64,000 nt of DNA from Saccharopolyspora sp. NFXS83 (lineage in GTDB: Bacteria; Actinomycetota; Actinomycetes; Mycobacteriales; Pseudonocardiaceae). Within the stretch, counting starts at the first letter, position 1. Each line of letters starts with the position of its first letter. Shown here piece after piece: positions 1-64,000 of this stretch. The position numbers and the translations under genes were made by a program. Where the stretch lies: the NCBI RefSeq assembly GCF_026241095.1, contig NZ_JAPFGB010000020.1, positions 1-64,000 on the forward strand, in the 5' to 3' direction. The notes beneath the pieces are model-generated. The model was not told the origin of the DNA and did no database searches. It worked only from the letters and a program-made list of their open reading frames with translations.

Positions 1-60
1 GAGCCACTCGGGAAAAAGATCCCGCAGCGAGGAAGCCGCTGAGGTTCCGCCACCCGACCA
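1..60 (+). repeat. Partial copy (right half) of dispersed ~165 bp hairpin repeat
   Basis: The first 60 bases match the right half of the three fuller copies near 2561, 17251 and 18131. They carry the right hairpin arm GCGAGGAAGCCGCTGAG followed by GTTCCGCCACCCG. The left half presumably lies outside the window. It sits just downstream of the minus-strand cupin gene, so its hairpin may mark the 3' end of that operon. Confidence 0.75.
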
Positions 61-83
61 CCAAAGCAGAACGAGCCGAAATC

Positions 84-638
84 TCAATCAGGCAAACCAG
101 CACATTCGCGACAAGGGCAGTGGGGGCAGTCCAGGGAGTGCAGGTACCGCGGAGCCCCTGCCGTCTTGTCGCACAGCAGGCAGGTGAGGTCGCCGTCGTC
201 GGCGATGATCTCCTCGTAGGGCACGGGCGTCATCCGGTCGCTGGAGTCGATGCGCTTGTGCGGGGCGCCGACCGCGACGATGAGGTGGTCGGTGATCGCG
301 CCGACCGCGTGCGGCACGGACCCTTCGACGAGGAACGTCTGCCCCGCCTGCGTCTCGTGGATCCGGCCGCCGTAGGTGATGGTGCCGACCCCGGCGACCA
401 CCGTGAGCACGTGGTGCCCGGGGTGGGTGTGCGGCACGAATCCTTGGCCCGCGGGCAACCGGATGAGGTCGGCGCCGATCTCGCCGTTGGTGGCGAGTTC
501 CCGGCCGCTGGCCGAGGCGGTGCCGTGCAGCGGGACGTCGAGCCCGCCGTGGTCCACGCGCAGGTCGGTGTGGTCGTCGGTGATGGAGTTCTTCGCCCAG
601 GTGGCGATCTCCAAGGGATGGTCGTCGCGCCGTGCCAT
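84..638 (-). CDS. Cupin-domain protein with a six-cysteine C-terminal tail
   Basis: This 184-residue protein is the last gene of the NRPS operon. Residues ~55-125 form a single cupin barrel with a His-rich metal motif (PHTHPGHH) and a second cupin box ending near VPHAVGA, so a bound metal is likely. The tail carries C153-x2-C156-x14-C171-x2-C174-x-C176-x2-C179, unusual for a cupin and suggestive of a second metal site. The ATG follows a strong AGGAGG and lies only 2 bases after the stop of the upstream AMP-ligase gene, so translation is probably coupled. Its reaction is unknown. A role in modifying or finishing the NRPS product, or in regulation, is inferred from position only. Confidence 0.8.
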   Translation of the reverse strand: MARRDDHPLEIATWAKNSITDDHTDLRVDHGGLDVPLHGTASASGRELATNGEIGADLIRLPAGQGFVPHTHPGHHVLTVVAGVGTITYGGRIHETQAGQTFLVEGSVPHAVGAITDHLIVAVGAPHKRIDSSDRMTPVPYEEIIADDGDLTCLLCDKTAGAPRYLHSLDCPHCPCRECAGLPD

Positions 639-640
639 GC

Positions 641-2476
641 TCACTCCTCCTGAGTCGGGCGGGCCCAGATGACGCCGCCGAGATCGTGCCGTCCGGCACG
701 CAGCACGGAGCAGCCGACGAGGGCATGTCCGTCGTGCCGGAGCCGGCGCAGCCTGCTCCACCGGTTCACGCGGTGGCCGGTCCCGCCGCCGGTGAGGAAC
801 GTCCACACCGGACCGAGCGCCCAGGGCGCCCGACCGGTGGTGGTTCCGGTCGCGTGCGGCAGCACCAGCAACCGCCCGTCTTCGATGGTCGTCTCCTCGC
901 CGAACGGGACGGCCACGGCGGGAGCGCCTTCGGCCGCCGCCACTTCCGCGGCGAGTTCGACGTGGGCCGCCAGCGGCCAGGCCGCGGCGAGCTTCGCGCG
1001 CCACACTGATTTCGCCGCCGCCAGTTCCGCGCTCTCGGGGCTCGTCCAGTGCTCGCGGACGAAGTCGACCGCTGCGAACGCCACGTCGTCCTCGGCCGTC
1101 GCGGTCGGCGGGGCGAGCGCTGCGAGCGCTTGGAGTTCGTCGGATCCGGGCGCGTCGGCGTGCATCCGGCGGGCGGCGAGGGCGGCGTGCTCCAGCAGCC
1201 GCTCGTACCGCCCGGGGGCCAGCCGCCGGGCGGCCAGCGACGCGCCCATCTTCGACCGCTGCGGCTTTCCCGTTGCGGTGGCGCGGAATCCGCCGAACCG
1301 CAGCACCGCCGGGCGCAGCGCGGTCCGCTCGCAGAGGTCTTGGACCACGCCCACTTCCGCGTCGTCGGTGACCAGGCCGATCTCCTGGCCCAGCGCGGGT
1401 TCGGCGACGCCGACGGCGGCGAAGCGACCGGTGAGGCCGTCGGCGCGCCAGCCGCGTTCGACCTCCAGCGGGTAGTGCTTCTCGCCGCCCCGGTTGATCC
1501 GCTCCTTGGTGCGCCCGTGCAGCACGAGCAGCCCGTCGCGCAGGTCGCCCAGGTCGCCGGTGCGCAGCCAGCCGTCGTCGGTGACGGCTTCGGCGGTGGC
1601 GGCCGGGTCTTCCCAGTAGCCGTCCATCAGGTCGGGGGTGCGGATCTGCACCTCGCCGGATTCCAGCCGCAGTTCCGTGTCCGGCAGGGCTTCCCCGACA
1701 GGCGGGAACCGGTCCAGGTACTGCTCGGAGAATCCCGCCGCGTCCAGCAGGGGCATGGTGAAGCTGAAGTTGACGGCTTCGGTGAGCCCGTAGCCCTGCC
1801 GCAGCCGGGGACCGTAGGTCCGGTGGAAGCGGCGGACCAGGTCCCCGGTCAGCGGTGCGGCGGCGGTGATCAGGTAGTCGAGTTCCGCGGGCCAGTCGGG
1901 TGCGGCGTCGAGCAGGTCGGCCAGCAGCGCCGGGACGATCGACGCGGTGCGCGCTCCCCCTTCGGTGAGCGCGGCGAAGTACCCGGCCGGGTCGAACCGG
2001 GAGTGCAGCACCAGCGGCGCCCCGGTCCGGTGCGTGCCGAGCAACGACATCACCAGCGCGTTGCAGTGGTACAGCGGCAGGCATGTCCCATGTGGACGAT
2101 CCGGTGAGATCCCGTGCAGCGCGGCGGTCTTCGCGGCGTTGCCGAGCACGGCGCGACGGCTGAGCCGGACGCCCTTCGGCCGCCCGGTGGAACCGGAGGT
2201 GAACATGATGAACGCCAGCCCCGCCGCGTCCGGGTGCTCCGGGGGGAGGCCGGTGGCGCGCACCTCGATCTCACCGGCGACCCGCTCCACCACGGCGCTC
2301 GCCCGGACCCGCCGCACGATCTCGGCGGGGTCGGTACCGCGCGGCGCCAGCGGGACCGCGACCAGCTCGCGGTCGAAGCAGGTCAGCAGCACGGACGCGA
2401 GGTCGGGGCCGTTGGGCAGCCGGATGACGACCCGCGCTCCGGCGGGCAGCGCCGCCAGCTCGGACCGGTACGGCAT
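641..2476 (-). CDS. AMP-dependent acyl ligase, N-terminally short, with extra C-terminal domain
   Basis: This 611-residue member of the ANL (acyl-CoA synthetase / NRPS adenylation) superfamily activates a carboxylic acid with ATP. The phosphate-binding core motif [11 protein letters not shown] is near residue 94, YGLTEA near 220 and a TGDLGDL motif near 295. A Lys in a TGKPQRSK context near 405 matches the catalytic A10 lysine. Two features are odd. The usual first ~50 residues are missing (an in-frame stop lies 11 codons upstream, and the GTG-free ATG has a GAGGTG site), and about 185 residues follow the A10 motif with no recognised carrier domain. It probably activates the N-capping acid or another building block for the adjacent NRPS. 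The substrate cannot be read from sequence. Confidence 0.85.
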   Translation of the reverse strand: MPYRSELAALPAGARVVIRLPNGPDLASVLLTCFDRELVAVPLAPRGTDPAEIVRRVRASAVVERVAGEIEVRATGLPPEHPDAAGLAFIMFTSGSTGRPKGVRLSRRAVLGNAAKTAALHGISPDRPHGTCLPLYHCNALVMSLLGTHRTGAPLVLHSRFDPAGYFAALTEGGARTASIVPALLADLLDAAPDWPAELDYLITAAAPLTGDLVRRFHRTYGPRLRQGYGLTEAVNFSFTMPLLDAAGFSEQYLDRFPPVGEALPDTELRLESGEVQIRTPDLMDGYWEDPAATAEAVTDDGWLRTGDLGDLRDGLLVLHGRTKERINRGGEKHYPLEVERGWRADGLTGRFAAVGVAEPALGQEIGLVTDDAEVGVVQDLCERTALRPAVLRFGGFRATATGKPQRSKMGASLAARRLAPGRYERLLEHAALAARRMHADAPGSDELQALAALAPPTATAEDDVAFAAVDFVREHWTSPESAELAAAKSVWRAKLAAAWPLAAHVELAAEVAAAEGAPAVAVPFGEETTIEDGRLLVLPHATGTTTGRAPWALGPVWTFLTGGGTGHRVNRWSRLRRLRHDGHALVGCSVLRAGRHDLGGVIWARPTQEE

Positions 2477-2560
2477 CGCGGAACACCTCGTTTCGGATAG
2501 GCGTTGTTCTCAGCCTCGTCAGGCGGAGGCCGCCGAGAACCCGTCTTCGATCGTCGTCCT

Positions 2561-2728
2561 GTCAGCGGCGGAGCCGCTGTGCGGTGACCGGCTTGAGCGG
2601 GCCGCTCACCGGTGGGTTCTCAGCGGCTTCCTCGCGGGGACGGTTCTTCCTTCGTGGCGGAGCCAGTCGGGAGAAACGACCCCGCGGCGAGCAAGCCGCT
2701 GAGGTTCCGCTGAGCGCCTACGCAGGCC
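2561..2728 (+). repeat. Dispersed ~165 bp hairpin repeat, copy B
   Basis: This is a full copy. The left hairpin is CAGCGGC-GGA-GCCGCTG, followed by GGTTCTCAGCGGCTTCCTCGC and, about 60 bases later, the imperfect complement GCGAGCAAGCCGCTGAG. It fills the spacer between mbtH and the AMP-ligase gene and overlaps the last codons of mbtH. Any structure it forms would lie inside the operon transcript and could attenuate or process it. Confidence 0.85.
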
Positions 2729-2921
2729 GTTCCGCCGACGCGGGCCGGAGGTCCGTCCAGTGCTCTTCGACGTACCGCAGCGCGTCTTCGCGGCTCGCGC
2801 CGTCGAGCACCACGTCCCACCCGGCGGGGACCTCGGCGAACGCGGGCCACAGGGAGTGCTGGAGTTCGGTGTTGCGCAGCACCAGGAAGGTGCCGTCCTC
2901 GTCGTCGAACGGGTTGGTCAT
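2718..2921 (-). CDS. mbtH: MbtH-like NRPS accessory protein
   Basis: This 67-residue protein has the full MbtH signature: [10 protein letters not shown], then PAGW, then a C-terminal EEHWTDLRP block. MbtH-like proteins bind adenylation domains and are often needed for their solubility or activity, so this one should serve the three A domains of the neighbouring NRPS. Its ATG overlaps the NRPS stop codon as ATGA, which indicates translational coupling and roughly matched expression. The length is normal for the family. A copy of the dispersed repeat abuts its 3' end and separates it from the AMP-ligase gene. Confidence 0.97.
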
Positions 2922-5900
2922 GACCGCCGGTCCTCCTCGTGTTCGGTGTGCTCTCGCAGGTGGTCGCGCAGGATCGCGCCGAGTTCGCCGACGTGGCGCG
3001 GTTGCATGACCCGGTGGTGCGGGTGGTCGAGCCGGTACGTCGTGAACGGCCCGTCCAGGTGCGGGCGCCAGCGCCGCGGATCCGGGCCGTCCGGAGTTCC
3101 GATGTGGACGGTCGCGCCGGTGTGGTGCCCGGGCCGGTGCCCGGGCAGCAGGCTCGCGTTGTGCCGGGACACCTCGACGAGGTCGGCGATGTCCTGCTCG
3201 GTGAGCTCGGCGAGCGCGCTGCCCTCCTGGCGCAGCGCGGCCGACACCTCGGCGAACGAGCGCGGCACGTCCCCGTCGCGGCCGACGGAGGTGAGCAGCA
3301 CGCCGTGGATCCGCTCCAGGTCGATCGGATCGTCGTCACCGGGAGCTCCACCGCCGAGCGGCGGATCGATCAGGCACAGCAACCCGGTCTCCGCCCCGAG
3401 CCGCGCCGCCATCGCGTGCGCCACCAGCCCGCCGAACGACCAGCCCACCAGGTGGTACGGCCCTTCCGGGTGCGCCGACCGGAGCTCCGCGAGGTAGCGC
3501 TCGGCCATCGCGTCGACGTCGCCCGGCAGGTCCGCCACCCCGCCCGCACCGATCCCCTGCAGGCCGTACACCGGGTGCGCCGGGTCGAGGTGCGCCAGCA
3601 ACCCCGAGTACAACCAGGCCAGGCCGCTCAGCGGATGCACGCAGACGACCGGCGGGGCGTCGCCCCCGGTGCGCAGCGGAACGAGGTGACCGGCGGGCGC
3701 GTCGGTGGCGCCGAGCACCCGTGCCAGACCGGCCGGGGTCGCGGCGGCGAACACGTCGCGGATGTGCGGCCGGATGCCGAACTCCGCCTCGACGCGGTCC
3801 ACCAGGCGCACCGCGAGCAGCGAATGCCCGCCGAGTTCGAAGAAGTTCTCCCGGTGCCCGACCCGCGGCACGCCGAGCACGTCGGCGAACACCGCGCACA
3901 TCGCCTGCTGCGCCGCCGTCCCGGCCGGTTCGGGTTCGACCTCCGCCCGCCCCGGGTCGGGCAGCCGGTCGCGCAGCAGTTTCCCGTTGTGCGACAGCGG
4001 AAGTTCCGGCGTGGTCAGCAGCCGGGACGGGACCATGTAGGCGGGCAGCCGCTCCGCCAGGTGCGCCCGCACCGAGGCCAGGTCCGCGCCGGGCGCCACC
4101 AGGTGCCCGACGAGCCTGCGGTCTTGGGCGTCGTGGTCGTGCACCGCGACGGCCGCCGCCAGCACCTGCGGATGTTCGGTGAGCACCGCTTCGATCTCGC
4201 CGAGTTCCACCCGGTGGCCCCGGATCTTGATCTGGTCGTCGTCGCGGCCGTGGAAGCGCAGCACGCCGTCCCCGTCGCGGGAGGCGAGGTCGCCGGTGCG
4301 GTACATGCGGGTTCCGGGCGGCCCGAACGGGTCCGCGACGAACCGGAGCGCGGTGAGCGCGGTGCGGTGCAGGTAGCCGGTGGCCACGCCGCGCCCGGCG
4401 AGGTAGAGCTCACCGACGACTCCGGGCGGGACCGGGTTGAGCCACCGGTCGAGCACGTGGCAACTCGTGTTCCACAGCGGACTCCCGAGCGGCACCGCCG
4501 CCGGTTGCGCCCCCTGCACCTGGTGCGCCGTGGACCACACCGTGGTCTCCGTGGGCCCGTAGCAGGCGACCACCTCGCAACCGAGGTCGCCGAGCCGCTC
4601 GGCCAGCGGGCCGGGCACGAACTCACCGCCGATCACGGCCCGCACGCCGCGCAGGTCCCTCGGTCGCTGCGCGAGCAGCGCGTGCCACAGCGACGGCGTG
4701 GCCTGCATCGCTCGCACCCGGTGCCGGTCGACGAGGTCGAGCAGCAGCGCGGGGTCGCGGGTGAAGTCCCGTCCGGCGAGCACCACGGCCGCACCGGTGA
4801 CCACGCCCAGGTACAGCTCCGGCACCGACATGTCGAACCCGGCGGGCGCGGTCGCCAGGACCCGGTCGTCCGGCCCGAGCCGCAGCCGCTCGCGCAGGGA
4901 GCACAGCAGGTTCAGCACCGCGTCGTGCGGCACGACCACGCCCTTCGGCCGGCCCGTGGAGCCGGACGTGTAGATCACGTACGCGGTACCGGGCGGGACC
5001 GAGCCCGGCTCGCCGGGACCGTCCTCGCAGGTGAGCGCGCCGGTGTCGTCGTGCGTGACGACCAGGGCCGGGCGGGCGTCGGCGAGCACGCCCGCGACCC
5101 GGCGCCGCGGGAGGTCCGGGTCGTAGGGCAGGTACGCGGCACCGACGGCGGTCACCGCGAGTATCGCCGCGAGCAGGTCGGGTTCGCGGCGCAGGCCGAG
5201 CGCGACGAGCCGGCCCGGCCCGGCACCGCGCGCGGTGAGTTCCGCGGCGATCCGGTCCACCCGCTCGGCGACCTGCCGGTAGGTCAGCTCCCGATCGCCG
5301 TGGATCAGCGCCACCGCCTCCGGCGTGCGGGCGACCTGGGTGGCGAACAGCGAGTGCGCCGTGCCCGGCGGCACCTCCCGGGCGGTGCGCCGCGCTTGGT
5401 GCGCCAGCCCGGTGCGTTCGGCTTCGGTGAGCACCGGCAGCTCGGCGACGCTCCGCTCCGGCTCGGCGGTGGCGGCGCGCAGCAGCCGTTCCAGGCGGCC
5501 GATGAGCGCCCGTGCGGTGGCCGGGGTGAACAGCTCCGCGTCGTACTCCAGCACGCCGCCGATCCCGGCGGGCGCGCCGCGCTCGTCGTGGCCGGGGCGC
5601 AGGCTCCACAGCAGGTCCATCCGCGAGGAGGAACCGTGCAGCGCCACGGGTTCGACGGCCGTGCCGGGCAGGTCGAACTCGGTGGGCGGGGTGTCCTGGA
5701 AGGCCAGCATCACCTGGAAGATCGGGTGGTGCGCGAGCGAACGCGCCGGGCGCAGCACTTCGACGAGCCGCTCGAACGGCAGTTCCTGGTGGTCGAAGGC
5801 GTCCAGGTCCACCGACCGGATCCGCCGCAGCAACTCGCCGAAGGCGGGTTGCCCGGACAGGTCCGCGCGCAGCACCACGGTGTTCACGAAGCAGCCGACC

Positions 5901-8900
5901 GCGTCGTGCAGCGCGGCGTCGCCCCGACCGGCGACGGGGGTGCCGATGGGGAGGTCCGCACCGGCCCCGTGGCGGTGCAGCAGGACCGCGAGCGCGGCGT
6001 GCAGCACCATGAAGAGGCTGACGTCGTGGTCGTGGGCGAGCCGGGCCGCCGCCGCGTGCAGGTCGGCGTCGAACTCGATCTCGACGGTCTCCCCGACGTG
6101 CGCGGAGGCCGTCGGACGCGGGTGGTCGGTCGGCAGCGCCAACTGCTCCGGCGCGCCCTTGAGCACCCGCGTCCAGTGCTCGATCTGGTGATCGGTACCG
6201 ATGTCCTGCTGCCACAGCGTGAAATCGGCGTACTGCACCGGATCCGAGGTCCACTGCGGAGCAGCACCGCCGATCCGCGCGCGGTAGGCGCGGGACAGGT
6301 CGCGGCTCAGCGGGGCGAACGACGAGCCGTCGGCGGCGATGTGGTGCAGCAGGATCAGCAGCACGTGCTCACCGGGCGCCGAGGTGTAGAGGGTGACGCG
6401 CAGCGGCGGATCCGCCGCCAGGTCGAAGCGGTGCGCGGAGTCGGCGTCCAACCGCCGAGGCAGCTCCTGCTCGGACACTTCGACGTGCTCGAAGCACAGC
6501 GAGTCCGGGGCCAGAACGCGTTGCCACGGGCCGTCTTCCGCTTCGGCGACGACGGTGCGCAGGACCTCGTGGCGGGCCACCACGTCCCGCCACGCCTCCC
6601 GCAGCGCGACCGGGTCCAGCGCGCCGCGCAAGCGGTGGGCGAACCGCAGGTTGTAGGTCGAGCCGAACTCGTCGAACCCGCTGATGAACCACAACCGGCG
6701 CTGCGCGGGCGACAGCGGGACGCGCTCGGGACGCCTGCCCGCGCGCAGCCGCGGTCGGGACGCCTCGGCCTGGTCGGCGATGCGGCGGGCCAGTTCGGCC
6801 ACCGTGGGCGCGTCGAACAAGGTGCGGATGTCGAGCTCGACGCCCAGCCCCGAACGGATCCGGTTGATCAGCTGGGTGGCCAGCAGCGAATGCCCGCCGC
6901 TGTCGAAGAACCCCTCGTCCACGCCGATGCCCGGCACGCCCAGCGTCGCGGCGAACGCCTCGCGCAGGAACCGCTCCGCCGCGGTGCCCGGCGCCCGCCC
7001 CGGCGCCCGCCCGGACACCGGGCTCGGCAGCGCGCGGCGGTCCAGCTTCCCGTTGGGCGTCAGCGGAATCTCACCGACCGGCAGCACGAACGACGGCACC
7101 ATGTGCCGGGGCAGCACCGCCGCCGCGTGGTCGAGCAGCACCGCCGGTTCGACCTCCGCCGCGAGCACCGCGTAGGCCACCAGGCGCGGTCCGCCCGCGT
7201 CGTCGCGGGCGAGCACCACCGCTCGGGCGACCGACTCGTGCTGCTCCAGCACGTGCTCGACCTCGGACGGTTCGATGCGGAAACCGCGCACCTGCACCTG
7301 CTGGTCGACGCGGCCCAGGTATTCCAGCGACCCGTCGGGCAGGAACCGGGCCAGGTCGCCGGACCGGTACATCCGGGTGCCGGGCGGCCCGAACGGGTCG
7401 GCCACGAACCGGCACGCGGTGAGTCCTGGCCGCCCGAGGTAGCCGCGCGCCACACCGCGCCCCGCGACGTAGAGCTCACCGGGACAACCCGGGGGCACCG
7501 GCCGCAGCGCGCGGTCGAGCAGGTGCAGCCGCAGGTCGTCCAGCCCGGCGCCGACGACGCTGCGCGTCTCCGCCGGATCGCGCAGCTCCGCGTACGTGGT
7601 GTGCACGGTGGTCTCGGTGATCCCGTACATGTTGATCACGCGCGGGGTGTCCGCCGCGATCCGGCCCCGGACGCGCGCCGGGTCCAGCGCCTCCCCCGCC
7701 AGCACCACGCAGCGCACCGAGTCCGGCTCGGCACCGGATTCGACGAGCTGGTAGTACGCAGACGGGGTCTGCGACAGCGCGGTGACCCGCTCGCGGTCCA
7801 GCAGTTCCCGGAATTCCCCCGGTGCCCGGCTCACCTCGAACGGCACCACGACGAGCCGCCCGCCCCGCCCGAGCGCGGCCCACAGCTCCCACACCGACAT
7901 GTCGAACGCGTAGGAGTGGAACAGGGTGTGCACGTCGTCCGGGCCGAACCCGAAGTGCCGGTCGGTGACCACCAGCAGCCGGTGCACGTTGTCGTGCGTG
8001 ACGACCACGCCCTTCGGCGTGCCGGTCGACCCGGAGGTGTAGATGACGTAGGCGGTGTCGCCCGGCGCGATCGGGACCGCGAGGTCGCCGCCCGGCATCT
8101 CGTCCACGGCCGCAGCGACCGCGTCGTCGTCCAGCACCAGCGGCGCCGCCTCCGCGGGCAGCGCGGCGGCCGAGTCCCGCACCGCCACCACCAGTGCCGG
8201 ATCCGCGTCGGCCAGCGTGGCGCGCAGCCGCTCCGCCGGGTACGCCGGGTCCAGCGGCAGGTAGCCCGCACCGGACTTCAGCACCGCCAGCAGCGCGACC
8301 ACGAGTTCGGTGCCGCGCGGCAGCGCCAGCGCCACCAACCGCCCCGGACCCGCACCTCGCGACGTCAGCACCCGAGCCAGCCGGTTCGCCCGCGCGTTGA
8401 GCTCGCCGTAGGTGAGCCGCCGCTGCCCGCAGGACACCGCGGGCGCATCCGGACGCGCCGCCGAGTGCCGCTCGAACAGCTCCGGCAGCACCCCGCCCGG
8501 AACGTCCGGCAGCGGCGCGGGTGCGCGGTGCTCGCCGGGCAGCAGCAGGTCGATCTCGCCCAACCGCGCGTCCGGCGCCGAGCTGAGGCGTTCCAGCAGC
8601 GCGCCGAGCCGTTCCAGCAGCAGGCGCGCGGCGGGCTCGTCGGCGACGTCGTCGCGGTGGTCCAGCCGGAAGCCGAGCCGGTCGCCGGGCAGCACGATCA
8701 GCGACAGCGGGTAGTGCGTGCCGTCGGACACCCGCAGGTCGGTGATCCGCGGTTCCCGCAGGTGCCGCTGTGCGTCCTGCGGGTCCGGCGGGTAGTTCTC
8801 GAACACGAGCACGGTGTCGAACAGCTCGCCGTGCCCGGCGATGGCCTGCAACCGGGTCAGGTCGACGTGCTGGTGCTCCAGCACCGCGAGCTGCTGCTCG

Positions 8901-11900
8901 CGCAGCCCGGCCAGCGCCTCGGCCACGGTGCGACCCGCTCCGAGCCGCACCCGGACCGGCACCGTGTTGATGAGCAGCCCGACGACGTCCTCCACTCCCG
9001 GCAGCTCGGCGGGGCGGCCGGAGACGGTGGCGCCGAACACCACGTCGTCGCGCCCGGTCAACGCTCCCAGCAGCACGCCCCAGGCGAGCTGCACGAGGGT
9101 GTTGAAGGTGAGCCCGTGGCTGCGCGCGGCCTGCCGGATCCGCTCGGTCGCGGCGGCGTCGAGCTCGTGGTGCACCCGCCCGTGCCGCGCCGCGCCCGCG
9201 CCGGGCGCGGCCACCAGCGCCGGTTCATCCACATCGGACAGCAATGCGCGCCATGCGACCTCGTGCGCGGCGGAGTCCTGCTTCGCCATCCAGTCCAGGA
9301 AAGCGCGGTAGGGCACCGGGTCCGGCAGCGGCTCGGCCGCGTACAGCGCGAACAGGTCCCGGATCAGGATCGGCATCGACCAGCCGTCGATGAGGATGTG
9401 GTGCGTGGTCAGCACGAACACGTGCCGGTCCGGGCCGGTGCGCAGCAGCGCGGCGCGCAGCACCGGCGGGTCGCTCAGGTCGAAACGTCGGGCGCGGTCC
9501 GCGTCGAGGTAGCGGGTGACGTCGGCCTCGGCGGGTGCGTCGAGCTCGGTCCAGTCGACGCCGAACCGGGACGGCCACACCTGCACCGGGACGCCGTCGG
9601 TGCCGTGCCGGAACCCGGCGGTGAGCTGCGGGTGCCTGCGCAGCAGCGCGTGCACCGCGCCGCGCAGCGCCGCGGCGTCGAGCGCGCCGGTGAGCTCGAA
9701 CCCGAACTGCACTAGGTACGGGTCGACGCCGTCGCGGTCGAACAGCGAGTGGAACAGCAGTCCCTGCGCCAGCGGCGGCAGCGCCAGCACCTCGCCGCCG
9801 TCCCGGTCGGTTCGGTGCCGCGCCTCGGCGGCCAGCTCGGTGAGCACCTCGAACCAGCGCCGGGCCAGCTCGTCGACCTCGTGCTCCGGCACGAGTTCGC
9901 CCGCCCAGGACCAGTTCGCGGTCAGCCGCGGACCGTCGGCGCCGTCGGTGATCAGCGAGTCGAGTTCGATCGGGTGCGTCAGCGGCAGGTCCGGCGGCAT
10001 CGCCGAGCCGAGCACGCCCGACCACGGCTGCGGGCCCCAATCCTGCTCACCCGCGGCGTCGAAGCGCCCGAGGTAGTTGAACCCGAGCTGCGGGCGGGTA
10101 CCACCGGCCAGCTCCGGCGCGGTCTGCGGGTTCAGGTGGCGCAGCAGACCATGGCCGATGCCGTTGCGCGGTATCGAATCCAGCGCTGCGCGGACCCGCT
10201 CGACCGGTTCGTCCCAGCCGGCGCTCTCGGGCTGCGCGCCGCGCAGGTCGAACCGCACCGGGAACCGGGTGGTGAACCAGCCGACGGTGCGGGACAGGTC
10301 CTGGTCGTCGGCGAACTCCTCCCTGCCGTGGCGCTCCACGTCCACCAGCACCGCGTCACCGGCGCGCGGGTGGCCCGTCACGGCCAGCGCGAACGCCGCG
10401 AGCAGCACGGTGTCCACCGGGCAGCCGAACACCGCGGCGGCGCGGTGCACCAGTTCACCGGTGACCGCGGCGGGCAGCGTCAGGGACCGGTGCGCGCGAG
10501 TGGCTTCCGAGTCGGTCTCCGGCGACAGCGGTCGCGCGGTCAACGGCGGATCGGAGGCGGCGGCCAGGTCCCTCCACAGTGGATGCTCCGCCTGCACTTC
10601 GGGTTGCTGCGCCCGCGAACCCGAATCGCGCGCCCACTCCGCGAAGGAAGTGCCGACCGGATCCGGCCGCGGCGCGCGACCTTCGACGACTGCACGCCCG
10701 GCGTCGCGCAGGTCGTCGAGCAGGATCCGCCAGGACACCCCGTCCACGGCGAGGTGGTGCACGGCGAGCACCAGCGTGCCCGGCTCGGCACCGGCGTCGA
10801 GCCACACCGCCCGAACGACGCGGCCCGCAGCGGGATCCAGTCCCGCTTGCGCCGAGCGCGCGTGCTCGGCGGCGAGCTCCCGCAGCTCCGCACCCCCCAG
10901 GCCGCGCACGTCCTCGCGCACGAGCTCGCACTCCGGGTCCTCGGCGACCGACAGCGACCACAATACGTCCGTTGTGGACAGCCGCAATCGCAGCATGTCG
11001 TGATGTGCCACCACAGCGCGCAGCACGGCGCGCATCCCGTCCTCGTCGAACCCGGCCGGGGTCCGCAGCACCGCGTACTGCGCGAAACCCGCCACCGAGC
11101 CGCCCAGCTCCCGGAACCAGTGCATGATCGGCGTCAGCGGCAGCGGCCCCCGATCCGGCCCGGTGTCGCGACGCGCCGGTGCGGCCGGGACTCCGGCGTG
11201 TCGAGCCAGCGCGGCGGACGTGGGATGCCGGAACACGTCGGCGGTGCCGATCCCGAAACCCGCGCGCCGCGCCCGGCTGGCGAACTGGATCGCCGTGATG
11301 CTGTCACCGCCGAGCTCGAAGAAGTCCGCCTCCGGCGACACGTCCGCGAGCCCGAGCACCTCGCCCACCAAGCGCCGCAGCACCTGCTCGGCGTCGGTCG
11401 AGGACGCCACCTCCACCACTTCCGCGCTCGCACCGGCGGGCGCGGGAAGGGCATCGCGGTCGAGCTTTCCGTTGCGGTTCAACGGCAATTCGTCCACCGG
11501 CACGATCGCCGAGGGCACCATGAACGCGGGGAGCGCCGCGTCCGCCCGAGCCGACAGGACGTCGGCGTCGGCCTCCCCGACCACGTAGCTCACGATCCGC
11601 CGCCGACCGGGACGGTCCTCGCGCAGCACCGTCGCGACCTGCCGCACACCGGGCGCGCCGCGCAGCGCGGCGTCGATCTCGCCGAGCTCGATGCGGTAGC
11701 CCCGCAGCTTCACCTGGCCGTCGGCGCGTCCCGCGAACTCCAACAGCCCCTCGGAGTTCCATCTGGCCAGGTCACCGGTGCGGTACATCCGCTCGCCCGG
11801 CGGGCCGGACGGGCAGGCCACGAACCGGTGCGCCGTCGCGCCCGGAGCGCCGACGTAGCCGCGCGCCACGCCCGCGCCCGCCAGGTACAGCTCGCCGACG

Positions 11901-14287
11901 ACGCCCGGCGGCACCGGCCGCAGCGCGTCGTCGAGCAGGTGGACCCGCTTGCCGTCCAGCGGCGCCCCGATCGGCACCGTCGCCTCGTCGAGCGCGGTTC
12001 CGGGCGGCACGGGCTGCCGGGTCGCGAACACCGTCGTCTCCGTCGGCCCGTAGCCGTTGACCACGGTCAATCCCGGCACTGCCTCCTGCACCCGGCGCAC
12101 GGCGGCGGGCGAGACGACGTCACCGCCGGTCCACACCTGGCGCACCCCGGCCAGGCAAGCCGGGTTCTCCTCGCTGAGCGCGTCGAACAGGCCCGCCGTG
12201 AGCCACAGCCCGGTGATGCGGTGCGCGGCGACGGTCTCGCCGAGCACGCCGAGGTCGGCGGCGTCCGGCGGAGCCAGGACCACCTCTCCCCCGGTGAGCA
12301 GCGGCACCCACAGCTCCAAGGTCAACGCGTCGAAGGCGTGCGGCGAGTGCAGCAGCACCCGCCGAGCACCGCCCTCCGCCCACCACCGGTCGGCGACCAG
12401 CCGCACCAGGTTGTCGTGGGTGATCGCGACGCCCTTCGGCACACCGGTGGAACCGGACGTGAACATGACGCACGCGAGCCGCGCCGGCTCGGGGTCCGCA
12501 TCCGCCTCCGGGGCCGCCGGTGCGGGCTCGGCGAGGTCGAGCACCCGGCCCCGTTCCCGGAACCACGCGGCGAAATCGTCCGTCGTCACGTTGGTGACCA
12601 GCAGCTCGATCCGGGCGGTGTCCGCGATGGTGCGCAGCCGGTCGGGCGCGTCGCCCCGGTGCAGCGGCACGTACGCCGCGCCCACCCGGACCACGGCCAG
12701 CACCGCCACCACAAGGTCCGCGGACCGCTCCACCAGCAGCCCCACCGGCGACTCCGCACCCGCCCCGGCCGCGACCAGCCGGGCCGCCAGCGCGGCGGAG
12801 CGGACGTCCAGTTCGCGGTAGGTCAGCCGCTCGCCCGTGGCCGCCGAGGTCACCGCGACCGCATCGGGCCGGCTGCGCACCTGCTCGGCGAACGCCGCGA
12901 CCGCGTTGCGCGCGACCGGCTCCGACGGCGCGCCGGTACCGGCCGCGAGCACCTCCGCCCGCTGCTGCGGGGACACCGGCTCGAACCGGCCCAGCGGCGT
13001 CTCCGCCGGAGCGTCCACCAGCTGCCGCAGCAACCGCTGGAACCGGTTCCGGGCCGCCGCGAGCAGCTCCTCGTCGTGGTTGGCGGGATTCGCGTCGAAG
13101 TCGAAGCGCAGCTCCCCGTCGCCCCGGTCGTAGGCGACCACGGAGAAGTCCTCCGACGGCGGCGCCTGCACGTTGTGGACGCTCGCCGAGCAGTCGCCGA
13201 AGCGCAGGCCGTAGGCGAACTTCTGGATGTTCACCACCGGGCCGAAGAACACCCGGCCGTCCTCGGGGTAGCCGAGTTCGCGGCGCAACCGCTCACCCCG
13301 GTACCGCTGGTGGCGCTGCACCCCGGCGACCTCGGCGGTGACCTGCTCGACGAACTCGCCGACGGTGGCGGCCGGGTCGACGCGCAGCCGCAGCGGCAGC
13401 ACGTTCGCCGACATCGAAGGCACGGTGCGGCTGAGCTCGGTGGCCCGGCCCGGGACCGGCAGGCTCAGCACCACGTCCCGGCTGCCCGTCACCGCGTGGG
13501 TGTGCAGCGCGGTGGTCGCCACGATCAGCCGCGACCAGCGCTGCCCGAGCCGCTGCGCGGCGGCGCGCAACCCGGCGAACGCCGACTCGTCCAGGACTGC
13601 GCTCAACCGCAGCGACCGCGCCGAGGCCGCGGCCGGACGGGCCGCCATGCTCAGGAACCCGGGACCGTCCGCGAGCCGGTCCTGCCACCACCGCCGGTCC
13701 GCGTCGAACTCGGCGCGCCGGCGGTACTCGTCCTCTTCGGACAGCAGCGCGGCCGACGACGCCCAGCCGCTGGCGGGCACGGGCTCACCCGCGCCGCGGT
13801 GGCCGTAGATCTCCGACACCCGCTGGGAGAACAGCGTCATGCCCACGCCGTCGAGCGCGATGTGGTGCACCCACTGGAAGAGCAGGTGGCGGTCGTCGGC
13901 GATCCGCAGCACCTCCGCGCCGAACAGCGGGCCGGTCGCCAAGTCCACGGGCCGGTCCAGTTCCGCGCGCATCAGCTCCAGCGCCGCCGCGTGCGGTTCC
14001 GCTTCGGCGCGCAGGTCCCGGACGGCGATGTCGGGCTCACCGGCGCGGAGGCGACGGCGAGGCCGGCCGTCGGAACCTTCGGCGAAGACCGCGTTGATCG
14101 CCTCGGTGTCGCGAGCGGCGAGGCGGACCGCCGCCACCAGCGCGTCCACGTCCAGCGGCCCGGCGATGTCGACGTACTCGCCCCACAGGTACCGCGAGCG
14201 CTGTTCGGAGCGGGCCTGCTCGGCGATCCAGATGCCGAGTTCGGCGTCGGACGCGGGCAGCTCGGCGGAGTTCTCGCCCAGGTTCAT
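2918..14287 (-). CDS. Three-module nonribosomal peptide synthetase (C-A-T-E, C-A-T, C-A-T-TE)
   Basis: This 3789-residue enzyme has, in order: C1 ~12-435 (HHIALDG), A1 ~462-950, T1 (Ser996), E ~1047-1490 ([16 protein letters not shown]), C2 ~1500-1920 (HHILIDG), A2 ~1935-2422, T2 (Ser2467), C3 ~2522-2950 (HHIAADG), A3 ~2975-3445, T3 (Ser3489) and a type I thioesterase ~3540-3785 (GWSFGG, Ser3617). Specificity residues aligned by eye to PheA give A1 DALWWGGVFK (valine-like), A2 DMWSVAMVHK (nearest Thr) and A3 DMPQVGCVWK (unassigned). The E domain predicts a D-residue first, and C2 follows an E domain as a DCL type would. C1 resembles the EntF C domain, which accepts an acyl or aryl group, so the peptide is probably N-capped. 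A GAGG site precedes the ATG. The product is not identified. Confidence 0.97.
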
Positions 14288-14866
14288 CGGTCATCCTCAC
14301 CGGCAGTGGTCTGCGCTGTGTCGGCCTCGGATGGCCGCGCCGGTACCGGGGCGGCCCACGAGACATCGCCCGCGGACGGCGCGGGGCGATGGCGTTCTGG
14401 GGTCGGCTGATGTCGTACGTCGGGCGGCGGCGAAGTCGCTCCAGCGGTGACCGCGGAGAGCGGTATCCCCCGACGGCGGCGGTTCCGCCCGCCCGGTGGC
14501 CACTTCCCGAAGCGGGTGCGGCGGCGGGCGGACTACCGGGGTTCGGTCGCCGGGCGCATTGCGGCTCTGCAAGGCCCGAGGGGGAAGGCGCGGGAGCGCT
14601 GCGGCGCGCTAGTTCACGCGCGGCGGGAACGAATCGCGCCGCGCGGCACGCGTTCCCCGTATCTGGTTCGGCTGCAGCTCCCGCACGGTGGGCGGCGATC
14701 TCCCTCGCTCACGTGCTGACCTTGACACGCGGGAGCCGACCAGTCGACACAAAGAACCCAATTAGACCAATTCGGACATCTCACTGCATGTCGCTGCCCA
14801 CATTCGGGTTGCGCCCGCGCGCCACGGCCGACCGTTCGAGGCGAGCACCGCGCCGGGCGTGTCCGC
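14288..14866. other. 579-base non-coding region upstream of the NRPS
   Basis: No gene is convincing here, although G+C-driven open frames exist on both strands. The part nearest 14287 must hold the NRPS promoter and leader. A TTGACA at 14723-14728 points toward the plus strand but has no matching -10 box. The stretch 14750-14790 is the least G+C-rich part of this end of the window. Confidence 0.6.
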
Positions 14867-16057
14867 TCACCCCGGCGGGACGTGCGCGCGCAGGAACCGC
14901 AGCAGTTCCGCGCGGCTCACCGCGCCGCCGGTGGTGTGGAAGCGGGAGTCGAAGGCGTGGTCGCCGAACGGCACCGCCACGTAGTCCACGACGTCGCCCT
15001 CCGCGCGCAGCCGGTCGGCGAACCCGCGAACCCGCTTCTCCAAGATCAGGTGATCGTCGACGCCGGTGACCAGCAGAGTCGGCATCAGCCCCGGCCGGAC
15101 CCGAGCCACCGCCGACGCGTGCACGTAGCGCTCCGGGAACCGCTCCGGCGATCCACCGAGGTAGGCGACCGCCGTGCGCCTGCCGTAGCCGCCGAGGCCG
15201 GCGTCCGCGTAGGCCCCGGCCAGGTCGACCGCCGGGTAGAACCCCGCCACCGCGATCGGCGGCGCCGGCCGCACGCCGCCGCAGCCGCCCACGTCGTCCC
15301 GGGCGGCCAGCGCGTACCCGGCGTTGATGGCGAGACCGCCGCCCGCCGACCCGCCGGAGAGCACCAGGCGCGACGGGTCGACGCCCAGCTCCGCGGCGTG
15401 CTCGGTGATCCAGGACAGCGCGCACACCACATCGGAAGTGGCGTCGCGCCAGCGCGGCGGCGGCGCCAGGCGGTAGTCGATCGAGATCACCGGATAGCCC
15501 CGGTCCGCGAGGTACCGGTACAGGGCGCGCTGCTCGAAGCGGCTGCCCGCGCTGAAGCCGCCCCCGTGCACCCACACCACGGCTGGGCGCGCGGCACCGG
15601 CGCGCGGCGGAGACCAGACGGAGGCTCGCAGCTCGTGGCCGCCGACCTCGGCGAAGACCTCGGTCCGGTCCGGTGGCGCGGTGGGCGTTGCCGCGCCCAG
15701 CACGTCGGCGAACCCGACCGGAACACCGCGCTCGTGCGCGAAGGACAGCTGGCCGCCGAGCACGACCAGCGAACCGGCCAGCGCGATCAGGGCTGCACCG
15801 CCGAGCGCGCTCGCGGCTCGCCGCACCCGCAGCCACCACCCGACCGCGGCGACCGACGCCAGCACGATGCCGAGCAGCACGAACCGGAAGGCCCACCGGC
15901 CGACCAGCTGCGGGCCGAGAACGCCGAAGAACGGCAGTGCCGGGATCAGGGCGCCGAGCACCGGGAGTGCCACGGCGACGGCGACCACGACGCCCGCGGA
16001 GACCACCACGACACCGAGCGCTCGGGCGGCGGACCACCGCCGGGCCTCATCCGCCAC
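14867..16057 (-). CDS. Membrane-anchored alpha/beta hydrolase (BD-FAE / hormone-sensitive-lipase-like esterase)
   Basis: This 396-residue protein has three hydrophobic segments in its first ~105 residues, followed by a hydrolase domain. The oxyanion motif HGGG is at 164-167 and the nucleophile is Ser237 in GGSAGGG. A GVDDH motif and a late GDHAF histidine complete a plausible Ser-Asp-His triad. Such enzymes cleave esters of small acids or carbohydrates, and the catalytic domain here probably faces outside. The start is GTG behind AGAGGTG; an in-frame ATG is less well placed. It is separated from the NRPS by 579 bases, and nothing ties it to that pathway beyond neighbourhood. Confidence 0.85.
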   Translation of the reverse strand: MADEARRWSAARALGVVVVSAGVVVAVAVALPVLGALIPALPFFGVLGPQLVGRWAFRFVLLGIVLASVAAVGWWLRVRRAASALGGAALIALAGSLVVLGGQLSFAHERGVPVGFADVLGAATPTAPPDRTEVFAEVGGHELRASVWSPPRAGAARPAVVWVHGGGFSAGSRFEQRALYRYLADRGYPVISIDYRLAPPPRWRDATSDVVCALSWITEHAAELGVDPSRLVLSGGSAGGGLAINAGYALAARDDVGGCGGVRPAPPIAVAGFYPAVDLAGAYADAGLGGYGRRTAVAYLGGSPERFPERYVHASAVARVRPGLMPTLLVTGVDDHLILEKRVRGFADRLRAEGDVVDYVAVPFGDHAFDSRFHTTGGAVSRAELLRFLRAHVPPG

Positions 16058-16162
16058 GTCTCACCTCTGCTGGATCAGGACGTCCACGGCCGACAGCGGC
16101 CTGGTCCGGGGCCCGTCGTTCCGGGCACGGCGCGGGCCGCCCGGGGCCCGCGCCGCTACCAC

Positions 16163-16432
16163 TCACTTCTGACGGCTCTTACGCCCGGTGACCGCGTTAT
16201 AAATGATCAACACGACGATCGCGCCGATGATCGAACCGATCCAGCCGGTCGGCTGGAAGCCCCGGATGCCCACGGTGAGCACACCGAAGATGAGTCCACC
16301 GACGACCGAGCCGACGACGCCGAGCACGATCGTCATCAGCAGGCCGATGTTGTCCTTGCCCGGAACGACCGCCCGCGCGATGAAGCCCGCGATCAGGCCG
16401 AAGACGATCCAGCCGAGGATGGTCCACACCAT
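16163..16432 (-). CDS. GlsB/YeaQ/YmgE family small membrane protein
   Basis: This 89-residue protein is almost entirely three hydrophobic helices with glycine zipper-like spacing (GLIAGFIAR, GVVGSVVGGLIFG, GWIGSIIGAIVV) and a basic tail. That pattern is diagnostic of the transglycosylase-associated / GlsB family, often linked to envelope stress. Despite the family name, no catalytic residues are visible. An AAGGAGG site sits 5 bases before the ATG. It is transcribed away from the XRE-cupin regulator, with about 190 bases between their starts. Confidence 0.9.
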   Translation of the reverse strand: MVWTILGWIVFGLIAGFIARAVVPGKDNIGLLMTIVLGVVGSVVGGLIFGVLTVGIRGFQPTGWIGSIIGAIVVLIIYNAVTGRKSRQK

Positions 16433-16583
16433 CGTTTCCTCCTTCTCTCGGTGCCCCTCCCGATCAGGCACCCTACTGGCCGTAAAGCTCCGAGCCGAAC
16501 CGGAATCAGGCGGTACCGGGTGAAACCGGACCCGATCGGACGCATCGCACCGACCTCGTCGCGGCGCACGCCGTCGCGGACCG

Positions 16584-16612
16584 TTGACAAATTCCGTTGC
16601 CGATCCTGCAAT
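16584..16612 (+). promoter_or_regulatory. Leaderless promoter of the XRE-cupin gene
   Basis: TTGACA at 16584-16589 and TGCAAT at 16607-16612 are separated by exactly 17 bases. The -10 box ends six bases before the ATG at 16619, so transcription should begin at or next to the start codon. No ribosome binding site precedes that ATG, which fits a leaderless message. Confidence 0.7.
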
Positions 16613-16618
16613 GGCGGG

Positions 16619-17206
16619 ATGAGCGAACCCTCGTCCCCCGAGCTGGACGCGACGCTGGCGGAGGTGGGGCCGCGGCTGCGGGCGTTGCGCAAGCGCAGCG
16701 GGCTCACGCTGGCCGGGCTGTCGGAGGCCACCGGCATCTCGGTGAGCACCCTGTCCCGCCTCGAATCCGGCAGCCGCCGCCCGAGCCTGGAACTGCTGCT
16801 GCCGCTGGCCAAGGCGCACCAGGTCCAGCTGGACGAGCTGGTCGGAGCCCCCGCCACGGGCGACCCGCGGATCCACGCGAAACCGATCGTGCGCCACGGC
16901 ATGACGCACATCCCGCTGACCCGGCGCCCCGGCGGCGTGCAGGCCTTCAAGATGATCATCCCCGCCGGCCGGGGCGAACCGGACCCGCAGACGCACGAGG
17001 GCTACGAGTGGCTCTACGTCCTCAACGGACGCTTGCGCCTGGTGCTCGGCGACCGCGACATGACCTTGCAGGCGGGCGAGGCGGCGGAGTTCGACACCCG
17101 AGTCCCGCACTGGTTCGGCCCCGCCGACGCCGGAACGGTGGAACTCCTGGTCCTGTTCGGCCCCCAAGGCGAACGAGTCCACACCAGAGCGAAACCCCGG
17201 AGATGA
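16619..17206 (+). CDS. XRE-family regulator with C-terminal cupin sensor
   Basis: This 195-residue protein has a helix-turn-helix at ~15-70 (SGLTLAGLSEATGISVSTLSRLESG) and a cupin at ~105-185 with HEGYEW, VLNGRLRLVLGD and VPHWFGP. HTH-cupin proteins usually repress neighbouring genes and sense a small ligand in the cupin. Its own promoter looks leaderless. The nearest candidate target is the divergent GlsB-type gene, but no operator is obvious. The gene ends 45 bases before repeat copy C. Confidence 0.9.
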   Translation: MSEPSSPELDATLAEVGPRLRALRKRSGLTLAGLSEATGISVSTLSRLESGSRRPSLELLLPLAKAHQVQLDELVGAPATGDPRIHAKPIVRHGMTHIPLTRRPGGVQAFKMIIPAGRGEPDPQTHEGYEWLYVLNGRLRLVLGDRDMTLQAGEAAEFDTRVPHWFGPADAGTVELLVLFGPQGERVHTRAKPRR

Positions 17207-17250
17207 CCCCGGGGTTCGACGTCGTTGCAGAGCGGTAGTGATCTGTGTCG

Positions 17251-17412
17251 TGTCAGCGGCGGAGCCGCTGAGCAGTGACCAGCTCCACCGGCGGGTTCTC
17301 AGCGGCTTCCTCGCGAGGACAGCGATTTCGTGGCGCAAGGGGGCCTACAAGGAGAAATCGATCCCGCAGCGAGGAAGCCGCTGAGGTTCCGCCACCCGGA
17401 CACCTGCGCAGA
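17251..17412 (+). repeat. Dispersed ~165 bp hairpin repeat, copy C
   Basis: This is the clearest copy. The left hairpin CAGCGGC-GGA-GCCGCTG is perfect. The long arms at 17298-17314 (CTCAGCGGCTTCCTCGC) and 17369-17385 pair over 17 bp around a 54-base loop. It lies between two convergent genes, so it could end transcription from both sides. Confidence 0.9.
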
Positions 17413-17431
17413 CCGCCCCGGAGGAACCCGC

Positions 17432-17920
17432 TCAGTGCGAGCCCGGGGTGTAGTGGCCGGGGACGTTGCGGCTGGTCACTGCGAATCGGTTCCAGGCGTT
17501 GATCACCGTGATGGCGGCGATGAGGTGCGCCAGTTCGGTCTCGTCGAAGTGCTTCGCGGCCCGGTCGTAGACGTCGTCGGGCACGAAACCGTCGGTCAGC
17601 ACGGTGATCGCCTCGGTGAGTTCGATCGCCGCGATCTCCTTCGCCGTGTAGAAGTGCCGCGATTCCTCCCACGCCGAGAGCTGCACGACGCGCTGCACCG
17701 ACTCACCGGCCGCGAGCGCGTCCTTGCTGTGCATGTCCAGGCAGAACGCGCAGTGGTTGAGCTGCGACGCGCGGATCTTCACCAGCTCCAGCAGGACCGG
17801 GTCGAGCCCCTTCCGGGCCGCCGCGTCCAGCCGGACCATGCTCTTGTACACGTCCGGCGCGAGTTCCAGCAGGTTCAGCCGCGGGGTGTGTTCGGGTTCG
17901 CAGGCGGATTCGTTCGTCAT
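17432..17920 (-). CDS. AhpD-like carboxymuconolactone decarboxylase family protein
   Basis: This 162-residue all-helical protein carries the AhpD redox motif HCAFCLDMH (Cys57, Cys60, His64). The family includes alkyl hydroperoxidase AhpD and related thiol-disulphide proteins; length and motif fit a cytosolic peroxide-detoxifying or thiol relay role. No AhpC partner is adjacent. The gene appears leaderless: TAGCGT (17928-17933) ends seven bases before the ATG. Two direct TGGACCA repeats just upstream may bind a regulator. Repeat copies C and D flank the gene. Confidence 0.92.
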   Translation of the reverse strand: MTNESACEPEHTPRLNLLELAPDVYKSMVRLDAAARKGLDPVLLELVKIRASQLNHCAFCLDMHSKDALAAGESVQRVVQLSAWEESRHFYTAKEIAAIELTEAITVLTDGFVPDDVYDRAAKHFDETELAHLIAAITVINAWNRFAVTSRNVPGHYTPGSH

Positions 17921-17927
17921 ACCGGCA

Positions 17928-17986
17928 ACGCTAATCCCGAGGTGGCCCGCCCACTTGGTCCACTTCGCGCCCGATCACCTGGTCCA
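17928..17986 (-). promoter_or_regulatory. Candidate promoter and direct-repeat operator of the ahpD-like gene
   Basis: Read on the minus strand, TGGACCA occurs twice (17979-17986 and 17955-17962, each followed by an A/G then GTG), 24 bases apart, so about two helical turns. A -10-like TAGCGT at 17928-17933 lies seven bases before the ATG. The repeats cover the expected -35 region. A bound regulator is inferred, not identified. Confidence 0.45.
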
Positions 17987-18130
17987 GTCACGGGTGCGCG
18001 GGCGCCGAGGAGCCCTTGCGCAGCGACCCGCTGGTCGTCTTCCTGCCGACCGGAGGCGCTACCCGGGCACCTGCGCGGATCGCGCCGAAAGGGCTCTTAG
18101 GGGTCCTTGCAGAATGATCCTTGATCGGTG

Positions 18131-18304
18131 CCTTGCCAGCGGCGGGACCGCCGAGCAGTGACCAGCCCGAGCAAGAAGACCACCGGCGGGTTCTCAGCGG
18201 CTTCCTCGCGAGGACAGCGACTTCGCCGTGCAGAGGGCTACGTGAGAAATCGATCCCGCAGCGAGGAGCCGCTGAGAACCCGCTGAGCGACCCACTGCGC
18301 AGGT
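18131..18304 (+). repeat. Dispersed ~165 bp hairpin repeat, copy D
   Basis: The left hairpin is diverged (CCAGCGGCGGGACCGCCG). The main stem is extended: GCGGGTTCTCAGCGGC pairs with GCCGCTGAGAACCCGC, with a one-base bulge before the TTCCTCGC/GCGAGGA part. A longer right arm that changed to match the left arm suggests the fold is under selection. It lies 30 bases before the kinase gene. Confidence 0.88.
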
Positions 18305-18334
18305 CATTTTGAAAGGACCTCTTAGGCTGAACCG

Positions 18335-18871
18335 ATGTTCGCCGTTGTGCTGACCGGTCCACCGGGTGCGGGGAAGAGCACGGTCGCCACCGCGGTGCAC
18401 GACCGCCTCGGCGACGCGGGAGTGCCGAACGCGTTGATCGAGGTCGACGAGCTCGAACGCTGCTACCCGCCGTTGGACGAGGCGCGGGTGTTCGCGAACC
18501 TCGGCGCGGTCTGCGCCGGTTACCGGGACGCCGGGCACTCCCTGCTGTTCGTCACCGCGACGATCGAGGACGACGCCTACGGCGCGCGGCTGCTGACCGC
18601 GCTCGGCGCCGCCGGGCACCTGCTGGTCCGGTTGGAGGCCGAGCCGGGCACCCTGCGGCGCCGGATCCGGGACCGGGAGCCCGCAGGCTGGTCCGGACTG
18701 GACGATCTGCTCGCCTCCGCGGATCGGCTGGCGGCGCGGATGCCCGGTCTCAGCGGCGCGGGGCTGGTCCTCGGCACCGAGAACGCGGCACCGGACGAGC
18801 TCGCGGCACGCGTCGAAGCCGCGATCGCCGCAACCGGGCACCTGCCGCCGGAGATCACTGCTCGATGCTGA
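18335..18871 (+). CDS. P-loop nucleotide kinase-like AAA protein
   Basis: This 178-residue protein opens directly with a beta strand and Walker A motif GPPGAGKST (8-16). A short lid region follows with RRRIRDRE near 110. The size and layout match small shikimate/gluconate kinase-like phosphotransferases or adenylylsulfate kinase relatives. The substrate is not recognisable. The ATG has no good ribosome binding site, and TAGGCT ends six bases before it, so the message may be leaderless. Its last 17 bases overlap the 3' end of the convergent chitosanase gene. Confidence 0.8.
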   Translation: MFAVVLTGPPGAGKSTVATAVHDRLGDAGVPNALIEVDELERCYPPLDEARVFANLGAVCAGYRDAGHSLLFVTATIEDDAYGARLLTALGAAGHLLVRLEAEPGTLRRRIRDREPAGWSGLDDLLASADRLAARMPGLSGAGLVLGTENAAPDELAARVEAAIAATGHLPPEITARC

Positions 18872-19757
18872 ACGGGGTGCCGTAGACCTCCCAGTGCAGT
18901 GGTGGGGTCAGGGCGAGGTTGCCTTCGTCGAGGAACCTGCGTTGGGCGGTGTCGACGCGGCTGGTGTCGCTGTGCGCCTCCTCCTCGCGCATCGCCTCGA
19001 CGCGGGAGTCGAGGAAGGCGTGCAGGTAGGCCGTCTCGTCGCCGCCTTCGGCGGGCGGGGTCGCGCGGTCCAACGCCGCCTGGCGGATGCCGCCGAAGCT
19101 GGGCCAGTCCTGGCCGGGACCGTGCATCACGATCGCGTCGTAGTAGGCGAACTGGCCGAGCGCGCCGAGACCGTCGGCCTTGGCCTGGTCCACGGCGGGG
19201 GTGAAGTACACCCGGTCGCGTTCGGATTCCTGCGCCTGCTGGAAGTCGGGGTCTTCGGCCGCTCGCGCCCAGGCGTCGGTGAAGCCGGGGTCGAGGCCTT
19301 CGTGCGAGTCGGTGCCGTTGACCTCGCGCAGCGCGGGCAGGTACCCGGCGAGCGGATTGTCCGGCTTCGCCTCGGTGTAGGCCTCGACGAGTTCCAGCAT
19401 GTCCCCGGTGCCGGAGCAGAAGCCGATGATGCCGGCCGTGTAGCCGCGACCGTCGCCGATGTCCTCGATGTAGCCGAACTGCGCGCGCCAGTCCAGCGAG
19501 GAGTTCTCCGCGCTGGAGACGAGCTGCATCGCGATGTCCTTGGTGTGCGGGTCGGCGAGGTCGCCTTCCGCGGCGAGGTGCGCGGCGAGCGCGGGCGGCA
19601 CGAGCGGCGCGGCGGGGGCGGCGACCGGCGCGACCGGCGCGGCGGGGGCGACCGAGAGGGCGGGCAGCGCGGTGGCGCCGAGGGCGCTCGCGGCGACACC
19701 GGTGACGAGCAGCGACCGGAGGGCCCGGCGGGACGGCTGGTGCGACGGGGTGGGCAT
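18855..19757 (-). CDS. csn: Secreted GH46 chitosanase
   Basis: This 300-residue exoenzyme hydrolyses beta-1,4 links in chitosan. Residues ~68-300 match the family 46 enzyme of Streptomyces sp. N174 closely: SSAENSSLDW with the proton donor Glu84 and DIGDGRG with Asp102, spaced 18 residues apart as Glu22 and Asp40 are in that enzyme. The export signal starts with SRRALRSLL, a twin-arginine-like motif, followed by a hydrophobic stretch and an Ala-Pro-rich linker (38-55). An AGAGGAG site precedes the ATG. It is transcribed away from the SBP5 operon across 390 bases containing a GGAAATTTCC palindrome. Confidence 0.96.
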   Translation of the reverse strand: MPTPSHQPSRRALRSLLVTGVAASALGATALPALSVAPAAPVAPVAAPAAPLVPPALAAHLAAEGDLADPHTKDIAMQLVSSAENSSLDWRAQFGYIEDIGDGRGYTAGIIGFCSGTGDMLELVEAYTEAKPDNPLAGYLPALREVNGTDSHEGLDPGFTDAWARAAEDPDFQQAQESERDRVYFTPAVDQAKADGLGALGQFAYYDAIVMHGPGQDWPSFGGIRQAALDRATPPAEGGDETAYLHAFLDSRVEAMREEEAHSDTSRVDTAQRRFLDEGNLALTPPLHWEVYGTPFSIEQ

Positions 19758-19996
19758 GGCGCTGGCTCCTCTGGCGACGACCGATCTCGATGCGGTGACG
19801 GCGAGCAGCCAACCGCGCGGCCACCCGGTCGTCAAGATCGCTCGAGGCGGGCCACCCGCAGCCGTCCCCGGAGCGCGTCCACCGGCCGTGACGTGGCATT
19901 CGGCCCAAGCGCTCCCCACCTCGCCAGCTCAGCGCTCCCGGATCACGGGGCCCTCGACTCCCCCGGCACGCCCGTTCGGCCGCTTTTCCGCGGCAC

Positions 19997-20017
19997 AACT
20001 GGGAAATTTCCACAGTT
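19997..20017. promoter_or_regulatory. Palindrome in the chitosanase / SBP5 divergent spacer
   Basis: The site reads AACTG, then the perfect palindrome GGAAATTTCC (20002-20011), then A and CAGTT (20013-20017), so two nested inverted repeats share nearly one centre. It is 130 bases from the SBP5 start and 240 from the chitosanase start. The remaining ~370 bases of this spacer (19758-20147) show no gene. Confidence 0.5.
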
Positions 20018-20147
20018 CCCGCGTCGGGGCCGTTCCGATCGTGCGCTGCCGCGCTCGGCGGTTCGGGAGGCGATCGCCACTATTGCTCGTCGTCGCTGGC
20101 CGGGTCGTGCAAGGATCCGCGTCGGTCTTGTTGCAAGGAGTTGGCAA

Positions 20148-21656
20148 TTGCGACGCGGTGTTGGGTCTCTGGTCTTCGGGCTCGTGCTGGTGCTCGCCGG
20201 GTGCGGGTTCACCGGCGGGGGTGCGGATGCGGGCACCTTGCGGGTGGCGGTGACGATCCCGCCGCGGGCGAACTGGTCCCCCGCCTCCGACGACGCCTTA
20301 CTGATGCAGCGGCTCGGCATCACCGAAACGCTCGTCGACGGCGCCATGGACGGCAGCGCCGAGCCCGGCCTGGCCGAGTCGTGGCTGCGGACCACGCCGA
20401 CCGAGTGGCGGTTCACGCTGGTCGAGGGCGTGCGCTTCCAATCCGGTGAGCCGGTGACCGCGCGGGCCGCCGCGGAGTCGATCAACCGCGTCGTGCACGA
20501 CCCAGCCCCGCCGCGCGCGCTGCGGGACACCATCGAGCGGGCCGACGCGCTCGACGAGCGCACGCTCGCGGTGCGCACCTCCGCCCCGGACCCGATCCTG
20601 CCGCAGCGGCTCAGCGCCGCGAACACGGCCGTGCTCGCACCCGCCGCGATCCGCCCGGACGGTTCGGTCGACCCGGCGAAGGGTGCGGGCACCGGGCCGT
20701 TCGAGGTGACCGGAGCCGACGGCGACCAGCGCGTGTCGCTGCGCCGGTTCGACGGGTTCCGCGGCAGGCCGGCGCGGGTGCAGCGGGCCGAAGTGCGGTT
20801 CGTGGAGGACGCCTCGGCACGGGTGAACGGGCTGCGCAGCGGCGAGTTCGACCTCATCGACAAGGTCCCGGTCTCCCAGCTCGCCGAGGTGCGCGCCGAC
20901 TCCGGGCTCCGCGTCGACGCGGTGAACCTGCCGCGCACGACGGCGCTGCACCTCAACACCTCCGGCGGCCCGTTCGCCGACCCGCGCCTGCGCGAGGCCG
21001 CGGCGGCGGCGATCGACCGCGCGGGCCTGGTCGCCGGGGTGCTGCGGGGGCAGGGAGTGGCCGCGAGCCGCTACTTCGGGCCCGCCGTGCCGTGGAGCGA
21101 GCAGCACCCGCTGCCGCGGCCCGATCCGGCGGCGGCCCGCCGGTCGGTCACCGAGGTCACCGGCGGAGCGCCCGTCCCGATCACCATCGGCACCTACCCG
21201 GACCGCCCGGAGCTGCCCGCGCTGACCACCGTCGTCGCCGACGAGCTCGGCCGGGCCGGGTTCACCGTCCGGATCGTGCAGGAACCCGCCGGGAGCATCG
21301 AGCCGCGCATCCTGTCCGGGGAGCTCGACGCCGCAGTGTACTCGCGCAACCAGCTCGTCGACGTCCCCGACGCCGCCGCGCACCTGGCCAGCGACTTCAG
21401 CTGCCGGGGCGGGTTCAACCTGGACCACTTCTGCGCGCCGGAGCTGGACTCGCTGCTCGCCGAGCTGCCCGGGATCAGCGACCCCGCCCGGCGCACCGCG
21501 GTCTTCCGCCGCGCCGACGACCTGCTCGCCGAGCGCGTCGCGGGCGTGCCGCTGGTCCACGAGCAGCAGCGCTTCGCCCACCGCACGGCGGTGAGCGGGG
21601 TTCCCGCCGACCCGCTGGAACGGGATTTCCTCACCGAGGAGGTCGTGCTGCGATGA
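20148..21656 (+). CDS. SBP5-family (peptide/nickel-type) ABC transporter lipoprotein
   Basis: This 502-residue solute-binding protein starts at TTG, seven bases after AAGGAG. That start gives a classic lipoprotein signal (two arginines, hydrophobic core, lipobox LAGC with the lipidated Cys at residue 19). The rest follows the DppA/NikA fold: LGITETLVDG, PGLAESW, FTLVEGVRFQSGEPVTA, and a GTGPFEV strand. It should capture a peptide, opine or metal chelate outside the membrane and deliver it to the two permeases downstream. Its stop overlaps the methyltransferase ATG as ATGA. No ATPase gene accompanies it. Confidence 0.9.
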   Translation: MRRGVGSLVFGLVLVLAGCGFTGGGADAGTLRVAVTIPPRANWSPASDDALLMQRLGITETLVDGAMDGSAEPGLAESWLRTTPTEWRFTLVEGVRFQSGEPVTARAAAESINRVVHDPAPPRALRDTIERADALDERTLAVRTSAPDPILPQRLSAANTAVLAPAAIRPDGSVDPAKGAGTGPFEVTGADGDQRVSLRRFDGFRGRPARVQRAEVRFVEDASARVNGLRSGEFDLIDKVPVSQLAEVRADSGLRVDAVNLPRTTALHLNTSGGPFADPRLREAAAAAIDRAGLVAGVLRGQGVAASRYFGPAVPWSEQHPLPRPDPAAARRSVTEVTGGAPVPITIGTYPDRPELPALTTVVADELGRAGFTVRIVQEPAGSIEPRILSGELDAAVYSRNQLVDVPDAAAHLASDFSCRGGFNLDHFCAPELDSLLAELPGISDPARRTAVFRRADDLLAERVAGVPLVHEQQRFAHRTAVSGVPADPLERDFLTEEVVLR

Positions 21657-22318
21657 GCACGCCGATCATCGACTACTGGAACGACCGCGCCCGCCGCGGC
21701 TACGACCGGCAACCCGGCCAGGACCCGGCGCGGGACCTGTGGGCGAAGCGCCTCGGGCCGCTGGTGGCGGACCTGGCCGGTCCGGGCGCGCGAGTGCTGG
21801 ATTCGGGCTGTGGCACGGGATTCCTCGCCCGCATCCTCGCCGCCGACGGCCACCTCGTCACCGGGCAGGACGCCTCACCGGGAATGCTGGGGGTCGCCGA
21901 GGAACGCGGCGCCGCCGAAGGGCTCGACGTCCGGTGGCTGCTCGGCACGGCCGACGAGCCGCCCGCGGGGCCGTTCGACGTGGTGGTCACCCGCAACGTG
22001 CTGTGGACGCTGCCCGACGCGCGGCGCGCCGTGGAGTCGTGGGCGGAAGTCCTGCGACCGGGCGGGCTGCTGGTGGTCAGCGACGGCCGGTGGAACGCGG
22101 CCGACGCCGGGGACAGCGCGACCGAGCAGCGGTTCGGCGCGTCCTACGCGGACGCCGCGCCGGCGCTGCCGATGGGGTTCGACTTCGCGAGCTGCGCCGA
22201 GCTCGTCGGCCGGGCCGGATTCGTCGAGCGCACCGATCGCACGGGGTTGTTCGACACCGCGCCGTATCCGAGCGCCCCCGGCTTCTTCCTGCTCTCCGCC
22301 CGAACCCCGCGCCGGTGA
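21653..22318 (+). CDS. Class I SAM-dependent methyltransferase inside an ABC transporter operon
   Basis: This 221-residue Rossmann-fold enzyme has motif I VLDSGCGTGF (~48-57), an acidic residue after strand 2 (GQDASPGML) and a FDVVVTRNVLWTLPD post-motif region, followed by LRPGGLLVVSD. The protein sits between the binding protein and the permeases, overlapping both (ATGA upstream, GTGA downstream). Such tight embedding suggests that it acts on the transported compound or on its partner ligand. The methyl acceptor is unknown. Confidence 0.9.
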   Translation: MSTPIIDYWNDRARRGYDRQPGQDPARDLWAKRLGPLVADLAGPGARVLDSGCGTGFLARILAADGHLVTGQDASPGMLGVAEERGAAEGLDVRWLLGTADEPPAGPFDVVVTRNVLWTLPDARRAVESWAEVLRPGGLLVVSDGRWNAADAGDSATEQRFGASYADAAPALPMGFDFASCAELVGRAGFVERTDRTGLFDTAPYPSAPGFFLLSARTPRR

Positions 22319-23265
22319 CGGGAGGGCGCGGGCTGTTGGCCCGGTTGGGCATGGCGCCGGTGGTGGCCGCGCTGATCGTGCTGGTCGCGGTGCTGCTGCC
22401 GGAGCTCACCGGGGTGGACGCCGCCCGCACCGTGCTCGCCACCCGCTACGCGGAGGCCGATCCGGATCCGGCGGTCCTGGCGGGGATCCGCGCCGAGCTC
22501 GGGCTGGATCTGCCGCTGCCGCAACGGGTTCTGGCGCGGCTCGGTTCTCTGGTCAGCGGCGATCTGGGGTCCTCGTGGGTCTCCGGCGCCCCGGTGGCGG
22601 CGGTGATCGGACCCGCGGTCCAGGTGTCGCTGGGCATCATGCTGGGTGCGGCGGTGCTGTCGTTCCTCGTCGGGTACCTGGCGGGCCTGCTCGCGGCGCA
22701 CCGCCCCGGTTCGGTCACCGACCGGGTGCTTTCCGGGCTGGTGCGGGTGTTCTCGGCGCTTCCGGAGTTCGCGCTGGCCCCGATCCTGGTGCTGGTGTTC
22801 GCGGTCGGGCTCCAGGTGCTGCCTAGTTCGGGGTGGCGGGGCCCGGAGCACTCGGTGCTGCCGCTGCTGTCGCTGGTGCCGTCGCTAGCGGTGCCGATCG
22901 CCGCGGTGACCCGCGAACAGGTGGTGTCGTTGCGGCAGGAGAACTTCGCGCTCGCGGCGCGGGCGCGGGGGCTCGGCGCCGCGCGGATCTGGGGAGTGCA
23001 CCTGGCGCGGCCCGCGCTGCCAGCGGCGCTGTCGCTGGTGACCTACAACGCGGCGGGCGCCGTCTCGGGCACCACCGCCATCGAGGTCGTCTTCGACATC
23101 CCCGGGCTGGGCAGCACCGTGGTGGAGGCGGTGCGCGCGCAGGACGTGCCGGTGGTGCAGGCCGGTCTGGTGGTGGCGGCGCTCGCGGCGCTGTGCGTGG
23201 GCGCCGCGGGCGACCTGCTCGGGCTCGCCGCCGAGCCCCGCGCCCGGTGGGAGGCGCGCCGGTGA
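22315..23265 (+). CDS. ABC transporter permease, DppB/NikB type
   Basis: This 316-residue membrane protein has about six hydrophobic segments. It has an extracytoplasmic region after the first helix (ELGLDLPLPQRVLARL is typical of DppB/NikB) and the EAA loop (ARARGLGAARIWGVHLARPAL) that contacts the ATPase. The GTG start overlaps the methyltransferase stop as GTGA, and its own stop overlaps the next permease start the same way. The size is normal for the first permease of a peptide/nickel importer. Confidence 0.92.
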   Translation: MTGGRGLLARLGMAPVVAALIVLVAVLLPELTGVDAARTVLATRYAEADPDPAVLAGIRAELGLDLPLPQRVLARLGSLVSGDLGSSWVSGAPVAAVIGPAVQVSLGIMLGAAVLSFLVGYLAGLLAAHRPGSVTDRVLSGLVRVFSALPEFALAPILVLVFAVGLQVLPSSGWRGPEHSVLPLLSLVPSLAVPIAAVTREQVVSLRQENFALAARARGLGAARIWGVHLARPALPAALSLVTYNAAGAVSGTTAIEVVFDIPGLGSTVVEAVRAQDVPVVQAGLVVAALAALCVGAAGDLLGLAAEPRARWEARR

Positions 23266-24032
23266 GCCCGCGTCGCGTCGCCGCGCTGCTCGGAGCCGGG
23301 GCGTTCCTGCTGGTGCTGGCATTCGGAGCGGGCGGGGATCCGCTGGCCACGAACATGGGCGAGGTGCTGCGTGCGCCGTCGACGGCACACCCGCTGGGCA
23401 CCGACGAGCTGGGACGGGACGTGCTGGCGAGGCTCGCGCACGGCGCGGTGGTCACGCTCGGTACCGCGGGCAGCGCGCTGGCCGCCGCCGTGCTACTGGG
23501 CTCGGTGGCGGGCTGCGCGACGGGCTGGAGTTCGTCACCGGTGGCCGCGCTGGTGCGGGCCGGGGTGGACGTGGCGACGGCGCTGCCCCCGCTGATCGTG
23601 GCGCTGGTGACGTCGCTGATCGCGGGGCCGAGCACGACGGCCCTGCTGCTGGCCCTGGCCGGGGTGGGCTGGTTGCCGTTCGCCCGGAACGCGGACGCGA
23701 TGACTGCGCAGCTGCGGACGCGGAACTGGGTGCTGGCGCACCGGGCGCTCGGCGCGAGCCGCCTGCGGATCTGGCGCCGCTCGCTGCTGCCGTTCCTGGC
23801 GCCCGCGACCGGCGCGCTCGCCGCGGTCCGGCTGCCCGCGCTGGTGAACACCGTGGCGGCACTGGGTTTCCTCGGCCTCGGGCCACCACCGCCGCGCCCG
23901 GAGTGGGGCGCGATGATCGCGGAGTCGGTCGATCACCTCGGCACCGCGCCGTGGCTGCTGGCGGCTCCGGTGCTGGCGCTGGTGGCGGTGCAGACGATCG
24001 TCAGCGCCTGCTTCGCGCGCACCCGCGAGTGA
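23262..24032 (+). CDS. ABC transporter permease, DppC/NikC type
   Basis: This 256-residue membrane protein has the DppC/NikC signature HPLGTDELGRDVLARLAHG near residue 45, the EAA loop AHRALGASRLRIWRRSLLP and GLGPPPPRPEWGAMI near the end. It pairs with the preceding permease. The stop TGA directly abuts the stop of the convergent enoyl-CoA hydratase (TGATCA), so the operon ends here without an ATPase gene; a shared ATPase encoded elsewhere would have to energise it. Confidence 0.92.
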   Translation: MSPRRVAALLGAGAFLLVLAFGAGGDPLATNMGEVLRAPSTAHPLGTDELGRDVLARLAHGAVVTLGTAGSALAAAVLLGSVAGCATGWSSSPVAALVRAGVDVATALPPLIVALVTSLIAGPSTTALLLALAGVGWLPFARNADAMTAQLRTRNWVLAHRALGASRLRIWRRSLLPFLAPATGALAAVRLPALVNTVAALGFLGLGPPPPRPEWGAMIAESVDHLGTAPWLLAAPVLALVAVQTIVSACFARTRE

Positions 24033-24758
24033 TCACTTCCCCTGGAACCGCGGCGTGCGCCGTTCGGTGCGGGCCCGGCTCGCCTCGGCGGCGTCCTCGC
24101 TGGCCCAGCAGTCCGCGTAGGCCGCTTCGAGCTCATCGCCCTGCTCGCCGGAGTCGAGCGAGTTCAGCGCCATCTTCGAGTAGCGCAGCGACAGCGGCGC
24201 CAGCTCACCGATCTCCCGCGCCCACGCCACGGCCGCGTCGTGGTCCCCGAGCCGGTCCACCACGCCGCGCTGGTGCGCCACCTCGGCTCCCAGCCGGTCG
24301 GCGGCGAGCAGCAGCGAGCGGGCGGCGCCGCCTCCGGCCAGCAGCGACAGGCGCCGCACCGTCCACGGGTCGACGGCGAGCCCGTTGCGCGCGGTGGGCA
24401 CCGCGAAGTACGCGTCCGGGGCCGCGATCCGCAGATCGGCGGCCAGCGCGAGTTGGGCGCCCGCGCCGACAGCGGGTCCGTTGACCGCGGCGATCACCGG
24501 GACCGGCACGGTGAGCACGGTCTGCAACGCGTCGTAGAGCCCGTCCCGGAATTCGTCGCCGTACACTCCGTCGAGGTCGGCGCCCGCGCAGAACGTGCTG
24601 CCCGCGCCGGTGATCACCAGTGCTCGCGCGCCCTGCTCCACCAGTGCGAGCACGGCGTCGCGCAGCGCCTCGCAGTGCTCCAGGTCGAGCGCGTTGCGCC
24701 GTTCGTGCCGGTCGAGCGTGATCAGTCCGATCGACCCGTCCCACCCGGTGGTGATCAT
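24033..24758 (-). CDS. Enoyl-CoA hydratase/isomerase family protein
   Basis: This 241-residue crotonase-fold protein has the oxyanion-forming segments GAGSTFCAGADL (~51-62) and AAVNGPAVGAGAQLALAADLRIA (~87-109). The usual catalytic Glu after the second segment is replaced: the region reads AVPTARNGLAVDP, so the reaction may not be plain hydration. A GGAGG site precedes the ATG. It converges on the permease operon with no intervening base between stop codons. Confidence 0.88.
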   Translation of the reverse strand: MITTGWDGSIGLITLDRHERRNALDLEHCEALRDAVLALVEQGARALVITGAGSTFCAGADLDGVYGDEFRDGLYDALQTVLTVPVPVIAAVNGPAVGAGAQLALAADLRIAAPDAYFAVPTARNGLAVDPWTVRRLSLLAGGGAARSLLLAADRLGAEVAHQRGVVDRLGDHDAAVAWAREIGELAPLSLRYSKMALNSLDSGEQGDELEAAYADCWASEDAAEASRARTERRTPRFQGK

Positions 24759-25208
24759 CGCTGCGCCTCCAGTGCCGCACCGGCGTGCCGGTGATGTCGT
24801 CCCTTCGCCACCGCGGCCGGTGGCACGGGCCAGTGCACCATCGCCGAAGTGCGCGCGGGGGTTCCGCCGCCACAGATCACATGTCCGCGGCTGCTCGGCC
24901 GAATCGGTGATGTTCGCCAGACCGAACGCGCGAAGGCCGGCGTCCGATCATGTCCACGTCTTTTCGCCCGCCCGCACTCGTTTCCGAACGACCCGAAGAC
25001 CCAGCACCGGAAACCGCTCGTGCACGTGGACGTTCCATGTCGATCCACCGTCCACATCGAATCTGATCCACTGTGCACACATTTTTCGATTCGTTATCGA
25101 AATCGCCCGGTCGACCATTTTCCCCCCGGAAACCCGCATCTGTTCCTTTTCGCAGGAAATACCCGAATTCGCCGCCTTCGGAGTAGCGGCGCGCCCATAC
25201 TCCTCACC
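24759..25208. other. 450-base non-coding region with an inverted repeat
   Basis: This region is clearly less G+C-rich than its surroundings and has no convincing gene. It contains TTTCGAT-TCGTT-ATCGAAA at 25084-25102, a perfect 7 bp inverted repeat about 107 bases before the hydrolase gene, and GTGGACG...CGTCCAC at 25026-25055. A CATACT box at 25196-25201 lies seven bases before the GTG at 25209 and may be a leaderless promoter. Confidence 0.5.
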
Positions 25209-25991
25209 GTGACGACACTTTCACCGGAGCAGATCGCGCAGCACGCCTACGACGCGGGCTTCCGCGGTGAAGCACTGTCCACCTCGGTGGCGGTGGCGAT
25301 GGCCGAGTCCAGCGGGAACGCGGAAGCGCACAACGGCCAGGGGGACGACGATTCGTACGGCCTCTGGCAGATCAACATGCTCGGCGACATGGGTCCGCAG
25401 CGGCGCGAGGCGTTCGGACTCGACTCCGACGACGAACTGCTCGACCCGGCGAAGAACGCCGAAGCGGCGTACCAGCTCTACCAGGACCGCGACGGTTTCG
25501 ACGACTGGTCGACCTACAACGACGACAGCTACGAGGAACACCTCGACGAAGCCGAGAAGGCCGCCGCTCAAGTCGAGGACGGTGGGGACACCGGCGCCGA
25601 GCAGCCCTCCGGCCCACCGGGCGGGAGCAACGAGCAACCTTCCGCCCCTCCCGGCGACGACGGCGGCCAGGAGAACGGCTTCACCGTCGAAACCGATCTC
25701 CTCACCGACTACGCCAAAGCGGTGGAGGCGATCGCCGAGGAATTGGGGAACATCGGCAAGCGCGCGCTCGATTCGGTCACCGGACTCGCCCCGAACAGCT
25801 TCGGCGAAGTCGGCGAGGAGACGGGTTTCGCCGGCGCGCTGGCCGATCTCAGCAAGAGCCTCGACAAGCAGGTCGCCGCGGTCGGCGAGAGCGCCCGCTC
25901 GCTCGGACAGGCCGCCGCGGACGCGGCCAAGACGTACCTCGACGCGGACGACGAGTCGATCAAGGCACTCGAACAGGTCTTGAAGAGCTGA
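25209..25991 (+). CDS. Lysozyme-like transglycosylase with type VII-like helical C-terminus
   Basis: This 260-residue protein has a soluble lytic transglycosylase-like domain at ~1-110 with the likely catalytic Glu33 in AMAESSGN and the SYGLWQIN motif of this fold. A Pro/Gly/Gln-rich linker (~120-160) follows, then a charged helical region (~160-260) like those of ESX-associated substrates. There is no Sec signal peptide, so export by a type VII-like route is inferred. GTG is chosen because the domain starts there; a leaderless promoter may serve it. The gene is 16 bases from the CHAP hydrolase. Confidence 0.75.
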   Translation: MTTLSPEQIAQHAYDAGFRGEALSTSVAVAMAESSGNAEAHNGQGDDDSYGLWQINMLGDMGPQRREAFGLDSDDELLDPAKNAEAAYQLYQDRDGFDDWSTYNDDSYEEHLDEAEKAAAQVEDGGDTGAEQPSGPPGGSNEQPSAPPGDDGGQENGFTVETDLLTDYAKAVEAIAEELGNIGKRALDSVTGLAPNSFGEVGEETGFAGALADLSKSLDKQVAAVGESARSLGQAAADAAKTYLDADDESIKALEQVLKS

Positions 25992-26007
25992 AACCGGGGA
26001 GGCACAG

Positions 26008-27078
26008 GTGGATGTGGCAGCGATCGCCACGAAGTTCGTCGGCGAGCTCACCGCGCACCAGGGGAAGCTGGCGGGCGACGCCGGGGGCGTCCAGGACGCG
26101 CAAGGCGCGCTGGAGCGGGCCGCCGAAGCCGTCCGACAGCAGAGCGACGCCCAGCGGGAAGCGGCCGAGGCGTTGCTCAACGGCTGGCAGAGCAAGGCCA
26201 ACGACGGGTTCAAGCAGCTGACGGAGAAGCTCACCGCCGACCTCGCGACCACCGCCGAGGCCGGCACCGAGGCCGCGAAGATCGTCGACGAGGTGTCCCA
26301 GGCGCTCGGCGGCAGGCACGACACCGTCGGCGGACTGGTCGGGGACTTCATCGAGAAGTCCACGCAAGTGCTCAACGCCGGGCTCGCCGCGGTGGGCGTC
26401 GACGCGGGCGGGGGCCTGATGCGGGCCGCCGCGCACCTGAGCGACCTGGCGGGCGGGTTCATCAAGGACTCCGGCGGCGAGCTCGAACAGGCCCAGGGCG
26501 AGATGGAGCGGGCCGCGCAGAAGCTGCGCGAGCTGCAGCAGCGGCTCGACGGCGACGGCATCGCCGATCCGCCGGAGGGCGAGGAGACCGGCAAGCCCGC
26601 CGAGGACCAGGGCGACGCCGGGCAGGCCGAGCCGGACGACGGGAAACCGGGCTCCAAGACCGAGGACATCCTCGCCAAGGCGCGTGAGAACCTGGGCTTC
26701 GAGGAAGGCCCGAACGACAAGAACAAGTGGGGACCGGACGGACAGCCGTGGTGCTCCTACTTCGCCACCGCCATGTGGAGAGAAGCCGGGGTGGACATCG
26801 ACAGCCTCGGGTACAGCGGCGACGTCTACGAGTGGGGCCAGGAGCGCGGCACCGCCTACGACCAGGATTCCCTGGCGGAGAGCGCGAAACCGGGCGATGC
26901 GCTGCTGTTCGGCACCGGTCCGGATCAGATGCAGAGCACCCACATCGGCATCATCGAGAAGGTCGAGGGCAACCAGATCACCACGATCGAGGGCAACTCC
27001 AGCGACAAGGTGCAGCGGATGACCTACACGCTGCCCGAGGACGCGCACATGTTCTACGGAGGGGTGCATCCCGAATGA
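26008..27078 (+). CDS. WXG100-like / CHAP amidase fusion, candidate type VII effector
   Basis: This 356-residue protein begins with a ~100-residue helical hairpin of WXG100 type (LLNGWQSKANDGF at the turn; WQS replaces WxG). A second helical block follows, then an acidic linker (~190-215) and a C-terminal CHAP peptidoglycan amidase with Cys249 (PWCSYFATAMW) and His312 (STHIGIIEKVEG). The GTG start has GGGGAGG upstream. No signal peptide is seen. Paired with the preceding transglycosylase it could cut both glycan and peptide bonds of the wall. Its stop overlaps the next ATG as ATGA. Confidence 0.82.
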   Translation: MDVAAIATKFVGELTAHQGKLAGDAGGVQDAQGALERAAEAVRQQSDAQREAAEALLNGWQSKANDGFKQLTEKLTADLATTAEAGTEAAKIVDEVSQALGGRHDTVGGLVGDFIEKSTQVLNAGLAAVGVDAGGGLMRAAAHLSDLAGGFIKDSGGELEQAQGEMERAAQKLRELQQRLDGDGIADPPEGEETGKPAEDQGDAGQAEPDDGKPGSKTEDILAKARENLGFEEGPNDKNKWGPDGQPWCSYFATAMWREAGVDIDSLGYSGDVYEWGQERGTAYDQDSLAESAKPGDALLFGTGPDQMQSTHIGIIEKVEGNQITTIEGNSSDKVQRMTYTLPEDAHMFYGGVHPE

Positions 27079-27347
27079 CCACCACCGGACGTGCGGAACG
27101 CGACGGCGTTCGCGTCGAAGTGGCTCCCGGCGGAGCGTTGCGCTCCCTCGTGCTGGAGCCGAGCGCGCTGCGCGGCGGCGGCGCCAAGCTGGCGAGCACG
27201 ATCACGGCGCTGGCCCGGGAGGCGAACGTCGACGCCACCCGCGCGGCGGCGCGCGACCCCCGGCTCGCCGGGCTGAGCGCGGCCGATCGAGCGGCACTGG
27301 GACTGGAACCGGGCGAGGCCGCCCGCCGTGCCGAGGAATGGAGGTAG
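27075..27347 (+). CDS. YbaB/EbfC-like small protein
   Basis: This 90-residue protein has the YbaB-like strand-helix pattern: VRVEVAPGGALRSLVLEPSAL, then a long helix with GGGAKLASTITALAREANVDA. YbaB relatives in actinobacteria are common beside type VII secretion genes and bind DNA or act as export chaperones. The start codon overlaps the CHAP gene stop, so production is coupled to that protein. It is probably an accessory or chaperone of the hydrolase pair (inference). Confidence 0.65.
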   Translation: MTTTGRAERDGVRVEVAPGGALRSLVLEPSALRGGGAKLASTITALAREANVDATRAAARDPRLAGLSAADRAALGLEPGEAARRAEEWR

Positions 27348-27349
27348 CG

Positions 27350-27781
27350 ATGGGCGACGGACGCAGCGTCAAGACGCTGATCGCCATCGCCGCGAACCTG
27401 CCCGCGAATCGCGGGCTGGCCTCGGGGATGGCCGAGATCCGCGGCACGGCGAGCGGCGAGGGCGTCTCGCTGTCGGTTGATCTGAACGGCCTGCTCACCG
27501 AGCTCACCGTGTCGGAGCAGGCGATCGCGCTGGGACCGCAGCGGCTGGCCGCCGAGATCACCCGGCTCAGCGCCGAGGCGTGCGCCGAGTCGACGCGGCG
27601 GGGCCTGGTCGCACTGGAATGGGGCTGCGGTCCCGGCGTGGCGGCGGCGATCGGCGAGCAGCTCACCCCTGCCGAGCAGGTGAGCGCACCGGACCGGGAC
27701 TCCGGCGAGGACGACGAGGACTTCGCCGAGGCCCCGCGCACGACGTCCTGGGCGTCGAACCGCCCCTCGTGGGGGCGGTGA
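27350..27781 (+). CDS. Second YbaB-like accessory protein
   Basis: This 143-residue protein again shows the pattern of a short sheet (GTASGEGVSLSVDLNGLLTELTVSE) followed by a long helix (GPQRLAAEITRLSAEACAEST). It ends in an acidic disordered tail with a terminal SWASNRPSWGR. The ATG at 27350 is preferred to one four codons upstream because GGAGG precedes it at the right distance. It is two bases from the previous gene. The partner of the two YbaB-like proteins is unknown; heterodimer formation is possible. Confidence 0.65.
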   Translation: MGDGRSVKTLIAIAANLPANRGLASGMAEIRGTASGEGVSLSVDLNGLLTELTVSEQAIALGPQRLAAEITRLSAEACAESTRRGLVALEWGCGPGVAAAIGEQLTPAEQVSAPDRDSGEDDEDFAEAPRTTSWASNRPSWGR

Positions 27782-27797
27782 GCGCAACGGCACCCGG

Positions 27798-27803
27798 TAC
27801 GGT
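27798..27803 (+). promoter_or_regulatory. Candidate -10 box of leaderless NERD gene
   Basis: TACGGT ends six bases before the GTG at 27810, and no ribosome binding site lies between them, so a leaderless message is likely. It sits 17 bases past the stop of the preceding gene, giving the NERD gene its own promoter. Confidence 0.4.
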
Positions 27804-27809
27804 TCGGGG

Positions 27810-28592
27810 GTGCGTGTTGAGGTGCTCTCCGACCATCCGCGGTTCGCCGCCCGCCGTACCGAGCAGGCCGCCGAGCAGCGGCGCACCCGGTACGAGCAGG
27901 CGGTGGCGGACGTGCGGGCGCGGCACGCCGCCCGGCGCTGGTGGCAGGTCTGGAAGCTCCTCCCCCAGTGGCTGGAGCTGCGCAGGCTCCAGGCGCAGCG
28001 CCCGGCGGACGAGGACCAGGTGCGGCACCGCTTGGCCCAGCAGGAGGCCGGGATCGAGGCCGAGGACGCGATGACCTCGGCGCTCGACCGGCTCTCCGAC
28101 GACTGGACGGTGTTCCGCGGCTACCGCAACGGCCGCGGCGAGGTCGACCACCTGGTGGTCGGTCCCGGTGGGATCTGGGCGATCGAGGTGAAGAACCACC
28201 CCGGCAAGGTGCACGTGGACGGGGATTCCTGGCGCTCCGAGGTGTTCGACCGCTACGGCAACCTCGTCGAGAACCGCACCCTCGCCGACCGCAGCGGACG
28301 CAGCTGGGGCCGCCAGGTCACCGACGTCTCCAAGGCCCTGGCGGACTTCCTGCAGAAGCGGGGCCGCCAGGCGCTGGTGCGCTCGGTGGTCGTCATCATC
28401 AACCCCCGCGCCCAGCTCGGCACCGTGCGCCGCCCCGGTTTGGCGCTGGTCAGCGTCGGCACCGACGAAGTGGTGCGCACCCTGCGGCAGGCGCCGCCGA
28501 CGCTGGGCCCTGCCAGCGCCGACGAGGTCGCCCGGCTGGTGCGCCGCGACCACGCCTTCCACGAGAAGCGACGCGCCCAGCGCGGCGGCTGA
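27810..28592 (+). CDS. NERD (nuclease-related) domain protein
   Basis: This 260-residue protein has a charged coiled-coil-like N-terminal third (~10-85, many Arg/Glu/Gln) and a NERD domain at ~88-200. The PD-(D/E)xK-type core reads GEVDHLVVGPGGIWAIEVKNHPGKV, with Asp and the E-x-K pair present, so nuclease activity is plausible. Its C-terminus is basic. It follows the type VII-like group on the same strand but may have its own promoter. Its role is unknown. Confidence 0.85.
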   Translation: MRVEVLSDHPRFAARRTEQAAEQRRTRYEQAVADVRARHAARRWWQVWKLLPQWLELRRLQAQRPADEDQVRHRLAQQEAGIEAEDAMTSALDRLSDDWTVFRGYRNGRGEVDHLVVGPGGIWAIEVKNHPGKVHVDGDSWRSEVFDRYGNLVENRTLADRSGRSWGRQVTDVSKALADFLQKRGRQALVRSVVVIINPRAQLGTVRRPGLALVSVGTDEVVRTLRQAPPTLGPASADEVARLVRRDHAFHEKRRAQRGG

Positions 28593-28613
28593 CCGGTTCG
28601 CGGGTGGTCCCGC

Positions 28614-29801
28614 TCATCGCTGCCCGAACCAGGAGGCGGGGACGGTCGAGACCCGGTGCAGCACCCGCTCCAGCGGCCCGCGCCCGAGCAGCGCCCGCCA
28701 CGTCGTGGCGATCGCCAGGGTGCTGACGACGAGCACCAGGAGCGGGATCCACGGCCAGGCTTCCCGAATCGGGCCGAGGCGGCTGGTGCCGACAGCGGCC
28801 AGCGCCACGATGTGCCCCGCGTACGCGGTCAGCGCGAGCGCGCCGACGGAGGCGACCGGCAGCAGCACTCCCGTGCGTTCGACGAACAGGCAGACACCGA
28901 CGACCAGCAGAGCGGACCCGGTGGCGCCGATGATCTCGAACGGGCTCCCGCTGTGCGCGCCCGCCGATAGCAGGAACACCGGGTCGGTCGTGGGCACCGC
29001 CCCGAAACCGGTGCTCAGCAACATGTCCACCATCTCCGGCGGCAGCGCGCCTCCCATCAGTTCCACCACGCGGTCACGGCCGCCGAACACGGTCATCGCC
29101 AGCCACGAACCGCCGTAGCCCAGCAGCGCGAGCCCGGCACCGATCACGGCGATCCTGCCGCGAACCGCTCGCAGCTCCAGCCTGCCCAGCGCCATGCCCG
29201 CCAACACGAAGGGGATCCAGGTCAGCACCGGGTACGCACCGGTGAGCAGGATGTTCTGGAACGCGGTGCCGATGCCCGCCAGCGAGCCGAAGTCGTCGAA
29301 ACCAGGTGTGGCACCGAATTCCGTCGCCTGCCCCATGCCCTGCCGGATGAAGAACGACACCAGTGGCCCCGCGACGGCGAACACCGCGGCCAGGACCGCC
29401 AGCGCCGTGGCGCGCCACCGCAGCACCGGGATCGACAGCAGGAACAGCACCCCGTACGAGGTCAGGATCACCATGACGGGCGCTTGCAGCGCGGACAGCG
29501 CGAGGCCGAGCACGAACAGCACCACCGCGCGGATCGCGATCCGCAGCACCACCCGCGACCGCGTTCCGGCGATCGGCGCCGAACCACCGCTCAGCAGCGC
29601 GATCGACAGACCCGCCAACACCGCGAACAGCGCGGCCGAACGTCCCGCCACCAGCGTGTGCAGCCAACCTGGCGGTCCGACGTGCGCCGCGAACATGCCG
29701 AGCACCGCCAGTCCGCGCGCCACGTCCACGCCGATGAGCCGCGCGGGCGGCGGTGCTTCGACTTCCCTTGCTTCCGATGGTGAAACCCGTGTCGTGTGCA
29801 T
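28614..29801 (-). CDS. DUF418 / HGSNAT-like multi-pass membrane protein
   Basis: This 395-residue protein has about ten hydrophobic segments and begins with the signature RLIGVDVARGLAVLGMFAAHV of the heparan-alpha-glucosaminide N-acetyltransferase-like / DUF418 family. Members are thought to move acyl groups across the membrane onto sugars or lipids. Late histidines (HVGPPGW near 41, HSGSP near 285) are candidate functional residues. The start ATG lacks a strong ribosome site, so a few residues of the N-terminus are uncertain. Neighbours give no pathway clue. Confidence 0.85.
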   Translation of the reverse strand: MHTTRVSPSEAREVEAPPPARLIGVDVARGLAVLGMFAAHVGPPGWLHTLVAGRSAALFAVLAGLSIALLSGGSAPIAGTRSRVVLRIAIRAVVLFVLGLALSALQAPVMVILTSYGVLFLLSIPVLRWRATALAVLAAVFAVAGPLVSFFIRQGMGQATEFGATPGFDDFGSLAGIGTAFQNILLTGAYPVLTWIPFVLAGMALGRLELRAVRGRIAVIGAGLALLGYGGSWLAMTVFGGRDRVVELMGGALPPEMVDMLLSTGFGAVPTTDPVFLLSAGAHSGSPFEIIGATGSALLVVGVCLFVERTGVLLPVASVGALALTAYAGHIVALAAVGTSRLGPIREAWPWIPLLVLVVSTLAIATTWRALLGRGPLERVLHRVSTVPASWFGQR

Positions 29802-29950
29802 GCAGCCATGCTCGCGAAACGACCCCTCGACCGGATCATGCTTCGCGCCATCCTCGGGTACGACTTTCGGTCAAGTGGGGCGCGTGGATCCGGCCGTTCC
29901 GCCGAGCCCGGCCGGCGGGTGGCTCCGCGATCCCGGTCCGCCCGGAGAGG

Positions 29951-30769
29951 TCACCTACCGATCTCGGCGACTCCCGCGCGGAAGGCCACCCGGTTCGGAT
30001 CCACCTCGGGCTCGCGGTCGGGCCGCCAGTGCGACGGCGCCACCAGGCCGGGCGGGACGAGCGTGGTCCCGCGCAGCAGAGCGAGGATCTCGTCGGGCGA
30101 ACGCCAGAAGCTGGGCGGGTTGACGTTGCGGTACACCTCCGCGACGCGCTCGGCGGTCTCCTGCGGGAACCCGGCGGCCGTCGAGTGCGACAGCACGAGG
30201 TAGCTGCCGGGCACGAGCGCCTCGGCGTAGCGCCGCACGACGTCGGCGGCCAGCTCGTCGTCCTCGACGAAGTTCAGGGCCGAGATCATCAGCAGGCCGA
30301 GCGGTCGCGCGAAGTCGATCAGCCCGGTCGCCGCCGCGCCGCTGAGCACGGAGCGCACGTCCCGGAAATCGGCCTCGACGATCTCGGCCTGCTTGACGTC
30401 GTCCAGCACTTGCCTGCTGTGCGCGACCGCGACGGGTTCGCGATCGACGTAGATCACCCGAGCCGCGGGGTCCAGCGAGTGCGCGATCTCGTGCGCGCTG
30501 CCGACGGTGGGCACCCTCGAACCGAGGTCGAGGAACTGCTCGATCCCCTGACCGGAGAGGAACCGGACGGCGCGGGCGAGGAAGCCCCGGTTGGCGTGGA
30601 TGGACTGCACCACTTCGGGCATGGCCTCGACCACTTCCTGCCCGGCCTCGCGGTCGATCTCGAAGTTCGCCGAGCCGCCCATGAAGAAGTCGAACATGCG
30701 CGCCGAACTCGGACGCCGCACATCGATGTCCTCGGTGTTGCAAGGTCGTGCGTCAGGCCACCGCACCAT
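29951..30769 (-). CDS. DUF574-family SAM-dependent methyltransferase
   Basis: This 272-residue protein matches the actinobacterial S-adenosyl methyltransferase family: RRPSSARMFDFFMGGSANFEIDRE at the start, FLDLGSRVPTVG as the SAM loop, VIYVDREPVAVAHS at strand 2 and PLGLLMISALNFVEDDE. Many copies occur per actinomycete genome and few have known substrates. A GAGGTGG site precedes the ATG by four bases. It stands alone, with about 80 bases to the thioesterase upstream of it. Confidence 0.93.
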   Translation of the reverse strand: MVRWPDARPCNTEDIDVRRPSSARMFDFFMGGSANFEIDREAGQEVVEAMPEVVQSIHANRGFLARAVRFLSGQGIEQFLDLGSRVPTVGSAHEIAHSLDPAARVIYVDREPVAVAHSRQVLDDVKQAEIVEADFRDVRSVLSGAAATGLIDFARPLGLLMISALNFVEDDELAADVVRRYAEALVPGSYLVLSHSTAAGFPQETAERVAEVYRNVNPPSFWRSPDEILALLRGTTLVPPGLVAPSHWRPDREPEVDPNRVAFRAGVAEIGR

Positions 30770-30853
30770 CGGCCCACCTCCGACTCCCCTGAATCACTCC
30801 ATGTTACCGAATCGACACCTCCGGCCATGGCGCGCTGTCGGCGTCCCCCCAGG

Positions 30854-31303
30854 TCAGCCGCCGACGACCTCCAAGTCGGCGAGCACCTTCCTGATCCGCT
30901 CGGGCACGCGCACCGGGCGCCGCGTCTCCCGGTCCACGTACACGTGCACGAATCGGCCCACGGAGGCCGGTTCGGCGGCGCCGTTGCCGAACACGGCGAG
31001 CCGGTACACCACACTGGAGTTGCCCAGCCGCTCCAAGCCCACACCCACCTCGACGTCATCGGGGAAGCCGAGTTCGGCGAGGTACCGGCAATTCGTCTCG
31101 ACGACCAGCCCGATCTCGGGGAACTCGCGGATGTCGGCCCCGGTGGCGCGCATCAACCAGCCGTTGACGGCCGTGTCGAACCAGGAGTAGTGCACGACGT
31201 TGTTGATGTGCCCGTAGACGTCGTTGTCGGACCAGCGCGTGGTGATCGGCCAGAGGACGGTGAAATCCGCACGACCCGGCGGGGTTTCGGCAGGTTCGGC
31301 CAT
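30854..31303 (-). CDS. Acyl-CoA thioesterase, 4HBT hot-dog fold
   Basis: This ~149-residue protein carries the 4-hydroxybenzoyl-CoA thioesterase motif TRWSDNDVYGHINNVVHYSWFDTA, with the catalytic Asp in DNDVYGHINN. It should release free acid from acyl-CoA in the cytosol. I chose the ATG ten bases past the stop of the Clp-N gene. A GTG six codons upstream (31321), which would overlap that gene by eight bases, is also possible. The two genes are probably cotranscribed. Confidence 0.88.
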   Translation of the reverse strand: MAEPAETPPGRADFTVLWPITTRWSDNDVYGHINNVVHYSWFDTAVNGWLMRATGADIREFPEIGLVVETNCRYLAELGFPDDVEVGVGLERLGNSSVVYRLAVFGNGAAEPASVGRFVHVYVDRETRRPVRVPERIRKVLADLEVVGG

Positions 31304-31313
31304 GGAGCCGACC

Positions 31314-32066
31314 CTAGTCACCCGCCGGCCCCGCCTCCGCGTCGAGTGCTTCGGCCCTGGCGGCGAGGTCCGCGACCGCGTGCTCCTCGACGGCGGGCTT
31401 GCGCAGGCCGAGTTCCGCGAGCACTCCGCCGCCGTTCTCGTGCTCCAGCATCGCCAGCAGGACGTGCTCGGTGCCGACGTGGTCGTGCTCCAGGCGCAGC
31501 GCCTCGCGGAAGGTCAGCTCCAGCACCTTCTTCGCGCCCCCGTCGAACGGGATCAGGTCGGGCACCTCGTCCACCCCGGCGGGCAGCGGCGCGGCGGCGG
31601 CTCGGCGCACGGCGTCCGGGGTGAGGCCGTGCGCGGTGATCGCGCGCATGGCCAGGCCTTGCGGCTCGGCGAGCAGTCCGAGCAGCAGGTGCTCCGGCCG
31701 GATCTCGGTGTTGCCCGCCGCGCGCGCCTCGTTCTGCGCGGCCAGCACGACGTTGCGGGCGCGCGGTGTGAACCGGCCGAACCCTTGTCCGGGGTCGAGG
31801 TCGGGCGAGCCGCCCTTCGGCAGGAAGCGCTGCTGCGCCGCCTGCTTCGTGACGCCCATGCCCGCGCCGATCTCCTTCCAGGACGCGCCGGAACGGCGTG
31901 CCTGGTCGACGAAGTGCCCGATGAGGTGGTCGGAGACCTCACCGAGGTGGTCGGCCGCGATGACGGCGGCGGAGAGCCGGTCGAGCGCACCGGAGTGCAC
32001 GTTCGTGATGGCTTCGATCAGGTCGTCGAGGCGAACGGGGTTCGCCAGCTGCAGTGGTTCGCTCAT
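31314..32066 (-). CDS. Clp N-terminal-domain protein with HTH-like segment, probable autoregulator
   Basis: This 250-residue protein starts with a helical segment holding an HTH-like stretch (SGASWKEIGAGMGVTKQAAQQRF, ~60-82). Two Clp-N repeats follow: TPRARNVVLAAQNEARAAG...RPEHLLLGLL and FREALRLEHDHVGTEHVLLAML. It has no AAA ATPase, so it is not a Clp chaperone. It may sense substrates or ClpC and control transcription. Its leaderless promoter is overlapped by two GTCAAC-N5-GTTGAC palindromes, consistent with self-repression. The thioesterase gene lies just downstream. Confidence 0.88.
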   Translation of the reverse strand: MSEPLQLANPVRLDDLIEAITNVHSGALDRLSAAVIAADHLGEVSDHLIGHFVDQARRSGASWKEIGAGMGVTKQAAQQRFLPKGGSPDLDPGQGFGRFTPRARNVVLAAQNEARAAGNTEIRPEHLLLGLLAEPQGLAMRAITAHGLTPDAVRRAAAAPLPAGVDEVPDLIPFDGGAKKVLELTFREALRLEHDHVGTEHVLLAMLEHENGGGVLAELGLRKPAVEEHAVADLAARAEALDAEAGPAGD

Positions 32067-32068
32067 GC

Positions 32069-32113
32069 GTCAACCATAGGTTGACCCTCGGAGGTCGTCA
32101 ACTTTCGGTTGAC
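32069..32113 (-). promoter_or_regulatory. Leaderless promoter with two palindromic operators
   Basis: On the minus strand TTGACG (32096-32101), a 17-base spacer and TATGGT (32073-32078) end six bases before the ATG at 32066. Palindromes GTCAACCATAGGTTGAC (32069-32085) and GTCAACTTTCGGTTGAC (32097-32113) cover the -10 and -35 boxes, with centres 28 bases apart. The upstream palindrome also covers the stop codon of the tetR gene. A dimeric repressor binding both sites would block polymerase fully. Confidence 0.75.
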
Positions 32114-32688
32114 GATGGCTCGGCCACCCGCTGGGCCGCGAGGACCGCGGCCCGCCGGATCCCCGCGGCGTCCCGACCCCGAGCACCGCCGTCGATCTTG
32201 CCCACCGCCAGCGCCGACAGCGCCATCGACCGCGCGATCCCCAGCAGCACGATGAGCAAGTCCGCCGGATGCCAGGCGGCGTCGACGTGCCCGTCGGCCT
32301 GCCCCTGCCGGATCGCGTCGATCTTCGGGCGCAGCGCGGTCAGCCGCAGGTCGTCCGCCGCGAGCCGGTCGGGCTCGTCCAAGTCGATCCACGCCTGCAA
32401 TCGGGCGCTCTGCGGGTTGTCCAGGTAGTGGTCGAACAATCGGCCCACGTAGCCCGGGATGTCGTCGCCGCGCACCGCGGTCCGCTCGTCGACGTCGACG
32501 ACCCACTGCCGCACGACCTCGTCGAACAACGCCTGCTTGCTGGGGAAGTACGCGTAGAGCCGGTCCTTGCTGGCGCGCGCCTCGGTCGCGATGCGGTTGA
32601 TCCGGGCTCCGGCGACCCCGCGGGCGGCGAACTCGGCGGTGGCGGCGGCGAGGATCCGCTCCCGCGTGGCATGTCCGGCTGCGCGCAT
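32098..32688 (-). CDS. TetR-family regulator
   Basis: This 196-residue protein has the TetR DNA-binding domain at its N-terminus (ATRERILAAATAEFAARG, then INRIATEARASKDRLYAYFPSKQALFDEVV) and a TetR C-terminal ligand domain. It faces the GXWXG-domain gene across 99 bases containing three GGTTCGG half-sites, so it most likely represses both itself and that gene. Because the divergent target is frameshifted, the regulator may have lost its main job. Confidence 0.93.
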   Translation of the reverse strand: MRAAGHATRERILAAATAEFAARGVAGARINRIATEARASKDRLYAYFPSKQALFDEVVRQWVVDVDERTAVRGDDIPGYVGRLFDHYLDNPQSARLQAWIDLDEPDRLAADDLRLTALRPKIDAIRQGQADGHVDAAWHPADLLIVLLGIARSMALSALAVGKIDGGARGRDAAGIRRAAVLAAQRVAEPSSTES

Positions 32689-32702
32689 CGGGCGAGACTA
32701 CC

Positions 32703-32759
32703 TTGCCGAACCATTCGGTTCGGGAGTACGGTCGGCCGCCGGACCGGTTGGTTCGGCAA
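32703..32759. promoter_or_regulatory. TetR-type operator cluster between tetR and the GXWXG gene
   Basis: CCGAACC (32706-32712) and GGTTCGG (32717-32723) form one palindrome with a 4-base spacer. A third half-site GGTTCGG is at 32750-32756. The outer 11-mers TTGCCGAACCA (32703) and TGGTTCGGCAA (32749) are perfect inverted repeats. The spacing could support looping or two overlapping dimers. Confidence 0.65.
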
Positions 32760-32787
32760 CGTTGCCCGCCGAAGCCCAGGAGTTGAC

Positions 32788-33253
32788 GTGCACCTCGACC
32801 AAGCCCACGCCCGGTTCGCCGCACTGCGCGATCAGGACTCCGGTGTCTCCCCCGACGAGCTCGACGAGATCTGGGCCGCGCTGGACACCGTGGCCGCCGC
32901 GGACATCCTCGGCGCTTGGCGGGGCGCCGACTTCGCCACCGGCTCGGCGAGCAGCTCATCGCCGCTCGCCGGCACGGCAAGACCTTCCACTCGGTGCTCG
33001 ACGCGAAACCGCTGATCTGCCGGGACGCCAACGGAGAACTGTTCTCGCACGCCGAGCTCGGCGGCGGGGAGGCCACGCTGTGGGACGTCGAGTTACCGGC
33101 GAGGTGACCGCGACGATGGTCTACGACGGGCGCCCCGTGTTCGACCACTTCAAGCAGGTCGACCCGGACACCCTGATGGGGATCATGAACGGCCGGCCGG
33201 AGCAGGTCCTCGACGACGGCCACTTCTACTACTTCCTGCTCGAACGCACCTGA
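32788..33253 (+). pseudogene. GXWXG (DUF4334) domain protein, broken by two frameshifts
   Basis: The protein pieces run in three frames: residues from the GTG at 32788 through LGAWRGADFATG (GXWXG motif), then a second frame with LGEQLIAARRHGKTFHSVLDAKPLICRDANGELFSH and LWDVE (to ~33100), then a third frame with GEVTATMVYDGRPVFDHFK to the TGA at 33253. Together they make one normal-length family member of ~155 residues. The first break fits loss of one unit of a CCACCGG tandem repeat near 32938; the second is a single-base loss near 33097. Either the gene has decayed or the sequence has errors here. Confidence 0.75.
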
Positions 33254-33332
33254 TTCCGATTGGCAGGGCCTGCGCGGCGGGCCGGGCGGCGGAACTCCCC
33301 GTTGGCGGGGTGCAGATCAGATCGAGGGGTCC

Positions 33333-34421
33333 ATGCAGATCACCGCAGCCGTCGTTCCGGAACCGGGCGGCGAGTTCGTGCTGGAGCGCGTTGAGCTCGA
33401 CGATCCGCGCGAGGACGAGGTCCTGGTGCGCGTCACCGCCGCCGGGCTGTGCCACACCGACCTGGCCGCCAAGGACGATCCGCGCCGGCGGGAGCCGATC
33501 GTCCTGGGGCACGAGGGCACCGGCGTGGTCGAGCGGGTCGGCGCCGCGGTGACCAGGATCGAGCCCGGTGACCGGGTGGCGCTGAGCTACCGCAGCTGCG
33601 GGCGCTGCCGCCCGTGCCGGGCGGGCGACCGGCCGTACTGCGAGCAGGCCCGGCGGCTCAACAGCGCGGGCAGGCGCCCGGACGGGTCGCCGACGCTGAC
33701 GTGGCGGGGCGAGCCGGTGGCGGGTTCGTTCTTCGGCCAGTCCTGCTTCGCCACGCACGCCCTGGCCACCGCCGACAACGCCGTGGTGATCGGCGACCAG
33801 GCGGATCCGCTCGTCGCGGCACCGATGGGGTGCGGGTTCCAGACCGGAGCCGGTGCGGTGCTCAACGTGCTCCGGCCGGGCGCCGAATCGAGCTTGGTGA
33901 TCTTCGGCGCGGGCGGGGTCGGCCTGGCGGCGCTGCTGGCGGCGCGGTCCGCCGGGGTGCGCACGATCATCGCCGTCGACGTGCAGCCCCGGCGGCGGGA
34001 ACTCGCGCTGCGGCTGGGCGCGAGCGACGCGCTGGACCCGGCGCGGACCGACGTCGTGGCGACGATCGCGGAACTCACCGGTGGCGGCGCGACGCACGCA
34101 CTGGAAGCGACCGGGCTGGCCGCCGTGCTGACCCAGGCGGTGGCCGCGCTGGGCGCCACCGGTGTGGCCGCCGTCGTCGGTCTCGGCGCGGCGGAGGCCC
34201 CGCTGAACCTGCGGGACCTGCTCTACCGCGGCAAGACCGTCCGGGGCTGCATCGAAGGCGACGCGGTGCCGCAGCGGTTCATCCCGGAACTGCTGGAGCT
34301 GCACGCCGCCGGCCGCTTTCCCGTGCGGGAACTCGTGGCGGAGTACCGGTTCGCCGACATCAACTCGGCCGTCGCCGACCAGCGCGGCGGGGAAGCGGTG
34401 AAGCCCGTGCTCGTCTGGTGA
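33333..34421 (+). CDS. Zinc-dependent NAD(P) alcohol dehydrogenase, aryl-alcohol type
   Basis: This 362-residue medium-chain dehydrogenase has catalytic zinc ligands Cys40 (GLCHTDL), His60-Glu61 (GHEGTG) and Cys167 (APMGCGFQTG). Structural zinc cysteines are 89, 92, 95 and 103, and the Rossmann loop is FGAGGVG. The motif AAPMGCGFQTGAGAVLN is typical of benzyl/aryl-alcohol dehydrogenases. It oxidises primary or aromatic alcohols reversibly. It lies 7 kb from the propane monooxygenase operon, which lacks its own alcohol dehydrogenase, but a link is speculative. Confidence 0.95.
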   Translation: MQITAAVVPEPGGEFVLERVELDDPREDEVLVRVTAAGLCHTDLAAKDDPRRREPIVLGHEGTGVVERVGAAVTRIEPGDRVALSYRSCGRCRPCRAGDRPYCEQARRLNSAGRRPDGSPTLTWRGEPVAGSFFGQSCFATHALATADNAVVIGDQADPLVAAPMGCGFQTGAGAVLNVLRPGAESSLVIFGAGGVGLAALLAARSAGVRTIIAVDVQPRRRELALRLGASDALDPARTDVVATIAELTGGGATHALEATGLAAVLTQAVAALGATGVAAVVGLGAAEAPLNLRDLLYRGKTVRGCIEGDAVPQRFIPELLELHAAGRFPVRELVAEYRFADINSAVADQRGGEAVKPVLVW

Positions 34422-34535
34422 TCCCGCGCGGGCTCCGCCGTGGCGGCGCACTGATCGAGCGGTGCGCGGTCCTTGATCGGGATCCGGTTCGCTGGTTGTC
34501 TTGGTGGCGCTCGGCCCGGCGAGGAGGAGGGACTC

Positions 34536-35159
34536 GTGCGCCTTTACGCGCAGACACCGGCGCGCGCCGGTAGGCAGGTGCTGCACGACCTCGGCGCCGT
34601 CGCCTGGTGCGCGGTGTTCGCCTGGCTGTCGCACCGGGCCTACCTCGCCGTGCTGGGGTTGCAGGCACCCGGGCTGCGGATGATCGACGCCGGGCGCGAC
34701 CTGGAGCGCACCATGGGCGACGCCGCTCGCACCGCGAGCCGGGTTCCGCTGGTCGGCGACGACCTCGCCGGTGCCCTCGACCGGGGAACCGCCGCCGGGG
34801 ACATGCTCACCGACGCCGGGCGGACCCAGGTCGACGCGGTGAGTTCGGGGGCGCTGGCCGCCGCCGGGCTGGTGGTGCTGCTGGCGCTGATCCCGCTGGT
34901 GCGGTGGTGGCTGCTCCCCCGGATCGAGTACGCCCGGGCGGCCACCGCCGCGTGCGAATTGCGCACCGCCGCACCGGATCTGCTCGCACTGCGCGCACTG
35001 TCCACTGTGCCCTATCGCAAACTCCGCGCGGTGCACGAAGATCCGGCCGCGGCGTGGCGCGAAGGTTCCGGTGCCGTCATCGACAGCCTGGCCGCGTTGC
35101 ACCTCGCCCGGCTCGGCCTCCACCGCGCCGAGACCTCGGAGCACCGGCCCGGCCGGTGA
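34536..35159 (+). CDS. Conserved two-helix membrane protein of unknown function
   Basis: This 207-residue protein has a GTG start behind an excellent GAGGAGGAGG site. It has a hydrophobic segment at ~15-35, an external-looking region (~40-105) and a second membrane segment at ~107-127 (SSGALAAAGLVVLLALIPLVRWWLLP). A basic cytoplasmic tail follows, with PYRKLRAVHEDP and alanine-rich helices. I do not recognise a named family. It is a single-gene unit between the dehydrogenase and the STAS protein. Confidence 0.8.
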   Translation: MRLYAQTPARAGRQVLHDLGAVAWCAVFAWLSHRAYLAVLGLQAPGLRMIDAGRDLERTMGDAARTASRVPLVGDDLAGALDRGTAAGDMLTDAGRTQVDAVSSGALAAAGLVVLLALIPLVRWWLLPRIEYARAATAACELRTAAPDLLALRALSTVPYRKLRAVHEDPAAAWREGSGAVIDSLAALHLARLGLHRAETSEHRPGR

Positions 35160-35443
35160 CATCGGTATTCCTGCGGCGCAACGGAGGATCCCGCACCGCG
35201 CACGCCGGAGCCGGTTGCGTCGGGATGTAGCGTGGAAGGCGGTTGAGCCCACAGCCGTGAGCAGACTTTCCCCGCCGAGGACGAGCGCTCGGCCGTGACG
35301 TCGCGGCGCTTCCCGCCGCCGTCCGGCGACCACCTCGGCGACCACGAAGAGTACTCGCGGGCGCGTGATCCGCCTCGTCCCGGCAGCAGCCGATGAGGTT
35401 CGGGCCGCGCGGATCGCCCGCGGAAGACTCGTTAGGAGACGGC

Positions 35444-35914
35444 ATGAGCGCGACTCCCACCGCGACCGACCCGGTACTGCCCCAGGACGTCCCCGCCGAT
35501 GTCCGCCTGCCCGACATCCCGGCACCCGCCCGGGGTGACCGGCCGCAACGCCGCGCGGAACACCACGGCGGGGCGCTCGACCTGCGCCTCGACCGGCCCA
35601 GCCCGGACACGATCGTCCTCGCGGTGCGCGGCGCCGTGGACACCAGCACCGTGCGGCGGCTGCGCGAGCTGCTGTGGCACCGGCTCGCCTCGTGCACCGG
35701 CACCGTCGTGCTGGACCTCTCCGCGATGACCTTCGTCAACACCAGCGGGTTGCACCTGCTGGACCAGTGCCAGCGGCGGGCCGAGGAGCACGACATCTCG
35801 TTCCGCGTGGTGCGCGACGACCAGGGCCTCCTGCTCCGGTTGCTGGACCTGGCCGACGCGCACGTTCGATTCCTGGTGCACGCCGACCTGCCCGGCGCCC
35901 TGTCCTCGCGGTGA
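35444..35914 (+). CDS. STAS-domain anti-sigma factor antagonist-like protein
   Basis: This 156-residue protein has a Pro-rich N-terminal extension (~1-40) and a STAS domain (~48-150). The motif VVLDLSAMTFVNTSGLHLL holds the Ser that anti-sigma kinases phosphorylate in SpoIIAA/RsbV proteins. It should bind an anti-sigma factor kinase and free a stress sigma factor. No kinase or sigma gene is adjacent. TTAGGAGACGGC precedes the ATG. The 284 bases before it hold no other gene. Confidence 0.9.
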   Translation: MSATPTATDPVLPQDVPADVRLPDIPAPARGDRPQRRAEHHGGALDLRLDRPSPDTIVLAVRGAVDTSTVRRLRELLWHRLASCTGTVVLDLSAMTFVNTSGLHLLDQCQRRAEEHDISFRVVRDDQGLLLRLLDLADAHVRFLVHADLPGALSSR

Positions 35915-35943
35915 CGGCGGGTGGCCGCCCCCGGGCCAGCGGA

Positions 35944-36318
35944 TCAGTTGTTCTCGTCCCAGTCGATGCCGATCGGGCCGTCGGAGACGAGCAGGAACTC
36001 GCAGCCGTGCACGGGGTCGGCTTCCTCCGGGCCGTAGACGTGTCCTGCCTGCACGCCGCGCACCGAGTTCGCGCCGACCCAGCCCTCGTCGCCGAAGCGC
36101 AGCGCGCCCTTGACCATGTGGTAGGTCGTGTTGAACGGGTGGCTGTGCGCGGGCGCCGAGTAGCCCGGCGGGAACCAGGCGTAGAAGACGTTCGGCGCGA
36201 GGATCTTCACTTGCGCCGCGTTCTCGCCGCCGGGAAGGTGCGGATCCTCGAACGGAACCCAGGGTTCCTCGTCGAGGACCTTCGCCCACACGGTGGGAAC
36301 GTCGTTGTCGATGCTCAT
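35944..36318 (-). CDS. Small single-domain cupin protein
   Basis: This 124-residue protein is one cupin barrel. Motif 1 reads PAHSHPFNTTYHMVKGALRFG with two or three His ligands, and the second box near GCEFLLVSDG is weakly conserved. It most resembles small cupins of unknown reaction, sometimes linked to acetylacetone-cleaving or quercetinase-like enzymes. It converges on the STAS gene 30 bases away. A palindrome lies ~105 bases upstream of its start. A substrate cannot be predicted. Confidence 0.82.
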   Translation of the reverse strand: MSIDNDVPTVWAKVLDEEPWVPFEDPHLPGGENAAQVKILAPNVFYAWFPPGYSAPAHSHPFNTTYHMVKGALRFGDEGWVGANSVRGVQAGHVYGPEEADPVHGCEFLLVSDGPIGIDWDENN

Positions 36319-36422
36319 CGGTGGTGGATCTCCGTCCGGGACGCGGCAGGGGAACGTTTCGGTGCCCGACAGTCTGCCTCCTGCGGCAGGTGAAGATCCA
36401 TCGCCCCGTGCGCCAATTTTTC

Positions 36423-36446
36423 GGCATATACCTCTGGTTTTATGCC
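36423..36446. promoter_or_regulatory. Palindrome upstream of the small cupin gene
   Basis: GGCATA and TATGCC form a perfect 6 bp inverted repeat with 12 bases between them, and ACC-AGA-GGT lies inside on the minus strand. The site is in an A+T-richer patch of the 233-base spacer between the SulP stop and the cupin start. It is a candidate operator; I see no clear -35/-10 pair. Confidence 0.35.
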
Positions 36447-36551
36447 ACAACGGCGGAGCGCCGATCACCCATCGCAAACATCGCACGACACAGGACCACG
36501 CGGACGGGCGATCCCTGGCGAGGACGTGCTCCCGCCCGTATCCGCTTCGGC

Positions 36552-38057
36552 TCACCCGGCCCCGGCGGGAGCGGGTTCCGCCTCCGACAGCCGAGCGTGC
36601 AGCCTGGCGCTGTGCTCGTCGAGCCCGGTGATCTCGACCGCCACGCCGCGCGCCGCGAACCGCGCGACCACCGCGTCCAGCGCGGTGACCGCCGAGGAGT
36701 CCCAGATCCGGGCACCACTGAGGTCCAGCACCACCGCGTCCACGTCCGCGGAGTCGTCGAAGGCGTGCACGAAATCGTTGGTGGAAGCGAAGAACAGCTG
36801 TCCGGTGACCCGGTGGATCCGGGTGCCGCCGTCGGGATCGAGCACGCTGGAGACCTCGACGTGGTGCGCCACGCGGTGCGCGAAGAACACCGCGCTGAGC
36901 AGCACCCCGCACAGCACGCCGAGCGCGAGGTTCCCGGTGGCCACCACGACAGCCACCGTGACGACCATGACCGCCGTCTCGGCGCGCGGAGCACCGCGCA
37001 GCCGCTTCGGGCTCACGCTGCCCCAGTCGAACGTGCTGATCGACACGAAGACCATCACCGCGACCAGCGCGGCCATCGGGATCAGCGCCACGACCTCGCC
37101 GAGCGACATCACCAGGACGAACAGGAACACCCCGGCGGCCAGCGTCGAGAGCCGGGTCCGCCCGCCCGATTTCACGTTGATCATCGACTGCCCGATCATC
37201 GCGCAGCCCGCCATGCCGCCGAGCAGCCCGGTGATCACGTTGGCGATGCCCTGCCCGCGCACCTCGGTCGCCTTGTTCGAGCGGGTGTCGGTGATGTCGT
37301 CGAGCAGACGCGCCGTCAACAGGGACTCCAGCAGCCCCACCAACGCCAAGGTCAGCGCGAACGGCGCCACGATCAGCAAGGTGCCGGTGGTCAGCGGCAC
37401 GGCCGGGATCCCCAGCACCGGCAACGCGTCCGGCAGTTCGCCCTGGTCGCCGACGGTCGGCACGGTGAACCCGAGACCGACCGAGATCGCCGTGATCACC
37501 ACGATGGCCACCAGCGGAGAGGGCACCGCCCGCGTCACCTTCGGCAGCAGGTAGATGATCGCCAAGCCGAGCGCGACGAGCCCGTACACGGGCAGGCCGA
37601 CGCCGGTGAGGTGCGGCAGCTGCGCGGTGAACAGCAGGATCGCCAGCGCGTTGACGAATCCGAGCATCACGGTGCGCGGCACGAACCGCATCAACCGGTG
37701 CACGCCGAGCAGGCCCAGCACCACTTGGAACACGCCCGCCAGGACGGTCGCCGCGAGCATGTACTCCACGCCGTGCTCGCGCACCAGCGGCACCATCACC
37801 AGGGCCATCGCCCCGGTGGCCGCGGAGATCATCGCCGGGCGACCGCCGGCGAGCGAGATGATGATCGCGATGGAGAACGACGCGTAGAGCCCCACCTTCG
37901 GGTCCACCCCGGCGATCACCGAGAACGACAGCGCCTCCGGGATCAGCGCCAGCGCCACCACCAGCCCGGAGAGCAGGTCGGCGCGCGGGTTCGACCACCA
38001 GGCCCGGCGCAGCCGCGCGGGAATCCCCGGCGCGGCAACGGTTTCTGCGGAACTCAT
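36552..38057 (-). CDS. SulP-family anion permease with C-terminal STAS domain
   Basis: This 501-residue transporter has a SulP core (~20-385, about 10-14 membrane segments; the [22 protein letters not shown] block is the family signature). A STAS domain at ~400-495 carries [20 protein letters not shown]. It probably imports sulfate, bicarbonate or another small anion in symport with H+ or Na+. I start at the ATG behind GAGAGGTG rather than at a GTG two codons earlier. The MerR-family gene upstream and a palindrome between them suggest control by that regulator. Confidence 0.93.
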
Positions 38058-38232
38058 GAACACCTCTCACCGGGACGCGGAACGCGCGTCGTCAGAACGT
38101 CGTCCTGCGCGAGGAGTTCCCCTGCGTCCACAGTGGTCACCCGGCGGCGATCGGGCGGGCACGAGCGCGCGCCACGACGGCGGGCCGCACCCGCGCAGGG
38201 TCACGGCGGCGGTGGCGCGACCGCGAGGAACT

Positions 38233-38252
38233 CTAACCTAACGTAAGGGTAG
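38233..38252. promoter_or_regulatory. MerR-type imperfect palindrome between merR and sulP
   Basis: The site CTAACCTAACGTAAGGGTAG matches its own reverse complement at 16 of 20 positions, as expected of a MerR operator set between -35 and -10 boxes. It is about 175 bases upstream of the SulP start and 45 bases after the merR stop. Confidence 0.5.
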
Positions 38253-38296
38253 ATTTGCCCTGAGTGGGACGGACGTCACCGCGCCTCCGGCGGCGA

Positions 38297-38674
38297 TCAG
38301 GCTCCCGGCAGCCGCGATTCGAGGGTGGCGGCGAAGTCCTCGGCGAGCTCCAGCTGCCTGCGCAGCTTCTCGCAGCGCCGGTCGGCGAGCTCCCGGAACT
38401 CCGCGAGGCGGCGATCCTGCTCGCCCGTGCCGTCGCCGCGCTCCTTCGCATCGAGGATGCCCAGCAGCTCCCGCATCTCGTCGAGCTGGAAGCCCAGCGG
38501 TTTCATCCGCATGATGACCTCCAGCCGCCGCACGTCGGCCTCCCGGTACAACCGGAATCCGCCCTGCGTGCGCGCGCTCGGCACCGCGAGGTCGACCTCC
38601 TCGTAGTACCGGATGGTCCGCAGCGACAGCCCGGTGCGCTCGGCCACCTCACCGATCTGCATGTGCGTGGTCAC
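38297..38674 (-). CDS. MerR-family transcriptional regulator
   Basis: This 125-residue protein has the MerR winged helix (MQIGEVAERTGLSLRTIRYYEEVDLAVPSARTQGGFRLY) and a coiled-coil dimerisation helix (~75-120). It has no cysteine cluster, so it is not a metal sensor of the CueR or MerR type. The GTG start has GGAGG upstream; an internal ATG four codons later is possible. It lies directly upstream of the SulP permease on the same strand and is its likely regulator. Confidence 0.92.
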   Translation of the reverse strand: MTTHMQIGEVAERTGLSLRTIRYYEEVDLAVPSARTQGGFRLYREADVRRLEVIMRMKPLGFQLDEMRELLGILDAKERGDGTGEQDRRLAEFRELADRRCEKLRRQLELAEDFAATLESRLPGA

Positions 38675-38801
38675 AGCATTCCCCTCCGCGGACCGTCCCG
38701 TGACCGACGATTCTCCCCGGCGGTCCGCCCGCGGCGCGCACCCGGTGGCCGCCGCGCACGACGACCGCCGGGTCCGCGTCAAGAATCCGCAGGGCCGCCC
38801 G

Positions 38802-39800
38802 TCACCGGCTGAGGCTGCCGCGCAGGTTCGCGCTGTAGCGCTCCCCGGCCGTCGAGCCGGGCGGGAACGTCTCGGACAGTTCCGCGACCAGCTCCGCGGG
38901 CAGCTCCAGCCGGGCCGCCTCCAGGTTCGCGTCCAGGTTGGCCGCGCGCCGAGTACCGGGAATCGGCACGACGTCCTCGCCCTGGGCCAGCAACCAGCCC
39001 AGCGCGAGCGCGGCCGGCGTGGTGCCCAGCTCGTCCGCCCGCGCCCGCAGCCGGTCGACGCGGGTCAGGTTGTGCTCCAGCGCCTCCTCGGAGAACCGGG
39101 GGTACCGCGCCTGCCTGCCCGCCAGGTTCTCCACGTCCGAGGCGCTGCGGATCGAGCCGCCGAGCACGCCGCGCCCCAGCGGCGAATAGGCCACCACGCC
39201 CACCCCTAGCTCCCTGGCGACGGGCAGCAGCTCCGCCTCCAGATCGCGGGTGAACAGCGAGTACTCCTCTTGCGTCACCGCGATCGGATGCACCGCGTGC
39301 GCCCGCCGCAGGGTTTCGGCCGACACCTCGGACAGCCCGATGTAGCGCGCCTTGCCCTGCTCGACGACCTCCGCGAGCGCGCCCACGCTGTCCTCGATCG
39401 GCGTGGACGGATCGACCCGGTGCAGGTAGTACACGTCGACGTGATCGGTGCCGAGCCGCCTCAAGCTGGAGTCGATGGCCTCCCGGATCCGCTCCGGGCG
39501 GCCCAGGCCTTCCCCGCCGCCGCCACCGGTCTTGGTCGCCAGCACCACCCGCTCCCGCAGGCCGCCGGAGAGCGCCCCGCCGAGCAGCATCTCGTTGTGC
39601 CCGTTGCCGTACACGTCGGCGGTGTCGATGAGATCGATGCCCGCCTCGACGAGGTGCCCGATCAGCTCCCGCGACTCGCCGTCATCGGCTTCGCCGTACA
39701 CCCCGGACAGCCCCATCGCGCCGTAACCGAGCGCGCTCACCGCGGGACCGCGGTCCCCGAGGCGGTGCCGCGGGACGTCCTCTCGCCGAACCAACGCCAT
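38802..39800 (-). CDS. Aldo/keto reductase
   Basis: This 332-residue TIM-barrel NADPH oxidoreductase has the catalytic tetrad: Asp (LIDTADVYGNG, with Tyr of DVYG), Lys (LATKTGG) and His (VYYLHRVDP). The NADPH tail motif reads VPIPGTRRAANLDANL. It is close to the YakC/IolS group (AKR13-like), which reduces small aldehydes and ketones. It is separated by ~127 bases from the merR gene and has no pathway neighbours. Confidence 0.95.
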   Translation of the reverse strand: MALVRREDVPRHRLGDRGPAVSALGYGAMGLSGVYGEADDGESRELIGHLVEAGIDLIDTADVYGNGHNEMLLGGALSGGLRERVVLATKTGGGGGEGLGRPERIREAIDSSLRRLGTDHVDVYYLHRVDPSTPIEDSVGALAEVVEQGKARYIGLSEVSAETLRRAHAVHPIAVTQEEYSLFTRDLEAELLPVARELGVGVVAYSPLGRGVLGGSIRSASDVENLAGRQARYPRFSEEALEHNLTRVDRLRARADELGTTPAALALGWLLAQGEDVVPIPGTRRAANLDANLEAARLELPAELVAELSETFPPGSTAGERYSANLRGSLSR

Positions 39801-39968
39801 CAGCCCATGACCTTCCTCGTCGCCGTGGCCCGCACTCCGCGGCGGACCCCCGCCCGCAACAACGACCGACTCCTCGCCGTGCTTCCCGACCGCGGGAAGT
39901 TCCCGCACTCCGGGACGGTCGAGCGGTGGTCTGCGCGCGAGCACGCCGCCGCCGCGGGAACCCCCGGG

Positions 39969-40874
39969 TCAGCTGTGCCAGTTGCGGTAGAGGCGGACGG
40001 CGTTGCGCAGGGCCATCGTCACGGTCATCGGGCCGATGCGCGGGACGAACACCCCGGCGGCGTCCACGACGTCGTCGTCGTAGTTCTTCAGCGTGGAGAA
40101 GTTGATGCAGGTCGCGCCCGGCTTGATCTCGGCGGCGCGCACCAGCGGGAACTCCCGCGAGGGCACACCGGTGACGACCACGTCGGCCTCGGCCAGCGCG
40201 GTCGCGCGGTCCACGGAGGTGGGCCGCACCTCGTAGGAGCCCTTCTCCTGCGAAGGCACGTAGGCCAGCGGGCCGTCGACGTCGAAGGACGTCACCTCGG
40301 CACCGTCGTTGGCCATCATCGCCGCCAGCGGTTGGCCGACGATCTCGCTGCGGTTGAACACGCACGCCTTCAGCCCGGCCAGCGGCTCGGCGGCACCGCG
40401 CTCGCCGACCTCGGCCTGCTCGATGAGCTTCAGCACCGCCAGCGGCGTGCACGGCAGCACGGCGCGCTTGGTGTGCTCGGCGTCGATGTAGCGGCGGTTC
40501 TCGTAGAGGCAGCGGCTCCAGAACGAGTGCAGGCCTTCGACGTCCTTGCGCGGGTCGACGAGTTCCCGCAGCCAGCGGTCCTGCGCGAGCCCCATGATCG
40601 GGTAGTACAGGAAGATCCCGTGCACGCTCGGGTCGCTGCCCGCCTCGTGCACGGCGCGCTCGACCTCACCTGCGGGCAGCACCCGCTGGTCGAAGCGGAT
40701 CCCGACCTTCTCGCAGCCGCGCCGGGTGTACTCGGCGTAGGTCTGGGTGGGGCCGTCGCCTTCGACGCGGAAGCCGGTCAGCGTCAGCGGTTCCGGCAGC
40801 GCGGCCACCTCGGCGCGGATCTCCGCGCGGAAGTCGTCGGCGAGGGCACTGGGATCGAGCAGTCGAGCGGGCAC
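39969..40874 (-). CDS. MTD1-like NAD-dependent methylenetetrahydrofolate dehydrogenase
   Basis: This 301-residue FolD-family protein has PCTPLAVLKLIE (141-152) and NRSEIVGQPLAAMMANDGA (174-192) in the positions of the family signatures. It differs from ordinary bifunctional FolD: the catalytic Lys of the Y-x3-K motif is Thr50 (TYAEYTRRGCEKVG), and the middle resembles the fungal NAD-dependent enzyme MTD1 (HGIFLYYPI, KDVEGLH, ENRRYIDAEHTKRAVLPC). It should oxidise 5,10-methylene-THF but lack cyclohydrolase activity. The start is GTG; upstream in-frame codons cannot be excluded. Confidence 0.88.
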   Translation of the reverse strand: MPARLLDPSALADDFRAEIRAEVAALPEPLTLTGFRVEGDGPTQTYAEYTRRGCEKVGIRFDQRVLPAGEVERAVHEAGSDPSVHGIFLYYPIMGLAQDRWLRELVDPRKDVEGLHSFWSRCLYENRRYIDAEHTKRAVLPCTPLAVLKLIEQAEVGERGAAEPLAGLKACVFNRSEIVGQPLAAMMANDGAEVTSFDVDGPLAYVPSQEKGSYEVRPTSVDRATALAEADVVVTGVPSREFPLVRAAEIKPGATCINFSTLKNYDDDVVDAAGVFVPRIGPMTVTMALRNAVRLYRNWHS

Positions 40875-41144
40875 GGGTAGTTCTCTAGCACAGCGGCCGA
40901 CCTCCGTCGACGCCGCCCCGCACCGGCGCGTGCCACCTCGCGACGCTCTGACCAGCCGATCAGCTGTTGCGAGACCGTCGCGTTTCACTATTGCCGAGGT
41001 CGGGTGTGGCCGATGTCAACCACGTCGGCACCCACCAGGCCCCGATCGTGGAACGGCCTCGGGCGCTCACGCGGCAGGACGGTCCGGTCCGGCGGGCGCC
41101 GCGTTCCGGTCACCTCGCGGGCCCGTCGGCACCACTCCGCCCCG

Positions 41145-41270
41145 GCGTTCCACGAACTCGACGTGGACGCGCTGGTGCTCCGGTTCCAGCCGTTCGACTC
41201 CGAACAGCGCCGCTTCGCCCACGAGGTCATCCCCCGCTACCGCGCACCGGCCGGGGAGGCCGAGACGCTC
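41145..41270 (+). pseudogene. Possible C-terminal remnant of a luciferase-like monooxygenase
   Basis: For about 42 codons the plus strand reads like real protein with G/C third positions: AFHELDVDALVLRFQPFDSE followed by QRRFAHEVIPRYRAP. That resembles the C-terminal end of luciferase-like (LLM-class) flavin monooxygenases. No matching upstream part is seen in any frame, so this would be a decayed fragment. The rest of the 473-base spacer 40875-41347 holds the hairpin at 41277-41320 and nothing else I can support. Confidence 0.35.
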
Positions 41271-41276
41271 CCCGGC

Positions 41277-41320
41277 CCCGTGGGATCCCGTTCGCCGCGA
41301 CCCGCGCGGGATCCCACGGG
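41277..41320 (-). terminator. Perfect 14 bp hairpin after groEL
   Basis: CCCGTGGGATCCCG (41277-41290) and CGGGATCCCACGGG (41307-41320) pair fully around a 16-base loop, 28 bases past the GroEL stop. There is no U-tract, as is common for actinomycete terminators. The outer nine base pairs match the hairpin at 50470-50510. Confidence 0.85.
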
Positions 41321-41347
41321 TTCCGCCGGCGTGCGGCGGTCCGGGGG

Positions 41348-43057
<1,710 letters not shown>

Positions 43058-43501
43058 TCAGACCGCTTGCAGCGTTCCGTCCGATGTGGACTGCTCGGCG
43101 GGTTCGATCTCGGCGCGGATCAGCACTCGGACGGCGTCCTGCTCCGCTCCCCGCTCGATCTGCCAACCGCGTTCCCGCCAGTCGGCCAAGCCTCGATCGG
43201 CGCAGCGCTCGTGACCGGGCTGCGCCGTGTCCGCAGCCGGGATCGAGGTGTCCAGCCGCACCGCGTGCAGCGCCGGGATCGCGGCCATCGCCCGCTGCGC
43301 CGCGAGCAGGAAACCGCCGTCGCCCTCGCACCGGATCGACGCGGGCAGCCGCAGCAGGACCCGCACCTGCCTGCCATCGGTGGAGACCGCGGTGACGAAC
43401 CCCCGCACCCCCAGTGCGAGCCTGCCCTCGCGAGGGCAGACCTGTTGCAACGACCGCCAGATCTCGGTCAGCACGCGGCTGCGGAATTCGGGATCGGACA
43501 T
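43058..43501 (-). CDS. MIP18/DUF59-like metal-cluster assembly protein
   Basis: This 147-residue protein has an N-terminal MIP18-like fold (~5-85): EIWRSLQQVC...LGVRGFVTAVSTDGRQVRVLLRLPASIRCEGDGGFLLAAQRAMAAIPALHAVRL. The loop Cys58 matches the conserved Cys of iron-sulfur assembly factors. The C-terminal ~60 residues are an extension (CADRGLADWRERGWQIER). Proteins of this kind recur between the coupling protein and GroEL in actinobacterial propane monooxygenase operons, presumably helping assemble a metal centre. It lies 65 bases after prmD and 60 before groEL. Confidence 0.75.
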   Translation of the reverse strand: MSDPEFRSRVLTEIWRSLQQVCPREGRLALGVRGFVTAVSTDGRQVRVLLRLPASIRCEGDGGFLLAAQRAMAAIPALHAVRLDTSIPAADTAQPGHERCADRGLADWRERGWQIERGAEQDAVRVLIRAEIEPAEQSTSDGTLQAV

Positions 43502-43566
43502 GGCATTCCCCTGTTCCTCCGAGCGCGGGCGCGGCGCCCGTGGGCGCCCGCGCCCGCCACGATCGG

Positions 43567-43893
43567 TCAGCTCACCGGTGTCAGGTCGAAATCGATGTAC
43601 TCGGCGGCGTCCTCCGGGTTCGCGAACAGCACCGTGCGGTCGTCGAGGTGCACCATGCGCCCGTAGTGGGTGGACATGATCTCCTCGAAGTCCGACTGGT
43701 CGAACTCGAAACCGATCTCGTCGGCGATCTCCTCGAACTCGAAGATCAAGGTGCCGTGCGCGTCGACGCGGATCATGGAAGGCAGGTGGTCGACCCGCAC
43801 GCCCTCCTTGCGGGCCATGATCTCGGCGACGATGTGGCCGTTCTGGTTGTTCATCAGCGTCACGCCGCACATGTTTGAAGCGGTCACACCCAT
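43567..43893 (-). CDS. prmD: Propane monooxygenase coupling (effector) protein
   Basis: This 108-residue protein belongs to the MmoB/DmpM family, small cofactor-free proteins that bind the hydroxylase and gate O2 and substrate access. The diagnostic parts are an N-terminal [18 protein letters not shown]-like strand and [25 protein letters not shown]. The ATG is five bases after the prmC stop, which implies translational coupling and matched amounts with the hydroxylase. Confidence 0.95.
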
Positions 43894-43898
43894 GACGT

Positions 43899-45008
43899 TC
43901 ACCCCTTCTGTTCGGTGAGTCCGAGATCGCCGAGCACCGCGGCGAATCCCTCTTCGGCGGCGGCGAAGGAGTCGGCGAACGTGATGACCTTCTCCTGCGG
44001 CTGGGACCAGATCGGCTGCAGCTCGTGCGCGGCGGCCCGGCACATCGGCGCCCACCGCCGGACCCAGCCCTGCATGACCTGCCGGTTCACGTCCCCGAAT
44101 CCGGCGTCCTCGGCCAGCATCCGGAACAGCGCGCCGCTGTAGCCGAGGTCCCGCTCGTGGTCGTTCTCTCCGGTGCCGACCAGCGACGGCGTCACGTAGT
44201 CGCTGTTGCGCGCGGCGATCTGCATCACCAGGTGGCTGCGGAACAGCACTCCCACCAGCGACTCGAACACGACGTTGGCCGCGAACACCGCCTCGGCCCA
44301 GTCGCCGATCGCGGTGAGGTTCTCGACGACCTCCCGCACCGGCTGCCACGCCGGGTCCTCCTGCCACACCCCGCGATGCGCCGATCCGTCGAACTCCAAG
44401 CCGGATTCGGCCAAGTCCAAGTTGTAGAGCGCGAGGTCCTGGGCGAACCGCAGCTTGTGCGCGGCGTTCACCGCAATCGCGTTGTTGATCATGTTCGTGG
44501 GACCGGAGCGCTGCGCAGCGGTGAACACGTGCAGGCCCAGCCCGTTCTCCACGTGCATCCACGCACCGAGGTGCCGCTCCACGAACCGCGTCCAGCCGCG
44601 GGGCCAGCCGCTGTAGGCCCCGGCTTGCTTGGCGTTGGTGAGGTTCTGCTGGATCTGCCGGACCACGTTGGCGTTGTTCCGGTAGATCGTCTGCTCCCAC
44701 TCCTCGTTGGGATCCCGGAACGTGTGCCAGTCGGTCGACTTCAGCGCCGTCCAGTCCTTCGGATAGCCGCCCTCGCCGTCACCGAAGCCGTAGATCCAGC
44801 CCTGCGTGAGGTGGCGTTCCGGGTCGGGCTGCACGTCGAACGTGACGTCCTCGTACATCGTCGCGCGCATCTTGCGGGGGCTGAAGTAGTTGTAGGCGCG
44901 GGAACCCGAGCTGGGGAACTCCAGCGCGCCCGCCTCGGCGTCGGTGAACTCCGGTTTGGGGAAGCTGCGGGTCCGGCTCTCGGATGCCGGCGTTTCCTGC
45001 GTCGTCAT
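43899..45008 (-). CDS. prmC: Propane monooxygenase hydroxylase small (beta) subunit
   Basis: This 369-residue protein is the beta subunit of the soluble diiron hydroxylase. It starts with the family's [35 protein letters not shown] and has no iron ligands of its own, as expected. It pairs with PrmA in an alpha-beta dimer of dimers. AAGGAGG precedes the ATG. The gap to prmB is 78 bases and is filled by 21 bp tandem repeats, which encode a possible small peptide whose stop overlaps this ATG. Confidence 0.96.
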
Positions 45009-45085
45009 GGCCGTCCTCCTTGCTGCTGGCGGATGTTGCGGGCTCGCTCACGGATGTTGCGGGCCGGCTCGCGGATGTTCCGCAC
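45005..45085 (-). CDS. Candidate 26-residue heptad-repeat microprotein between prmB and prmC
   Basis: A GTG two bases after the prmB stop opens a 26-codon frame that ends as ATGA on the prmC start codon. The peptide is three near-copies of the heptad (A/V)RNIRE(P/R) or RNIRQQQ, followed by GGRP. It is strongly basic. Each heptad is one 21 bp DNA repeat. No ribosome site precedes the GTG, so it would rely on reinitiation after prmB. It may equally be a non-coding spacer; expression is unproven. Confidence 0.3.
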   Translation of the reverse strand: MRNIREPARNIRERARNIRQQQGGRP

Positions 45086-45086
45086 C
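45030..45086. repeat. 21 bp tandem repeat, 2.7 copies, in the prmB-prmC spacer
   Basis: On the plus strand CGGATGTTGCGGGCTCGCTCA (one 21-base unit, here shown as its 45030-45050 copy: CGGATGTTGCGGG core) is followed at 45051-45071 by a unit differing at four positions, then a 15-base partial unit at 45072-45086. The period is a multiple of three and begins directly after the prmB stop. Confidence 0.85.
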
Positions 45087-46118
45087 TCAGCCGGCTTCGG
45101 CGGAGACGGTGAACTTGTCGTAGAAGATCTGTTCCTGCGGTACGGAGCGCTCCTCCAGCACCGCCAACCCCGCGTCGATCATCGGAGGCGGGCCGCAGAG
45201 GTAGATGTCGCAGTCGGCCAGCGAAGCCTCGCGTTCGGCCGCGACGGCGGTGACCATGCCGCGCGCACCGGACCACTCCGCGTCCGAGAGCACCGGCACG
45301 AAGCTGAACCCGGGGATCCGGCCGCCCAGCTCGGCGATCTCGTCGAGCAGGAACAGATCGCGTTCGGTGCGCGCGCCGTAGTAGAAGACCACCTCGCGGT
45401 CGAAGTCGTCCTTGGCCGCGATCTGGCGCAGCAGCGACAAGATCGGCGCCATGCCCGCACCACCGGCCAGCAGCACGATCCTGCGGTCCGTGGAGACGCG
45501 CAGGGTGAACGTGCCGTAGGGACCGGTGATCGACAACGGCACGCCGGGACGCAGCTCGTCCTCCAGCAGCCCGGAGAACCTGCCGCCCGGATAGCGCTTG
45601 ATGATGAACTCCAGCTCACTGCCACCGACGCGCGGCAGGTTCGCCATCGAGAACGACCGGTGCTCCTCGCTGCCGGGAACGGTCACGTCGACGTACTGGC
45701 CGGGGTGGAACTTGAACTCGTCGTCACCGGTGACCGCGAGCCGCAGCAGGCTGATGTCGTGGGTCAGCTCTTCGACGGCCGCGACCTCGGTGTCCACGGT
45801 GACGACGGGCAACCCGGCGCGGATCATGTCCTCGTCGTAGTTGAGCAGTTCGACGTCCAGATCGCTGTAGGCGTGCGAGCGGCACAGCAGGACATAACCC
45901 TCGTCGCTCTCGTAATCGGCCAAGGCGAACGTCGAATAGCGACCCATCTGCACGTCGCCGTCCAGCAGGAACGACTTGCACGCCGAGCACTGCCCTTCCT
46001 TGCACCCGTGCATCAACATGACGCCCTGCCGGAACGCGGCGTCCAGCACGGTCTCGCCTTCGTCGGCCTCGATCTCGATGTCCACCGGTTCGAACCGGAT
46101 CCGATGCGCATCGCCCAT
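45087..46118 (-). CDS. prmB: Propane monooxygenase reductase (2Fe-2S ferredoxin / FAD / NADH)
   Basis: This 343-residue electron-transfer protein has an N-terminal plant-type ferredoxin domain with Cys39, Cys44, Cys47 and Cys79 (CKEGQCSACKSF...LLCRSH). An FAD domain follows (RSFSMAN, GRFSGLLED) and then an NAD domain (GGAGMAPILSLLRQI; YLCGPPPMI at the end). It moves electrons from NADH to the diiron hydroxylase. AAAGGAGAG precedes the ATG. A 191-base spacer separates it from prmA; I see no gene there. Confidence 0.97.
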   Translation of the reverse strand: MGDAHRIRFEPVDIEIEADEGETVLDAAFRQGVMLMHGCKEGQCSACKSFLLDGDVQMGRYSTFALADYESDEGYVLLCRSHAYSDLDVELLNYDEDMIRAGLPVVTVDTEVAAVEELTHDISLLRLAVTGDDEFKFHPGQYVDVTVPGSEEHRSFSMANLPRVGGSELEFIIKRYPGGRFSGLLEDELRPGVPLSITGPYGTFTLRVSTDRRIVLLAGGAGMAPILSLLRQIAAKDDFDREVVFYYGARTERDLFLLDEIAELGGRIPGFSFVPVLSDAEWSGARGMVTAVAAEREASLADCDIYLCGPPPMIDAGLAVLEERSVPQEQIFYDKFTVSAEAG

Positions 46119-46309
46119 GACGCTCTCCTTTCGCCCACAGGCTGGTATCGGGCAGCGGCGCCCAGGCCCCACTCGACGCCACTGCCCGAGTTGAAGAGTC
46201 CGTTCGGAGTGGTTCGCCCGGCGGTGCCGGAGGCGCTGAGGCAGGCCCGCCGGCTTCGCCGTTGACGCGCACTGCCGCGACCCACCCCGAGCGGACCGCT
46301 GATGACCGC

Positions 46310-47944
46310 TCAGAAGGACACGTTCGGATTCGCCCGGTATTCGGCGACGTGGCGTTCGCGCTCCGCGTCGGTCATCTCGTTCAGCGAGATGTTCGGGCTG
46401 CTGAACTTGATCCCCCGGATGTCGTCCAAGGTCCACAGCTTCTTCGGATCGTCCAGGTCCAGATGCGGTTGCGGCACCAGGGTCTTGCCGTCGTCGCGCA
46501 CGTAGTCCAGGTCGGTGAGCACGTTCGCCAGGTCCCAGCCGTGGTAGAGCGTCTCCCACTCGCGCTTCCCGGTCAGCCGCCCCATGTTCGGCGTCTCCCG
46601 GCCTTCGTAGGTCGAGCGGAAGGCCACGGTGTCGGTCCAGTGGCAGGGCTCCGAGCAGTAGGTGCGCCACTGGCCGTCGACCTTGTCCACCGCCATGTCC
46701 TCGCGGACCAGGCAGGGCACCATGCACGTCCAGCAGCGGTGCGGGTACTCGTAGCCGACGTCCTCGAAGGCGATGGGCTTGTTCCGGCCGGGGTAGCGCA
46801 GCCGGTTGTAGTTCTCCCACCACTTGCCGAACTGGTCGTACCAGCCGGGGTACTTGTGCTCGAACCACTCGAAGTCGGCGTCGGTCATCGGGTCGATGCG
46901 CCAGAAGTTCACCGGCCAGCCGGTCGCGAAGAACTGCGCCACCCGGTGCACGTAGAAGTCGTCGACGATGCGGCTCCACGACTTCTCCACGAGGTCGTGC
47001 GGGATCTCCAGGCCGTACTTCTCCAGCGGTAGCAGGTAGCTGCGGTAGTAGTCGTCGTAGATCCAGCGCCGCCACATCTCCGCGTAGCTGTCCCGATCCT
47101 TGCGGCGGTCCTTCGAGCCGTACTCGATGAAGGTGCCGATCGCGGCGTCCACGACGCAGTGGTTGTTCCACCAGGCGTAGCGCAGATCGCGTTCGAGCAG
47201 CTTGCGGTTCTGCTCGTCGGCCAGCGCCATCAGCAGGATCGAATAGCCGTTGCTGATGTGCCGGGACTCGTCGGACTGCACCGAGTGGAACACCGTCGGC
47301 AGCAGGTAGTCCCCGTTCGCGGCGGCCTCCGACGGCATCGCGACGAACAGCGTGTTGGTGAACGCGGTCTCGGCCACGACGGTGAGGTAGATGTTCGCCG
47401 CGGTCACCGCGTCACCGGTGATGAACCCCTCGCCGAACTGCCTGCCGATGGTGCCCGCGTAGCAGTTGGAGAACGCCTTCTCGCTGATGTCGAACCCGGC
47501 CGGGTCGATGTAGTGGTTCATGTAGAGGCGCTTGAGGTTCATCTGGATCGTCGAGTGCCGAACCTCGTCGATCATCTGCACGGCGAGGCCGTTGTGGATC
47601 TGCGGATTGGGCACGGCGTCGATCGCCATCGGCATCGCGCGGGCCGCGGAGATCTCCGGGAACGGGATGATCGACAGGAACAGCTTCTGCCACTCCATCC
47701 AGCGCTCCTGCACCTGCCGGAACATGTTGCCGCGGATCGCGCCGTCCATCGCGCCGTAGACCCGGTTGTCCTTCTCCTCCTCCATCGGGAAGTAGGACCG
47801 GAGGATCTGCTTGAGCGGGTCCTTCTTCGGCGACTTGTCGAAGCGGTAATCGGTGCCGAACCGGGTGGCCGGAGTGGCGAACGTCGGCTCCCAGGACAAC
47901 TCGGTGATCTTCTTGTGGGCCTTGCTCAGGCTTTGTCGGCTCAC
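46310..47944 (-). CDS. prmA: Propane monooxygenase hydroxylase large (alpha) subunit
   Basis: This 544-residue subunit holds the diiron centre that hydroxylates propane (usually to 2-propanol) and, in relatives, acetone or phenol. The ligands are visible as Glu97, Glu127/His130 (DEVRH), Glu192 and Glu226/His229 (DESRH), the E...ExxH...E...ExxH pattern of soluble diiron monooxygenases. A Cys-rich C-terminal part ([15 protein letters not shown]) is also typical. The GTG has AGGAGG upstream. It is the first gene of the operon and is divergent from the activator gene. Confidence 0.97.
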
Positions 47945-48032
47945 GTCGCGCCTCCTGCGTCGTCGTACTCCCGGAGAGTCGTCGCGGGGCCGGGATGAGT
48001 AGCATCACATCGCACCGGCGAGCGTCCGTTCA

Positions 48033-48045
48033 TCTCAATATGAGA
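48033..48045. promoter_or_regulatory. Palindrome in the prmA / mimR divergent spacer
   Basis: TCTCA-ATA-TGAGA is a perfect inverted repeat, extended on one side to TGTCTCA. Fis-type activators of this class bind such sites. It lies 89 bases upstream of prmA and 143 upstream of the preferred activator start. A -10-like TACGAT at 48070-48075 points toward the activator. Confidence 0.5.
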
Positions 48046-48187
48046 CAATCCCGCGGCACTTCCACCGGATACGATGACCGTCACGCAACGTCGCGCAGCC
48101 CTCACCGACCGGACGCGTTCCCGGCGGTTCGAGGAACGGGTCCGCCCCGGTCAGCGGCGTCGAGACCGCCGTAGTCCGGGAGGTGCC

Positions 48188-50029
48188 ATGACCGTCCGCC
48201 GTCGAGGCCCGTCGCAGTCCGAAGATCCCCGCCGATCCGCTACCACCCCGGAACCCCCGCCCGGCCCGGCCCGGCGGCACTTCCTCGGCGACGCACCGGT
48301 CGAGTCGGCGGCGGTGCGCGGTCCGATCCTGGCGTCGTGGCGGCGCTCCAGCGACTACCGCGTCGACAGCGAAGCGTTGAACGCGCCGTACGTGGACGAC
48401 CTCGACTTCCAGGGCGTGCTGGTGCGCGCCGCTTCCCCCGTGCTGGACCACTTGCACGACGAACTGCCCGACCAGCCGGTGAGCGTGGTGCTCACCGATC
48501 ACCGGGGCTACGTGCTGGACCGCCGCACCGGGCGCCCCGAGCTGCGGGACCACTTGGACCGGGTGTGCTTGGCGCCCGGTTTCGGCTACGCCGAGCGGTT
48601 CGTCGGCACCAATGGGATCGGCACGACGCTGGAGTCCGGGCAGGCGACGTTCGTCTACGAGCAGGAGCACTTCACCGGGCCGCTGATCGACCTGGCCTGC
48701 GCCGGGGTGCCGATCCACGACCCGATCACCGGAGAACTCGCCGGCGTCCTCGACGTCACGTGCTTCGCGCCCGACGCGGGACCGATGCTCAAGGCCGTCG
48801 CCGTCGGTGCGGCGCGCGGGATCCAGGAGAGGCTGCTCAACCACAGCAGCGCGAACGACATCACCCTGATGCAGGAGTACCTGCACGCCTCCCACCGCTC
48901 CCGCGATCCGATCATCGCGCTCAACGCCGACGTGCTGATGCTCAACCGCAAGGCCCAGCAGGTGCTCGGCGCGCAGGACCAGGTGCGGTTGCTGGAACAC
49001 CTGCGGGACTCGCCCCGGCAACGTCCGATGTCGGGTGAACTGGACCTGCCCAGCGGGGCGCGCTGCCGCGTCTACGCCCGGCAGGTCCCCGGCCGCGAGC
49101 CGGGCACCATCGCGCGCATCCACCTGCTCGCCCCCGCCGTTGAACCGGTCATCTCCTCGGCACCCACCGGACCGCTGCCGGGCATCGTCGGTTCGGAACC
49201 GCTGTGGCGGCACTGTTGTCGCGCGGTGGAAGGACACCGCGGCCGGAACGCGTGGATCTCCTTGGAAGGCGAGCCCGGCACCGGGAAGAGCTCGCTGGTG
49301 CGCGCGGTCTGCCGGGCGAACCGGCCGGATCGGCACGTCCGGATCGTCGACGCCGACGAGGTGGGCATCGAGCGCGGCTGGTGGGAGCGGACGCGTTCGG
49401 AACTGCTGGAACGGCAGGGGCCGCTGGTGCTGCGCGCCGTGCACCGGCTGAGCGCGTCGAAGCTGACCGAACTCACCTGCCTGCTCGACGAGGTGAAGAC
49501 CGCCAACCCGGCGCTGTGGGTCGCCGCCACGGTCGATCCCGGCGTCGTCCCCGGGCCTGCGCTGCACGCGCTGCGGGCGCTGTTCCCCCAGTCGGTGCAG
49601 GTGCCGCCGCTGCGCCACCGCATCGACGACCTGGAGGCGATCGCGAACCACCTGCTTCGGCAGCTCACCAAACGCCCGGAGTCGACCTTCTCGCCGGAAG
49701 CGCTGCACCTGCTCAAGCGGCGGCATTGGCCGGGAAACATCACCGAACTGCGCGAGGTCGTCCGGGAGGTGACAGGCCGGACCCGATCCGCCACGATCAC
49801 CGCCGCCGACCTGCCACCGCAGTGCACGAGCCAGAGCAGGCGCGTGCTCACCCCGATCGAGTCCATGGAGCGCGACGCGATCGTCACCAGCCTCGACGAG
49901 GCGGGGGGCAACCGGGCGCGGGCGGCCCGGAACCTGGGCATCTCCCGCGCCACGATCTACCGCAAGATCACCGATTACGACATCGGCGATCGGGCGTCGA
50001 GCGGCCCGTCCCTCCGCCGCAAGTCCTGA
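48188..50029 (+). CDS. mimR: MimR/AcoR-like activator of the propane monooxygenase operon
   Basis: This ~613-residue protein has a GAF-type sensor (~75-240, GFGYAERFVGTNGIGTTLESGQ and VPIHDPITGELAGVLDVT), an AAA domain with Walker A EGEPGTGKSS near 360, and a C-terminal Fis helix-turn-helix (GNRARAARNLGISRATIYRKI, ~573-593). The GAFTGA loop that contacts sigma-54 is absent and the Walker B region is degraded, so it must act with another sigma factor. I prefer the ATG with GGGAGGTG at 48188; an ATG 38 codons upstream lacks a ribosome site and overlaps a -10-like box. Confidence 0.88.
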   Translation: MTVRRRGPSQSEDPRRSATTPEPPPGPARRHFLGDAPVESAAVRGPILASWRRSSDYRVDSEALNAPYVDDLDFQGVLVRAASPVLDHLHDELPDQPVSVVLTDHRGYVLDRRTGRPELRDHLDRVCLAPGFGYAERFVGTNGIGTTLESGQATFVYEQEHFTGPLIDLACAGVPIHDPITGELAGVLDVTCFAPDAGPMLKAVAVGAARGIQERLLNHSSANDITLMQEYLHASHRSRDPIIALNADVLMLNRKAQQVLGAQDQVRLLEHLRDSPRQRPMSGELDLPSGARCRVYARQVPGREPGTIARIHLLAPAVEPVISSAPTGPLPGIVGSEPLWRHCCRAVEGHRGRNAWISLEGEPGTGKSSLVRAVCRANRPDRHVRIVDADEVGIERGWWERTRSELLERQGPLVLRAVHRLSASKLTELTCLLDEVKTANPALWVAATVDPGVVPGPALHALRALFPQSVQVPPLRHRIDDLEAIANHLLRQLTKRPESTFSPEALHLLKRRHWPGNITELREVVREVTGRTRSATITAADLPPQCTSQSRRVLTPIESMERDAIVTSLDEAGGNRARAARNLGISRATIYRKITDYDIGDRASSGPSLRRKS

Positions 50030-50143
50030 GCGCGCGCTCGCAGCGAGCCGCGAAGATCACCACTCGATTCAGCGATGCAGCGCCGGAGCGAACCGGTCGA
50101 TGATCTTGAGCGCGACCGATCGGAGCGAAAGGTGTGACGGCAC

Positions 50144-50419
50144 GTGCCATTCCGCAAGACCAATCCACTGTGGACGATAGCGGCGGCGGCAGCGGCGCTG
50201 CCGTTGTCCACCGCGAGCGCCGGAGCGGCCCCGCTGGTCGACGTGCACGACGTCCAGGGCGTCGACCTCGGACCGGCCGAGGACGGCATCGCCCGCGACG
50301 TCGCGCGGGACCTGGCGAAGGACGTCGCACGCGACCTGGCACGGGACGCCGCGAAGGACCTCGGCCGGGACCGCGAACCGATCCGCCGGACGATCGACGA
50401 GATCACCGACCGCCTCTGA
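50144..50419 (+). CDS. Small secreted protein with seven A-[RK]-D-x tetrads
   Basis: This 91-residue protein has a GTG start and a Sec signal peptide (basic start, hydrophobic core 10-24, cleavage likely after STASA at 26). The mature part holds seven consecutive tetrads at ~50-76: ARDV, ARDL, AKDV, ARDL, ARDA, AKDL, GRDR. The neighbouring opposite charges predict a stable, highly charged single helix. It follows the activator gene on the same strand and is closed by a hairpin terminator. I do not recognise a family. Confidence 0.65.
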   Translation: MPFRKTNPLWTIAAAAAALPLSTASAGAAPLVDVHDVQGVDLGPAEDGIARDVARDLAKDVARDLARDAAKDLGRDREPIRRTIDEITDRL

Positions 50420-50469
50420 CGACTCGTCCGGCGACAGCGGGCGATCCCCGAGCGAACCACCCCTGATCT

Positions 50470-50510
50470 CCCGTGGGACCGGATCGCGTGCCCCTTTCCG
50501 GTCCCACGGG
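50470..50510. terminator. Bidirectional 14 bp hairpin
   Basis: CCCGTGGGACCGGA (50470-50483) and TCCGGTCCCACGGG (50497-50510) pair fully around 13 bases. It lies between convergent genes ending at 50419 and 50532. Its outer CCCGTGGGA/TCCCACGGG matches the hairpin after groEL. Confidence 0.88.
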
Positions 50511-50531
50511 TTCCCGCCGCCTCCGGGCGGC

Positions 50532-51011
50532 TCAGGCCTGCGGCGCCGCCATCTTGCGGAAGTCCCAGCTGGCGATCTTCGTCGGGGTGATGCGCAGCCA
50601 GCCGTGGCGGCCGTCGTGGAAGACCTCGTCACCACCCATGTACTTGCGGGCGAACAGCAGCTCGATGGCGGTGAGCGCGTCATTCGGCTCGCCCGTGCGC
50701 GGGAGCTCCCCGACGACCTCGACGGTGCCGGTGATCTCGACGCCGCGCAGCTCCTGGAACTCGACGCCCGCGTCCACCACGACGCTGATGCGCGGATCCC
50801 GCATCAGGTCCGCCCACCGCTTGCTGCGGGTGATCGAGTAGAGCCACAGCGCGTCGCCGTCCCACCCGAACCACAGCGGCGTGGCGTGCGGCCCGTCCGG
50901 GCCGATCGTCGCCACCCGGCAGGTGCGCTCTTCCGCGAGGAAGGCGTCGACCTCCTCGCCGGTCATGGCGATCCGGCGCCCGCGCTTCTGCGGCTTGAGC
51001 TCCTCGGTCAT
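50532..51011 (-). CDS. PPOX-class (pyridoxamine 5'-phosphate oxidase-like) flavin/F420 protein
   Basis: This 159-residue split-barrel protein has the pattern ERTCRVATIGPDGPHATPLWFGWDGDALWLYS and a strand with SITRSKRWADLMRDPRISVVVDAG, common to PPOX-class F420- or FMN-dependent reductases. Members reduce biliverdin, quinones or related compounds; the actual substrate is open. A GGGGAG site precedes the ATG. It is a single-gene unit ending at the hairpin at 50470-50510. Confidence 0.9.
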   Translation of the reverse strand: MTEELKPQKRGRRIAMTGEEVDAFLAEERTCRVATIGPDGPHATPLWFGWDGDALWLYSITRSKRWADLMRDPRISVVVDAGVEFQELRGVEITGTVEVVGELPRTGEPNDALTAIELLFARKYMGGDEVFHDGRHGWLRITPTKIASWDFRKMAAPQA

Positions 51012-51198
51012 CGCGCACTCCCCGTCCTCGATAGTTCTTCGTCCACGGCGAAACGACCGCACCACCATCGGAGTGATGCCGTCAAGATCGGTCGGGTGGT
51101 CCTTCCAGCGCGGTCTTCGACCCGTGCCTCGTCAGCGAGCGCGCCGCCGAGGTCACGCCACCCGCCCCACCGCGCAGGCCACTCCGAACGGCCCCGGA

Positions 51199-51903
51199 TC
51201 ACCGCAGGTGTTCGGCGAAGAACGTCGTCACTCGCCGCCAGGCGTCTTCTGCGGATTCCTCGTGGTGGCCGAAGCCCGCCACCCGCAGCAGCGGCTTGAA
51301 CGGGCCGACCTTGAGGTGGTTCGCGAAGCTGTGCCCCGCGTCCGGGTATTCCTTGACGTCGTGCGGCACTCCCAGTTCGGTCAGGTGCGACTCCAGCTGC
51401 GCGGCGGCGCCCTTGAGCGTGGCGTCCTTCGCGCCGAAGCTCGCGACGACCGGGCACGCGCCGTCGAGCACCGCTTTGTCGGCGGGCACCTGGCCGTAGT
51501 ACGGCGCGGACGCCTGGAATCCGCGCGGGGCGGCCAGCAGCGCGAAGCCGCCTCCCATGCAGAAGCCGACGACGCCGACCGCGCCGGTGCAGTCCTCGCG
51601 TTCGGCCAGCAGCCGCCGGGCCGCTTCGATGTCGTCGAACGCTTGGCCGCCGCCCTTGCTGAGCTGGCCGAACACCGTGCGGACGCAGCGGGCGAAGCCG
51701 CCGCGCGCGTAGAGGTCGGGCGCCACCGCGAGGAATCCGGCGGCGGCGAACCGGTCGGTGATCGCCTTGCTGTCCTCGGTCATGCCGAACGCGTCGTGCA
51801 CCACGACCACGCCGGGCCAGGGGGGCTCGCCCGAGATCGAGGGGTAGGGCACCGCCAAGTGGCCCGAGATGTCACCGTCGGACGAAGGGATGGTCGCAGT
51901 CAC
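51199..51903 (-). CDS. Dienelactone hydrolase family protein
   Basis: This 234-residue alpha/beta hydrolase has the DLH nucleophile Cys115 in GFCMGGG. An Asp follows in GAKDATLK, and the catalytic His lies in DAGHSFAN. DLH enzymes open dienelactones in chlorocatechol breakdown, but many actinobacterial members act on other esters. It has its own leaderless promoter (GTGACA-17-TAGGTT ending seven bases before the GTG). No aromatic-degradation genes lie beside it. Confidence 0.92.
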   Translation of the reverse strand: MTATIPSSDGDISGHLAVPYPSISGEPPWPGVVVVHDAFGMTEDSKAITDRFAAAGFLAVAPDLYARGGFARCVRTVFGQLSKGGGQAFDDIEAARRLLAEREDCTGAVGVVGFCMGGGFALLAAPRGFQASAPYYGQVPADKAVLDGACPVVASFGAKDATLKGAAAQLESHLTELGVPHDVKEYPDAGHSFANHLKVGPFKPLLRVAGFGHHEESAEDAWRRVTTFFAEHLR

Positions 51904-51910
51904 GACCCCG

Positions 51911-51939
51911 AACCTAGCCCGCATCCGCCTCGATGTCAC
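51911..51939 (-). promoter_or_regulatory. Leaderless promoter of the dienelactone hydrolase gene
   Basis: On the minus strand GTGACA (51934-51939), a 17-base spacer and TAGGTT (51911-51916) are followed by seven bases and the GTG. No ribosome site intervenes, so transcription and translation should start together. Confidence 0.65.
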
Positions 51940-51948
51940 TCGCCGAAA

Positions 51949-51984
51949 GGCCCTGCCCGGCGGAGAATTCGGCCGGGCAGGGCC
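51949..51984 (-). terminator. 13 bp hairpin after the YhgE/Pip gene
   Basis: GGCCCTGCCCGGC and GCCGGGCAGGGCC pair around a 10-base loop, 65 bases past the YhgE-type stop. It separates the MMPL/YhgE operon from the promoter of the dienelactone hydrolase gene. Confidence 0.85.
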
Positions 51985-52048
51985 ACATCGCACGATCAGT
52001 CCACAGTGGATACCGGGGCGGCGGCGACGGACCCCGCCCCGGTTCCGA

Positions 52049-53989
52049 TCACGCCAGTCCTGGACCGCGCCGGGTGAATCCGGACGTCAGCGGCGACAGC
52101 TGGGTGGCTCGGACCGTGCGGGTCCGCTCGATCGCCAGGTAGCTGAACACCACCCCGGCCAGCCCCCAGATCACCAGCAGGGCCACCGCTCCACCGCCCG
52201 GAGCGACGCCGTCGGTCACCGCGCGCAGCGCGTCCTGCGCCGGGCCCGCGGGGGTCGCCGCCAAGAGCTCGCCGAGCACCGCGGGCACCGCGGTGATGAA
52301 CCCGGTGGCCAGCAGCAGCAGCGCGACCAGCATCGCGAGGAACCGACCGAAGCCGCCGAGCGCACCGGCGAGCGCCTGGTTGACGGCCGTGAACGCGACC
52401 GCCGCCAGCATCGCCAGCCCGGCGCAGCCGAACCACTGGCCGACCGAGAGGTCCTGCGAGGCGCCGACGACCACGGCCACCAGCAGCCCCTGCGCCAGCC
52501 CGATCACGGCGGGCAGCCGCAGCTGGCGCAGCGCCAGCGCGAACGACGAGCGCGTCGACTCCAGCGCCCGGCGCGGCACCGCGCGCAGCACCAGGAACGT
52601 GGCGATCGCGCCGACCCACAGGGCCAGCACCGCGAACAGGGCCGCCCCGGAGGAACCGAAACCGAGGCTGGTCCCTTCCGCGGTGGTCACCGGGTTCGCC
52701 ACGGCCTTCGCTAGCTTGTCCCGGTCACCGTCCGGGTAGCTGGGCAGCTGCTCCACTGCCTGGTCCAGCCCGCCCGCGAGCTCGCCCGAGCCGTCGCCGA
52801 GCTGGTGGGCTCCGTCGGAGAGCTGGCGCACGCCGCCCGCCAGCTGATCGGCGCCGTCGGCGAGCTGGCCCGCGCCACCGCCGGTCTGCGAGATGCCGTC
52901 GGCCAGCTGGCCGACACCGCCGTCGAGCTGCTTGGAGCCGTCGGCGAGCTGATCGATGCCACCGGCGAGCGCGGGCAGCCCGCCACCCGACTCGGGGGTC
53001 TGACCGGCGAGCGCGGCGAGACCACCGGAGACACCGGTGCTGGCCTGCTGCACCTGCCCGGCGCCGTCGCTGAGGGCCTGCGCGGTCGCCGCCTGGATGG
53101 CGATCTTGGTGCAGATCGGCAGGGTGCCCGGCGGGCATTCCTTGGTCATCTCGCCGAGGCTCTCCGACATGCCCTGCAGGCCGCCGGAGAGCTGCTGCAC
53201 GCCCTCGGCCTCCTTCGCGGACACGTCGGCGAGCATCGCGGTCTGCTGCGGGAGCTGCGCGGTCTTCTCCTGCAGCTGCCCGATGCCGTCGGACAGGCCC
53301 GCCATCCCGGTCTTGAGCTGCAGCGCGCCGTCCTCCAGCGCGCCGATGCCGTCGGCCAGCGCCCGCGACCCGTCGGCGAGCTGGTCGGCACCGCCGGCGA
53401 GCTCGTCGGTGCCGCCCGCGAGCTGGCGGGCGCCGTCGGCAAGCGAGGTGGCGCCGTCTGAGGCCTCGCCGAGCTTGTCGCCCAGCGTGTTGAACCCGAC
53501 GAAGACGTTGTCCAGGTAGGTCGTGGTGAGCTGCCGGCCCAGCAGGTTCGCCGCCGTGGTGGTCACCACTCGGCTGATCGCCTCGTCGGCGAGCTTGCTG
53601 CGGCCACCGGTGCTCACGTCGATCGTCGCCTTCTTCGCCTCGGCGGGATCGCCGGAGAAGGAGGTGGCGGCCTTCGAGAAGTTCTCCGGGATCGTCACGA
53701 CCGCCGCGTAGTCGCCGTCTTCGAGGCCCTCGGCGGCGGTCTGCGGGGTGGCGAACTCCCAGCTGTAGTTGCTCTCGATCTCGCCGCCGACGAGTTTCGC
53801 CGACAGCTGGCGCCCCAGCGGGGTGAGCTGGCCGTTGACCTCGATCGGTTCGTCGTTGTTGACGACCGCGGCCTTGGTGTCCTTCAACCGGTCCTCGGGA
53901 TTGCCCATCGACCAGGTCAGCAGACCGGCGATCACCAGCGGCACCAGCAGCAGGCCGGCCAGCGGTAAGAGCAAGCGGCTTTTCGCCAT
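52049..53989 (-). CDS. YhgE/Pip-family membrane protein with long LADG-repeat domain
   Basis: This 646-residue protein has one N-terminal membrane helix (6-26) and a large extracytoplasmic region. That region contains many copies of a seven-residue pattern like GADQLADG (~170-430), predicted to form a long parallel helix or coil. Five or so membrane helices follow at ~470-625. The layout matches YhgE/Pip proteins, which in actinobacteria sit beside MMPL exporters. The gene is 20 bases downstream of the MMPL gene and surely cotranscribed, so the two probably form one export complex for lipids or a polymer. Confidence 0.92.
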   Translation of the reverse strand: MAKSRLLLPLAGLLLVPLVIAGLLTWSMGNPEDRLKDTKAAVVNNDEPIEVNGQLTPLGRQLSAKLVGGEIESNYSWEFATPQTAAEGLEDGDYAAVVTIPENFSKAATSFSGDPAEAKKATIDVSTGGRSKLADEAISRVVTTTAANLLGRQLTTTYLDNVFVGFNTLGDKLGEASDGATSLADGARQLAGGTDELAGGADQLADGSRALADGIGALEDGALQLKTGMAGLSDGIGQLQEKTAQLPQQTAMLADVSAKEAEGVQQLSGGLQGMSESLGEMTKECPPGTLPICTKIAIQAATAQALSDGAGQVQQASTGVSGGLAALAGQTPESGGGLPALAGGIDQLADGSKQLDGGVGQLADGISQTGGGAGQLADGADQLAGGVRQLSDGAHQLGDGSGELAGGLDQAVEQLPSYPDGDRDKLAKAVANPVTTAEGTSLGFGSSGAALFAVLALWVGAIATFLVLRAVPRRALESTRSSFALALRQLRLPAVIGLAQGLLVAVVVGASQDLSVGQWFGCAGLAMLAAVAFTAVNQALAGALGGFGRFLAMLVALLLLATGFITAVPAVLGELLAATPAGPAQDALRAVTDGVAPGGGAVALLVIWGLAGVVFSYLAIERTRTVRATQLSPLTSGFTRRGPGLA

Positions 53990-54009
53990 CGTCAGATTAC
54001 CTCTGCTTT

Positions 54010-56739
54010 CTAGCGGATCGCGCCGGAGAGGACACCGGGCATCGCGGCGGAGTCATCGCGCAGTTCGGTGAGGGTGGCGCCACCTGTCGCGGGCAGGACG
54101 TCGCGCGCGTCGGACAGGCCGGTGCTGCCCGCGATGACGGTGGGCCTGCTGCCGGTGAGCAGCTCGCGGATCGCCAGCCGCTGCCCCGGATCGGAGATCC
54201 GGTCGGTCCGGTCGAGCACCAGGACCTCGGGGTTCTCCCGCAGCGCCGCGCGCACCGCGTCGGCACCGCCGTCACCCGCGTCGACGTAGGAGACCTTGGC
54301 CCGGACGGTCGAGGCCCGCGCGGGCAGCACGTACCCGAGGACCTTCAGCCTGCCCTGCTCGGCCTGCAGCCTGCCGGACAACGTCAGCAGCACCGCCGTG
54401 ATCGCCGACTCGTACCGGCCGCGCACCACGTGCACGCCACCGCGCGGCACCAGGAATCCGACGTCCTGGTAGACCGGCGCGCCGGTGGCCGGGTCGTCGA
54501 GGCGCAGGCCTTCGCAGGCGACCGCGTCGTCGGCACCGGGCCGCGGCCAGTCGGCCAGCGCGATCTCCTCGCGCAGGTTCTCACCTTCGACGTCGAAGGC
54601 GGGCAGCACGCGGTCGAGCTTGCGCGGCATCCACCACGCCTTGTCCCCGAGCAGCGCCAGCACCGCGGGCACCAGCGTCATGCGGACGATGAACGCGTCG
54701 ACGAACACGCCGACCGCGAGGCCCATCGCGATGGGCTTCAGGTTCGCGTCGCCGTCGGGCACGAACGCGGCGAACACCGCGAACATGATCACCGCGGCGG
54801 CGGTGACGACCTTGCCGGAGGACACGAAGCCGGTGTGGATCGCGGCCTGGGCGTTCTTGGTGTGCACGTACTCCTCGCGCATCCGGGACACCAGGAAGAC
54901 CTCGTAGTCCATGGCGAGGCCGAACAGGATGCCCATCAGCACGATCGGCATGAAGCTGATCACCGGGCCGGTGCGCGGCACGTTGAGCAGCTCGGCCATC
55001 CACCCGTCCTGGAAGACCAGCGTCACGATGCCGAAGGAGGCGCCGATGCTCAGCAGGTAGCCGAGCGTCGCCTTGATCGGCACCGCGATGGAGCGGAACA
55101 CCATGGTCAGCAGCACCAGCGACAGGCCGACGACGACGATGCCGAACGGCAGCAGCGCCGCGCCGAGCTGGTCGGAGACGTCGATGCCGATGGCGGTGAA
55201 GCCGGTGACGGAGATGTTGATGCCGTAGGTGTCGAGGAAGTGCCCGCGCAGCGAGCGGATCTCCTCCACCAGGTTCTTGGTCTGCTCGGAGTCCGGAGCG
55301 CCCTCGGGGATGACCTGCACGATGCCGGTGTCGGCGGTCGGGTTCGGCGTCGCCATCGGCACGTCGGCCACGCCGGGCAGCCGCTCGATCTCGGCCTTGA
55401 GGTCGGCCATCAGCCCGAGCGGGTCCTCGCTGGTGACGATGTCCCCGGTGACGATCAGCGGACCGTTGAAGCCCTTCGGGAAGTGCTCGGCGGTGAGGTC
55501 GTAGGTGACGCGGGCCGGGTCCTCCTTGGCCAGCGCGCCGGCGTCGGGCAGCGCGAGCCGCAGGCCCGCGGCCGGCACCGTCGCGATGCCGAGCACGCCC
55601 ACCACGACCAGGACGGTGACGATCGGGAACCGGGTCGCCGCGCGCACCCAGCCCGCGAAGAACCGGTCGCCCACCGGGGGTTTGCCCGAGCTCGCGCGGG
55701 CGCGCTTGCCCCGCTTGGGCGCCTTGGGCGTGAGCCGCTCACCGGCGAACCCGAGCAGCGCGGGGATCAGCGTCAGCGACACCAGCACGGCGATGCCGAC
55801 GGCGACCGCCCCGGCCACGCCCATGGTGGTCAGGAACGGGATGCCCGCGACGCCGAGCCCGCCGAGAGCGATCATCACGGTCAGCCCGGCGAAGATCACC
55901 GCCGAGCCCGCGGTGGCGGTGGCGCGCGCCGCCGCCTCGTGCGCGGACACGCCGCCCGCGAGTTCCTGCTGGTGGCGGGACACGATGAACAGCGCGTAGT
56001 CGATGCCCACGGCGAGGCCGAGCATCAGCGACAGCAGCGGGGTGGTCGCGGTGACCGGCCCGAGCACGGTGGCGATCAGGATCAGGAACGTGGACACGCC
56101 CACGCCCAGCAGCGCGTTCAGCAGCGGCATCCCGGCGGCGAGGAACGAACCGAGCGTGATCATCAGGACCACGATCGCGATCACCAGGCCGAGGGCTTCG
56201 ACGAAGCTGAGGCCGGGGAAGCTCTGCGCGAACAGCGGACCGCCGTGCGAGGCCTGGGAACCTTCCGGCAACCGCTGTTCGAGGTCGGCCGCGATCCCGG
56301 CGATGTGGTCCTTGGTCGGCTCGCCGACCTCCATGGTCTGGCCCTCGAGCTGAACCATGATCAGACCGGCTTCGCCGTCCTCGCTGATGCTGCCGCCGAG
56401 GTCCTCGTTGTACGGCGAGACGATGGACGCGGCCTCGTCCATGCCCTCGAGCTCGTCGACCGCGCGCTCGACCTCGCGCTGCACCTCGGGGGCGCGCACG
56501 CCGTCCGGCGCGACCACGATGATCTGCGCGGAGGCACCGCTGGTCTGCGGGAAGGTCACCGAGAGCCGGTCCAGCGCGTTCTGCGCCTCGGTGCCGGGAA
56601 TCGTGACGTTGTTGTCCATTCCCTTGAACAGCAGACCGGCCGCGCCGCCGGTGACGACCAGCACTAGCAGCCAGATCGCGAGGACGGTCTTGCGGGCCGC
56701 GTACGCCCTGCGCCCTAGTGAGTAGAGGAACGAGGACAC
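54010..56739 (-). CDS. MMPL-family transporter fused to a degenerate ABC-ATPase-like domain
   Basis: This 909-residue exporter has twelve membrane segments in two MMPL repeats (~1-725), with MMPL motifs GIDYALFIVSRHQQEL and MDYEVFLVSRMREEYVHT. The last ~180 residues are extra. They read like an ABC ATPase whose Walker A is lost (VVRGRYESAITAVLLTLSG near 773), while a Walker B-like strand (PEVLVLDRTDRI near 840) survives. RND transporters use the proton gradient, so this domain is more likely regulatory or a docking site than a motor. GTG start behind AGGAG. The divergent TetR has GATAC-N6-GTATC operators in the spacer. Confidence 0.93.
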   Translation of the reverse strand: MSSFLYSLGRRAYAARKTVLAIWLLVLVVTGGAAGLLFKGMDNNVTIPGTEAQNALDRLSVTFPQTSGASAQIIVVAPDGVRAPEVQREVERAVDELEGMDEAASIVSPYNEDLGGSISEDGEAGLIMVQLEGQTMEVGEPTKDHIAGIAADLEQRLPEGSQASHGGPLFAQSFPGLSFVEALGLVIAIVVLMITLGSFLAAGMPLLNALLGVGVSTFLILIATVLGPVTATTPLLSLMLGLAVGIDYALFIVSRHQQELAGGVSAHEAAARATATAGSAVIFAGLTVMIALGGLGVAGIPFLTTMGVAGAVAVGIAVLVSLTLIPALLGFAGERLTPKAPKRGKRARASSGKPPVGDRFFAGWVRAATRFPIVTVLVVVGVLGIATVPAAGLRLALPDAGALAKEDPARVTYDLTAEHFPKGFNGPLIVTGDIVTSEDPLGLMADLKAEIERLPGVADVPMATPNPTADTGIVQVIPEGAPDSEQTKNLVEEIRSLRGHFLDTYGINISVTGFTAIGIDVSDQLGAALLPFGIVVVGLSLVLLTMVFRSIAVPIKATLGYLLSIGASFGIVTLVFQDGWMAELLNVPRTGPVISFMPIVLMGILFGLAMDYEVFLVSRMREEYVHTKNAQAAIHTGFVSSGKVVTAAAVIMFAVFAAFVPDGDANLKPIAMGLAVGVFVDAFIVRMTLVPAVLALLGDKAWWMPRKLDRVLPAFDVEGENLREEIALADWPRPGADDAVACEGLRLDDPATGAPVYQDVGFLVPRGGVHVVRGRYESAITAVLLTLSGRLQAEQGRLKVLGYVLPARASTVRAKVSYVDAGDGGADAVRAALRENPEVLVLDRTDRISDPGQRLAIRELLTGSRPTVIAGSTGLSDARDVLPATGGATLTELRDDSAAMPGVLSGAIR

Positions 56740-56801
56740 GCCACACTCCTGTCGCCGGGAAGGTTCTCGCCGGACGGCGGGTCACCAGAAAGGGGGAAGT
56801 G

Positions 56802-56835
56802 GATACAACGCTGTATCCGATACATGAGCGTATCC
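56802..56835. promoter_or_regulatory. Two GATAC-N6-GTATC operators between mmpL and tetR
   Basis: GGATAC-AACGCT-GTATCC (56802-56819) is a perfect palindrome, and GATAC-ATGAGC-GTATC (56820-56835) follows at once. The centres are about 17 bases apart. They sit 63 bases from the mmpL start and 77 from the tetR start, ideal for control of both genes by the adjacent regulator. Confidence 0.82.
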
Positions 56836-56911
56836 GATAAGGTGGGGCGGTTCCACGCGGGCCGCGCGCAGCGGGAAAGCCGCTGGTACAGGACCGCAGG
56901 AAGGAAGGTTC

Positions 56912-57610
56912 GTGGTGAACGCGAACAAGCTCGCGCACCGGAGCGCGGAACGGCCGGAGACCGGCGCCCGCGAGACCGCACGGCGCACCAAGACCCGAGA
57001 ACGGCTGATGGACGCCGCCTACCGGCAGTTCAGCGAGCACGGCATCAACGGCACCCCCGTCGAGGCGATCACCGACGACGCCGGGTTCACCCGCGGCGCG
57101 TTCTACTCCAACTTCGGCAGCAAGGAGGAGTTGTTCTTCGCCCTCACCGAACGGGAGAACCGGGTCCGGTTGGAGACGCTGCGCGAGCACTTCGCCGGGC
57201 TGGTGGCCCCGCTCGGCGGCACCGCGGGCAAACCGGCCCCGCACCTCATCGAGGGCGTGATCGCCGACGTCCTGTCGTTCCAGCCCGACAACCGCCAGTG
57301 GTGCCTGATGCAGAGCGAGTTCCGCCTGCTCGCGCTGCGCGATCCCGAGGTGGCGCCGCGGTTCCTCGCCGCCTCGCAGTCGTTCCTGCGCGAACTCGCC
57401 GCGATGGTCGACACCGCGGTCCAGTCGGTGGGCGTGCGCTTCCTGATCGACACGCTGGACATGACGCGGTTGCTGGTGGACCAGTTCGACTCGGCCATGC
57501 AGGAGGCGATCCTCTCCGGCGCCGAGGACCCCGAACTCGCCGTCCGCGAGCACGTGATGCGCACCCTCCCCCTGCTGGTGCACAGCCTCACCGACACGAT
57601 CGAGCCTTGA
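56912..57610 (+). CDS. TetR-family regulator of the MMPL/YhgE operon
   Basis: This ~232-residue protein has a DNA-binding domain at ~25-80 (KTRERLMDAAYRQFSEHGINGTPVEAITDDAGFTRGAFYSNFGSKEELFFALTE) and a long ligand-binding domain. Two adjacent GTG codons follow AGGAAGGAAGG; the first is taken as the start. Divergence from mmpL and the twin palindromes support repression of the exporter, relieved by an exported or related compound (inference from many such pairs). Confidence 0.93.
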   Translation: MVNANKLAHRSAERPETGARETARRTKTRERLMDAAYRQFSEHGINGTPVEAITDDAGFTRGAFYSNFGSKEELFFALTERENRVRLETLREHFAGLVAPLGGTAGKPAPHLIEGVIADVLSFQPDNRQWCLMQSEFRLLALRDPEVAPRFLAASQSFLRELAAMVDTAVQSVGVRFLIDTLDMTRLLVDQFDSAMQEAILSGAEDPELAVREHVMRTLPLLVHSLTDTIEP

Positions 57611-57840
57611 TCCCGCCTCCCTCGTGAGGTGAACCTCGGTCGCGGCGGCGACCGGCTTGCACGAGTGCGGCCCCCTGCGCGGAATTCGGAGCGGAACCAC
57701 CGGATGCTCGGTGCGCTCACCGGGGGGATTCCGCACGGCGTGATCCAGGAAGCTCTGCGAAGGTCGGATCGTTCTCGCCCACGGGTGCGCCGATCGAGCA
57801 CCGGCGGCGCACCGGACGAACCCCGACACGAGGAGATGTC

Positions 57841-58278
57841 ATGGCCGACCGCAACGCGACGACGAGCTGGACCGGCGATCTGGGATCCGGCTCCGGCATC
57901 GTCACCCTGGATTCCTCGAACGCGGGGCAGTTCCCCGTGTCGTTCGCGACCCGCGCGGAGGACCCGGCCGGGCAGACCAGCCCGGAGGAGCTCATCGCCG
58001 CCGCCCACTCGTCCTGCTACAGCATGCAGCTGTCCGCGCTGCTCGGCGGCCTCGGGCACACGCCAGAGCGGATCGACACCAGCGCGGAGGTCACCCTCGG
58101 CAAGTCCGGCGACGGCTTCGCCATCACCGGCATCGCGCTGACCGTGCGCGCCACCGTCGCCGGCGCCGACGCCGACGCCGACACCTTCCAGCAGGCCGCG
58201 CAGCAGGCCAAGGAGACCTGCCCGGTCTCGGCCGCGCTGACCGGAACCACCATCACCCTGGACGCCCAGCTCGCCTGA
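57841..58278 (+). CDS. OsmC/Ohr-family peroxiredoxin-like protein
   Basis: This 145-residue protein has the two OsmC-family catalytic cysteines: Cys59 in AAAHSSCYSMQLSALL and Cys127 in AKETCPVSAAL. It reduces organic hydroperoxides using lipoyl-type thiols. GAGGAG lies before the ATG. The 230 bases upstream hold no other gene; a strong hairpin terminator follows. Confidence 0.95.
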   Translation: MADRNATTSWTGDLGSGSGIVTLDSSNAGQFPVSFATRAEDPAGQTSPEELIAAAHSSCYSMQLSALLGGLGHTPERIDTSAEVTLGKSGDGFAITGIALTVRATVAGADADADTFQQAAQQAKETCPVSAALTGTTITLDAQLA

Positions 58279-58290
58279 CCTGGCTGATCA

Positions 58291-58334
58291 CGCGCGGAAC
58301 CCCGGTCGCCTCCACGGCACCGGGGTTCCGCGCG
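58291..58334. terminator. 16 bp hairpin between convergent osmC-like and amidase genes
   Basis: CGCGCGGAACCCCGGT (58291-58306) and ACCGGGGTTCCGCGCG (58319-58334) pair perfectly around 12 bases. Position between two gene ends suggests a bidirectional terminator. Confidence 0.9.
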
Positions 58335-58401
58335 TTCGATCCCGCAAGCGGGTCCCGCTACCCGACCCACCACGCGAATCCGGCGGAAGGGGACGCGGGA
58401 G

Positions 58402-59889
58402 TCAGTCCCCGGCGAGCGCGGTCGGCTCGTGGTGGGCCCACGGTGCGGCCTGTTCCAGCTGGGCGGCGAGGCGGAACAGCGTGCCCTCACCGGTGAGCGG
58501 CGCGACGAACTGGACGCCGAGCGGCAAGCCGTCCGCGGTGCGGTGCAGCGGCACCGACATCGCCGGGCGTCCCGTGATGTTCGCCAGCTGCGTGTACGGG
58601 ACGTGGCGCATGTTGGAGCGCGCGATGCGGTCGACGACGCCGGTGCGGCGCAGCAGCCCGCCTGCCCGCGCGGCCAGCACGATCCGGCCCAGGACGTGCA
58701 GCGGAGCCGGGGTGGCGAGTTCGCCGACGCGCACCGGAGGCCCCGCCAGGCTCGGGGTCAGCAGCAGGTCGTGGTGGCGGTGGAACTCCGCCAGCCGCGC
58801 GGCGTGCCCGTGCCAGGACTCCAGCACGGACACGTAGTCCGGGCCGCTGATGCTGCGCCCGACCGCCGCCAGCAGGCGGGTGTCCAGTTCGAACTCGCTC
58901 GGACGGGCACCGGTGAGCTGCTCCGCTTCGCCGAGCGCGTGGGCCAGCTTCACCGACCAGGCCTGGAGGAAGTCCACGGTGAGCGAGCCCAGGTCCACCG
59001 GTGACGGGACTTCCTCGACCTCGTGGCCCAGCTCGGTGAGCAACTCCGCGGCGGAGTGCATCGCGGCCACCGCCGCCGGGTCCGGGTCGCCGAGCGCGGA
59101 GGCCGCGCTGAAGCCGATGCGCAATTTGCCCGGCTCGCGCCGAACCTCCTCGGCGAACGGACGTTCCGGTGCGGCTGACGCGTACGGGGCCATCGGGTCG
59201 GGGCCGACCAGCGCGTCCAGCGCGACCGCGCTGTCGCGCACGGATCGCGACACGACACCGTCCACCGCCGCGCCGTGGAAACCTTCCGCGCGCAGCGGCC
59301 CGGCGGGAACCAGCCCACGTCCGGCCTTGAGCCCGAACACCCCGCAGCAGGCCGCCGGGATGCGGATCGAACCGCCGCCGTCGCTGGCCGCCGCCAGCGG
59401 CACGATCCCGGCGGCCACCGCCGCCGCGGCACCGCCGGACGAGCCGCCCGGCGTGCGCTCCAGCGCCCAGGGGTTGCGGGCCGGGCCGAACGCGACCGGC
59501 TCGGTGACCGGCTTCGCGCCGAACTCCGGAGTGTTCGTGCGCCCGAACACCACCAGCCCCGCGGCCTCCCAGCGCCGCACCACCTCGGCGGTCTCGGTCG
59601 CGGCGAACCCCCGCAGCGACCGCGATCCACCGCTGGTCGGCAGCCCGTCGATCTCCTGGTTCAGATCCTTGAGCAGGAACGGAACTCCACCCAGCGGCCC
59701 CGCCGGGGTGTCCCGGACGCGCTCGCGCGCGCGGTCGTCGAGCCGCTGCGTGATCGCGTTGAGCCGCGGGTTCACCTGCTCGGCCCGCGCCAGCGCCACG
59801 TCCAGCACCTCACCCGCCGAGACTTCGCCAGCACCGATCAGCTCGGCCAGCCCCGCGCCGTCGTGCCGACGGTATTCCGCGTACTCCAT
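58402..59889 (-). CDS. Amidase signature-family enzyme
   Basis: This 495-residue enzyme has the Ser-cisSer-Lys triad: Lys74 (PFLLKDLN), Ser151 (GGSSGGAAAAVA) and Ser175 (DGGGSIRIPA). It hydrolyses amides, possibly carrying GatA-like or 6-aminohexanoate cyclic dimer hydrolase-like specificity; no gatB/gatC lies nearby, so it is not the tRNA amidotransferase. The chosen ATG has a GGGTAGGTGG site; an in-frame upstream ATG would add 20 residues of low quality. Confidence 0.94.
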   Translation of the reverse strand: MEYAEYRRHDGAGLAELIGAGEVSAGEVLDVALARAEQVNPRLNAITQRLDDRARERVRDTPAGPLGGVPFLLKDLNQEIDGLPTSGGSRSLRGFAATETAEVVRRWEAAGLVVFGRTNTPEFGAKPVTEPVAFGPARNPWALERTPGGSSGGAAAAVAAGIVPLAAASDGGGSIRIPAACCGVFGLKAGRGLVPAGPLRAEGFHGAAVDGVVSRSVRDSAVALDALVGPDPMAPYASAAPERPFAEEVRREPGKLRIGFSAASALGDPDPAAVAAMHSAAELLTELGHEVEEVPSPVDLGSLTVDFLQAWSVKLAHALGEAEQLTGARPSEFELDTRLLAAVGRSISGPDYVSVLESWHGHAARLAEFHRHHDLLLTPSLAGPPVRVGELATPAPLHVLGRIVLAARAGGLLRRTGVVDRIARSNMRHVPYTQLANITGRPAMSVPLHRTADGLPLGVQFVAPLTGEGTLFRLAAQLEQAAPWAHHEPTALAGD

Positions 59890-60142
59890 GCCACCTACCC
59901 CGCTCGTCGCACAGTCCGCCCACCATGATCCCGCCTCCGCTCCCGGCACGGGAGAACCACCGCTCGCTGCGCCGATCCCTGCCCTCGCTGCATACCCCTG
60001 CCAGCGCTTGCTCGGTCAAGCGAACTCCTCCGGGCCGGAGCCGAGCGATTCGGTCGTCAGCAGGGGCGCCAGCGGTGCGGCGCGTGGGGAAGACTCCGGT
60101 CGGCGCCGGACTTCGGTGGTGGACGCGTGCGGGGAGCTTCGG

Positions 60143-60994
60143 ATGGCCGTCGGGATCGGGGCCGATGTCGTGGTGGCCGTGCTCGGGGCCGCGCTGCTGC
60201 ACGCGGCGTGGAACGCGATCGCGCACGGCATGAGCGATCGACTGGCCGGATTCACCTTGATCGCGTTGAGCTACACCGCGATCTGCGGGGTCGCCGTGGT
60301 CTTCACCGGGCCGCCCCCGGCGGCGGCGTGGCCGCTGATCCTCGCCTCGGCGGGTGTGCACGTGGTCTACCAGGTCGCGCTGATGCTCAGCTACCGGCTC
60401 GGCCAGTTCAGCCAGGTCTACCCGCTCGCCCGGGGCACGGCGCCCTGGGTGGTCACGGTGCTGTCGTACGCCGTGCTCCAGCAAGGGGTCTCCGGGTGGG
60501 AGCTGGCCGGTGTGCTGGTGATCTCGGCGGGCCTGACCGGCTTGGTCTTCATCGGCGGACGTCCGACCAAGCGGCAGCTCCCGGCGCTCGTCGCGGCGTT
60601 CGGCACCGGCCTGATGATCGCGACCTACACGGTCATCGATGGAGTCGGAGTTCACCGGACCGACGTGCTCACCTACGCGGCGTGGATGTTCTTGCTGCAG
60701 GGGGTCGCGGTCGCGCTGCTGGCGCTGGCCGTGCGCGGCCGGGCGCTGCCCTCCCAGCTCCGCGCCACGCCGGTCCAAGGACTGGCCGGGGGGACGTTGT
60801 CTCTGATCGCCTACGGGATCGTGCTGTGGGCGCAGACCCGAGGAGCGCTCGCGCCCATCGCCGCCCTCCGCGAGACCAGCATCATCTTCGGCGCGCTGAT
60901 CGGGGCGATCTTCTTCCGCGAATCCCTCGGGCGCGGCCGGACGCTGGCCGGTGCGGTCGTCCTCGCGGGGATCGTGCTGATCAACCTGCCGTGA
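60143..60994 (+). CDS. DMT-superfamily (EamA) exporter
   Basis: This 283-residue protein has ten hydrophobic segments in two EamA repeats (GAALLHAAWNAIAHGMS at the start, RETSIIFGALIGAIFFRESLGRGRTLAGAVVLAGIVLI at the end). Such proteins export amino acids or metabolites by proton exchange. A GGGGAG site precedes the ATG. The 250-base spacer from the amidase start must hold both divergent promoters. It converges on the condensation-domain gene 54 bases away. Confidence 0.9.
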   Translation: MAVGIGADVVVAVLGAALLHAAWNAIAHGMSDRLAGFTLIALSYTAICGVAVVFTGPPPAAAWPLILASAGVHVVYQVALMLSYRLGQFSQVYPLARGTAPWVVTVLSYAVLQQGVSGWELAGVLVISAGLTGLVFIGGRPTKRQLPALVAAFGTGLMIATYTVIDGVGVHRTDVLTYAAWMFLLQGVAVALLALAVRGRALPSQLRATPVQGLAGGTLSLIAYGIVLWAQTRGALAPIAALRETSIIFGALIGAIFFRESLGRGRTLAGAVVLAGIVLINLP

Positions 60995-61048
60995 CCGTCG
61001 AGTGTCCCGCCCGGCCGATCGGCCGAACCGGCTGTGCGGTTCGCGGAA

Positions 61049-62512
61049 TCAGCGGTGGGTGGCGAGGGCGCGAGGTTCGGAGGCCGCCGTCAGAGCCGTG
61101 CTGAAGCGGTCGTGGAACGCGCGGACCGCCGATTCCGCCGCGGCCACGCCGGGGTGGCGGGTGCGCAGGAACAGGCCGTCCGACGTGCGCGACACCCACA
61201 GCTGGACGTCGTCGGCGTCGGTCTCGCTGCTGATGTGGCGGGGGCGCGACTCGGGGAACTCCAGCGAGACCGGCATCGCCCGGTAGTCCACGTAGGACAT
61301 CATGAAGATGTCCTTGCGCACCGGGCGGTATTCGTCGGCGACCGCGGCCAGGATGTTCGGCAGCGGCACGCCGAGGGTGCCCAGCGCCTCCCGGAAACCC
61401 ACCTTCGCGTGCGTGTGGGTGTCGGCGAACCGCCCGTCCACCACGTTGAACGTGACGGGGGCGTTCGTCGTGAACCACCCGACGGCGTGCCGCCAGCGCG
61501 GTTCGTGCCTGGTGTGCAACGGGATCAGCAGGCTGATCCGGTCACCGGCGCCCAGTTCGCGCAACGCGAGGCCCGCGGCGGCCAGCACTCCGGTGAACGC
61601 GCTGCCCGAACCGTCCCGGCACGTCACGTCGAAGGCGTCGGCGGTCTCGGCGTCCAGCAGCCGCGCGGTCATCGAGCGCTGCCGGACCGGACGCCCCGGT
61701 TCGACGCCGAGCTCCAGCGGGAACGACGGCGTCGTTCCCCCGCAGTCGCGCAGGAAATCCCGCCAGTACGTCACCGCCGGGTGCTCGCCGCTCGGCAGCG
61801 GCGGCGGGACGGGCAGGCCGTCGGGGCCGGGCGCGTCCCACTCCGCGGTGTCCGGCCGCCCCGGGGCCGCCAGGTCCTCGGCGGCCACGGCCTCGTGCTC
61901 CTGCGCGCAGTAGTCGACGAAGCCGCCCACCTCCGCCAGCGAAGGGGGCGTCCCCGCTGCGGCGGCGAAGTACAGCACCTGCAGTTCGTGCGCGGCCACG
62001 GCCATCGAGTGCGCGTCCACGCAGGAGTGGTCGAACGCGCCGAACACCGTGCTGCCCCCCTCGTGGCGGACCGCTCCCAGCAGGAACGGCGGCCACCGCA
62101 GCGGGTGGCACTGCTCGTCGAACCGCCTCGACAGGTGCTCCCGGACCGCGGCCGAGCCCGTGAACGCACCCGACTCCCGCCGCCGCAGCACCACCCCGTC
62201 GGCGGGCAGCAGCGCGCGGCGGAACTCGCCGTCCTGCTCGGTGAACCGGCTCAGCAGCCCGGCGTGCCTGCGGACCCACTGCCCGAAGGCCGCTTCCAGC
62301 GCGTCGGTGTCCAGCTCCCCCGGCAGCTCGAAGGTGCAGGCCAGCCACGGGGGCGGCGTCCCGTCGTCGCCGAGCGCGCTCAGGTGGAAGGACTGGTTCA
62401 GCGACGGCGGTACGTCACTGGGCGCGAACTCGTGGCCCGGCGCGGGTTCCGCGGTCCACTCCACGACGTCGCCGGGCGGGGGGTCGAACGCGCTGATCGT
62501 CGTGACTCGCAC
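61049..62512 (-). CDS. Stand-alone condensation-domain (PapA-like) acyltransferase, HxxxDA variant
   Basis: This 487-residue protein is a single chloramphenicol-acetyltransferase-like pseudodimer. The active-site motif is DHSCVDA (His162, Asp166, then Ala167 where Gly is usual), and the second half has AVGWFTTNAPVTFNV, the latch region of C domains. Stand-alone relatives such as mycobacterial PapA proteins transfer acyl groups onto glycolipids or polyketides. The GTG start is six bases past the stop of the paralogous upstream gene. The partner carrier and acceptor are unknown. Confidence 0.85.
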   Translation of the reverse strand: MRVTTISAFDPPPGDVVEWTAEPAPGHEFAPSDVPPSLNQSFHLSALGDDGTPPPWLACTFELPGELDTDALEAAFGQWVRRHAGLLSRFTEQDGEFRRALLPADGVVLRRRESGAFTGSAAVREHLSRRFDEQCHPLRWPPFLLGAVRHEGGSTVFGAFDHSCVDAHSMAVAAHELQVLYFAAAAGTPPSLAEVGGFVDYCAQEHEAVAAEDLAAPGRPDTAEWDAPGPDGLPVPPPLPSGEHPAVTYWRDFLRDCGGTTPSFPLELGVEPGRPVRQRSMTARLLDAETADAFDVTCRDGSGSAFTGVLAAAGLALRELGAGDRISLLIPLHTRHEPRWRHAVGWFTTNAPVTFNVVDGRFADTHTHAKVGFREALGTLGVPLPNILAAVADEYRPVRKDIFMMSYVDYRAMPVSLEFPESRPRHISSETDADDVQLWVSRTSDGLFLRTRHPGVAAAESAVRAFHDRFSTALTAASEPRALATHR

Positions 62513-62518
62513 CGGTCA

Positions 62519-63958
62519 TCACTCCGCGAGGACGGCGGCGGGCACCGCGGACCGGAACTCGTGGTCACCGTCGGCGATGACTCGGTGCAGCACCGCCATC
62601 GTGCGGTCCAGGTAGCGGGCGACGTTCTCCGCCGCGACCGCGGTGTCGGGGTAGCTGGCCTTGAGGTACGTGAGGCCGCGCAGCCGGTTGATCCACATCG
62701 GCACGTCGAAGCCCTCGCCCGGCCCGCTGAGCACCTGCGCGTCCGCCTGCTCCCACAGCTCGCCGCCGCGGATCCGGCGCAGGTCGATGAACGACACGAT
62801 GGGCAGCACCGTGCGCGCGTCCTCCTGCAGCTTCAGCTGCGAACCCAGCAGCTCCACCAGCTTCACCACCGGCACGTCCGCGATGGCGCGAGCGCGAGCG
62901 AAGGCCTGCTCCGCCGCGGTGAGCACCTCGCCGAACGTGCCGAGGCCGGTGAGCGCGAAGTGCAGCGGGACCAGGTTGATGAACCAGCCCTGCGCCGCCG
63001 CCCACTGCCGTTCGTCGCGGGTCTGCACCGGCGTCAGCGTCCGGAACGACTCCGTGCCGGCCAGTTCCGACGCGGCGATCGCGAGCGCCGCGAAGATCCC
63101 TGCCGCGAAGCCGCCGCGGTGCTCCCGGCAGCGCTTGCCGAACGCGTTCGCCTGGTCGGCGTCGAACAGCTCCCGCTCCATCAGCAGCTTGCCGCGAGGT
63201 TCGTCGTCGTCGAGCCCCAGCGGCAGCGGGAACGATGGCGGCCGTTCGCCGCCGCTGAGCCAGAAGTCGCTCCAGGTCTGCACGGCGGCGGCCTGCGCCT
63301 CCGGCTCGATGGCGAGTCCTCGCTCCCGCGCGGCGAACACCGCGTGGTCTCCGACCTCCGGCAGCGCCGCGGGTTCGCCGCCGATCTGCTGCTCGTAGAG
63401 CCGGCGCAGCTCGTCGAACACGAGGAAGATCGAATATCCGTCGGTGTGCGCGTGGTCCACGGCGAAGAACACCGTGGAGGATTCCTCGCGCAGCACCGCG
63501 CCGAGCACGAACGGCGGCCACCGAAGGGCGCTGGTGGCGGTGTCGAACCGGTGCAGCAGGTGCTCCCGGATCTGCGCTCCGGTGTCGTAGTCGCCGACCT
63601 CCACCGGGACGAACTCGACGTCGTCGGTGTCGAGCGCGCAGCGGCGCAGCTCGTCGCCGGTGTCCTCGAACCAGGTCAGCAGCGTGCCGTGCCTGCGCAC
63701 CCACTGCTGCCAGGCCACGGCCATCGCCTCGGCGTCGAGCCTGCCGGGCAGGTCGAACACCGTGGACAGCCACGGGGAGTGCACCGCCCCGGCCGCATCG
63801 TTGGCCAGCGAGCGGCGGATGTGGTTCTCCTGGAAGGACGACGGCGGAGCGGGGTGCTCCCGCGCGACACCCATCGAGTCCATTGTGGACTCGATGGGTC
63901 GCCATTCGACGAGCGTGCCGGGGACGGGCTCGTACTCGCGGAGTGCGTTCATCCTCAT
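62519..63958 (-). CDS. Stand-alone condensation-domain (PapA-like) acyltransferase, canonical HxxxDG
   Basis: This 479-residue paralogue of the next gene has similar length and order of motifs (WVRRHGTLLTWFE, RWPPFVLGAV and AQGWFINLVPL are shared in form). Its active site is DHAHTDG (His169, Asp173, Gly174), the canonical HxxxDG. The pair is probably cotranscribed. Because the start is only 40 bases from the window edge, further operon members may lie to the right. Confidence 0.87.
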   Translation of the reverse strand: MRMNALREYEPVPGTLVEWRPIESTMDSMGVAREHPAPPSSFQENHIRRSLANDAAGAVHSPWLSTVFDLPGRLDAEAMAVAWQQWVRRHGTLLTWFEDTGDELRRCALDTDDVEFVPVEVGDYDTGAQIREHLLHRFDTATSALRWPPFVLGAVLREESSTVFFAVDHAHTDGYSIFLVFDELRRLYEQQIGGEPAALPEVGDHAVFAARERGLAIEPEAQAAAVQTWSDFWLSGGERPPSFPLPLGLDDDEPRGKLLMERELFDADQANAFGKRCREHRGGFAAGIFAALAIAASELAGTESFRTLTPVQTRDERQWAAAQGWFINLVPLHFALTGLGTFGEVLTAAEQAFARARAIADVPVVKLVELLGSQLKLQEDARTVLPIVSFIDLRRIRGGELWEQADAQVLSGPGEGFDVPMWINRLRGLTYLKASYPDTAVAAENVARYLDRTMAVLHRVIADGDHEFRSAVPAAVLAE

Positions 63959-64000
63959 GAACGGGATCCCTTCGCCACGGGGTCGTGCTCGAGGCCGGCA

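Follow-up and report, generated by a model that had tools for sequence, protein, structure and literature searches.

The sulfonamide group is common in drugs and very rare in nature. In the biosynthesis of SB-203208, SbzM acts as a multi-step cysteine oxidase that converts L-cysteine to 2-sulfamoylacetaldehyde. SbzJ oxidises this aldehyde, SbzL activates the acid and loads it onto a carrier protein, and SbzI transfers it (PMC6331615, in the part available to us). A 2021 review, likewise available in part (PMC9113183), puts the number of highly potent sulfonamides and sulfamates from actinomycetes, taken together, at eight. The same text reports SbzM homologues in many actinomycetes, Saccharopolyspora and Actinokineospora among them, which adjoin a PKS and an AMP-ligase in some and NRPS genes in others, and gives no product for them as of 2021. 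In later open-licence literature, including the accessible part of PMC12945691, we found no product for SbzM-NRPS or SbzM-PKS clusters. The SbzM-type enzyme and its proximity to NRPS genes have already been described in general terms (accessible text of PMC9113183). Compared with the open-licence literature, what is new here is the assignment of a cap to a conserved NRPS line, the adenylation codes of that line, its reach to Sorangium and an alternative gene family.

We analysed a stretch of 64,000 nucleotides from Saccharopolyspora sp. NFXS83 (the window). The source genome is 6.9 Mb in 70 contigs, and the window covers bases 1-64000 of its contig, which starts at window base 1. An NRPS gene (2918..14287) is followed downstream by genes for an MbtH-like protein (2718..2921; 67 aa; PF03621, E 1.5e-25), an AMP-ligase (641..2476; 611 aa) and a cupin (84..638; 184 aa), all on the minus strand. 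The start of the MbtH gene overlaps the NRPS stop by 4 bases, and the cupin gene starts directly after the ligase stop. An esterase-like alpha/beta hydrolase gene (14867..16057, minus strand; PF20434/PF07859) is kept at the locus in G003 and G005 and was not found at the G004 locus. It is a possible accessory gene rather than a core one, and its membership is doubtful.

The cupin gene lies at the contig end, near an interspersed repeat. G003, a genome of the same genus assembled in one contig, carries these genes in an identical arrangement and with the same surroundings; the two predicted genes that come next, an amino acid permease and one without a Pfam match, are on the opposite strand. 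Therefore, nothing essential seems to be lost at the contig end. The repeat, GCGGAACCTCAGCGGCTT, occurs at window positions 33-50, 2693-2710 and 17375-17392, one copy being between the MbtH and ligase genes. The genome holds 110 copies at ≤1 mismatch (control 0), several of them at contig ends.

The NRPS reading frame begins with ATG and is uninterrupted over 3,789 aa. Its domains are ordered C1-A1-T1-E / C2-A2-T2 / C3-A3-T3-TE, with four condensation-family domains (C1, E, C2 and C3) and three adenylation stretches (TIGR01733). Domain matches and motifs place C2 at 8528..9772, C3 at 5411..6724 and the matched part of the E domain, predicted to give a D-configured first residue, at 10055..11122; a domain match places C1 at 12959..14266. 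The approximate limits are 11438..12925 for A1, 7013..8485 for A2, 3938..5410 for A3 and 2948..3685 for the thioesterase, all on the minus strand. HHxxxDG, carrier-serine and thioesterase GWSFGG motifs are all present, and they are conserved in orthologues wherever these are readable. A preliminary description of this DNA had proposed an intact three-module enzyme with its catalytic motifs, and the reading frame, domain matches and motifs confirm it. The MbtH, ligase and cupin genes and the contig start at window base 1 went unmentioned in that description. Because G003 encodes an intact orthologue of 3,789 aa with 93% identity, the NRPS of the window is not a chance reading. The frame is broken in G004 (near residue 880), G114, G245 and G1150, by mutation or sequencing error.

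We compared C1 with condensation domains of solved structure. Its best matches are, in order, 7c1h (7e-63), CDA synthetase I, ObiF1, EntF and 1l5a (2e-31), and the remaining solved matches are at 1.5e-20 or weaker. We take 7c1h to be the Cs domain of RzmA and 1l5a to be VibH, and we take the top matches to be starter domains, lipo-initiating in the case of 7c1h and CDA and aryl-using in that of EntF and ObiF1. These matches indicate that C1 is a starter-like condensation domain, resembling known starter C domains more closely than other C domains. The gene lists for G003, G004 and G005, in which part of the neighbours are annotated, show no NRPS-sized frame immediately upstream. Since the tripeptide NRPS is self-contained and C1 is starter-like, the expected product is, in agreement with the preliminary description, an N-acyl-D-X-Y-Z peptide.

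The preliminary description had also called C1 EntF-like and suggested an aryl or acyl cap. EntF of enterobactin and MxcG of myxochelin biosynthesis share with the window a starter-like C domain and a C-A-T order at the start. However, the window NRPS has three modules and falls far under both NCBIfam equivalog cut-offs (1329.7 of 2400 bits for EntF, 1543.8 of 2300 bits for MxcG), and no free carrier protein was found among the cluster neighbours scanned. Therefore, the self-contained enzyme and its starter-like C1 stand, and an aryl, EntF-like cap is unsupported.

We re-read the adenylation codes using motif anchors, which were set by the PheA numbering. This reproduced the three codes given before, DALWWGGVFK, DMWSVAMVHK and DMPQVGCVWK. 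The A1 code is DALWWGGVFK at 14 of 15 readable loci, Sorangium included, and DVLWWGGVFK at the other. It agrees at 8 of 10 positions with DALWIGGTFK, a published Val code (PMC12283262, accessible in part). Over 15 readable loci, A2 has the consensus D(M/V/F)(W/F)(S/A/C)(V/I)(A/G)(M/L)VHK. The A2 code of G266 is identical to DFWSVGMVHK, published for Thr and modified Thr (accessible part of PMC12283262), and that of the window matches it at 8 of 10 positions. A3 was readable at 16 loci, where D....G.V.K is constant. For A3, the preliminary description knew of no match. The Sorangium code, DILQLGCVWK, narrows this, sharing 8 of 10 positions with DILQLGMIWK, the code of Gly domains with a MOX domain (same source, same part); the A3 code of the window shares 5 of 10. 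We predict Val for A1, Thr for A2 and Gly for A3, with A1 and A3 assigned by resemblance. Because the codes are nearly fixed across loci, the product line looks like a single compound family spanning two phyla.

The cupin belongs to Cupin_2 in Pfam and has a single near relative in the PDB, 9UG7 (E 1.5e-77 over residues 8-182; 3.3e-99 with a profile). The depositors titled this entry "sulfonamide synthase SbzM", and we found no paper naming 9UG7 in the open-licence literature. In place of SbzM from NCIMB 40513, we used the sbz-type cupins of G1145 and G1161, both of the genus Streptomyces, to which the window cupin is 44% and 46% identical, respectively, over 171 aa. In an alignment of eight cupins, 58 columns are invariant in all eight, including His70, His72, His76, His110, Cys153, Cys156 and Cys171. 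The HxHPGxH motif and H110 are kept, and H70, H72, H76 and H110 probably have a metal role. The Cys-rich tail differs in part from the tails of the two sbz-type cupins. An AlphaFold model of the SbzM-like cupin (pLDDT 37) was unusable as a fold, and its Foldseek comparison with 9UG7 gave a TM of 0.26-0.28 at 60-67% identity; the relationship to SbzM rests on the PDB sequence and profile searches, not on this model. These searches indicate full-length homology to SbzM and suggest, by analogy, that the cupin may convert L-cysteine to 2-sulfamoylacetaldehyde.

We next compared the window with sbz-type clusters. The cupin of G1145 is surrounded by a class-I (I/L/M/V-type) tRNA-synthetase-like protein, an adenylation enzyme, a GNAT protein, two carrier proteins, an aldehyde dehydrogenase and an AMP-ligase. 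G1161 has six of the other G1145 genes in common, with the aldehyde dehydrogenase at 78%, and a ligase was not found within the stretch read. By comparison with the available part of PMC6331615, we assigned both as sbz clusters. The window shares with SB-203208/altemicidin biosynthesis (Streptomyces sp. NCIMB 40513) an SbzM-family cupin and an adjacent AMP-ligase that may activate the same acid. In contrast, the roughly 20 window genes scanned include no IleRS-like SbzA, no GNAT acyltransferase, no SbzI-like gene and no carrier protein. The acceptor in the window would instead be the starter-like domain of the NRPS, and the ligase is of another clade and has an odd C-terminal tail. No SbzJ-type aldehyde dehydrogenase lies beside the cluster. 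The genome has 10 matches to the sbz-type aldehyde dehydrogenase at E≤1e-40 (best 41%), none of them on the window contig.

The clusters with SbzM homologues beside NRPS genes in Fig. 7C of PMC9113183, where Saccharopolyspora is among the genera, are probably of the same type as that of the window; the accessible text is silent on their gene order, codes, cap assignment and product and on any alternative gene. The 'orphan' status claimed in the preliminary description holds for the product, but this partly available review had already noted SbzM-NRPS clusters. A further related type combines SbzM, an AMP-ligase and a type I PKS in Actinokineospora spheciospongiae and relatives (Fig. 7B of the same review, accessible in part). 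It has an SbzM-like cupin and a ligase of the same clade as the window, but a single-module PKS takes the place of the NRPS and the ligase tail is shorter. In one PKS cluster with an SbzM-like cupin and ligase (L182:1088-2575), a LuxC-type acyl-CoA reductase adjoins.

The AMP-ligase, which we predict to act on 2-sulfamoylacetate, has acyl-CoA and aryl-CoA ligases as its best family matches. It retains what we take to be the P-loop and the catalytic-lysine motif (Lys404, TGKPQR). The C-terminal extension (644..1189, minus strand), the last ~180 residues, has no Pfam match in the protein of the window itself. Methyltransf_12 matches this tail in two of six relatives scanned (E 1.6e-6 and 7.2e-7) and not in the other four, which points to a possible relict of a methyltransferase domain. 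Both relatives with a methyltransferase-matching tail have lost the P-loop and the lysine. We built a tree of 50 ligases, comprising 24 clade members, one sbz-type ligase and 25 further ligases retained by a length filter. The window ligase and 23 relatives form one clade with support of 100. Its sister group joins the G1145 ligase of sbz type to a single ligase from G002 (support 90); because the branches are long, the sister placement of this SbzL-like ligase is unsure and only suggestive.

Ligase relatives at L084:6502-8436, L086:10724-12667 and L087:2784-4718 have lost both the P-loop and the catalytic lysine and are possibly non-catalytic. An SbzM-like cupin adjoins two of these three. 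LeuA and LeuB are two neighbours of the degenerate ligase of G068, and frames of like size occur in G146, G161, G197 and G131. We dropped this context, as these may well be primary leucine/isoleucine genes.

An NRPS with the ligase next downstream, in some cases with MbtH between them, occurs at no fewer than 17 loci. The 17 that we list are the window, G003, G004, G005, G114, G283, G266, G245, G021, G050, G1135, G1150, four named Streptomyces records and Sorangium cellulosum So ce26; two of them (L093 and L095) hold the NRPS end only. The gene after the ligase encodes an SbzM-like cupin at 10 of these 17 loci and a member of an alternative family of ~240 aa at the other 7. Ligase and SbzM-like cupin are also neighbours at three of four single-module PKS loci. 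In wider searches, 18 of 297 genomes of the family gave a match to the ligase tail, with a query that is approximate at its start. SbzM-like cupins were found in 8 of 397 genomes of the order (E≤1e-15), 2 of 394 genomes of the class and 12 of 242 genomes of the genus Streptomyces (E≤1e-10; 7 strong and 5 weak). The cupin and ligase searches overlap, and a limited number of candidates was scored per genome.

From the observed domain order, codes, homologies, gene order and conservation, we infer the chemistry of the cluster, which probably makes a sulfonamide-capped tripeptide. The cupin would convert L-cysteine to 2-sulfamoylacetaldehyde, as SbzM does, and an aldehyde dehydrogenase encoded elsewhere would oxidise this to 2-sulfamoylacetate. 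The AMP-ligase would activate the acid, perhaps as a CoA thioester. We assume a CoA ester because no carrier protein for the ligase is found among the scanned neighbours, whereas SbzL loads one. C1 would then use the 2-sulfamoylacetyl group to acylate Val on T1, the E domain would epimerise Val to the D form, and modules 2 and 3 would, by their codes, add Thr and Gly. Release by the thioesterase would give sulfamoylacetyl-D-Val-Thr-Gly, either as the linear acid or, if the Thr hydroxyl takes part, as a lactone or oligomer. The linear acid has a calculated formula of C13H24N4O8S and an [M+H]+ of 397.1388. If so, a small number of genes, present at 17 or more loci in distant bacteria, would define a concrete structure with its mass. 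Several observations count against the sulfonamide cap: no aldehyde dehydrogenase adjoins the cluster, the neighbours scanned include no carrier protein, the placement of the SbzL-like ligase as sister joins long branches, the cupin tail differs in part, 7 of the 17 listed loci have no SbzM-like cupin next to the ligase, A1 and A3 are assigned by resemblance and the A3 code of the window matches the Gly code at 5 of 10 positions.

One alternative is an ordinary cap, a fatty or aromatic acyl group, with the ligase and C1 lipo- or aryl-initiating and the cupin having a tailoring or cysteine-related role outside the cap. The solved relatives of C1, presumably lipo-initiating (7c1h, CDA) and aryl-using (EntF, ObiF1), would fit this, as would the acyl-CoA and aryl-CoA ligases that head the family matches of the AMP-ligase and the seven listed loci at which no cupin lies beside it. 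However, the strong SbzM-like matches read in context adjoin this ligase clade, degenerate members included; the exceptions are the two sbz-type clusters and G031 (no ligase within the 30 kb read), and five weak Streptomyces matches were left out. In addition, G1094 has, in order, a ligase of the same clade, an SbzM-like cupin, an aldehyde dehydrogenase and an ATP-grasp protein, and thus unites the set for making activated sulfamoylacetate from cysteine. We consider an ordinary acyl cap unlikely.

A second alternative is that the cupin carries out another reaction on cysteine, giving a sulfinate, a taurine-like or a decarboxylated product, so that the cap would be a different sulfur-containing acid. 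SbzM is a multi-step cysteine oxidase (PMC6331615, accessible in part), the window cupin is 44-46% identical to the two sbz-type cupins and the cluster lacks SbzJ, all of which would leave room for such a change. Against it, Foldseek aligns the window cupin at 60-67% identity with 9UG7, which its depositors named a sulfonamide synthase, and the HxHPGxH motif and H110 are kept. This makes a different sulfur-containing acid rather improbable. A hydrazine-synthetase-like pair, in which the ligase would make an acyl ester of a hydroxylamine and the cupin would rearrange it to an N-N bond, follows the logic of an adenylating enzyme with a cupin (PMC11705231, accessible in part), but we dropped it as very improbable because the PDB holds no close relative of that kind, the SbzM entry being the sole close one of the cupin, and no N-hydroxylase is found among the annotated neighbours.

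The sulfamoylacetyl cap leaves the question of what replaces the cupin at the seven remaining loci. The alternative genes are located at L123:11773-12492, L080:15128-15844, L096:11899-12636, L093:2774-3508, L079:5203-5919, L078:5824-6540 and L081:2965-3666, and the loci are those of G266, G245, G021, G050, Streptomyces NRRL F-5630, S. sabulosicollis and Sorangium. The proteins, of ~240 aa, are 73-85% identical to the Sorangium member. No Pfam match was found for two members (0.01) and no NCBIfam match for three (10), and a PDB search gave no match at 10. A profile comparison with the SbzM family returned a probability of 0.1%; as both alignments are shallow, a distant link may still exist. The AlphaFold model is strand-rich (pLDDT 68, pTM 0.69), and Foldseek found nothing at E≤0.001, with a few cupins among the weak matches. 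The proteins recall cupins in having an HLH motif followed further on by a conserved His, and it is by this HxH and later His alone that a cupin fold is suggested.

Six alternative-type genomes were searched for SbzM-like cupins. None was found at E≤1e-6 in G266, G245, G021, F-5630 and Sorangium, and the PKS cluster of G050 contains one. Because five of the six gave no such match, the NRPS line can apparently do without the cupin. A search of the window's genome for the alternative family found no member. Beyond NRPS clusters, members turned up next to an asparagine-synthase-like gene in G320 and, in G1145, at a distance of ~12 kb from the SbzM-like gene.

In the NRPS tree (17 rows), a single branch splits SbzM-type from alternative-type loci. 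We dropped the idea of several swaps between the two genes: the ligase tree needs three changes, with one clade unrejected (AU p 0.34), and the NRPS tree needs just one. Between the 10 SbzM-type and 7 alternative-type ligases, three columns (298, 395 and 605) separate the groups, all outside the motifs that we take, from general knowledge of such ligases, to surround the acyl pocket. In C1, none of 431 columns separates the 9 SbzM-type from the 6 alternative-type sequences. Each of A1, T1, E, C2, A2, T2, C3, A3 and TE has 1-7 such columns, and T3 has none. Since neither C1 nor the pocket motifs of the ligase carry a group-specific change, the simplest reading is that both types of gene feed the same acid. 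This pattern is suggestive, and shared ancestry alone would yield part of it. Tentatively, the alternative family could be a second, unrelated enzyme that makes the same sulfonamide starter, although we regard this as somewhat doubtful. If true, the N-S bond would have been solved twice in nature, both times to supply a single conserved NRPS line in Actinomycetota and Sorangium. The family allows a direct test of whether the same group can come from a second enzyme family.

Three other regions are recorded here. In G003, past the cluster, a Nif11-domain protein and an ABC transporter lie beside a 1,109-aa protein (L025:4705-7534), possibly a peptide-natural-product cluster. Window positions 41348-47944 look like a multicomponent monooxygenase operon: they encode two proteins of the phenol/alkene hydroxylase type together with a Cpn60 chaperonin, and a Fis-type regulator lies at 48074. 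At 61049-63958, two adjacent stand-alone condensation-domain proteins are encoded, with an amidase, an MMPL protein and an ABC-type membrane protein nearby.
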